Assembly (NCBI GenBank): GCA_034231615.1
Contig: CM067314.1
Coordinates: forward strand, 5,024,501 to 5,088,500
Length of the DNA stretch: 64,000 bases
Reading direction: 5' to 3'
Source: Meghimatium bilineatum
Lineage: Eukaryota > Mollusca > Gastropoda > Stylommatophora > Philomycidae
Shown piece after piece: positions 1-64,000 of the stretch. The translations under genes were made by a program, and so were the position numbers. The stretch's first letter is position 1. Each line of letters opens with the position of its first letter. The notes beneath the pieces are model-generated. The model had not been told where the DNA came from, did not search any database, and saw only the letters and a list, made by a program, of their open reading frames with translations.

Positions 1-430
1 GAAAATATTAACATTTAAACAAATTGCTAACAAGCAAAAAATGATAATTATAAAATGCTACATCTATTATTAATGTGTGACTCTGAAACATGGACAATAA
101 ACAAAGATTTAGGAGACATAATTGATGCCTTTAAAATGTGGATATATAGAATAATATGGAGAACACCATGGAAAGAGAAGAAAACAAACAAAGCAGTTAT
201 AACATTTCTTATGAGGAATGTTTTAAAGAAAAAAGATCAAGCAAATAAAATATTTTGGACACATTAAAAGACATGATGCCTTGTAGAAGGCTTCACTTGT
301 GGGTAAAGTAGAGGAGAGCAAGCATGGGGGAAAGCAGAGATACAAGTCGGAGAGTAACATCGCGAGATGGACATGATACAGTCTAGTAGAGTGCGCCACC
401 ACGACAAAATACACGAGATGATGAAGGTCT
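1..430 (+). mobile_element. LINE fragment, 3' end of reverse-transcriptase ORF
   Basis: An open frame at 55-267 reads CDSETWTINKDLGDIIDAFK, then MWIYRIIWRTPWKEKKTNKA. This is the well-known C-terminal motif of non-LTR retrotransposon ORF2 proteins (yGsETWTl-k, aFe-W-yRriLkIpW-x-x-x-tN). Beyond a stop, similarity to the GK-x-eg-R-GR tail continues weakly to about 430. It is broken and undated, and it lies in the intron upstream of exon 1. Confidence 0.75.
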
Positions 431-440
431 GTTGCAGCTA

Positions 441-1124
441 ACCTTCATTTCGAAGACGGCACTTCATAATGATGAACTGAATTCACTCAAATATCTAATT
501 ATATAAAACTTTTTTATAGACATAAAGAATTAGTTACTGTAGTTATGCAAGTTTTGCTCATCCATATGTGATACGTAAGAAAATGATGAAGATGAAAAAT
601 GTACACGCACAAAAACCACAAACATAAGTGCTTCACCTATTCTTGTATGGTATGTTCATTGCAGTATGTAATAAAATGCTGCTAAATGACTAACTCTATT
701 CTATTTCTATTGCCATTTCATAACCAAACTAACATGTTCATAATATAATCTGAAAACAAACGAAACACGTCGATCTCACTTACATTATCATCTGAGCCTA
801 CTAGTCCAACATATAAATATTCCTCAAAATGTGTTATTTTAAACAATTTTGATTGATTACAGAGATGGCTACACAAGTTCTAAACAAGTATTCTTATGCC
901 ATAATCAAGTAATTTATTGTTAGGTTACTATCTGGTGTACATTGTATATGGAATTTCTCTGTGTAGTAGACATTGTCAAAGTGTTAAAAACTGTCAAATA
1001 GGGGCCTACTGCATGTTTTCCATTAAGGAGTTGAAGTGACGGATTTTGTAGCTGTTTTTATTTACACTTTTATTAGCTTTACTTCTGCAGAAAATACAAT
1101 CTTTTTTAAATATTTGTATTTTAG
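441..1124 (+). other. Intron sequence, nothing recognised
   Basis: AT-rich intron between the LINE tail and exon 1. I read both strands for further polycystin exons (GPS region) and found none. Open frames are short. Confidence 0.5.
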
Positions 1125-1260
1125 CGATTTTCTACAAATTAAACAGAAGGATCCTAGCGAGATAGTTATCATAATCCCAGTATCCGTAATCTGTGTGTGG
1201 TTCATATTCGGAACCTTATTTGTGCTAGCACGAAGACAAGATGCTAAGGAGAAATATCTG
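1125..1260 (+). CDS. Exon 1: TM1 after the GPS region
   Basis: The acceptor is TTTGTATTTTAG at 1124 and the donor GTATGC at 1261. The exon ends in phase 0. It encodes a short extracellular piece (QIKQKDPSE), one hydrophobic helix (IVIIIPVSVICVWFIFGTLF) and the basic cytoplasmic start LARRQDAKEKYL. In polycystin-1 proteins the first helix is followed by a very similar W/L-ARRKD-x-K-D stretch that leads straight into PLAT, and exon 2 continues exactly that way. An alternative acceptor at 1090 in the same frame would add a few residues. The GPS cleavage site expected before this helix is not in the window. Confidence 0.8.
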
Positions 1261-4200
1261 GTATGCTGAATTACATTTTTGTGTGAAATTATTCGATATA
1301 TCTACTTGTTGACCACATCAGACCATCATCTAGTGGCATTCAGTTATTTTGAAGTTCTGAATTTCAGATATCTATACATACCCATCAGTTATAAATTTTG
1401 AATTTCAAATATCTGTACATACCCATCAGTTTCAGTTTACAATTTTAGTTAACTTTACACATCCATCAGATATAATTTAGGAATTTCATTTATCCATACA
1501 TATCCTTCAGTTTTCAATTTAGAATTTCAGTTGTAGGATGTGTGATAAAAATTAGGCATAAATAAATACCAAGTTGTCTTCTCGAAGCGGTGAAACTGTC
1601 CATCTGTATTTGATGTTTGGTTAAAAGAATGCCTACATAGATGTCTACAAATGGTTGCAGTATTGCGTGTGATTGGATATATGTATTGCGTACGATTAGA
1701 TGCATGTATTGTGTGCAATTGGATGCATGTATACAGAAGGATGAAACATGCTTTCCATATACACAAATAGACTCCAATCACACTGCTCTAACCCCTCTGA
1801 GTAGGAGATTTCTTCTCAAAACATTGTATACTACTGAGAGTTGCATTCTAGGAATGGCTGAAAGCTCTGGATTAACATATCTCACCCCAGTCCTACTCAA
1901 ATGCACATAGAAAACAAAAGATTATACTTTGGAATTTCTAAAATAAAAAAAATGAAAATGAAAAATATATAAGTAAATATTGCTAAATAAAATTTGTGAA
2001 TATTGTATGAGAACAACAATTTATAATACAAATTCTCTTTAAAAATTCATTTTCCTCACTGCATACTTTTCTGTTAAGGAATTGCAAGGAGGTTTTTCAT
2101 TGGCTGTGGAAAGAGGCTACTTTTCCATAGCAGATGACACAATGTGTACAGGAAGGATTGCTGTTGTAAACATGAAAGATAAAATCCAACCCCAACAGTG
2201 ATTTGAACCTGAGATCTCATGGTTCTGAGATCCATGTTCTTGTCATTCGGTCATGAGCCTAACATCCAGATGACAATGATGTCTGAAAATTAGTTCTGCT
2301 TGTCATTCTCTGATTGCATGATGTTTATTAGGAAGCTTAATGTTTTTCTAGATCGAAACAGGTTGACAGAAAGCCAATGATGGGACTTAGTAGATGTTGC
2401 CAATACTAAAACACCCAACAACCTGCATGGTGACAAAGTGAAAATATATAAACAGTATTTTTATACCGACTCTGTGTTACCATTGACAAAGATGACCCTT
2501 TACAGAGGTACTAGCGAAAAAGATCATATCGTGTGAAGTGAGATGTTTGAGGAAAGCTATAAATGCTACGAGAAAAGACCAACGGAAAATGAAGTAATCA
2601 GGAAAGAAATAAAGACCATCTCAAGCCAAGACTATATCGAGAGACAGCAAACCAGGTGATTTGACCACCTCATGAGAATAGAATAAGCGCAACCAGCCTT
2701 CGTGCATACAACAGTAGAAGATCAGGCTACAATGCATGAGAAAGACCAAGAATTAGGTGGGAGGAGACAATCAAAGAAAGCTTAAAGAGACATAGGCAGA
2801 CTATGACGAATGCGAACAAAATGGCCAAAGACAGGCAACTCTAACTTTCCTCATGACACTTAACGGCACAAGTGGAAATGCCACAGATAGATAGACAATA
2901 GAATATGTGTCTAAATAATGATTCCTAATTGATATTATTAATGCCTATAATCCTTAAATTTTGCATTTTTCAAACTGGGGAGAGAATCGTTGATTTAATC
3001 ATATAATTACTAATTGATTAGATGCTTGATTTGATCATTTGTTTTGTGAATACAATGAAATTATGAATTTAGTGATTGGGCGACTAGATTCAATTAAATG
3101 AAATATGTGTTATTGTGTTATAAATAATATAATCCATAACCCAGTAGGGTCATAGGGATGTTACATTGAAACATTTAACCCAGCTAGATATACATGTTTC
3201 CCTATCCTCTGTAATCCTTAGGAGCTCAGAAACTTCACACCCTGTCCGTTCCTTGATATTTTCCAACCAATCTTCTAGCCTCCATGTCTTCTTTAACCTT
3301 CAAGTGTACTGTGAAGAACAGCCACTGTTGTCGAAGAATGTCTTAACAGATGACAATACCGCCAGTATTTACATATTTTAACGTCCATTAACAGTGATTC
3401 ATTTTGAGCCGCGATTTCATTAATATTGTATGATTCACTGAATGATATATTTAACAGAGTAATTCAAATTTTGCACAGGATGTTGGTTGTTGTTGCATAA
3501 TCCATGTACTTCATTGGTCCGTTCTCAGTGACTTGAGTACACAAATTTCTTGACGAGATCACATCTATTTGGGGGGATGTGGTTGGTCAAGAACGGAAAA
3601 CCTGTTAACTTGAGTTACAACAGTGGGTGGAGTTATTCACACAATTTATCACTAGAATTATTACTTTATATTTGTTCCCAGACATGTAGTTGTTGAAGGG
3701 AATGATCGAACCACTGCACTGGCGTGCATGGTCAATAGATACATCAGTGGATCAATCTGACATAGTTAATGCGCTAAGGGACCTCATCTGCTACGAAGAT
3801 TTTCATAAGTGCGAATCATGGTCGCTCTCAAGATTACAGGATATGGGTGTAAAGATAGAAACAACAGATAAAGATAAACATAACAGATACAAAAGGAGAC
3901 TGATGAAACAGCATCAAACTAGAACTGTCAGCTTCTACACTCTGATGGATTTATTGAGGAGACTGGGGGATAGGAACATCAACGATTTTGTTCCGTGTAT
4001 GCTGTGATAACCTGCAGTCATAACTCATTCATTCAATTGCTGATTGATTATTTATGTCAACAGATTGAATGATTGCAATATGTGCTAATTATTATGTTAA
4101 CAGATTGAATGATTTCGATATCTGCTCGTGATTATTATGTTAACAGATTGAAGGATTGCAATATCTGCTCATGATTATTATGTTAACAGATTGAATGATT

Positions 4201-7200
4201 GCAATATGTGCAAATTATTATGTTAACAGATTGAATGATTTCGATATCTGCTCATGATTATTATGTTAACAGATTGAATGATTGCAATATGTGCTGATTG
4301 ATTATTATGTTAACAGATTGAATGATTTCGATATCTGCTCGAGATTATTATGTTAACAGATTGAATCATTGCAATATGTGCTCAGAATAGTAATATAATT
4401 ACCAACTATATCCCAGGGAAAGACATTTGCTCTCCAGGGCGTGTATAATCCTTACAAATGTGAACAATACTTGATGTGTTTTGTGACTGGCTTTGGGCGA
4501 GGCTGTGGTACAACTTGTATACCTTACATGACTATCATTGGCACAAACTGTGTTAGTCCCAGATATAAACTGGATACAAGTGAAGTTGTTTTTGTGGTAA
4601 GTCATCATTTTAGAGATAGAAAAATTGTGTAGTTGTTGTCTGCATCGTGTACCAAAATAAATAAACTACTGTTAAAAACAATGTTAACTACTACACACCT
4701 ACTGATTCTATGAGTAGGCATATGCTTTGAGATAATCAGTCGACTATTTGCGCTGTCAGTTGCTTGAGTTAATGACGAGATCTGTGCTGAAGAGTTATCT
4801 TCATTTTTGTACCTGAACACGTGGGTGTCAAGAGAAATGAAAGAACAGAGAAAACGAGATCGATAAGTGAAGAGGAAAGCTCAATCTATAACAGAGAACT
4901 AGAGTGAGAAGTGAAAAATAAAGCTCAATCTGTAACAGAGAATTAAAGCGAGATGAAGAGAAAACTAGATTTATAACAGAAAACTAGATAGATAAGTGAA
5001 AATGAAAGCTTAATCTGTAACAGAGATCTATTGCGAGAAATGAGGAAGAAAGAAGAAATAATGGGGCTAGAAACAACAAAAGGAGCCATGATAGTATCCA
5101 AAAAATGGCCACATTTTCTGAAAAATGTAGAAATGTTTTGCTTTTGTGGATAAAACAGGTAGCGGGTGATATTGTAACTGAGAACTTTATTAGTGAAAAA
5201 ACAAAGGTCTTGTACATCGACTTTGTTAAAGGCACACACGTTCTCACAGGCAAAGATTACAGTAAATCATAAGATAACCATGATTCCGCTAGTGACAGTG
5301 AAGGTCGTCCTACATGATAACATTCGTTCTTCTACACTATATCGTTTCCTTTACATGGGCAATGATTTCTATTTAATTAATTCATTCATTACTTTGTATA
5401 AATTTTAAATAGGCATACAATTATCTATAATATAATAGCCATATTCTGTCAGTCTCTACAAAACGCTCCATGAATAGCGTATTTATGTCATGGAATTCCG
5501 TGTGACATCCAATCAAAACGATTGGTGCCGAGGTGGAATTTTTCCCCGCACGACTCAAAGCAGATGCCATTGTTGTATACAAATGTTATTTTTAATGATG
5601 ATAGTCAATTTGATCAAAGTCACTATAATGAACAAACATCAATGGTTCTCATCAATGAAGATTGCGAACCACCCTTTCACTGTAACATTCACATTTATGC
5701 ATTCATAAAATATTGGTTATGGACTGTATTCAATGAATTGATTCTGCATGGCTTCTAAGTCAATTTGGCACAATATGAGATGGGGTAGCCAACTCTACCA
5801 AATAACTTCCTCAGCTGCCTTTTATGACATGTATGGCAGGTAAACAACGTTGCTATTATTTTATCCACTTCTGGTCCCTGCAATTGGGCTTACTCACAAT
5901 AACTTTATATAATAAAAAGGATCAGAAGGCAGTAGACAGGATTTGAACGAGATTCACCACCGAAGACAGATGTGTCGGGCCATTGGCGCAAATAAAACGG
6001 CAACACAACGCATTTCCATTCTCTGGACTACATTCTGCTAGAAATCTAGTAGGACATGTCCTGCTACAAGAGAATTCAGCAGGAGTTTGAGAATGTATGC
6101 TGAAGAAGAAGAAGAACGAGAACCATTTAGATGGCACATATTCACTATGCAACGTGAGACAAAACATTTTCTGAATTTGACCACACCGCTTCTCAATGTT
6201 GAAAAATCATTTTAGTGTCCACTACTTCTTATGAGGAAATTCTAAGTTAGCCATTTCATGAATAATTCATATTCATTCACCTGTATATAATAGAAGTGGT
6301 GTGTGTTTCTAACCAATATCCACTATTTCTTATCATTACAGAGTGGTTCTGAGGTCTGGATCATGGTTAGTGTTCCTGAAGACCTGGGTAGACCAAGGAG
6401 GATTATAGTTTCTTTAGAAAAGGAATACTCGCGAGTCTCTTCATGGTATGTACTTACACCAACCCTACATGCATTCATGGCATGTACTTACACCATACAT
6501 GCATTCATGGCATGTACTTACACCATACATGCATTCATGGCATGTACTTACACCATACATGCATTCATGGCATGTACTTACACCAACCCTACATGCATTC
6601 ATGGCATGTACTTACACCATACATGCATTCATGGCATGTACTTACACCATACATGCATTCATGGCATGTACTTACACCATACATGCATTCATGGCATGTA
6701 CTTACACCATACATGCATTCATGGCATGTACTTACACCATACATGCATTCATGGCATGTACTTACACCAACCATACATGCATTCATGGCATGTACTTACA
6801 CCAACCATACATGCATTCATGGCATGTACTTACACCAAACATGCATTCATGGCATGTACTTACACCATACATGCATTCATGGCATGTACTTACACCATAC
6901 ATGCATTCATGGCATGTACTTACACCAACCATACATGCATTCATGGCATGTACTTACACCAACCATACATGCATTCATGGCATGTACTTACACCAACCCT
7001 ACATGCATTCATGGCATGTACTTACACCAACCATACATGCATTCATGGCATGTACTTACACCAACCATACATGCATTCATGGCATGTACTTACACTAACC
7101 CTACATACATTCATGGCATGTACTTACACTAACCCTACATACATTCATGGCATGTACTTACACCATACATGCATTCATGGCATGTACTTACACTAACCCT

Positions 7201-10200
7201 ACATGCATTCATGGCATGTACTTACACTAACCCTACATACATTCATGGCATGTACTTACACCATACATGCATTCATGGCATGTACTTACACCATACATGC
7301 ATTCATGGTATGTACTTACACTAACCCTACATGCATTCATGGTATGTACTTACACTAACCCTACATGCATTCATGGCATGTACTTACACTAACCCTACAT
7401 ACATTCATGGCATGTACTTACACCATACATGCATTCATGGCATGTACTTACACTAACCCTACATACATTCATGGCATGTACTTACACCATACATGCATTC
7501 ATGGCATGTACTTACACTAACCCTACATGCATTCATGGCATGTACTTACACTAACCCTACATACATTCATGGCATGTACTTACACCATACATGCATTCAT
7601 GGCATGTACTTACACCATACATGCATTCATGGTATGTACTTACACTAACCCTACATGCATTCATGGTATGTACTTACACTAACCCTACATGCATTCATGG
7701 CATGTACTTACACTAACCCTACATACATTCATGGCATGTACTTACACCATACATGCATTCATGGCATGTACTTACACCATACATGCATTCATGGTATGTA
7801 CTTACACTAACCCTACATGCATTCATGGCATGTACTTACACTAACCCTACATACATTCATGGTATGTACTTACACTAACCCTACATGCATTCATGGCATG
7901 TACTTACACCATACATGCATTCATGGCATGTACTTACACTAACCCTACATACATTCATGGCATGTACTTACACCATACATGCATTCATGGCATGTACTTA
8001 CACCATACATGCAATCATGGCATGTACTTACACCATACATGCATTCATGGCATGTACTTACACTAACCCTACATACATTCATGGCATGTACTTACACCAT
8101 ACATGCATTCATGGCATGTACTTACACTAACCCTACATACATTCATGGCATGTACTTACACCAACCCTAACCCTACATACATTCATGGCATGTACTTACA
8201 CTAACCCTACATGCATTCATGGTATGTACTTACACTAACCCTACATACATTCATGGCATGTACTTACACTAACCCTACATGCATTCATGGCATGTACTTA
8301 CACTAACCCTACATACATTCATGGCATGTACTTACACTAACCCTACATGCATTCATGGCATGTACTTACACTAACCCTACATGCATTCATGGCATGTACT
8401 TACACTAACCCTACATGCATTCATGGCATGTACTTACACTAACCCTACATACATTCATGGTATGTACTTACACTAACCCTACATACATTCATGGCATGTA
8501 CTTACACTAACCCTACATGCATTCATGGCATGTACTTACACTAACCCTACATGCATTCATGGCATGTACTTACACTAACCCTACATGCATTCATGGCATG
8601 TACTTACATTAACCCTAACCCTACATACATTCATGGCATGTACTTACACCAACCCTAACCCTACATACATTCATGGCATGTACTTACACCAACCCTAACC
8701 CTACATACATTCATGGCATGTACTTACACTAACCCTACATACATTCATGGCATGTACTTACACCAACCCTAACCTTACATACATTCATGCATGTACTTAC
8801 ACTAAGCCCAACACTACATACATTCATGGCATGTACTTCCACTAACCCTACATACATTCATGGCATGTACTTCCACCAACCCTAACCCTACATACATTCA
8901 TGGCATGTACTTACCCTAACCCTACATACATTCATGGCATGTACTTACACCAACCCTAACCCTACATACATTCATGGCATGTACTTCCACTAACCCTACA
9001 AACATTCATGGCATGTACTTACACCAACCCTACATACACTCATGGCATGTACTTACACCAACCCTAACCCTACATACATTCATGGCATGTACTTCCACTA
9101 ACCCTACAAACATTCATGGAATGTACTTCCACTAACCCTACATACACTCATGGCATGTACTTACACCAACCCTAACCCTACATACATTCATGGCATGTAC
9201 TTACACCAACCCTAAATCTACATACATTCATGGCATGTACTTACACCAACCCTAACCCTACATACATTCATGGCATGTAATTCCACTAACCCTACATTTA
9301 TTCATGGCATGTACTTACACCAACCCTACATACATTCATGGCATGTACTTACACCAACCCTACATACATTCATGGTATGTACTTACACTAACCCTACATA
9401 CATTCATGGTATGTACTTACACTAACCCTACATACATCCATGGTATGTACTTACACTAACCCTACATACATCCATGTTATGTACTTACACTAACCCTACA
9501 TACATCCTTGGTATGTACATACACTATCCCTAAACTTACAGACATTCATGATATGTACATACATTAAGCATGTCGTAAAAAATGACACATTAGACCTTAA
9601 TGTACCACAAATTGGTGGCTTATCTTATTTAAACTGTAGCCACCAACCCAGCATTTTTTGGCTGTGGTGATTTTCTATGCAATATAAATATGTTCAGTAG
9701 TTTCCATTGCTTTCTGAACGGCCCGGATACACAATTGCCTGTGGCATGTGAACTAAGTACCCAGGCTATCACATACCAAACCGCCACAGAGCTGGACATG
9801 CTCGCTACTTTACTATGTATTCGCTGAAACCCTTTGTTGCCTTTCACTACTTTACTTTTCCATAAAAGTGATCAAATTCAAGTAGGAAGCCAGAGGATAA
9901 ATTAAAAATTCTTTAGTCCAACGGGAATTGAACCAGTCCGTTCAACTGCACCAAATCGCCTAACAACTCTCATACACGGGTTTTTCCGTACTTGACTAAT
10001 CGCATCTCCAAAAGAACATGCGATTTCGTCAAGACATTCAAACTGTGCACTCAAGTCAGTCACTGAGAACGGACCAATCAAGACAAGGACTATTGCAACA
10101 ACAACGAACATTCCGTACAGGTATTGAAGCATCCTCAGTAAGAACAAACATATAACATCCGTATTAGTTCAACAAGGGCCAACAGGTCTTCTTGTAAACA

Positions 10201-13200
10201 TGGATAACATATATAGACAGTACAATTTCTTCAAATAATTGCTTATACAAGTAAATTCAAGTAGGAAGCCAGAGGATAAATTAAAAATTCTTGAAGTCTT
10301 AACTAAAATTGAACCAGTCCGTTCAACGGCACCAAATCGCCTAGCAACTCTCGCACATGGGTTTTTGCCGTACTAATATAAGAATATACGTTCTGAGTGA
10401 CTTGATTGCACAGTTTGAATGTCTTGACAAATGACATCTTTTTTATGGAGATGTGATTAGTCAAGCATGGAAAAACCCGTGTATGAGAGTTGCTAGGCGA
10501 TGTGGTGCCATTGAATGGACTAGTTCAGTTCCCAATAGTCTCAAGAATTCATAAAATTGAGCATAGGTATGTGTAGATGATGTTGTCCTTGGAGTCAGTG
10601 ATGCTCATTGAACTGAGAATAGCGAGTTCAATCTAGAAATCAGAGTAAGGACTAGATTGTTTTTTTTGTGCTGAGGTAGAATAAGAAAGCCCCACTTTGC
10701 ACATCATGGTGACTACTTTGGCAACTGTTTCCATGTTCATTAATATAATCATATCGCAGTCTTTTTATTGCAGGCATTGCTTACTATTGTCAGCAAACAA
10801 ATAATTAATTCATGAACATTTTCATATATGGAATATTTTAAGGGTCAGCAGCAGAAGAAATATTTAAAGGGGTCTCTGGTCATGGAAAGGTTAAGAACCT
10901 CTGAACTAAGGTTTATGGACAGCCAACATATTATAAACCAATTATGAACAAATGGTTACACAAATGGTATAAACATGCTGATACTTGTTTTATGTTTTCT
11001 TCAATAAGGTTTATAAAAGAGTTGTACATCAGACATATCCAGACGGGAGAGCAATGGATTTGTCCTTTTAATAACTGGATTCCGGACACTGATAATTACA
11101 ATTTCTATTTTTGTGTCAACGATGTCCGAAAAAAGAAAGGTAGCTGTATTTTCTTAATTATTTGAATGATATTTGTTTCTGCAAATACGACTAACGACTT
11201 TTGTGCAGAATGTTAACAATATAACGCCTTAATTTAGCTGTGATATCTTCACTTTTCAGTAGCACATCCAATTTCATCATTGCTTCTAGGTCACTGTAAC
11301 CCTATATGGAATGAGGAAGCTAACTATACTCCTAACCCTTTTTAGTTTTCTCTTGTGACATGCATGGAAAGAAAACAACGTTGCTATTCTTTGCTCCTCT
11401 TTCGGACCCACGGCACATAATCGTATTGCAAAGATGATGAAGTTTTTCGTAATCAGGAGACAACGTACATTGGTAGAAGCATTGTGAACAGGTTTCTAAT
11501 ATCTCTGGCATCCCTTCGTTGAGATGGTCTTCATTTCTTTCCTGATGTCTTCATTTCTCCGTATTCACTTCTGGTGACATTTATAGCTTTCCTCAAACAT
11601 CACAGTATCAATGTTTGACATTGGAAAAAGGACTGGTCTAAAAATACTGTTTATCAACAGTCATTTTGTCGCTATGCAGATTGTTGGGTGTTGTGTGTGT
11701 TGTCGACAGGTAAGTTACACTTAACAAATAACATTGGTAATAAAATGAAAAAAGATTGACAATAATGTGCTAGTAACAGTGGTAAATTCAAGAAAGAAGC
11801 CAGAGGATAAATAAAAAATTCTGAAGACTAACGGGAATTGAACCAGTCCGTTCAACAGCACCAAATCACCTGGTAACTCTGATACACAGGTTTTTCCGTA
11901 CTTGAATAACCAAATCTCCCAAAAAAAAGATGCGATTTTGTCAAGACATTCAAACTGTGCACTCACGTCACTGTAAAAGGACCAATCGAGACAAGGACTA
12001 TTACAACAACAACAAACATCCCATACAGGTATTGAAGTATCCTCAATAACACAAACATATAACAACCGTATTTGTTACTGTCTCTATTTTATTTATGTTT
12101 AGAAGAAGACCTATTGACCCTTTTACAATATACCATTGACAATATCTTCCTTATCTCTGCCATGCAGTCTCTTGCACCGTTGATGTTTGCTCCTAAGTAT
12201 TCTAATTTATCCACACATTCTATCTTGGTATTATCTATTCTGATTTTTGGTTGTTGTGTTGTTAAATTTGTTGACAAGATTTTTGTTTTTTACGCATTTA
12301 AATATAAATTGTGTGATTCGTTGTATTTCTTTGTGTTTTTGATTAGTTGTTCCAATCCCTTTATATCATTTGAATGAAGCACAGTGTCCTCTGCGTAGCG
12401 TAGTTCAGGGATTTCAAAACCACTGATGTTTAAAGCATGATAGTCAGTGTTGTGTATGTCTTCTCTCACATTTCTCATTATATTTTCTGCGTAGATATTG
12501 AGTATGGTGAGAGTGTGCATCCCTGTCTTACTCCACTCTGTACCACAAACCACTCTGAGAGATTGCCCTCTAACTTCACTGCAGCCTTTTGTTGGGGGTA
12601 GGGTTTATAAAATGCAAGTTTAGTCCTTCCTCGAAGGGAGACATTGCAGTGTGGCAGTATACTGACATCATTACGTCCTGCCAGGATCGTAGCATGAGCC
12701 TACACCTCAGGGCAAACTAGTTCATCATTCTTCTGTCAGATCTGTTGACAGATCTGCATTGATGGCACACATAGCATTCGCCGTTACTTAGGAGTCTGCC
12801 ACAAAAGATAAATATGCAATGTCCCCATGTCTGTATCTCTCCATCATCCATGGCACCATTCAACAAAAGAAGAAAGATGCAATGTCCCCATGTCTGTATC
12901 TCTCCATCATCCATGGCACCAATCAATAAAAGATGAAAGATGCAATGTCCCCATCTCTGTATCTCTCCATCATCCATGGCACCATTCAACAAAAGATGAA
13001 ATATGCAATGTCCCCATGTCTGTATCTCTCCGTCATACATGGCACCATTCAACAAAAGATGAAAGATGCAATGTCCCCATGTCTGTATCTCTCCATCATA
13101 CATGGCACCATTCAACAAAAGATGAAAGATGCAATGTCCCCATGTCTGTATCTCTCCATCATCCATGACACCATTCAACAAAAGACAAAAATAAGAAATC

Positions 13201-16200
13201 GAGACGTAGTGCCACAGATGATAGATTGGCAGCCTATACTCCCTACTGTTCATAGTCGTCTTCTATGACATGCCTGGAAGGAAGACAGCTGTCCTATTCT
13301 TTTCATCATGAAATAGAATTTATCAGACGCCTGTTACCACACAAGTAAAAATATCAGTGCTACTGAAATCTAGAAAGGATGACAATAATGTACAAACATG
13401 TACACTATTGGTACATCATTCTTTTGGAGAAGGGTACAAAATCACAACGTACACTTCAGAGCCGAAAGTAGCGCAGCAATAACTCGTTAATGACATCAAT
13501 GAAAGCCTTTGAAATAGACCAAGATACATCTGAAGAACTTGCACAAAGTAGATCTACATTATGTTCTACAGTTAAAAAGTGTGCATCATCTTATGAAAAG
13601 TGGAAAATGCTGCACCTCAACAGCGGAGAGTAGCTAGAAAGTCACGGATAGACCAAAAACCGACTACAGTGGTCATTCCATAGCCGAACTGTCTAATGAC
13701 ATTTGCGGCTCGAATAGAACTTATTAGCCATCTACAAACTCCTAGCCATGGACATAGCTCAAACTAAATTTCAAAATTGGATGTAACAAATGGTCATCAT
13801 CACTTGCGATGGACGGACATCAATAACTTGATCAATAGCTTTCCTCCAAAAGGTGTGGTGGAAAGTTCATAATAATGTGTTAATTACTGGTGTGAGAGTG
13901 GAGAAAGGATGATAATGATGTGATAATTAATAACAGCGATACTAAAATGGATAAAGGGGAACAGTAATTTACTAACAGTCGTACCAAAACAGGATGATAT
14001 GGGACTTAGGGGAAGTAATAAAATGTCACCATAGTTCCAGAGCAATGCTTAAAGTGACACCAGCCAAGCGGTTTCTGGTGAACCACTGAGGACAGCTCAA
14101 CACTGTGAGTTCAACCACATTCTACAATGATGTTTCATTACTCACCATCGAACCAGGTTTGCACAGATGGCACCCACTCGCATCATAGCTTGAGTCAACA
14201 TGATTTCCATCTTTGACTACATGCATTCCCTAGGGCAGGGGTTGGGAACCTTTTTGTCTGAGAGAGCCATGGACACCACATATTTGGAAAAGTAATTCTG
14301 TGAGAGCCATACATTATTAAAACTAAAAATTCAAGTAAATATGTGCATTTTGTGTAATTGAAACACTAAAAGTACAATAATTATGTCTCTGAATTCTTTT
14401 TAATATCATTGTTATGCTGTTGCTAATCAGAGTATTTTTTACCATTAATGTGACTTCTGATGCTGAGCTGCAGTAGACTTTAGCTCATTTGTAGAATGAA
14501 ATATTGATATGCAATTAATATGTAGATCAAAAGAGTCTAAAGAAACATTTTTTTTTTAATTGAACATTTGTCTGCGAGCCAGATGCAGCCATCAGTAGAG
14601 CCACATCTGGCTCGTGAGCCATAGGTTCCCGACCCCTGCCCTAGGGTGTAGAAGAGATGCCTTTATGGTGCAATCTGATCGAAGATGAAATACTTGTTGA
14701 CTCAAACTGTGAGGAATGTGGGTGCCATCAAAGCGGACCTGCTTAAAAAAGCATTTGCTACATTACTGTTTTAAAAAAAAATAATAAATACTCATTGTTT
14801 CTATATTATATAACCCGCCTTTAGGAATTATGAACAGTTGTAAGAATTAAATTATAAACATTTGTTGTAAGAATTGAATTATGAACAGTTGTAAGAATTG
14901 AATTATGAACAGTTGTTGTAAGAATTGAATTACGAACAGTTGTTGTAAGAATTGAATTATGAACAGTTGTTGTAAGAATTGAACTATGAACAGTTGTTGT
15001 AAGAATTGAATTATGAACAGTTGTGGTAAGAATTGAATTATGAACAGTTGTTGTAAGAATTGAATTATGAACAGTTGTTGTAAGAATTGAATTATGAACA
15101 GTTATTGTAAGAATTGAATTAAAACAGTTGTTGTAAGAATTGAATTATGAACAGTTGTAAGAATTGAATTATGAACAGTTGTTGTAAGAATTGAATTACG
15201 AACAGTTGTTGTAAGAATTGAATTATGAACAGTTATTGCAAGAATTGAATTATGAACAGTTGTTGTAAGAATTGAATTATGAACAGTTGTTGTAAGAATT
15301 GAACTATGAACAGTTGTTGTAAGAATTGAATTATGAACAGTTGTGGTAAGAATTGAATTATGAACAGTTGTTGTAAGAATTGAATTATGAACAGTTGTAA
15401 GAATTGAATTATGAACAGTTGTTGTAAGAATTGAATTACGAACAGTTGTTGTAAGAATTGAATTATGAACAGTTATTGCAAGAATTGAATTATGAACAGT
15501 TGTTGTAAGAATTGAATTATGAACAGTTATTGCAAGAATTGAATTATGAACAGTTGAGTGTTGTTGCAAGAATTGAACTATGAACAGTTGTTGTAAGAAT
15601 TGAATTATGAACAGTTGTAAGAATTGAATTATGAACAGTTGTTGTAAGAATTGAATTACGAACAGTTGTTGTAAGAATTGAATTATGAACAGTTATTGCA
15701 AAAATTGAATTATGAACAATTGTTGTAAGAATTGAATTATGAACAGTTGTTGTAAGAATTGAATTATGAACAGTTGTTGTAAGAATGGAATTACAAACAG
15801 TTGTTGTAAGAATTGAATTATGAACAGTTGTTGTAAGAATTGAATTACAAACAGTTGTTGTAAGAATTGAATTATGAACAGTTGTTGTAAGAATTGAATT
15901 ACAAACAGTTATTGCAAAAATTGAATTATGAACAATTGTTGCAAGAATTGAATTATGAAGAGTTGAGTGTTGTTGCAAGAATTCAATTATGAACAGTTGT
16001 TGTAAGAATTGAATTATGAACAGTTGAGTGTTGTTGCAAAAATGGAATTATGAACAGTTGAGTGTTGTTGCAAGAATTGAATTATGAACAGTTGTTGTAA
16101 TAATTAAATTATGAACAGTTGTTAGAATTGAATTATGAACAGTTGTTGTAAGAATTGAATTATGAACAGTTGAGTCTTGTTGCAAGAATTGAATTATGAA

Positions 16201-19200
16201 CAGTTGAGTGTTGTTGCAAGAATTGAATTATGAACAGTTGTTGCAAGAATTGAATTATGAATAGTTTTTGCAATAATTGAATTATGAACAGTTGAGTGTT
16301 GTTGCAAGAATTGAATTATGAACAGTTGTAAGAATTGAATTATGAACAGTTGTTGTAAGAATTGAATTATGAACATTTGAGTGTTGCAAGAATTGAATAA
16401 CAAATTATTCAATATTTAAGGCAGTGCTTCGGTTGCCTTTGCTACAGTGCTGGTACGTCTCATAAGAAACCAGCATCCTATCTTTGGTATCAAATATAAT
16501 ATTCCTGGAAGCAGTTTCACAAAGGTAAGTCCTACATGTAAAATAATTCTCTAAAATAATTTTATAGGGTGACTATAAAATGCAATTCAGTCTGCTCATG
16601 TGACACTGGTTCATTTCATATCTTAAGCGAACACATTAAATACACATGATTACATAATAATATACATCCCTAAAAAAAATATTTGATTTTGATAAAAGTC
16701 ATCTAAATGTTCATATTCTCTTGTCACTATGAAATGTACAAAAAGAGCCCATCATCTTGTGAAAAGAGGAGAAATGCTGCAGCCCAATAGCGTAGAGTAG
16801 CTAGAAAGTCACGGATAGTCCAAAATCCGCCTACAGTCGTCATTCCATATCCGAACTGGCCAAGAACATTTACAGCTCGAATAGGGCTGATTAGCCATCT
16901 ACGAACTATTACACATGGTCATAATTCTAACTGGATTTTCAAAAGTGGATGTAAAACTGGTCATCATCACTTGTGATGGACGAATACACACACATCAAAT
17001 GTACATAGGCATATTACAGATCCAAATATTAACACAACAAAAACACACACATTGCTAGATTATAACATTCTTCGAGCAACATAAATAAAATGTAGTACAG
17101 ATAATTAGATCCTTATTATAAATTTGAAATATAAATGACATACACTGACACACAGTAGCTTCAGATAAAATATAAGTATTAAATTTTATGAGTCAGAGAC
17201 AGTGTTACCACTGATATTTTATAAATAACCCCAGATAAACCTGTACAAAAACTTAGACAACTGCAAACTATAAAATATAATTTATATAAAGCCATGAACC
17301 TAGCAGGCATACCTTTACAAAAAAAGATAATGTGCCCATTTTTGTGCGCAATTCCATAATTTCCATGAGCCTTTCACTGCCCTTTTTAAAAATAAAAAGT
17401 CAGAGAGAATGATTTGCCGAGTTTTTGACTTAATTCGTAGGATTTCCTAAAAAGAACAACCCAGATTTACTAAATTTGCCAAAATACACCAGCTGAATTT
17501 TTATTAGAAATATTTCTATGTGTGGCCATTATGAATATCAGGTACCACATACACATTTTTGAAATACGGTCATACTTGCTACTATTTTAGAAACACTTGG
17601 GATTGTTAAACAATACAAGAAAACACATAGCCTTTTTTCTGTCTAGCTCACATATCTTAAGTTTGTTTTGCTAACACATAACCTGATGTCTGTCTTGCTA
17701 ACATATCAGCTTACATCCAGTTTTTTTCGGACATGTCACTATTTATTTTGTTTTGCTAACATATCACTATATATTTTATCTTGCTAACATATCACTATTT
17801 GTTTTATTTTACTAACATATCACTATTTCTTTTGTCTTGCTAACAAAGCACCTTTTGTTTAATTTTACTAACATATCACTACCGGGTATTTTTTTTCTCT
17901 TGCTAACTTATCACCTTCTGTTTTGTCTTGCTAACTTATCACCTTCTGTTTTGTCTTGCTAACTTATCACCTTCTGTTTTGTCTTGCTAACTTATCACCT
18001 TCTGTTTTGTCTTGCTAACTTATCACCTTCTGTTTTGTCTTGCTAACTTATCACCTTCTGTTTTGTCTGTGTTGTCTTGCTAACATATCTGCTGTTTATA
18101 TGGTGTACAACATATGATTATTTTCTGTTATATTTATCCAGGCACAACATGTTGTATTGTGTATGTGTGGTTTTCTTATCCTGATGTGGTACTGTTTACA
18201 TGCTCAAGATCTACCTACCCTGAAGCTCCCTGATGATTACCAGAGTACAGAGAAGTTCTCAATCAACATTGAGATGTATATTCGATCTGCATATTCTGCG
18301 TTAATAACTGTGTTACCTTTCTATTTTTTGGGAGTACTGCTCGAGTCGTGAGTTGCTATTATTTGTGTACGCCAACATACGTAATGTATATTTGTTCTGC
18401 GTTTGTACATGTAATACTCTTCCACTTTTTGTTAACTTGTTCCAGACCTACTTACATGTGTAGATATATAAAAGCTGTGAATGTTTTTATCTGTATGCAT
18501 ATGTGGAGAGTGAAAAAAAACGTTTGTTTATCTATGAATTTTTTTTTAAAGGATTACACCCAAATGGTGGAAATCATGATTCAGGATTGACCGTTTCACA
18601 TGAGATAAGAGTAGAGATTCATCAATCAAACATTGTACTTTGTTATTTTATGATAGGCTCCTAGAGGTGGGAAATGCTAGATGTGCCATCACTGAGGATG
18701 AGTCATCACATCTGACAGAAGAATGATGAGATAAGATAGCTGGCCCAGATGTATATTCTGCACTGCTAATACCATGTGAAAATGCTGGAAAACTGTCACA
18801 GTAGAGTGCTTCTCTTCATGGACTAAATAAGCATGCATAAAACACCCTGGTAAAACTATGAGTTTCAGACAGCAAAGTTTATGCGAGTCCAGGTTTTGTC
18901 TCGACTGTTCAGCTGAGGAGGATGCGAGTCCAGGTTTTGTCTCGACCATTGAACTGAGGAGGATGCGAGTCCTGGTTTTGTCTCGACTGTTGAACTGAGG
19001 AGGATGCAAGTCCAGGTTTTGTATCGACTGTTGAGTTGAGGAGGATGCGAGTCCAGGTTTTGTCTCGACTGTTGAACTGAGGAGGTTGCGAGTCCAGGTT
19101 TTGTCTCAACTGTTGAACTGAGGAGGATGCAAGTCCAGGTTTTGTCTCAACTGTTGAACTGAGGAGGATGCGAGTCCAGGTTTTGTCTCAACTGTTGGAC

Positions 19201-22200
19201 TGAGGAGGTTGCGAGTCCAGGTTTTGTCTCGACTGCTAAGCTGAGGAGGATCTGTGCTTTTTTTCAGTAAGAGCATGGGCTGTCAAGAACTAGTTGCTCA
19301 TGGCTGAAGGGATTCTTCATCAATCTCTTTCATCTTTTCTTTTGTCCACACTAAACAAATGTGCACTTTGCAATGTTTTCAAATGACAAACTTTCTTTAT
19401 ATGAATTTCTTTGTGTAAGTCTGAATTGATTAATCTCTCTTGTCATGATACTCGAAGTACCTTGCTATGATGGTAATGAGGAAGTAATAAATTTAGCTGT
19501 GAGTGGGTATATGCATATGGACAGGTCAAATACCTTCTGACTAAACCACATGTCCTCCCTATGTGAGTAACCGAATTGGCGCCTGAGCTCATATAGGATT
19601 CTTTATCTGAAAGGTATAGTTGTGTTAAGGGGGGGGGGGGGGTTAATGTATGTATCAAGTCCCACAGATCATCCTGAATCGAAAGTTATAACATTTAATT
19701 TCAAATGTTGATATTTTATTTCTGCTGCTGATGCCATTGCCCGTTTAGGACAAAATATTTGTTGACAATGAAGATAATTAACTGATTGATAGTATCAATT
19801 ATGTTTTTATATTTTCTCTTAGTCAATTAGTTAATTTTGTTTTTTTAATGACACATAGAGTAGTAATTTCTGTCCAGCTTGAGCACATCGTTGCTGTAAT
19901 TATTAGGTCTTACTTATATCTAATATTCAGCTTTCTCTGTTTATTGTTTTACATAAAGTTTCTTGGAGTTAACCTACATTTCTTTTACCCTGTGCCTTTC
20001 ACAAGATAGTGTGTTCAGAAAGTCTGTTTTCATTCATTCTAAGTACATGGCCAATGTAATCCATTTGATGATGCGCAATTACATATAAAGCAATTTTGTT
20101 TCTGAAATAAAGGATGAAATAAAGGTTATTCATTAAGCCACCAATCAACCATCTATAGTAGAAGAATATGTACACAACCTACTCCAGCTTGAACTGAATA
20201 CGGAAATAAAAATATATCTTGCCATGCATGTTGTATATAATGTGTTTTTTTGTTTGTTTTACAAGCACATTATTGATTTCTCATATGGTTTTTTTTTGGT
20301 TTTACAAGCACAATATTGATTTCTCATATGGGTTTTTTTGGTTTACAAGCACATTATTGATTTCTTGTATGGTTTTTATTTGGTTTTAAAAGCACATTAT
20401 TGATTTCTTGTAAGGTTTTTATTTGGTTTTAAAAGCACATTATTGATTTCTTGTAAGGTTTTTATTTGGTTTACAAGCACATTATTGATTTCTTGTATGG
20501 TTTTTATTTGGTTTTAAAAGCACATTATAGATTTCTCGTATGGATTTTATTTGTTTGTTTTACAAGCACATTATTAATTTTTCATGTGGGTTTTTTGTTT
20601 TACAAGCACATTATTGATTTCTCATGTGGGTTTTTCCTACGATTATATTGTTTAATATTGAGCTACATTACATAAAAATATAACATTTCTCCTTACATTT
20701 CTTACCAGGATCACGGAATGTCATATTACTTATTGTCAGACATATTTATTTACCAAGATCACTTAATGTCATAAGATATTTTATTGTCAGCCATGTTTAT
20801 TTACCAGGATCATTCAATGACATGAGAAATTTCATTGTCAGCCATGTTTATTTACAAGTATCACTAAATGTCAGGAGATCACTTATTGTCTGCAAAGTTT
20901 ATTGTATGTTTGTTACATACATGTGTTTCCAGTAGTGATCTACGGCTGTGAAACATGGACATTAAATAAAACTACAGCCAAGATTAGAGCTTTCGAAATT
21001 AAGCACTATAGAGGAAACCTTAGTGCACCAAGATGTGGTAAGAAAAATCAACGTTCCAGAAGGCTGACTTTTAAAAACCATATTACGCAGAAAGTTAAAT
21101 TTTTTCGACCATGGGAAGAGACACGATGACATGTAAAGAGTGTTTTTGGAGGGGGGGGGGGGGCGATAGAAGGCACTATTGCCAGAGGCAGATCAAGACA
21201 TCGTTGGACAAGATATATTCAGGAATGCATGCATATGTCGCTAGATGAAGCGGGACAATTTGCCAGAGACAGATCAAGACATCGTTGCACAAGATATATT
21301 CAGGAATGCATGCATATGTCGCTAGATGAAGCGGGACAATTTGCCAGAGACAGATCAAGACATCATTGGACCAGATATATTCAGGAATGCATGCATATGT
21401 CGCTAGATGAAGTGGGACAACTTGCCAGAGACAGATCAAGACATCATTGGACAAGATATATTCAGGAATGCATGCATATGTCGCTAGATGAAGTGGGACA
21501 ATTTGCCAGAGACAGATCAAGACATCATTGGACCAGATATATTCAGGAATGCATGCATATGTCGCTAGATGAAGTGGGACAACTTGCCAGAGACAGATCA
21601 AGACATCATTGGACAAGATATATTCAGGAATGCATGCATATGTCGCTAGATGAAGTGGGACAATTTGCCAGAGACAGATCAAAACATCGTGGGACAAGAT
21701 ATATTCATGAATGCATGCATGTCGCTAGATGAAGTGGGACAACTTGCCAGAGACAGATCAAGACAACGTTGGACAAGATATATTCAGGAATGCATGCATA
21801 TGTCGCTAGATGAAGTGGGACAACTTGCCAGAGACAGATCAAGACATCGTTGGACAAGATATATTCAGGAATGCATGCATATGTCGCTAGATGAAGCGGG
21901 ACAACTTGCCAGAGACAGATGAGATTTCAGAACAAATGGACATAAATATTTCATAAGAAAGACTATGTTTTGGAAAGAATATGTCATATGACACACAATG
22001 TCTGTTTACCAGGATCACTGAATGTCATGATATACACTTGTTGTCTGACATGTTTATTTACCAGGATCGCTGAATGTTATGAAATACACTTGTTGTCTGA
22101 CATGTTTTTTTGCCAGGATCACTGAATGGCATGTGATCACTTGTATTCAGACATGTTTATTTACCAGGATCACTGAATGTCATGTGATCACTTGTTGTCT

Positions 22201-25200
22201 GACATATTTATTTACCAGGATCACTGAATGTCATGTGATCACTTGTTGTCTGACATGTGTATTTACCATGATCACTGAATGTCATGTGATCGCTTGTTGT
22301 CTGACATGTGTATTTACCAGGATCACTGAATGTCATGATATACACTTGTTGTCTGACATGTTTATTTACCAGGATCACTGAATGTCATGTGATCACTTGT
22401 TGTCTGACATGTTTATTTACCAGGATCACTGAATGTCATGTGATCACTTGTTGTCAGATATGTTTATTTACCAGGATCACTGAATGTCATGAGATACACT
22501 TGTTGTCAGACATGTTTATTTACCAGGATCACTGAATGTCATGTGATCACTTGTTGTCAGATATGTTTATTTACCAGGATCACTGAATGTCATGAGATAC
22601 ACTTGTTGTCTGACATGTTTATTTATCAGGATTACTGAATGTCATATTTATCAGGATTACTTGTTGTCTGACATGTTTATTTACAAGGATCATTGAATGT
22701 CATGAGATAATTTATTATGAAACATGCTTTTTTATTGACAGGTCTAGACAAATTGATACTCGCGACATTGAATGGCGGCAACTACTTAAACATCCTAATG
22801 ACAGAGTTATAGATAAGAAAGTTCAAGATTATATAAAAAATGTAATTCCTATTGAACACAGTAATCTACCTATAGTTTCTGAAACTACTTCTGTTAAAAG
22901 TGTAGAATTAATAAGTGAAGTACATATGCCCAATATCTCGAATGAAGGTGAAAACAATAAAGAGCAAAATATCAAGAATAAAAACATGAGTAAGAGTGAA
23001 ATTGTAGCACCGAAAGGTAATCAGATAGAGTATAACACAATCCAGTTGAAACAGTCACCAAACGTTTCACAAGCTCCATCATTGATGATAATAGAAAAGG
23101 AAGACAATAAAAGTACAGTACATAAAATGTCTTCCTGGTGAGTAGACGTTTATTAATATTGCACTTTAAAAATGATTTGTGAGCGGGGTGAGTGTTGATC
23201 AATGCATAAACTATAGTTACTCTGCTCACGTTAAGAATGAAGAGGGTTAAAACACACTCCTACATTTTACTCCGCGACAACAGGTGATTTTTAAACAGCT
23301 GACGACATGTAAAAACAATATTATTTAAAAACAATATTTAAACAACATTTTAAATAAACAGTTAAAAGACGAAATTTAAAAACAATACTCCTGGGCACTT
23401 AACAATCGATTAATGCATTCTGCATCCAACAACCAATCAGAAAACTGACCTACTTCATTCTTAGAGTGAACATAGTTTAGCAGCATATTTATGTTGGTTT
23501 GTTTGGTTGATCTTATGGTCAATACATGAACTATATATTCTTCTTCTTCTGTGTTCGCTTTCTTACAACCACAACGAATATCGTATGATTTCCGCCGGGG
23601 TGCGTGACATATATTGTACTGCAAATTCCACAATAATTCTGTGTTACTTGCACCTCTGTTGCCCCACTTTGTAGTCTGCATGTCCAAGGCCCAGCACATC
23701 CGTTTTTGCCATTCCTTTATTTCGGGTAGTAGGCTTCCCTAGCTCGTGACAGCCTGCCTATCTGTCGATGGGCACTTGGGTGTTTAGTGACTCTTCACTG
23801 AGAGGATTGTCATTCATATTTATCTTGCATGAGGTGTTCTGCCGTCTGTGAACTTGCCTTGTGTAATTAGACGTTCTGTGCCTGTGCCCATCGATTACTG
23901 AACCTTTTCTCTTCTGCGAGCCTGGTTCCGGGTGAGGAAGAACTTGACAGAAGAGGTGAACCCTGGCTCATTCATCTTCTTAGCCAAGGTGTCGTTCACC
24001 GACACTGTGAACCCCTCGCCCAAGTTTGAGGCTCACACCAACTGTTTGGAAGCAAGGAGTTCTTGAACAGAGCGACCTTGTCTCATTTGTGCCTGAGCCC
24101 ATCCGGACTGAACCCTTTCTCTCCGGAGTGTGTTTCCGGTATAGGAAACTCACCAGTAGAGTTGGGCGAGGGTAGCCTTTATTGTCCCATTTGTGCCTGA
24201 GCCCATCGGAGTACAGAACTATTTCTCTCTGCGAGCATGTTTCCGGTATAGGAAAGCTTTACATTAGAGTTGTACCCGGTCTTCTTTCTTTGCCGAACAC
24301 CCACGATTGGGTGTGAGTCTCTGCCCATGTGGAACTCGTGTAACTAGAAGCTTGTCTTGAGCTAACAGAGCTTGTAGTTCCGATTTCCTTGGAACCAGTT
24401 TTCACTTTTTATTTGCAGTTTGTGCTGCCCTCTGGCACTGTGCTGCCATTTCATTGTACTCAGTATGTAGTCTTTTTGTCTCTCGCTAAGCATCTGCCTT
24501 TTCGCACCTTTGTATTGGCCGCCCTTCCAATGCTCTGACTGGACTTATTTGCGTCACTGTGTGTCAACAGTGTCACTGCATGTGTTGGTGCTGATGGTGT
24601 CGGAGATATTGTCTGTCTCTTATGCAGTAAAATCTCTTTCCATCTGCTACCTCCACATTCCCGGACACGATCCCCAAATAATTTGGCCAGAATTAGCACG
24701 AGCCGCTGTGTTTCTATTACCAGGGTGCACCACGAGGAGGTATATTTGGGATCTTAGTTATCTGCTAACCCTGGGTCTGCCGAGAGCAGTGTGTTCCCTT
24801 TGCACCCCACATGAACTACAGCAGCATAGTTATGTTGGTTTGTTTGGTTGATCTTGTGATCAATACATGAACTATATCAGAATAGTTATGTTGGTTTGTA
24901 TGGTTGATCTTGTGATCAATACATGAACTATATTAGCATAGTTATGTTGGTTTGTATGGTTGATCTTGTGATCAATACATGAACTATATCAGCATAGTTA
25001 TGTTGGTTTGTATTGTTGATCTTGTGATCAATACATGAACTATATCAGCATAGTTATGTTGGTTTGTATGGTTGATCTTGTGATCAATACATGAACTATA
25101 TTAGCATAGTTATGTTGGTTTGTATGGTTGATCTTGTGATCAATACATGAACTATATCAGCATAGTTATGTTGGTTTGTATGGTTGATCTTGTGATCAAT

Positions 25201-28200
25201 ACATGAACTATATCAGAATAGTTATGTTGGTTTGTATGGTTGATCTTGTGATCAATACATGAACTATATCAGAATAGTTATGTTGGTTTGTATGGTTGAT
25301 CTTGTGATCAATACATGAACTATATCAGCATAGTTATGTTGGTTTGTTTGATTGATCTTGTGATCAATACATGAACTATATCAGCATAGTTATGTTGGTT
25401 TGTATAGTTGATCTTGTGATCAATACATGAACTATATCAGCATAGTTATGTTGGTTTGTTTGATTGATCTTGTGATCAATACATGAACTATATCAGCATA
25501 GTTATGTTGGTTTGTTTGGTTGATCTTGTGATCAATACATGAACTATATCAGCATAGTTATGTTGGTTTGTTTGATTGATCTTGTGATCAATACATGAAC
25601 TATATCAGCATAGTTATGTTGGTTTGTATGGTTGATCTTGTGATCAATACATGAACTATAGCAGCATAGTTATGTTGGTTTGTATGGTTGATCTTGTGAT
25701 CAATACATGAACTATATCAGCATAGTTATGTTGGTTTGTTTGATTGATCTTGTGATCAATACATGAACTATATCAGAATAGTTATGTTGGTTTGTATGGT
25801 TGATCTTGTGATCAATACATGAACTATATCAGCATAGTTATGTTGGTTTGTATGGTTGATCTTGTGATCAATACATGAACTATATCAGAATAGTTATGTT
25901 GGTTTGTATGGTTGATCTTGTGATCAATACATGAACTATATCAGCATAGTTATGTTGGTTTGTTTGATTGATCTTGTGATCAATACATGAACTATATCAG
26001 CATAGTTATGTTGGTTTGTATAGTTGATCTTGTGATCAATACATGAACTATATCAGCATAGTTATGTTGGTTTGTTTGATTGATCTTGTGATCAATACAT
26101 GAACTATATCAGCATAGTTATGTTGGTTTGTATGGTTGATCTTGTGATCAATACATGAACTATAGCAGCATAGTTATGTTGGTTTGTATGGTTGATCTTG
26201 TGATCAATACATGAACTATATCAGCATAGTTATGTTGGTTTGTATGGTTGATCTTGTGATCAATACATGAACTATATCAGCATAGTTATGTTGGTTTGTT
26301 TGATTGATCTTGTGATCAATACATGAACTATATCAGCATAGTTATGTTGGTTTGTATGGTTGATCTTGTGATCAATACATGAACTATAGCAGCATAGTTA
26401 TGTTGGTTTGTATGGTTGATCTTGTGATCAATACATGAACTATAGCAGCATAGTTATGTTGGTTTGTTTGGTTGATCTTGTGATCAATACATGAACTATA
26501 TCAGCATAGTTATGTTGGTTTGTTTGATTGATCTTGTGATCAATACATGAACTATATCAGCATAGTTATGTTGGTTTGTATGGTTGATCTTGTGATCAAT
26601 ACATGAACTATATCAGAATAGTTATGTTGGTTTGTATGGTTGATCTTGTGATCAATACATGAACTATATCAGCATAGTTATGTTGGTTTGTATGGTTGAT
26701 CTTGTGATCAATACATGAACTATATCAGAATAGTTATGTTGGTTTGTATGGTTGATCTTGTGATCAATACATGAACTATATCAGAATAGTTATGTTAGTT
26801 TGTTTGATTGATCTTGTGATCAATACATGAACTATATCAGCATAGTTATGTTGGTTTGTATGGTTGATCTTGTGATCAATACATGAACTATATCAGAATA
26901 GTTATGTTGGTTTGTATGGTTGATCTTGTGATCAATACATGAACTATATCAGAATAGTTATGTTGGTTTGTATGGTTGATCTTGTGATCAATACATGAAC
27001 TATATCAGAATAGTTATGTTGGTTTGTATGGTTGATCTTGTGATCAATACATGAACTATATCAGAATAGTTATGTTAGTTTGTTTGATTGATCTTGTGAT
27101 CAATACATGAACTATATCAGCATAGTTATGTTGGTTTGTATGGTTGATCTTGTGATCAATACATGAACTATATCAGCATAGTTATGTTGGTTTGTATGGT
27201 TGATCTTGTGATCAATACATGAACTATATCAGAATAGTTATGTTGGTTTGTATGGTTGATCTTGTGATCAATACATGAACTATATCAGAATAGTTATGTT
27301 GGTTTGTATGGTTGATCTTGTGATCAATACATGAACTATATCAGAATAGTTATGTTGGTTTGTATGGTTGATCTTGTGATCAATACATGAACTATATCAG
27401 CATAGTTATGTTGGTTTGTATGGTTGATCTTGTGATCAATACATGAACTATATCAGAATAGTTATGTTGGTTTGTATGGTTGATCTTGTGATCAATACAT
27501 GAACTATATCAGAATAGTTATGTTAGTTTGTTTGATTGATCTTGTGATCAATACATGAACTATATCAGCATAGTTATGTTGGTTTGTATGGTTGATCTTG
27601 TGATCAATACATGAACTATATCAGAATAGTTATGTTGGTTTGTATGGTTGATCTTGTGATCAATACATGAACTATATCAGAATAGTTATGTTGGTTTGTA
27701 TGGTTGATCTTGTGATCAATACATGAACTATATCAGAATAGTTATGTTGGTTTGTATGGTTGATCTTGTGATCAATACATGAACTATATCAGCATAGTTA
27801 TGTTGGTTTGTATGGTTGATCTTGTGATCAATACATGAACTATATCAGAATAGTTATGTTGGTTTGTATGGTTGATCTTGTGATCAATACATGAACTATA
27901 TCAGCATAGTTATGTTGGTTTGTATGGTTGATCTTGTGATCAATACATGAACTATATCAGAATAGTTATTTTGGTTTGTATGGTTGATCTTGTGATCAAT
28001 ACATGAACTATATCAGCATAGTTATGTTGGTTTGTTTGATTGATCTTGTGATCAATACATGAACTATAGCAGCATAGTTATGTTGGTTTGTTTGATTGAT
28101 CTTGTGATCAATACATGAACTATATCAGCATAGTTATGTTGGTTTGTTTGATTGATCTTGTGATCAATACATGAACTATATCAGCATAGTTATGTTGGTT

Positions 28201-31200
28201 TGTTTGATTGATGTTGAGGAGCTGCATCAATGATGTTCTTGTTTTCTATGCGCAATGTAAGAGGGGGTGGGGGCGTTTTCTAGAGCTGTTATTCATGTTG
28301 AGGAGACTCATACTCTTAATTGTAGGCAATGCTTCGATGAGAAGAAGCTTCTTACTCCGGGATGGGGGTGGGGGGGGGGTCTATGTGTTAATGCAGAAGG
28401 CATGTTCCACCATTTTGTATGTTCGAATCCACTTACATGAAATTTGCAACCATTTGGTGGTATCAACGTTGGTCAGTTTTAAGGTTTCACTATGACCAGA
28501 TGAGCCCATATGACCGTATGGCTTCACTATGACCTGAATATGAATGGTCTTATCTTTGGCATTCGTTCTCAAACTCCCACCTGATCTCTCTTATAACAGA
28601 ACAATTGTCCTAATAGATTTCTAGGACCATTCTAGTCTTGGAATTGTTGATGAAGCAAGACAATTCTATTTCGCACATCTTGGTGATACCTATTCCATCA
28701 TCAATGTATCTGTGGAAAGAGATGAAAACGGGCCATCATAGGTCGACCAAACTAGATGTTCAAGATGTCCCATGAAAAGAAAAGCATAGCTAGGTCCCAT
28801 TTTGGTGCCCAATGCCCATATACACCTATATTCTATATATATACATGCACCTCCATTCCTCACTGCATTCTGTGCTGACACATCTGTGTATACTCTGACC
28901 CATATGTCTTGTGGATATTCCTCGTCCAGGAAACTTAGGTGTTTATCCATCCCTGCACATCACTGCACACTGTTCTGTTCGTCCCCGCTTAGTCTCCATT
29001 CATGTGGGTCTGAATGTATATTGGTATTCCATACCTTTCCCTCCAAGGGGTTTGTTCTGGTACAGACCTTAAGGGTCTGTCAACTTCAGGTGAGTCTCTA
29101 AGTTGTCTACAGAGTCATTTAGCATGGTGGATACAGCTGCTTCTTTTAACCAACGACCAATAAAAATAATAGTCACAGAGGTGGAGGAAGTTTGTGGACG
29201 TCCTTGACATTTGTGTTTCCATAGGATCCACATCCCTTACCACGTCTGTACATTATAAGCCTACGGCCTCTCATAGTTTTCTTCTTTATACATCATCTCA
29301 CCCAAGGTCTTGTCGTCATGCCCTACCTTTTTCTCAGCTGCTTCGTCTTCGTCGTCTCTGCCAAGACGATGTAGATTTTCAGGTTCAATCTCTTAAGATG
29401 CTGGATTTTTTTCGCTGTCGCTTATACCCTGAGGATATCCTGTCATCAGCTTTACAACATGTTCTTACTATTTCCCGCTCAGTGGCCCTTGTACCATCTA
29501 TTAAACATACCTCTGATCGCCCAATACTGGCTATCACTTTTCATCCTCATAATTTGCCTGCACTACGTATCCTATTACGACATTTCTCTATCCTCCAGTT
29601 AGATCCCATCTCCAGTCCTGCATTTCCCTCTCTTCCACTAGTCGCTTTTCAGAGGGACAGAAACCTTTGTGATCTCTTAGTTCATTCTCGTCTGCGCACT
29701 TCTGCAGGTCATCTAGGAACTGTCCCTTGTCACCGAAATTGTTTGACTTGCCCTTTTGTTATTCTCACTCCCATGTTACAGTTTTCTAAATCACACTTTG
29801 ATATTCAGGATTTTTTTTCTATGTTTGTCCCATAATTTAATATACTCTATCATATGTAAACGTTGTGATATGAAGTATATTGGTGAGACTGGTAGATGTT
29901 TAGCTGATAGATTCGCAGAACATTTGAGAGATATCACGAATCATCGTGACTCCTCAGTGGCTAATCATTTTAACAGCCCATCACATCATGGTAGCTCTGA
30001 TGTCTCTGTAACCGGTTTGTTACGTTGTTATACTGGTGGCCGGCAACGTCAGTCCTTGGAATATCGTCTCATTTGCCATATGGGAGTCTTACAGCCACAC
30101 GGAATGAACATTAATCACCGTTTTGTTTGAGTTACCCACCTTTTCTTTATACCCTCTACTCCCGTATTGCACCGATTCTTGTAATTATTTGTCTTTGTAC
30201 ATTTTTGTGAGTAATTATTTTTGTGTTTGCCATACTTCTATTTATTTCCTTTATGTCTTCTTTCTTTCGTGTATGTCAACATGTGATTATTTTGTACTCT
30301 AGTCCATCAATTGTACATTAGAATGCCATATTGTTATTGTTAAATCATTTACATATTTAGACTTTGATTTCCTCTGTGTTATTGCAGTTGTCTCTATGAT
30401 GGGTGCCCACACATGTATAGTTATTTGTATATGCAATTAGTTTTACATGGTTCTATGTATCCACACAATTACTTTGGGCCACACATTTGTATGTATACAT
30501 ATGCAGTTGTTATAGCATTATCTTTATGTGAACGAACATTTATATTTATATCAATATATGTATATGTTTCTATGTGTTTGAATGTTCATGTTATTGTTTT
30601 TATTTATGTGAGAAAGTGTTTATGTGGATGCATGTTCATATATATGTATTTATGTGAGCGCTTGTTTATATTAATGCACGTATCTCCATTCTGTGTCAAT
30701 ATGTATGCCTATTCTGGTGTGAGCCCTTTCCTATGTGTGGATACATTTACATGCCTGTGCATTTTGTGTGGGTATTCTTCACACATCTGTGATTTTGTTA
30801 TATATTTATTTCTTAACTCTTGGTGTGTGTATACATTTCTATGTATGTTTAGGTGTGGTTGTATATATATGTTTATGTCTATATTTGGTTTCACATTCAT
30901 TCCATGCGTTTTCAAATGATGATTCTTCTTTTATCCTTCCTTCCCCAAACCCACTCACCCCACCACCACACAACCTCATCATTACTCATCAATCATTATC
31001 ATATGCCATTCTAGTTGGTGTAGGCGACCATGGCTCTCTGTCCACAGTATTGTTATCAGGATCGTTGTTGTTTCCATGCCTTGCTAGGTTGTCAAACTAA
31101 TATTTTCTCACGTTGTCCCCATCTGTCTCTGTTCCCTTCAGTCTTGCCTGTCTGATAAAGTGACAATAGGGGTATTTTTCTTATATTATTCTTGCATTCA

Positions 31201-34200
31201 TTATAAACACCCCAACCACATCTATATTGCCTCTAATTTCCCACTTTCCAGTTTATTTATAATGAATGCACACATTTTCTCTTTTACTAGATGTGTTTCC
31301 ATTCCTGCGTCATGGAGACGTGACTTTATGTTTTGAAGACTTGGCTTTAGACAGGCTAAGTCATCTATTTTATTTATTATTGTGTTGTTTACTGTTGTTT
31401 GCCTCTTGAAAAAGGTTCCATTTGAGCCGATACGTGGAGAATTGTCCTGTTTAGTTTTATTGTATGTTTTTTTATATATACTTTTTTATATATTTTTATT
31501 CATAGGCAAGGTAAGTGTTTTTAGTAACCTGTTTAATTCATTTTGCTTTACTATCTATCATTTATGCAGTAGTAGTTCAGGAGATGGAATTACGTACTAT
31601 CTGTCTTTAGGTGGAGCATCTGGTATTCTGCACTGTCCATATACACTTCCAGCTGGCATGCACTGATATTGTTTTTAATAAGTGTCAGAGAATTCCACCC
31701 TTCTGTCTGTCCTTTCTGTCTTATCGGTAGCACTGGTAGCCTCTGATTTTAAGGTTATATTGCTGCTGAGGTGTGTTTCTTGAATACAGCATACCGGTAC
31801 ATTAACTTGTTCTTCACATATAATATTTTCAAGCTCCAACTTTTTACTGTATCCATCTCTTTTACTGTTGACACCCTCAGCATTCCAGTGCATTATTTTT
31901 ATTGATCGTTGGTTTGTTTGGTCAGTAGCTCTATTCCCTTGCCTCCTGACTCCTCGGGGCAATTGACAAGGACCTCCAGTATTTGTGGTTGGACCCGTTT
32001 GAGGTATAGAGCCCGGCACCATCCCTGCCTGAACCATGACTATTAATAGATATTCTTCTTCTTCTGCCTTCATTCTCAAACTCCTACAGATTAGCAGGAT
32101 GTAGTCCGGAGAACGGAATGCGTTGTGTCATGGTTTACATCATTGCTGCAATATCTGCACCTTTTGGCCTGACACATCCGACTTCAGCATGGCTTTGGGT
32201 CACTGACCCTATATGGGATGGGACAGCCAACTCCATCCCATAACCTTCTTAGTCGCCTTTTAAGACATGCGTGGAAGGTAAACAGTGTTGCTATTCTTTG
32301 GTCCCCTTTCGGGCCCTGGCAACACACGGGTGATTAATAGATATAAATATGTTGCCATTGTGTTTTATGCGTGGCATCCTGATTAGTTGTGTGCTTTTTG
32401 GCTGGTTGCCTCCGTCTTTACCACTCTGCTTACTTAGGCAGGACTGTGGTCCTGCTCGAGTTGGACTGTCCTACCTGTCTTAGTTTTCAGCCCCTGATGG
32501 CTAATCACCACATCATGGTGCTGGCCTGGATTGGGGTATGAATCAATAATTTGACATGTTGATTTTGTATGAGAGTCAATAACTTGACATGCTTAATGTG
32601 TCAGTCAATAACTTGACATGCTGATTGTATGTGTCAATAACTTCACATGCTGATTGTATGAGTCAATAACTTAACATGTTGATTTTATGAGTCAATAACC
32701 TGATATGATGATTGTATGAGAGTCAATAACGATGCATGTTGATTGTATGGGAGTCAATAACGATGCTTGTTCATTGTATGGGAGTCAATAACGATGCTTG
32801 TTGATTGTATGGGAGTCAATAATGATGCTTGTTGATTGTATGGGAGTCAATAACAATGCATGTTGATTGTATGAGAGTCAATAACAATGCATTTTGATTG
32901 TATGCGAGTCAATAACGATGCATGCTAATTGTATGGGAGTCAATAACGATGCATGTTGATTGTATGAGAGTCAATAACGATGCATGTTGATTGTATGAGA
33001 GTCAATAACGATGCATGCTGATTTATGGGAGTCAATAACGATGCATGCTGATTGTATGAGGGTCAATAACGATGCATGCTGATTGTATGAGAGTCAATAA
33101 CTTCATATGCTGATTGTATGAAAGTCAATAATGATGCATGCTGATTGTATGAGGGTCAATAACGATGCATGCTGATTGTATGAGAGTCAATAACTTCACA
33201 TGCTGATTGTATGAGAGTCAATAGTGATTCATGCTGATTGTATGAGAGTCAATACCAATGCATGCTGATTGTATGAGGGTCAATACCGATGCATGCTGAT
33301 TGTATGAGGGTCAATACCGATGCATGCTGATTGTATGAGGGTCAATACCGATGCATGCTGATTGTATGAGGGTCAATACCGATGCATGCTTATTGTATGA
33401 GGGTCAATGCCTAGAAACGAAACAATATTTACTTATGTATTCAGCATGTATATTATAATTTACTTTTAACAATTTTTTGCCCATTGTATAATGAATAAAA
33501 TAACAATTACCTATTATTCATTTTTCTTTCACAGGATATTTCAAATTCCATGCTTAGTAACTCTTGCACTTATCACTGTCATAATTGTGTCAATCAGCTA
33601 CTACATCCTGGTACTTGGACTCTTCTTTACCACTGTTAAAAGTCTGGAGTACTTGTATATGGTTGCCGTGGCGTTTCTCATCCTCATGTTATTACTATAT
33701 CCTTTCCTGTTGTTGATTGTAGCCATTTTTAGCGTAATACAGTTCAAATGTGGGTATTTACACTATGGTATCAAGAAAGATTCAGTCTACCGAATTCTCA
33801 GTACGTATGTGTTATACTGATATTAAGTAGATTAAATATAAACATTACTTGTCATTCCATAAAATTCATCTAACCCAATCAATTTAAACCGATTCACTTT
33901 GCAGGTAAGACAAAAACATATCTTATGTCATGTTGATTTGTTAATAAGTTATAGTAGGACATCCTTGTAGGGATAAAAAGTTAGGAAATGTTATCTTAAG
34001 AAAGTCTGACATGTCTACTATTGCTGAGGAAAGTCTGACATGTCTACTATTGCTGAAGAAAGTCTGACATGTCTACTATTGCTGAAGAAAGTCTGACATG
34101 TCTACTATTGCTGAAGAAAGTCTGACATGTCTACTATTGCTGAGGAAAGTCTGACATGTCTACTATTGCTGAGGAAAGTCTGACATGTCTACTATTGCTG

Positions 34201-37200
34201 AGGAAAGTCTGACATGTCTACTATTGCTGAGGAAAGTCTGACATGTCTACTATTGCTGGATTAAGACGTTTGAGAATGAACGATGAAGAAAAAGAAGATG
34301 AAGAATGCACCTTATTATTCTGGTTTGAAATAAAAATTACTCCAATTGTTCACCCAGTCATCAAGAAGTAGTACCAGGGTTCATGCTGTGGGAAGATTGA
34401 GGAATGTTTCCATTGAGTCTAAATAACTGCGGTAGGTGATGCTAGTAAGGCAGTTTCCGGTCAAAAACTGCCTAGGCAGCTGAAAAGATATGGTGATGTT
34501 TCATAACTCATTTTACTGTGACAACTCCATGGTGGCCAAAGCCTTTTGTTTCTTTAGGGAAGAGTTGCATGAAACAAACTGGACATTTGTGGGACCTTGA
34601 ACACATCTGACAACCCACAGAAAGATTTCTTTCTATAATTATTTGAACAATGTCTAATCTGGTTGGTTCTCAAACTCCTGCAGAATATAGTCTGGTGAAT
34701 GGAATATACTGTGTTATGATTAACATCTTTGCTGCAATAGATGTGACTTTTGGCATGACACATCTGACTTCAGCATGGCTTAAGATTTACTTTGACTTAT
34801 ATGGGATAATCAATTTCACCCCAAAACCTCTTTAGTAGCCTCTTAAGACATGCATGGAAGGTAAACAGTGTGCTATTATTTTCTCCCTTTTCAGGTACCG
34901 TCAACTCTAGGGCGAACAATATATAAGATACATAATATAAATTCATTAACCTCTGAGGTGCTCTGTAAAGAGAGAGCACCTGTGACGGCCAAGGTACCAG
35001 GTTTGAATCCTGTCACAGGCAATTGTGCATCTGTGCCATTCAGAAAGCAATGGCAAATACTAAATGTATTTATACTGCCTAGAAAATCAATACAGCCACA
35101 AAATGTTGGATTCTTAGCTACATCCAGAATAGGATATGCCCAGTATTTTTAGTATCAATTCTCGGATACAATCTCTTCATGATAGTTTTTATATCATTCA
35201 TCATATATTGTATATCTCTGTTGCTATGTTAGTTTCTATATGATTCACGACATATGTACATCTATGTTGCTATGATAGTTATATGTATGGCAGTAACAAC
35301 ATTGTTTGACAGTGGACAAAAGCTGACATCAACAGTCCTATTTGACCGTGGACAATAGCTGACATCAACAGCACTGTTTGATCGTGGACAATAGGTGACA
35401 TCAACAGCACTGTTTGATCGTGGACAATAGTTAAGATTAACAACGCTGTTTGACCATGGACAATAGCTGATTTCAGCAGCCCTATTTGACAATATACAAA
35501 AGCTGACTTCAACAACGTTGTTTGAGAATAGACAAAAGCTGACTTCAATAGCACTATTTGAGAATAGATAAAAGCTGACTTTTACAGTCCTATTTGACAA
35601 TAAACAAAAGCTGACTTTAACAGCCCTATTTGACAATAGACAAAAGCTGACTTCAACAGCCCTATTTGACAATAGACAAAAGCTGACTTCAACACTCCTA
35701 TTTGACAATAGACAAAAGCTGACTTCAGCAGCACTATTTGATAATAGACAAAAGCTGACTTCAGCAGCCCTATTTGAGAGTAGACAAAAGTTGACTTCAA
35801 CAGCATTATTTGATAGTAGATAAAGGTTGACATGAATAAGGCTGTTTTATACACTAATTAAATTGTACAAATGTGCACATATTTATATATAGGCCTATAC
35901 ATGTGAAACAAAACATGCATTTGTTTGTACTCTCCATTTATACCTTTTTTGGGGTGGGGGGAGGAAGGACAGAGGACGGCATTTTATTGTCACATGTAAC
36001 ACATGAAAGCACGACCGGAGGAGGGGGTTCACTTAATTCTTGGTAGGTTGTTGATGGTGTTTTTTTGGCACTTGGTTCCTGTTTGGGGTACATTTTCTGT
36101 GACCTTCTGGTGCCTAAAAATGAAAATGTCAGTGATTTTCTGTACAGGTCAGCAAAGCTGTTCAAGTTTTATCAATATAAACCTTGTTGTTTATTGTTAC
36201 CTTTCTTTGCCTCCTTGGATGTGTCTAAGTCACTCACTAATATATATATATGTGGATTCCAGAGGGGGCAGGGGCTATGGTCTACATTCAGAACAATTGA
36301 TCTGGTGAAGCTTGTGGAATCCCCATACAATGTCATCTTTACAATTACGTTTTTTAACAACTCTGACAAGAATACTTCTTCTCATAGCGTTCAACCACTG
36401 CTAAATGTTTGAGTCATCTGAGAAGTCTTTTCATAGCGTTCAACCACTGCTAAATGTTTGAGTCATCTGGGAATGAACAAAAGCTGTGAGAAACTGTAAC
36501 TCCACTGCACAGATTGACCCAAAAATCTATTACTCATAATTCCAGTGACTGGAACAAACAAGTGCCTAAGAGTTACATTTGAAAATGTGCATAAACTTTG
36601 CATTGTTACTTATTCATAATTACTGTTAACAATGATATCTGTTCCATATTGCCAGGTATTTCTAGTGTCCTGTCTAGCTATGTGGACATGGGCAATTTGG
36701 ACATGGTTGAAACCCGAACACGGTCTGTTGGAGACTTAGATCAAGATATAGTTAAGGACCAACTTTTAAGACGCTCCCATAACTGGTGTAAGCAGTTAAT
36801 TCTGGTATGTTGTTTCATGCTGTATATTAGGTAATATGTCTACTCAGAAGTATGATATATATAATATATATGATAGATGAGACTAGCTAGTACAAACGAG
36901 AAAAAAATGTACGCTAAATTTATGTTTAAATTCATTTAATACATTTTAAAACATTTAATATAGCAACATCTCTACAAAATCCCATAGCATTCCAGATCAC
37001 AGAGAATAACTCTACTCAGACATGTTCAGTTCACCAATTCCAGATCACAGAGAATAACTTTCTACTCAGACATGTTCAGTTCACCAGTTCCAGATCACAG
37101 AGAATAACTTTCTACTCAGACATGTTCAGTTCACCAATTCCAGATCACAGAGAATAACTTTCTACTCAGACATGTTCAGTTCACCAGTTCCAGATCACAG

Positions 37201-40200
37201 AGAATAACTTTCTACTCAGACATGTTCAGTTCACCAATTCCAGATCACAGAGAATAACTTTCTACTCAGACATGTTCAGTTCACCAATTCCAGATCACAG
37301 AGAATAACTTTCTACTCAGACATGTTCAGTTCACCAATTCCAGATCACAGAGAATAACTTTCTACTCAGACATGTTCAGTTCACCAATTCCAGATCACAG
37401 AGAATAACTTTCTACTCAGACATGTTCAGTTCACCAATTCCAGATCACAGAGAATAACTTTCTACTCAGACATGTTCAGTTCACCAGTTCCAGATCACAG
37501 AGAATAACTTTCTACTCAGACATGTTCAGTTCACCAATTCCAGATCACAGAGAATAACTTTCTACTCAGACATGTTCAGTTCACCAATTCCAGATCACAG
37601 AGAATAACTTTCTACTCAGACATGTTCAGTTCACCAGTTCCAGATCACAGAGAATAACTTTCTACTCAGACATGTTCAGTTCACCAATTCCAGATCACAG
37701 AGAATAACTCTACTCAGACATGTTCAGTTCACCAGTTCCAGATCACAGAGAATAACTTTCTACTCAGACATGTTCAGTTCACCAGTTCCAGATCACAGAG
37801 AATAACTCTCTACTCAGACATGTTCAGTTCACCAATTCCAGATCACAGAGAATAACTTTCTACTCAGACATGTTCAGTTCACCAGTTCCAGATCACAGAG
37901 AATAACTTTCTACTCAGACATGTTCAGTTCACCAGTTCCAGATCACAGAGAATAACTTTCTACTCAGACATGTTCAGTTCACCAATTCCAGATCACAGAG
38001 AATAACTTTCTACTCAGACATGTTCAGTTCACCAATTCCAGATCACAGAGAATAACTTTCTACTCAGACATGTTCAGTTCACCAGTTCCAGATCACAGAG
38101 AATAACTTTCTACTCAGACATGTTCAGTTCACCAATTCCAGATCACAGAGAATAACTCTACTCAGACATGTTCAGTTCACCAGTTCCAGATCACAGAGAA
38201 TAACTTTCTACTCAGACATGTTCAGTTCACCAATTCCAGATCACAGAGAATAACTTTCTACTCAGACATGTTCAGTTCACCAATTCCAGATCACAGAGAA
38301 TAACTTTCTACTCAGACATGTTCAGTTCACCAATTCCAGATCACAGAGAATAACTTTCTACTCAGACATGTTCAGTTCACCAGTTCCAGATCACAGAGAA
38401 TAACTTTCTACTCAGACATGTTCAGTTCACCAGTTCCAGATCACAGAGAATAACTCTCTACTCAGACATGTTCAGTTCACCAGTTCCAGATCACAGAGAA
38501 TAACTCTACTCAGACATGTTCAGTTCACCAATTCCAGATCACAGAGAATAACTTTCTACTCAGACATGTTCAGTTCACCAATTCCAGATCACAGAGAATA
38601 ACTTTCTACTCAGACATGTTCAGTTCACCAGTTCCAGATCACAGAGAATAACTTTCTACTCAGAACTGTTCAGTTCACCAGTTCCAGATCACAGAGAATA
38701 ACTTTCTACTCAGACATGTTCAGTTCACCAGTTCCAGATCACAGAGAATAACTTTCTACTCAGACATGTTCAGTTCACCAATTCCAGATCACAGAGAATA
38801 ACTTTCTACTCAGACATGTTCAGTTCACCAATTCCAGATCACAGAGAATAACTTTCTACTCAGACATGTTCAGTTCACCAATTCCAGATCACAGAGAATA
38901 ACTTTCTACTCAGACATGTTCAGTTCACCAATTCCAGATCACAGAGAATAACTTTCTACTCAGACATGTTCAGTTCACCAATTCCAGATCACAGAGAATA
39001 ACTTTCTACTCAGACATGTTCAGTTCACCAGTTCCAGATCACAGAGAATAACTTTCTACTCAGACATGTTCAGTTCACCAATTCCAGATCACAGAGAATA
39101 ACTTTCTACTCAGACATGTTCAGTTCACCAATTCCAGATCACAGAGAATAACTTTCTACTCAGACATGTTCAGTTCACCAGTTCCAGATCACAGAGAATA
39201 ACTTTCTACTCAGACATGTTCAGTTCACCAGTTCCAGATCACAGAGAATAACTTTCTACTCAGACATGTTCAGTTCACCAATTCCAGATCACAGAGAATA
39301 ACTTTCTACTCAGACATGTTCAGTTCACCAATTCCAGATCACAGAGAATAACTCTACTCAGACATGTTCAGTTCACCAATTCCAGATCACAGAGAATAAC
39401 TTTCTACTCAGACATGTTCAGTTCACCAATTCCAGATCACAGAGAATAACTTTCTACTCAGACATGTTCAGTTCACCAGTTCCAGATCACAGAGAATAAC
39501 TTTCTACTCAGACATGTTCAGTTCACCAATTCCAGATCACAGAGAATAACTTTCTACTCAGACATGTTCAGTTCACCAATTCCAGATCACAGAGAATAAC
39601 TTTCTACTCAGACATGTTCAGTTCACCAATTCCAGATCACAGAGAATAACTTTCTACTCAGACATGTTCAGTTCACCAATTCCAGATCACAGAGAATAAC
39701 TCTACTCAGACATGTTCAGTTCACCAGTTCCAGATCACAGAGAATAACTTTCTACTCAGACATGTTCAGTTCACCAATTCCAGATCACAGAGAATAACTT
39801 TCTACTCAGACATGTTCAGTTCACCAGTTCCAGATCACAGAGAATAACTTTCTACTCAGACATGTTCAGTTCACCAATTCCAGATCACAGAGAATAACTT
39901 TCTACTCAGACATGTTCAGTTCACCAATTCCAGATCACAGAGAATAACTTTCTACTCAGACATGTTCAGTTCACCAATTCCAGATCACAGAGAATAACTT
40001 TCTACTCAGACATGTTCAGTTCACCAATTCCAGATCACAGAGAATAACTCTACTCAGACATGTTCAGTTCACCAGTTCCAGATCACAGAGAATAACTTTC
40101 TACTCAGACATGTTCAGTTCACCAATTCCAGATCACAGAGAATAACTTTCTACTCAGACATGTTCAGTTCACCAGTTCCAGATCACAGAGAATAACTTTC

Positions 40201-43200
40201 TACTCAGACATGTTCAGTTCACCAATTCCAGATCACAGAGAATAACTTTCTACTCAGACATGTTCAGTTCACCAATTCCAGATCACAGAGAATAACTTTC
40301 TACTCAGACATGTTCAGTTCACCAGTTCCAGATCACAGAGAATAACTTTCTACTCAGACATGTTCAGTTCACCAATTCCAGATCACAGAGAATAACTTTC
40401 TACTCAGACATGTTCAGTTCACCAATTCCAGATCACAGAGAATAACTTTCTACTCAGACATGTTCAGTTCACCAGTTCCAGATCACAGAGAATAACTCTA
40501 CTCAGACATGTTCAGCTCACCAATTCCAGATCACAGAGAATAACTTTCTACTCAGACATGTTCAGTTCACCAATTCCAGATCACAGAGAATAACTTTCTA
40601 CTCAGACATGTTCAGTTCACCAGTTCCAGATCACAGAGAATAACTTTCTACTCAGACATGTTCAGTTCACCAATTCCAGATCACAGAGAATAACTTTCTA
40701 CTCAGACATGTTCAGTTCACCAATTCCAGATCACAGAGAATAACTTTCTACTCAGACATGTTCAGTTCACCAATTCCAGATCACAGAGAATAACTTTCTA
40801 CTCAGACATGTTCAGTTCACCAGTTCCAGATCACAGAGAATAACTTTCTACTCAGACATGTTCAGTTCACCAGTTCCAGATCACAGAGAATAACTCTACT
40901 CAGACATGTTCAGTTCACCAATTCCAGATCACAGAGAATAACTCTACTCAGACATGTTCAGTTCACCAATTCCAGATCACAGAGAATAACTCTACTCAGA
41001 CATGTTCAGTTCACCAATTCCAGATCACAGAGAATAACTCTACTCAGACATGTTCAGTTCACCAATTCCAGATCACAGAGAATAACTCTACTCAGACATG
41101 TTCAGTTCACCAATTCCAGATCACAGAGAATAACTTTCTACTCAGACATGTTCAGTTCACCAGTTCCAGATCACAGAGAATAACTTTCTACTCAGACATG
41201 TTCAGTTCACCAATTCCAGATCACAGAGAATAACTTTCTACTCAGACATGTTCAGTTCACCAATTCCAGATCACAGAGAATAACTCTACTCAGACATGTT
41301 CAGTTCACCAATTCCAGATCACAGAGAATAACTCTACTCAGACATGTTCAGTTCACCAATTCCAGATCACAGAGAATAACTCTACTCAGACATGTTCAGT
41401 TCACCAATTCCAGATCACAGAGAATAACTTTCTACTCAGACATGTTCAGTTCACCAGTTCCAGATCACAGAGAATAACTTTCTACTCAGACATGTTCAGT
41501 TCACCAGTTCCAGATCACAGAGAATAACTTTCTACTCAGACATGTTCAGTTCACCAATTCCAGATCACAGAGAATAACTTTCTACTCAGACATGTTCAGT
41601 TCACCAATTCCAGATCACAGAGAATAACTTTCTACTCAGACATGTTCAGTTCACCAGTTCCAGATCACAGAGAATAACTCTACTCAGACATGTTCAGTTC
41701 ACCAATTCCAGATCACAGAGAATAACTCTCTACTCAGACATGTTCAGTTCACCAATTCCAGATCACAGAGAATAACTTTCTACTCAGACATGTTCAGTTC
41801 ACCAGTTCCAGATCACAGAGAATAACTTTCTACTCAGACATGTTCAGTTCACCAGTTCCAGATCACAGAGAATAACTTTCTACTCAGACATGTTCAGTTC
41901 ACCAGTTCCAGATCACAGAGAATAACTTTCTACTCAGACATGTTCAGTTCACCAATTCCAGATCACAGAGAATAACTTTCTACTCAGACATGTTCAGTTC
42001 ACCAGTTCCAGATCACAGAGAATAACTTTCTACTCAGACATGTTCAGTTCACCAATTCCAGATCACAGAGAATAACTTTCTACTCAGACATGTTCAGTTC
42101 ACCAATTCCAGATCACAGAGAATAACTTTCTACTCAGACATGTTCAGTTCACCAGTTCCAGATCACAGAGAATAACTTTCTACTCAGACATGTTCAGTTC
42201 ACCAATTCCAGATCACAGAGAATAACTCTCTACTCAGACATGTTCAGTTCACCAATTCCAGATCACAGAGAATAACTTTCTACTCAGACATGTTCAGTTC
42301 ACCAGTTCCAGATCACAGAGAATAACTTTCTACTCAGACATGTTCAGTTCACCAATTCCAGATCACAGAGAATAACTTTCTACTCAGACATGTTCAGTTC
42401 ACCAGTTCCAGATCACAGAGAATAACTTTCTACTCAGACATGTTCAGTTCACCAATTCCAGATCACAGAGAATAACTTTCTACTCAGACATGTTCAGTTC
42501 ACCAATTCCAGATCACAGAGAATGACTCTACTCAGACATGTTCAGTTCACCAGTTCCAGATCACAGAGAATAACTCTACTCAGACATGTTCAGTTCACCA
42601 ATTCCAAATCACAGAGAATAACTTTCTACTCAGACATGTTCAGTTCACCAGTTCCAGATCACAGAGAATAACTTTCTACTCAGACATGTTCAGTTCACCA
42701 GTTCCAGATCACAGAGAATAACTTTCTACTCAGACATGTTCAGTTCACCAATTCCAGATCACAGAGAATAACTTTCTACTCAGACATGTTCAGTTCACCA
42801 ATTCCAGATCACAGAGAATAACTTTCTACTCAGACATGTTCAGTTCACCAGTTCCAGATCACAGAGAATAACTTTCTACTCAGACATGTTCAGTTCACCA
42901 ATTCCAGATCACAGAGAATAACTTTCTACTCAGACATGTTCAGTTCACCAATTCCAGATCACAGAGAATAACTTTCTACTCAGACATGTTCAGCTCACCA
43001 ATTCCAGATCACAGAGAATAACTCTACTCAGACATGTTCAGTTCACCAGTTCCAGATCACAGAGAAGAACTTTCTACTCAGACATGTTCAGTTCACCAAT
43101 TCCAGATCACAGAGAATAACTTTCTACTCAGACATGTTCAGTTCACCAATTCCAGATCACAGAGAATAACTTTCTACTCAGACATGTTCAGTTCACCAAT

Positions 43201-46200
43201 TCCAGATCACAGAGAATAACTTTCTACTCAGACATGTTCAGTTCACCAATTCCAAATCATAGAGAATAACTCTACTCAGACATGTTCAGTTCACCAGTTC
43301 CAGATCACAGAGAATAACTTTCTACTCAGACATGTTCAGTTCACCAGTTCCAGATCACAGAGAATAACTCTACTCAGACATGTTCAGTTCACCAATTCCA
43401 GATCACAGAGAATAACTTTCTACTCAGACATGTTCAGTTCACCAATTCCAGATCACAGAGAATACCTTTCTACTCAGACATGTTCAGTTCACCAATTCCA
43501 GATCACAGAGAATAACTCTACTCAGACATGTTCAGTTCACCAGTTCCAGATCACAGAGAATAACTCTACTCAGACATGTTCAGTTCACCAATTCCAGATC
43601 ACAGAGAATAACTTTCTACTCAGACATGTTCAGTTCACCAATTCCAGATCACAGAGAATAACTTTCTACTCAGACATGTTCAGTTCACCAATTCCAGATC
43701 ACAGAGAATAACTTTCTACTCAGACATGTTCAGTTCACCAATTCCAGATCACAGAGAATAACTTTCTACTCAGACATGTTCAGTTCACCAATTCCAAATC
43801 ACAGAGAATAACTCTACTCAGACATGTTCAGTTCACCAATTCCAAATCACAGAGAATAACTCTACTCAGACATGTTCAGTTCACCAATTCCAAATCATAG
43901 AGAATAACTCTACTCAGACATGTTCAGTTCACCAATTCCAAATCACAGAGAATAACTCTACTCAGACATGTTCAGTTCACCAATTCCAGATCACAGAGAA
44001 TAACTCTCTACTCAGACATGTTCAGTTCACCAATTCCAGATCACAGAGAATAACTCTACTCAGACATGTTCAGTTCACCAATTCCAAATCATAGAGAATA
44101 ACTCTACTCAGACATGTTCAGTTCACCAGTTCCAGATCACAGAGAATAACTTTCTACTCAGACATGTTCAGTTCACCAGTTCCAGATCACAGAGAATAAC
44201 TCTACTCAGACATGTTCAGTTCACCAGTTCCAGATCACAGAGAATAACTTTCTACTCAGACATGTTCAGTTCACCAATTCCAGATCACAGAGAATAACTT
44301 TCTACTCAGACATGTTCAGTTCACCAATTCCAGATCACAGAGAATAACTTTCTACTCAGACATGTTCAGTTCACCAATTCCAGATCACAGAGAATAACTC
44401 TACTCAGACATGTTCAGTTCACCAGTTCCAGATCACAGAGAATAACTCTACTCAGACATGTTCAGTTCACCAATTCCAGATCACAGAGAATAACTTTCTA
44501 CTCAGACATGTTCAGTTCACCAATTCCAGATCACAGAGAATAACTTTCTACTCAGACATGTTCAGTTCACCAATTCCAGATCACAGAGAATAACTTTCTA
44601 CTCAGACATGTTCAGTTCACCAATTCCAGATCACAGAGAATAACTTTCTACTCAGACATGTTCAGTTCACCAATTCCAAATCACAGAGAATAACTCTACT
44701 CAGACATGTTCAGTTCACCAATTCCAAATCACAGAGAATAACTCTACTCAGACATGTTCAGTTCACCAATTCCAAATCATAGAGAATAACTCTACTCAGA
44801 CATGTTCAGTTCACCAATTCCAAATCACAGAGAATAACTCTACTCAGACATGTTTAGTTCACCAATTCCAGATCACAGAGAATAACTCTCTACTCAGACA
44901 TGTTCAGTTCACCAATTCCAGATCACAGAGAATAACTCTACTCAGATATGTTCGGTTCACCAATTCCAGATCACAGAGAATAACTCTCTATTCAGACATG
45001 TTCAGTTCACCAGTTCCAGATCACAGAGAATAACTCTCTACTCAGACATGTTCAGTCCACCAATTCCAGATCACAGAGAATAACTCTACTCAGACATGTT
45101 CAGTTCACCAATTCCAGATCACAGAGAATAACTCTCTACTCAGACATGTTCAGTTCACCAATTCCAGATCACAGAGAATAACTCTACTCAGACATGTTCA
45201 GTTCACCAATTCCAGATCACAGAGAATACCTTTCTACTCAGACATGTTCAGTTCACCAATTCCAGATCACAGAGAATAACATTCTACTCAGACATGTTCA
45301 GTTCACCAGTTCCAGATCACAGAGAATAACTCTACTCAGACATGTTCAGTTCACCAATTCCAAATCATAGAGAATAACTCTACTCAGACATGTTCAGTTC
45401 ACCAGTTCCAGATCACAGAGAATAACTTTCTACTCAGACATGTTCAGTTCACCAATTCCAGATCACAGACATGTTCAGTTCACCAATTCCAGATCACAGA
45501 GAATAACTCTACTCAGACATGTTCAGTTCACCAGTTCCAGATCACAGAGAATAACTCTACTCAGACATGTTCAGTTCACCAATTCCAGATCACAGAGAAT
45601 AACTTTCTACTCAGACATGTTCAGTTCACCAATTCCAGATCACAGAGAATAACTTTCTACTCAGACATGTTCAGTTCACCAATTCCAGATCACAGAGAAT
45701 AACTTTCTACTCAGACATGTTCAGTTCACCAATTCCAGATCACAGAGAATAACTTTCTACTCAGACATGTTCAGTTCACCAATTCCAAATCACAGAGAAT
45801 AACTCTACTCAGACATGTTCAGTTCACCAATTCCAAATCACAGAGAATAACTCTACTCAGACATGTTCAGTTCACCAATTCCAAATCATAGAGAATAACT
45901 CTACTCAGACATGTTCAGTTCACCAATTCCAAATCACAGAGAATAACTCTACTCAGACATGTTCAGTTCACCAATTCCAGATCACAGAGAATAACTCTCT
46001 ACTCAGACATGTTCAGTTCACCAATTCCAGATCACAGAGAATAACTCTACTCAGATATGTTCGGTTCACCAATTCCAGATCACAGAGAATAACTCTCTAT
46101 TCAGACATGTTCAGTTCACCAGTTCCAGATCACAGAGAATAACTCTCTACTCAGACATGTTCAGTCCACCAATTCCAGATCACAGAGAATAACTCTACTC

Positions 46201-49200
46201 AGACATGTTCAGTTCACCAATTCCAGATCACAGAGAATAACTCTCTACTCAGACATGTTCAGTTCACCAATTCCAGATCACAGAGAATAACTCTACTCAG
46301 ACATGTTCAGTTCACCAATTCCAGATCACAGAGAATACCTTTCTACTCAGACATGTTCAGTTCACCAATTCCAGATCACAGAGAATAACATTCTACTCAG
46401 ACATGTTCAGTTCACCAGTTCCAGATCACAGAGAATAACTCTACTCAGACATGTTCAGTTCACCAATTCCAAATCATAGAGAATAACTCTACTCAGACAT
46501 GTTCAGTTCACCAGTTCCAGATCACAGAGAATAACTTTCTACTCAGACATGTTCAGTTCACCAATTCCAGATCACAGACATGTTCAGTTCACCAATTCCA
46601 GATCACAGAGAATAACTTTCTACTCAGACATGTTCAGTTCACCAATTCCAGATCACAGAGAATAACTCTACTCAGACATGTTCAGTTCACCAGTTCCAGA
46701 TCACAGAGAATAACTCTACTCAGACATGTTCAGTTCACCAATTCCAGATCACAGAGAATAACTTTCTACTCAGACATGTTCAGTTCACCAATTCCAGATC
46801 ACAGAGAATAACTTTCTACTCAGACATGTTCAGTTCACCAATTCCAGATCACAGAGAATAACTTTCTACTCAGACATGTTCAGTTCACCAATTCCAGATC
46901 ACAGAGAATAACTCTACTCAGACATGTTCAGTTCACCAGTTCCAGATCACAGAGAATAACTCTACTCAGACATGTTCAGTTCACCAATTCCAGATCACAG
47001 AGAATAACTTTCTACTCAGACATGTTCAGTTCACCAATTCCAGATCACAGAGAATAACTTTCTACTCAGACATGTTCAGTTCACCAATTCCAGATCACAG
47101 AGAATAACTTTCTACTCAGACATGTTCAGTTCACCAATTCCAGATCACAGAGAATAACTTTCTACTCAGACATGTTCAGTTCACCAATTCCAAATCACAG
47201 AGAATAACTCTACTCAGACATGTTCAGTTCACCAATTCCAAATCACAGAGAATAACTCTACTCAGACATGTTCAGTTCACCAATTCCAAATCATAGAGAA
47301 TAACTCTACTCAGACATGTTCAGTTCACCAATTCCAAATCACAGAGAATAACTCTACTCAGACATGTTCAGTTCACCAATTCCAGATCACAGAGAATAAC
47401 TCTCTACTCAGACATGTTCAGTTCACCAATTCCAGATCACAGAGAATAACTCTACTCAGACATGTTCAGTTCACCAATTCCAAATCATAGAGAATAACTC
47501 TACTCAGACATGTTCAGTTCACCAGTTCCAGATCACAGAGAATAACTTTCTACTCAGACATGTTCAGTTCACCAGTTCCAGATCACAGAGAATAACTCTA
47601 CTCAGACATGTTCAGTTCACCAGTTCCAGATCACAGAGAATAACTTTCTACTCAGACATGTTCAGTTCACCAATTCCAGATCACAGAGAATAACTTTCTA
47701 CTCAGACATGTTCAGTTCACCAATTCCAGATCACAGAGAATAACTTTCTACTCAGACATGTTCAGTTCACCAATTCCAGATCACAGAGAATAACTCTACT
47801 CAGACATGTTCAGTTCACCAGTTCCAGATCACAGAGAATAACTCTACTCAGACATGTTCAGTTCACCAATTCCAGATCACAGAGAATAACTTTCTACTCA
47901 GACATGTTCAGTTCACCAATTCCAGATCACAGAGAATAACTTTCTACTCAGACATGTTCAGTTCACCAATTCCAGATCACAGAGAATAACTTTCTACTCA
48001 GACATGTTCAGTTCACCAATTCTAGATCACAGAGAATAACTTTCTACTCAGACATGTTCAGTTCACCAATTCCAAATCACAGAGAATAACTCTACTCAGA
48101 CATGTTCAGTTCACCAATTCCAAATCACAGAGAATAACTCTACTCAGACATGTTCAGTTCACCAATTCCAAATCATAGAGAATAACTCTACTCAGACATG
48201 TTCAGTTCACCAATTCCAAATCACAGAGAATAACTCTACTCAGGCATGTTCAGTTCACCAATTCCAGATCACAGAGAATAACTCTCTACTCAGACATGTT
48301 CAGTTCACCAATTCCAGATCACAGAGAATAACTCTACTCAGATATGTTCGGTTCACCAATTCCAGATCACAGAGAATAACTCTCTATTCAGACATGTTCA
48401 GTTCACCAGTTCCAGATCACAGAGAATAACTCTCTACTCAGACATGTTCAGTCCACCAATTCCAGATCACAGAGAATAACTCTACTCAGACATGTTCAGT
48501 TCACCAATTCCAGATCACAGAGAATAACTCTCTACTCAGACATGTTCAGTTCACCAATTCCAGATCACAGAGAATAACTCTACTCAGACATGTTCAGTTC
48601 ACCAATTCCAGATCACAGAGAATAACTCTACTCAGACATGTTCAGTTCACCAATTCCAGATCACAGAGAATAACGTTCTACTCAGACATGTTCAGTTCAC
48701 CAATTCCAGATCACAGAGAATAACTCTCTACTCAGACATGTTCAGTTCACCAATTCCAGCACTGGATTTGGGGACAATGATGGCAGCAGATGGAAGATGT
48801 TCAACAGCGAAACTGAATAGAACAGGAAAGTACAACATTAAAAGAAATGAAGAATGGACTATGTCATATATCCCTATCTGAAATTGGAAGGGAAAAGAGT
48901 TCTTCAGAGCTGCATAACACAGATTCTAACATATGGATAAATAGAATAGAGGCAACTTAGATAGGGTTCTATAATAGAAAGCTGAGAATACCATGGACAG
49001 CTGAAAATCGAATGAAGAAGTGTTGAACGAGTCACTTGCGAGATGAGGGTTACTTAATAAGCTTAGAAAATGCAATCTTTATTGTATGATCACCTTATAA
49101 TGTATGGGGGATCTAGAGAATATGCTACAACGGGAAGATAGAGGGTAGGAGAGATGGAGGATTCCAGCGTGATAAAATATTAGATTGTCTGACATCATGG

Positions 49201-52200
49201 CATGGCATAGGGCCAACAATGATCCTGATAATAAATATTGTAAATAGAGAATTGTGGAGATCCAGATCTCAAACTGTTTTATTGAAATCAATCGGTGCCC
49301 CCCCCCTCCCCCCGCCTGTGTCAGCAACTGTCAAACTTAACAATATCCAACCCCCTTGTCAGCAACTGTCAAGCGTAACAATATCCAACCAGCTCTTCAG
49401 CAACTGTCAAACTTAACAATATCCAACCCCCTTGTCAGCAACTATCAAACGTAACAATATCCAACCCCCTTGTCAGCAACTATCAAATGTAACAATATCC
49501 AACCAGCTTGTCAGCAACTGTCAAACTTAACAATATCCAACCCACTTGCCAACAGTCAAACTTAACAATACCCAACCCCCTTGTCAGCAACTGTCAAACT
49601 TAACAATACCCAACCCCCTTGTCAGCAACTGTCAAACTTAACAATATCCAACCCCCTTGTCAGCAACTGTCAAACTTAACAATATCCAACCCCCTTCCCA
49701 ACTAATTTCTCGACATTATTTATGGGCTTATATTTTTTTCTCTAATTTTTCTATCTACAAAGTTTTTAATCAGATGCTCAAAGCTAATATTATGTAGAAC
49801 ATCTGCTTGTTTACTTAGAAGAGATAAAGCATCCAGTCTGCCTTGTTGTGTGGTTGTTTACTTAGAAGAGATAAAGCATCCAGTCTGCCTTGTTGTATGC
49901 TTGTTTACTTAGAAGAGATAAAGCATCCAGTCTGCCTTGTTGTGTGGTTGTTTACTTAGAAGAGATAAAGCATCCAGTCTGCCTTGTTGTATGCTTGTTT
50001 ACTTAGAAGAGATAAAACATCCAGTCTGCCTTGTTGTATGCTTGTTTACTTAGAAGAGATAAAGCATCCAGTCTGCCTTGTTGTATGCTTGTTTACTTAG
50101 AAGAGATAAAGCATCCAGTCTGCCTTGTTGTATGCTTGTTTACTTAGAAGAGATAAAGCATCCAGTCTGCCTTGTTGTATGGTTGTTTACTTAGAAGAGA
50201 TAAAGCATCCAGTCTGCCTTGTTGTATGCTTGTTTACTTAGAAGAGATAAAGCATCCAGTCTGCTTTGTTGTATGGTTGTTTACTTAGAAGAGATAAAGC
50301 ATCCAGTCTGCCTTGTTGTATGCTTGTTTACTTAGAAGAGATAAAGCATCCAGTCTGCCTTGTTGTATGCTTGTTTACTTAGAAGAGATAAAGCATCCAG
50401 TCTGCCTTGTTATATGGTTGTTTACTTAGAAGAGATAAAGCATCCAGTCTGCCTTGTTGTATGCTTGTTTACTTAGAAGAGATAAAGCATCCAGTCTGAC
50501 TTGTTGTATGCTTGTTTACTTAGAAGAGATAAAGCATCCAGTCTGCCTTGTTGTATGGTTGTTCTTTTTGCACTTTTAAAATTATTCGACTGAGAAAATG
50601 AAAGCTCAGTAGAACAGTTAGTAACTATTAGTTTTAAAAATATACGAAAACAAATATTTATATTTTGAAAGGCACAGCCAATGTTGTCTTCTACAATTAT
50701 CTTATACAGTTCAGCATGACTGAACCTTGTTTTACATTTTTCTCTGCGCTGAATTGCAGCGAATATATGAATGAAACTGTTCAACCTCAGCGGAGAAATC
50801 GGTTTTTGAGTCGTCTGGATAAGCATAAACCAGTTTTTGACAACACAGCATCAACTTTGAGATTTTAAAATGACTTGATAAAGTATCGTTGTATGCGCAT
50901 CACTTAAAAAAAATCAATCTGATATTTCTTTATATACCTCTCCTTTTCTTCTCATCTCAGTTATAAGTTTGTCAATAACTGCGTAAAATGTAAGCATTCT
51001 AAACTTATCTCTAGCATTTAGATATACCTCTTGTGCATCTCCGTCACTGGATACCTTCTTTCCAAAACATTTGCGAGTTTGAGCTGTCTTGTAATCAACA
51101 TTTGGTAGCAATTCCTTTGCAGTTGATTCTTATCTCTCAAATTCATCTCTCAAAATACACAGTTGAGCAGTTAGTGATAGATCTGTACATGTTTTTAAGT
51201 TAACACCCTCATTCTGTAGAACTTGGCTTACTCTTTGAAATTTTTTCAAAATCTCATCCCAAAAATAAAAACAAATTCTAGCTCTTGCAATATTATTTGC
51301 TTCTCTTCTAGTGTCACCCTTTTATGACTGGTCATCAGCTATCCTAAAGGTTCTAAAATATTCAGAAAAGATTTCAAAATTTCTGTTAATTACTCAAATG
51401 CTGTCAATTGCTCACAATTATCTTTCATGTTTATTAACTACAATAGTATTTTGCCAGTCACTGAATCTTTCTCTTAAAAAAAATTGGAAGAACACTTTTT
51501 AAGGGCAAATAATTTACAAACAAATCAGTAGACTAAACCTGTAGATGGTGAGAACAAAAACCACTGCCTCCTGTAAATTTCACCAGTAGCTTTTGTACAA
51601 ATGAACAGTTTTAGTAAACAATACCTTTCAGATTTACCACTATTAAAATGTGAATAAGATTTATTGAATGGTCCATAGTGGTGTTGATAGTCACCATACC
51701 CACAAGCAATCAAATGAGCCAAATCATCAGCAGAGAACACAAGCCACAACCCATTATCTTTTGCCAAATTTAAACTTTTTAATCTTCTTCAGCGTTCATT
51801 CTCAAATTCTGATATAACCTACTTGAATATATATTGTCCGCTGTTTGAAATGAACGCACCTCTCCAAAGAAGAGGTAAACTCATCACCTACCAACCTACC
51901 AATCATACATTTTTACGTTTCCCCTTGTTAATAACATTCTTAAGTTTCCCTTTGTTAACATTTTTAATTTTCCTTTTGTTAATAACATTCTTAAGTTTCC
52001 CCTTGTTAACATTTTAAGTTTCCCCTTGTTAATAACATTTTTTCAAAATCTCCAATTATTTTTATTGTTTATACTGTAGGCTATATAACCAATTTCAGTT
52101 ATTACATAAATATTTTGTTGATCCTGACCAAGTTGTTATAATGGAATTTGACTGTATTTCTATTTGACTTACAGAGTAGAAAAGCCATCAAAAGGAAACA

Positions 52201-55200
52201 AATTCGATACAACAACTATGAGACTATGACGTTTATTTTCCTGGTTCTAGTCATCATCAATGCCCAAGTTGGATCAGTCTCACGCAGTTTTCAACAGTCA
52301 CAATTTATAGCCGATTCATTAAATGTTCACAGAGTATCCGATGAGCCTGAACAGGTAGACAGACATGTCACTCATCTCATATGTTTTGTGACTATTCTAC
52401 TAGACTATTTGTAATTCTACAATTGTACAATCAAAGTTTACAGACATCATCCAAGATGGATGTTTTTGGCCATTCGTGCAAATAAAGCAGCAGTACAACG
52501 CATTTCTATTCTCTGGACTACATCGTGCTGGAAATCTAGCAGTACCATTTTCCTACAAGAGAAATCAAGTGGAAGTTTCAGAATGAACGCTGAATACAAT
52601 ATTTACAGACCCTACTTAATCAACAATGTTGGAAATTTACAATTTACACCAATGAAATATAATGGAATATATTGGAATGGTCAAAAGAGGACAAATATTT
52701 TGTGGATGCTGACCAAGTTGTTATAATGGAATTTAACTGTATTTCTATTTGACTTACAGAGTAGAAAAGTCATTCCAATGAAGCGAATTCAAGACAACTT
52801 TGAGACTTTAACATTTATTTTCCTTGTTCTTGTCATCATAAATGTCTACTAGTTTTATCTCTTGTATGCAGTTTTCAACAGACACAGTTTATAGGCTATG
52901 GTAATAACAGTGACAATAGGATAAACCTCAGGTGCTTAAACAAATAAACTTTATATAGGTCTTAGCTACATACAATGATATGTCAGAGGCACCTAACAAG
53001 AGAATAATTCATTCAATATGTTGATCCCTAGGGTTTTATATGTGTGAGATTTTATCTCCTGAAATATGGATACACATCTAAAAAAACTACACATATATTC
53101 TCTGAAAAATCAAATATGAATTCTAAGACAACTCACACAAAAACAAAGCAAAGTGATTTATCACTTCAAATGTTAAAACATCAAATATCTGGATGCAGGT
53201 GTATAAAGACGGATCAGCAATAAAAACCACAGCAAATGGCGGCAGTGGAATAAACAACAATCCCTTGCCACAGAAATAAAATGCACAAATTTCAGGGCAG
53301 AGGCAGCTGCCATACAGCTATTCTTCTTCTTCTTCAGTGTTCTCTTGTAGCAGAAAACTTTTCCTACTAGATTTTCAGCAGGATGTAGTCCAGAGAATGG
53401 AAATACACTTGTGTCGCCGTTTTATGTGCACCAATGACCCAGCACAACCGACTTTGGTAGAACATCTATTAAAATACTCAACACTCGAGAGCCCATCTCG
53501 CATCAAAACGCACTCTTCAGTGATTCATAATTAGTTTTACAAGTCATCCAACATATCACATAAGACTAATTCATTGACAACATCAGACAAAACAACTTCA
53601 TATTATCAAGACAAACTAAAATAACACTACAGTGAACACAGACTTACTGTATTCATGGCAATGAAAAAGCAGATGAATTGACAAAAAGTGGGAGGCAATC
53701 TCTATCAGTACCTAGTACCCCAAAATTTCAGGGAAGTTAAGTAGGTTTATATGCTAAAATCTGTGAAACTTTGGTGGATAAAATTCAACATAGCTAGAAA
53801 CCTGAGCAAGACAACATCAGCAGAATCAAACAAGTCATAATATTTCGAATGAGAAATTATGGTATATTAACTAGAACAGGCCACAGCAAGATAAAAGTAT
53901 ACTCATACCGAATCAGCTTCAACTTACACCATAACACATACCACAGAATTGTTGCATATATGCTGTTCACAGAAAAATAATCTGGACCACATGAGAGTAT
54001 CTGTAAAACAAACAAACTGTAGAAACTCACAACTAAAACAAGCCATTCTGCACATGATCAATATTGGATTGGATGTAGGGCCTATAATGAAGTAAAGTTA
54101 ACCCATGGCATTTATCAATGTGTAGGGATGTGAGATGTTCGCGATCTCACATTTTTGTGGATTTACTATAGGAGGGCTGTGACCATCTCCTCTTTCTCTG
54201 AGTCTTTACTTCCCAGATTAATCTGGTACCAAATTAAACCTGGGTTGATATGAGAGCCATTGCGTTCTAAAAATTATTTCCACCTCAACTGGGGATTAAA
54301 CCTAGGACCACTCATATGCGTAGCCAGTGCCATAACCACTACACTATCAATCCATAATTTTTTAGCTGTAGTGATTTTCTAGGCAATATGTCAGTAGTTT
54401 GCCATTTCTTCTGCATGGTCTGTATGCACAATTACCTGCTTCGGGATTTGAACCTTACACCTTGCATATAGATGTGCTCTATATACATATGTTTGCATAT
54501 CCTATAGGCCTATATATAATGTTCAAAAAATAAAAGAAACGCAACATTATTTCAAACATGCACCAACATTTTATTTTATGGAATTAATATTTTAACAATG
54601 GCATGAAAAAACTTTCAGTCTTTAACTAAACCAAACCTGTCTCCAGTCACTCCCAAAGGTCCACTGACGATGATGGTTCACTCACTGTAGTTGGTTCTGG
54701 CGATGCTGGTCCGTAGGAATAGGATCTCTTTAGGGTCTTCTAGCCAAAAGACCAGCGTCGTGCAGTTGGTTGATGACTGTTTGATCTGAAATTCGACCAG
54801 CTGCTGAAATTGAGTGGACTGTGAAGGACGCAATTGTAAATCGATTCCTGAGGTGACGCAGCCGTATGAAGCTGTCTTCAGCTGGAGTTGTGACTCTGGT
54901 TCTTCCATTGCACTGCCAGTCTGTCACTGAATCAGTTTGTTGATATAGCATCCAAATATGACTAATAGGACTTCTAACCAGAGGAAATTGTCTTGCCACT
55001 ACATTTTGTGATTATCCAGTCTGTAAGCGTCCAATGACGATGTATCGTTGTTCTGTAGTGAGATTAGTCATATTTGCAAATTGCTATTGCAACTAAATTT
55101 ATTCGATGACCGTCTATCGATGAAGTATTAAAAGAATGCATCTTTTATATGCATTAAATAATATGGTCAGAGAGTTTTGTGTTTAGTAAGATTCACAGAA

Positions 55201-58200
55201 TTCTCATGAACCTGTTACGAGTTATTACCAAAAATGTTGTTTTCACTTTGACCTCTTTTATGACCTCACAAATCATGAGTTGGGTACAATTCAAGTAACG
55301 ACGAGACGTTAATGAGCATGGGGACACAGTCGATGAGTTGAATAATGTCCAATAAACATATAAAAAAAACTCCAAAGAAAAGTTGTGGTTCCTTTTTTTT
55401 AACAGTATATGTATAAAAGCCTTGGTCATATAACTAAACAGCATTATGTGTGCATAGTTTTGTATTTATAAAATACCCGATGCAGATATGATATTTCACG
55501 CATATATCGTGTATCATATCATATTTCATGCATATGCTAGCATATATCATGTATCATATCATATTGTGTGTATCATATTAAGTTTCATGTGTCAGATATC
55601 TTTCACGTATATATCACATTGTGTGTATCATGTTACATGTTATTAATCATATGTCATATGTTTCTGCAGGTGCTGACAACTGATATCTTCTGGGATCATC
55701 TAGAAAACATATTCACACAAATCAATTCATGGAAGTTTAACAACAGCCTAATAGCAATGAAATTTATGTCTGCATCTAAAGTACGGCAAGTCCGTGTCAT
55801 GAGTTATCAAGGTTAACAGTACTGATTTCTTCGTTATTGTGATTAACAGTAGTTTCACAATTCTGCTACATCATCACAACACAGTATCATCCATTCACTT
55901 CACAACACAGTATCATCCATTCACTTCACAACACAGTATCATTCAATCACTTCACAACACAGTATCATTCAATCACTTCACAGCACAGTATCATCCAATC
56001 ACTTCACAACACAGTATCATCCAATATCTCTACGGCAAAATATCATCAAATCACTTTACAGCACAATATCACCCAATCTATTTACAATACAGTATCACTG
56101 ATTCACTTATGTATCATCCAATCACTTTACAACACAGTATCACTCAATCAACACAGTATCACTCATTCCTCCACAGTATCATCGAATCACTGTACCACAC
56201 AATATCATTCGATCACGTCACAATCAATGAATCATCCAATCACGTCACAACACATAAATCATCTATTCATGTCACAACCAATGAATCATCCAATCACATC
56301 ACAAACATGAATCATCTGATCACTTCACAACACATAAATCATCCGTTCATGTCACTACACATAAATCATCAGTTCACATCACAACCAATGAATCATCCAC
56401 ACACTTGACAACACAGTAGGCTTATTATCACTCAATAAAATGTATATCCTAACAGGCAACTGTATAGAGGACTTTCCAGATCTAATCGAGCCGAGATGTC
56501 TAATGGATGTTGAAGAATCAACGTTAGGTTAGTAGTTTATTTATATCAGTCATTTTCTGAAACAATGGCGGTAGACTGAGGGCATCCATGGTTCCATCTA
56601 TTTGAGCTGTGGCAAATGGTAATTATGCTGATAGATTACATAGCCGTGATGGTATAGCTCTAAATTATATGTTGTTCTTCCATCACAAGTGATGGTGGCT
56701 ATTTGTTATAGAGTCTACCCACTTCTGGAAATTCAATTAGCATTATGTTCTTAAATATGAGTTCGTAAAAGACTAATATGTTCCCCAAGTCTTATTTAGG
56801 TCACAAATGTCCTTGGACAATTCAGGCATAGAATGACCACTGTAGACACTGTGAACCTAAATTATATATGAGGCCAATTTCTAGTATAGTCTCCGTTGTG
56901 ACCTTTCGTTCTACTCTCGAGGTATTACCTAACCTTTCCAGTGTTTAGATAAGTTGCGTAAGGTTATAGATTTTGGGAGTGGTGGGTTAAAAGGATTAGA
57001 ATTAGTTTATATATTATTTTGGGAGGAGAGGGGAGAAGAATAAGAATTAGTGTTTAGAATTAATAATTAATTCTCGAAGAATTCTTGTGTAAGGCATGAA
57101 TCAATAGGATTGGTTTTTCAAGGGAAATCTGTGACGTTAATGTAAACAGTGCACTATTTTAACTATTTATAGCCCAACGGAGACCTATACTAGAAATTCA
57201 TCAATCATGCGTATGTGTTGCCAAACTGAACAGGAAAGTAAAGAATAACAACACTCTTTACCTTTCATGCATGTGCTAAGAGGTGGCTAAGGAGATTATA
57301 TAGATAAGTACGTGGACAACATTTGGAAATAATGCTACACAGCTACAGTATTAAAAATACTATAGAGTTAGAAATTCATTGATAATTGCAATTCAACAAT
57401 ACGTCAACCAAGTAGGCCTATGTACGTCAATCCTGAAAAAAGTTATACATTTTTTCAGAATTAATTTGACATCAAAATAATTTACATGAAACATAGGCCT
57501 ATAGGAAAATATAAATTAAACTTGTGATCACAAAATAACTGAGCTGATAATTTCTGAATTATCTTTTTTATTTTAAATAATAGGCCCTATAACACACAAA
57601 CCGTAGGCCTACATTTTTTTGTTTTATTTTAAATAACACGTAAACCATACATTTTTGTGTTTGCAAAGACAAGACGCATCTGTTCATCCCATTTCTATAA
57701 TTTTCAGAAGCAAGCACAACTAATTCATATTCAAAAATAGCAGATAATTAGCATATTTAAAAAAATTAATTAATTACAGGGTAGTCGGGGACTAGATGTC
57801 GCACTTTTCATGTATTAGCATATTTTGACAACTAGACTTAATTATGAGAGACCAAACTGCTGCTTATCCATCCATCATTCATTTGTGATGTTATTGACAA
57901 CATAGGCCTACAGCTACGTGTAGACAGTAGAATGAGAATTTTCTAACATTAGGCCTATGTTTAAAAAAACATTTTTCAGGCCTGCAAGATGGTGCAGGCA
58001 AAAATGGGCAAAAAATAAGTGCAAAAACAATGGAGAATTGACAAAAACTGCAAAATAGTTGGAGAATTATAGAACACAAACGTGAGGCCTAAAACCCCCT
58101 TCTCTCTATAGCTGCCATGATAAAATGCATATACAGATATTTATAACCACAGTGAGAAATTGATGATGTGTTCAGACCCTGATGTCCAAGTACTTAATTA

Positions 58201-61200
58201 TGCAGTAGAGTCGGCTATCTTATTCCATTATAATGTCCTATATATATATTATATATGCCCTACTCTGTTCACAGATAATTTTGAAGTTGAATTTAAGCAG
58301 GAGTTTGAGAACAAATGAAGAAGTAGTAGTGATGCCCAAAGATTCAAAAATAATTGGAAAAACAATGTTCTTGATTAGAGACATCATGCGATAGCAAGAA
58401 TGGATGTGTTCTTATACCGGTGTTCAACTAATCTGATTTTCTTTCCGAAAGAACCAGCAACCTATGGGAATAATGTGCCTAGATATTTGTAAAGGATAGT
58501 CTAACGGAATTAAACGAAATCAAAAATATATAGAAGAACTGTTACAAAGAGACAGAATTTATAATATTGATTATATGATCTTTATATCCTTCTAGAGAGG
58601 ACAATCTTCCCCATCCCTGGTCTCTCCCATTTCTGTAATTATTTATATGTACACATTATCACCTCCAACATTGTCTTCTTCACTCTATAGTAAATCAATG
58701 ACTGTCCTTATTGAGTTGTGCCTTTTTTCAATACTATGTCATCAATCACATCACTGCCTGCCAATGAGTCAGCTCTTTGATTGCCTCTGCATGATCATGT
58801 GATATATTCATGCAATGTTGTGATCAACCGAGTTGTTCAGTAACATGACTCATTTTTTCTTAACATGCAACTTTCTAACTTACATAACATGCTTTGGAAG
58901 AATGATGGGAATATATGTGCGAGTAGATTTTCAGTCACCAGCCGAGTGACACGGTCACCGCTTCTATTTCCATTTTCATGCTCGATGTTGTAGTGGAGTA
59001 GGAAGATGATTTTTCAAGCACCATTTTCACATGTTGTAGGCAAAGAAACTTCATTAGCACCTACTCGTTTTTCTGTTGACGGAGCCATCTATGTATATGA
59101 TTGTCTTGTGGTTTTGAGTACAACTGTACAAGTTCCTGCACCTCTGTCCTGATATCAGTTCATTCACTAAACACTTTCCCCAGTTGTATTACTACATTTA
59201 TCAGACTTTTTTCTCTTTGCAAACCACCACTAATTCACTGAGGAGTGCGTTAGCCTAATTGATAGTGAGCTTGCTTTCTATCACTGGGTTACAGCGTGCC
59301 CAGTTCAAAACCATGTGTGGACAAAAAATCTGGATTGTGATTTCTTGCTTGAGATGACCACTCCTCCAGTCGACTCAGCTGTAAATAAGTACCTGACTCA
59401 TGAGTTAGGGGAGGTAAAGACAGCAAGGAAGGGAACTGGCCATCCTACCTAATATTTGTTGTGAGTACATGAAGAGCTATCGTCATCCCCAACGGCAGGT
59501 TGCTGCCATTAGACATACCTTTACCTTTACTAATTCACTGTCTCTGACTCCTTCCAATTCACATACTCTGAGCAATGTGTGCTCTGCTTCTGCCATCCAT
59601 GAAGTTCCACATTTGATTCATTATCCCTTTTGTCTCATCTAGATGCTAGTGTAATATCCACTGCTAAAACATCTTCAGATTTGCTCACATGAAAAGAAAA
59701 TTAGAAGGAACATTGGTGGTGATGAATGTTGGCTGCATTGAGGTAAACAATGAAAATAATGTCCTAGGCATCAATTATTCACTCCTAATTCGTTACCACC
59801 GTTACTTAAATAAATACATACACACCCGATTGCTTAGCATTTACCAAATTTAGTAACATGTTTGTTTACCCATAATATATAAATATATATATTATGTATC
59901 CTGTATATTTCATTAATATTAAGTTGTTCTATACATTCTTCAGAAACTAGAGCATTCGCAAATACATGGAATACACCGTTAGAAAAAGTGCCAGCAAAAG
60001 CAGGACCTTATAATTACAGAAGAGGGGGATATTTTGAGCAGGTGGTAACAGAATTTCACATATATCAGGGTGGAGGGTAGGTGGTATTTGATAGTCTGTT
60101 TATAATTTGAATGTTATGTTTGTTACGAATGTTTTTTATGAGTCAGCAATGACAAAATTGTTAGGTACTTTCCTTTTAATAGAAATGCAGAAATTGCAAA
60201 ACGAACTCTTAACCCTATAGTTGGTACATTGTTCTCAGTTGTGCAGAATTCTTTCCCTCAATTATTTTCTCCTTGTGCTGAATAATTCTCTTATTGTACA
60301 AAATTAAGAGAACTTCTAAGGTATTGGCTTTCTATTGAATATTATCAGACAGTAGCTAGAATATTATACTGCATGGCTGGAATGTTTGACACTTACTAGC
60401 GGTTGCCATTTCCAGAATGAAATCAATATTTATTTTTAGCAATAGAAAACACAAGAAACAGTGAACTCATCAATAGCTAGATAAAATAGATAAAGGAATG
60501 AGTAAACTCATTCGTTGCAGCTTAAAGCGTTAATAGGAAAATAAATATAACACTACAGAGAGTAATAAAGGGAAGAAGGAGCAACAATCTATTCTGCTGG
60601 CCAAAATTCCTCTATATCATCCAGAGACATCAAATGGGGTATTCTAGTTGTGAAGGGCACAGTCTAGTGCAATATAATCTAGTATCCTATGGTCACATAC
60701 CCTTCCAGGTGCATGCATACACCTCTGCACCAAGCAATTCATCGTTCTTCAGTCAAATCTTTTGATCTATCTGCAGTGACAGGGCACCTAGCATTCCCAC
60801 TCCCTAGGAGTCTAACGTAAAGGAACTCCGACACAATGTCCACTGCCCTGCATCTTTCATCATCCATGGGAACCATTTGCCAGAAGACAAAAGTCAGAAA
60901 TGAAGACATGCAGTGAAGGTGTATTTTTTCACAGGTGACTGGCCTATGTTTGCTCAGTTGCCTGAAGAGAAGACAGCATCACAATTCTTTGCACCCTGAA
61001 CTAGAAGTCGAAGTCCCAGTTAACAAATATGAAATCACACAGGATGAAGTAGTAAAGATGCATGTCAATATAATACAGTGGAATCACTGAAATATTTATA
61101 CAAAAACCCATATTCCCTATATACAATTATATCAAGTATAAATATAATTGGGGATTTGGGAGTGTCTAAAATAAGGTATTATTTGTTATAAACATATGCA

Positions 61201-62555: not shown

Positions 62556-62599
62556 GTATAAACTCAATCTTATCGTGTTAGCCAGTTAGTTATGCATTA

Positions 62600-63610
62600 C
62601 CTTGTTCTTGCTATTTCCTATCTCATTATTGCTTATCTTGTTATATCTTATCTTATTTCTTGTTGTCTTATCTTACTTCTTATCTTGTCTTATTTTAATT
62701 CATATCTTGTTACATAGTATCCTGATATTTTTTATCTTGTTATGTATTATCTTAATTCTTATCATGTTTTGTCGTATTTTACTTCATTTTGTGCTATTTA
62801 TATTGTTTCTTTTTGTTATATCTTATCGTTACTTCCTATCTTGTTGTATCCTATCTTGTTATTTCTTATCTTATTACTTCTCATCTTGTTAGTTATTGTT
62901 TTGTTATTTGTCTTATTGTTTCTTATCTTGTTACTTATTATCTAATTTCATATGTTCTTACTTCTTGTCTTATAGTTTCTTATCTTATTATTTCTTAGTG
63001 TCTCATTTCTTTCTTGTTATTTCTTATATCATTAGTTATATTACTATTTATTATCTTGTTATTTCTTATCTTCTTAATTATTGACTTGTTATTTATATTA
63101 TTTCTGTCCTGTTACTTCTTATTATCTCGTTATTTATCTAACTTTTGTATCTTGTTATTTCTTACCTTCTTACTTCTTGTCTTGCTATTTTTTTCTTGTT
63201 ATTTCTTGTCTTTGCCTCCGTTTTTTTTTCTTATTTCTTTTCCTGTTATTTATCTTAATATATCTTATCTTGTTTTTTACTTATATCATTAGTTTAATTT
63301 TATTATTTCTTATCATATTACTTCTGATCTTATTTCTTAACGTTTTACTTCTTATCTGATTCTTATCTTGTTATTCCTTATTAGCTATTTATTTCTTATT
63401 AGCTTTTATCTTATGTGTTGTCATTTCTTTCTATCTTGTTACCTATTATCTTTTTACTTCTTATAATATTTCATATCATGCTACTTCTTATCATATTTTT
63501 TATCTTATTATTTCTTGTCTTGCAACTTATGATCTTATTTATTATCATATCACTTCTTATCTCATTCCTTATCATGTTACTTCTTATATTTTATATCTTG
63601 TCACCTGCTG
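62600..63610 (+). repeat. T-rich degenerate repeat, about 15-bp unit
   Basis: Irregular runs of TTATCTTGTTATTTCTTAT start about 45 bp after exon 14. The + strand is almost pure pyrimidine plus A, giving several leucine/isoleucine-rich open frames that mimic membrane proteins. These are artefacts. Confidence 0.88.
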
Positions 63611-64000
63611 GTTAGACTTATAGGCGATATGTAAGTCAATGACTGTAACTTCCTAGATGCTGATATTCCTTCTTATCATGGTGAGGTTGATTCTCTGGCT
63701 GAGGGGCTACTACGAAAGTCTCAAAATGTCAACTGACAAGAATGACTTTCATACCATTTTATGTCACTCTGGATTTTATAGTTATCCATATTTAGTAGTT
63801 CCTAAAATAGCAACAATAGTTGTTAAAACATTGTTCTAAATAGTTAAGGTTTTCATTATTTTAGGTATATCTTTGTACTTTCAACGTTAACTACAGAAAC
63901 TAATCAAGAATTCATGGAAATTAATCAATGCATTATTTTTCTATCAATCAATCACTCAACTGTCTCTCATAAGAACATAGACCACAGGAGAATTGCTTCC
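63611..64000 (+). other. Intron sequence at window end
   Basis: I looked for the exon encoding TM7. An open frame at 63657-63839 and acceptor-like sites at 63654 and 63863 do not continue the polycystin frame past a few codons, so the next exon is probably outside. Confidence 0.45.

Follow-up and report, generated by a model that had tools for sequence, protein, structure and literature searches.

The window analysed here is a stretch of 64,000 bases from the gastropod Meghimatium bilineatum (contig CM067314.1, positions 5,024,501 to 5,088,500), with a GC content of 36.2%. Near its start lies a gene that is probably polycystin-1-like, judging from its sequence. Four plus-strand exons were chosen by eye from the translations, and frame-preserving splice sites were used to join them (a slash marks each junction below). 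Exon 1 (1148-1260) encodes a hydrophobic, transmembrane-like stretch; its 5' end is uncertain, and it is followed by the donor CTG/GTATGC at 1261. Exon 2 (4417-4596) encodes the first part of a PLAT-like domain and has the donor GTG/GTAAGT at 4597. Its acceptor was picked among 4417, 4423 and 4438. Exon 3 (6342-6445) encodes the second part of the domain and ends TCT TCA TG/, and here the acceptor was picked among several open ones. By this model intron 3 runs from 6446 to 11008 (4563 bp). Exon 4 (11009-11138, acceptor ATAAG/GTTTAT) encodes the end of the PLAT-like domain (FIKELYIRHIQTGEQW...), and its 3' end is uncertain.

For the join between exons 3 and 4, each AG within about 10900-11080 was tested as an acceptor. 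Three joins are open, and only the one at 11009 restores TGG (Trp), which aligns with a Trp of polycystin-1. The other joins offered several open choices and were selected by eye to suit the expected PLAT/polycystin fit. Exon 1 reads as an open frame and can be joined in phase to exon 2, and the polycystin-1 alignment begins within it; exon 2 also has open joins, and when the exons are joined the alignments to Pfam PLAT and to polycystin-1 extend over it. Translated together, exons 1-4 match Pfam PLAT with an E value of 0.00038 and 21.6 bits, which is under the cut-off of 23, and the best solved relative of this peptide in a PDB search is polycystin-1 (E 0.0001, query residues 25-168). Exons 3 and 4 alone gave no PLAT in Pfam and no polycystin in the PDB (the best match was an amylase, E 0.99), and exon 2 alone matched 0 Pfam families. 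The first-pass annotation had called a PLAT exon and its donor at this place. The call gains modest support from the restored Trp and the polycystin-1 match, with PLAT itself staying below the Pfam cut-off. The donor at 6446 thus appears well placed in the gene model, for which the join was chosen with the expected fit in mind.

Further polycystin exons were not found by Pfam in three-frame translations of the plus strand (stops as X) of 1-6452, 9560-14802, 16380-20242, 28200-36992 and 50560-60002. Regular expressions for polycystin motifs gave two matches in six frames, neither of them convincing, and a transmembrane-looking ORF at 33470-33817 had a best match of only E 0.55. Pfam on ten ORFs found one family, GIY-YIG. 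That match, in the ORF at 29747-30127, is just below the cut-off (E 0.0002, 22.1 bits versus 22.6), and we take the ORF to be perhaps the remnant of a Penelope-like retroelement.

Intron 3 holds a minisatellite on the plus strand that takes up about 69% of its length. TRF reports it as one array at 6440-9532 with a period of 34, 91.8 copies and 89% matches. When cut at an anchor, the array falls into 93 units that span 6440-9574, in line with the earlier estimate of about 90 copies over 3.1 kb. Most units are 34 bp (54), 30 bp (26) or 40 bp (12) long, with one of 39 bp, and together they comprise 27 distinct sequences; the exon-proximal two thirds of the array are homogeneous and the distal third is varied. 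A search of both strands of the whole window for the 14-mer TTCATGGTATGTAC, allowing 2 mismatches, gave 92 matches versus 1.2 expected in shuffles, and all 92 are on the plus strand inside the minisatellite. As an exact pattern the unit has 0 matches in viral contigs and 0 in bacterial and archaeal contigs. The flank at 9575-9700 may hold a few decayed repeat bases, as 13 of 300 shuffles match the unit at least as well. The dinucleotide AG occurs 3 times in the array versus 103 expected. We do not take this scarcity as a sign of selection, since the unit itself is free of AG. Many 40-bp variants at 8142-9266, mainly in the distal third, contain CCCTAACCCTA, which comes close to two repeats of the animal telomere motif.

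The variant map of the array can be read directly. Among the 92 units beyond the exon border there are 12 with GT at the donor position, 77 with GC and 3 with other bases, so that counting the border 13 of the 93 units have GT. This bears out the earlier description of about a dozen GT copies in a GC majority. A G is missing from one of the GC units, near 8783. The 12 decoy donors read GGTATGT on the plus strand, with GT at 7308, 7342, 7632, 7666, 7794, 7862, 8222, 8460, 9375, 9409, 9443 and 9511, and 11 of them are identical to the border over the full ATG/GTATGT. Both edges of the array are GT, with GC dominant between them. GT is likely the ancestral state of the unit, as it is present in the border unit and in 4 of the 6 last, exon-distal ones.

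The first unit (6440-6473) consists of 6 exonic and 28 intronic bases, and the donor (GT at 6446-6447) opens its intronic part. Across the border, positions 6440-6451 are TTCATG/GTATGT. Unit identity, donor sequence and exon phase are all plain at this junction. The first-pass annotation was right that the first unit holds the exon end with the donor, and wrong that the array opens on the exon border, for it starts 6 bp inside the exon. The chance that a unit would match the six exonic bases TTCATG at a fixed place is about 0.00035. The likeness stops there: the rest of the exon (6342-6439) matches the unit no better than shuffles do (208 of 300 at least as good). Apart from the GT/GC base, the border unit has the same sequence as those at 6564 and 6974, and no other unit joins GT with a CACC tail. 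The body of the border unit matches nearby units and not distal ones, so no ancestral seed is preserved here. The earlier proposal that the array was seeded from the donor is moderately supported, because the codon TG/G is the protein's own, set by a Trp that is common to polycystin-1, and because the six exonic bases match the unit. Gene to array would be the simplest direction.

The array also has a clear polarity. When it is divided into thirds of 31 units each, the singleton unit types number 2, 1 and 13 from the exon outwards and the distinct unit types 8, 7 and 20. Without the two end units, singletons make up 12 of 30 units in the distal third versus 2 of 61 in the rest (Fisher p 1.6e-5, where p is a guide since tandem units are related). 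Turnover has been recent near the exon, and the far end of the array is decaying. Ten units are duplicated exactly head to tail at 7110-7757 on the plus strand, with 324 bp per copy, and the identity extends 2 bp upstream and 20 bp downstream for 346 bp in all. This exact duplication within the array, in one haplotype, suggests a recent change. Its copies (7110-7433 and 7434-7757) carry two decoys each, so the decoys are not independent of each other. We read the polarity, together with the likeness of the border unit to its neighbours, as homogenisation that reaches right up to the border, where only the donor is held fixed.

We argue that this is a junction-anchored and probably neutral intronic minisatellite that grew from the border of exon 3 and intron 3, with the donor kept by selection, and we consider this the probable explanation. 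A tandem duplication of 6 exonic and about 28 intronic bases across the border would have come first. Unequal exchange or slippage would then have extended the array over roughly two thirds of the intron. Turnover would have run up to the exon and given the border unit the body it shares with nearby units, and selection on protein and splicing would have kept ATG/GTATGT at the border. A GC lineage would have taken most of the array, including all of the exon-proximal part, through ordinary homogenisation. Splicing would most likely still take place from 6446, since that donor is 104 nt from the exon 3 acceptor and the nearest equal decoy implies a 966-nt exon with a stop codon. The order of these events, their neutrality, the direction of growth and the splice use are what we infer.

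One can imagine that growth went the other way. The array may have begun inside intron 3 with no relation to the donor and expanded to the left, eventually replacing the final exonic bases, a change to TTCATG that the protein would have tolerated. The likeness of the border unit to its neighbours is what such encroachment, or conversion, would give. Arrays also expand freely in this window: 79 TRF rows merged by hand into 30 tandem arrays cover 29,837 of its 64,000 bases (46.6%), and 22 of the 30 are at least 150 bp long. However, this scenario needs a good donor to have been present in the unit by chance and in register with a Trp codon, TG/G, that is set by the protein. The functional GT state is also found in 4 of the 6 last units, which speaks against it. 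We consider growth into the exon unlikely, though still worth weighing.

Other arrays of the window also lie close to the modelled exons. An array of about 43-bp units at 4038-4384 has acceptor-like copies (TTATTATGTTAACAG/ATTGAATG) and ends 32 bp before the modelled exon 2 acceptor; the flank between the two has no detectable copy. An array with a 41-bp unit at 1359-1532 starts 98 bp past the exon 1 donor. A search for degenerate copies of these neighbouring arrays reaching the exon 1 donor or the exon 2 acceptor found matches no better than shuffles (99 and 141 of 300 shuffles did as well or better). Of the seven modelled junctions, four have an array edge no more than 99 bp away, one array accounting for two of the four, and at least three are that close in 2.0% of 5000 random placements. 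An array of 11.8 kb at 36989-48759 has a 50-bp unit and about 238 copies. Another of 3.4 kb at 24809-28216 has a 56-bp unit, 60.9 copies and a 97% match versus 89% in the intron 3 array. At 20821-21920 an array of 81-bp units (21179-21920) lies downstream of a peptide that appears to resemble the last part of a LINE reverse transcriptase, which suggests that this array grew from a retroelement end.

It is worth considering that selection at the exon border works as a ratchet on the array. The border would be a constant 'mother' unit that is copied into the intron without limit, with selection maintaining none but the copy at the exon, and decoys would be repeatedly made and purged. If this were true, splicing tolerance would set the intron length and the decoy load. 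We regard it as quite doubtful.

Selection may have stripped GT from the copies near the exon, and this would be an addition to growth from the border rather than a replacement for it. There are 26 consecutive GC units between the border and the first GT decoy, and 4 of them share their tail, CACT, with most of the decoys (11 of 12). GC is therefore not confined to one haplotype. The other 22 have a CACC tail, as do all of the first 20 units including the border. Because 22 of the 26 share CACC and 11 of the 12 decoys have CACT, a single change from GT to GC followed by exchange between units can suffice for the whole exon-proximal block. The GC runs along the array are 26, 8, 3, 1, 10, 6, 17 and 6 units long, and the longest of eight runs comes first with a chance of about 1 in 8. 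The first-pass annotation had left it between selection and chance; chance is the better reading, and selection against decoys near the exon is not supported. We think it very improbable that such selection shaped the block.

Another scenario is that the decoys are used, and that the array is a regulated element with multiple donors giving alternative 5' splice sites. The border and all 12 decoys have the same predicted pairing with U1 (-6.7 kcal/mol), and 11 of the 12 decoys also share the donor 9-mer. The GC copies at 6788, 6980 and 7082 precede the first in-frame stop and would keep the frame. However, the one GC copy that was tested pairs weakly (-2.6). The decoys had been called perfect, which holds for their pairing relative to the border, but two GT sites in intron 3 outside the array pair better with U1, at 10567 (-8.6) and 10121 (-7.2). 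The in-frame stop at 7194-7196 does come before the first GT decoy, with its G at 7308, as had been claimed. This decoy, the nearest, lies 862 bp downstream of the true donor and would give a 966-nt exon that contains the stop codon. By established ideas of exon definition 6446 should win. Comparable lancelet repeats are reported not to disturb splicing, as far as the available passages go (PMC3087553, PMC3902484). The chances of a regulated multi-donor element are slim indeed.

An ordinary minisatellite could also happen to touch the exon without any shared origin. The window is rich in arrays, and contact of this sort is not uncommon in it: in 7.9% of 5000 random placements of the 30 hand-merged arrays (46.6% of the window) an edge falls within 6 bp of one of the seven modelled junctions. 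This tempers the case for growth from the border as well. Against coincidence, the six exonic bases and the donor match the unit, and the 34-base border unit is one base off the units at 6564 and 6974. We give it hardly any credence.

This array is a large case of the junction-spanning minisatellites that have already been described and not a new kind. Its size and the takeover by GC are the unusual features. Turri and colleagues reportedly described in 1995 a human minisatellite that gives multiple splice donors in an interferon-induced transcript of the 6-16 type. The donor lies inside the units there as it does here. Several donors are used in that case, to go by the title, whereas most copies here lack GT.

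The closest parallels are the 'mirages' of lancelets, found in Adh3 and the globins BflGb6 and BflGb9, with similar repeats in PGBD5 (PMC3087553, PMC3902484). We compare them as they are described in the available passages of these papers. Many mirage copies have splice signals, and the inner units are under concerted evolution (PMC3087553, PMC3902484). The Adh3 data and RT-PCR of the globins suggest that regular splicing is undisturbed by them (PMC3087553). In lancelet PGBD5 the first repeat abuts the 5' splice site of a predicted gene model (PMC3902484). Our array is like the mirages in that it spans an exon-intron boundary, with a start that lies 6 bp within the modelled exon 3 and a first unit that includes the donor, and in that its copies carry splice signals, with GGTATGT in 12 of 92 further units. 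The Adh3 units of 10-72 bp have a range that includes the sizes seen here, whereas the globin units are 150-160 bp versus mainly 30, 34 and 40 bp (PMC3087553, PMC3902484). The copy number differs greatly, with 93 units over 3.1 kb versus 2-7 in the lancelet globins and PGBD5 (PMC3087553, PMC3902484). Boundary units escape homogenisation in BflGb6, but here only the distal units do and the exon-side unit does not (PMC3087553, PMC3902484). Most of our copies have GC for GT, unlike the mirages.

Junction-spanning minisatellites have been proposed as a route to new introns (PMC3087553). Human segmental duplications contain variable tandem repeats with units of 30 bp on average, some of which are at exon-intron boundaries and are linked to novel introns in the passages available (PMC2812944). 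Those repeats average 4 copies and alter exon or intron content (PMC2812944), whereas the array here leaves the exon model as it is and implies no new intron. No minisatellite is mentioned in the available passages of a study of hemocyanin introns in gastropods. If splicing in this gastropod gene is accurate, then intron 3 would be a natural test of donor choice, in which one donor is chosen among 13 with equal predicted U1 pairing and 77 near-identical GC copies besides.
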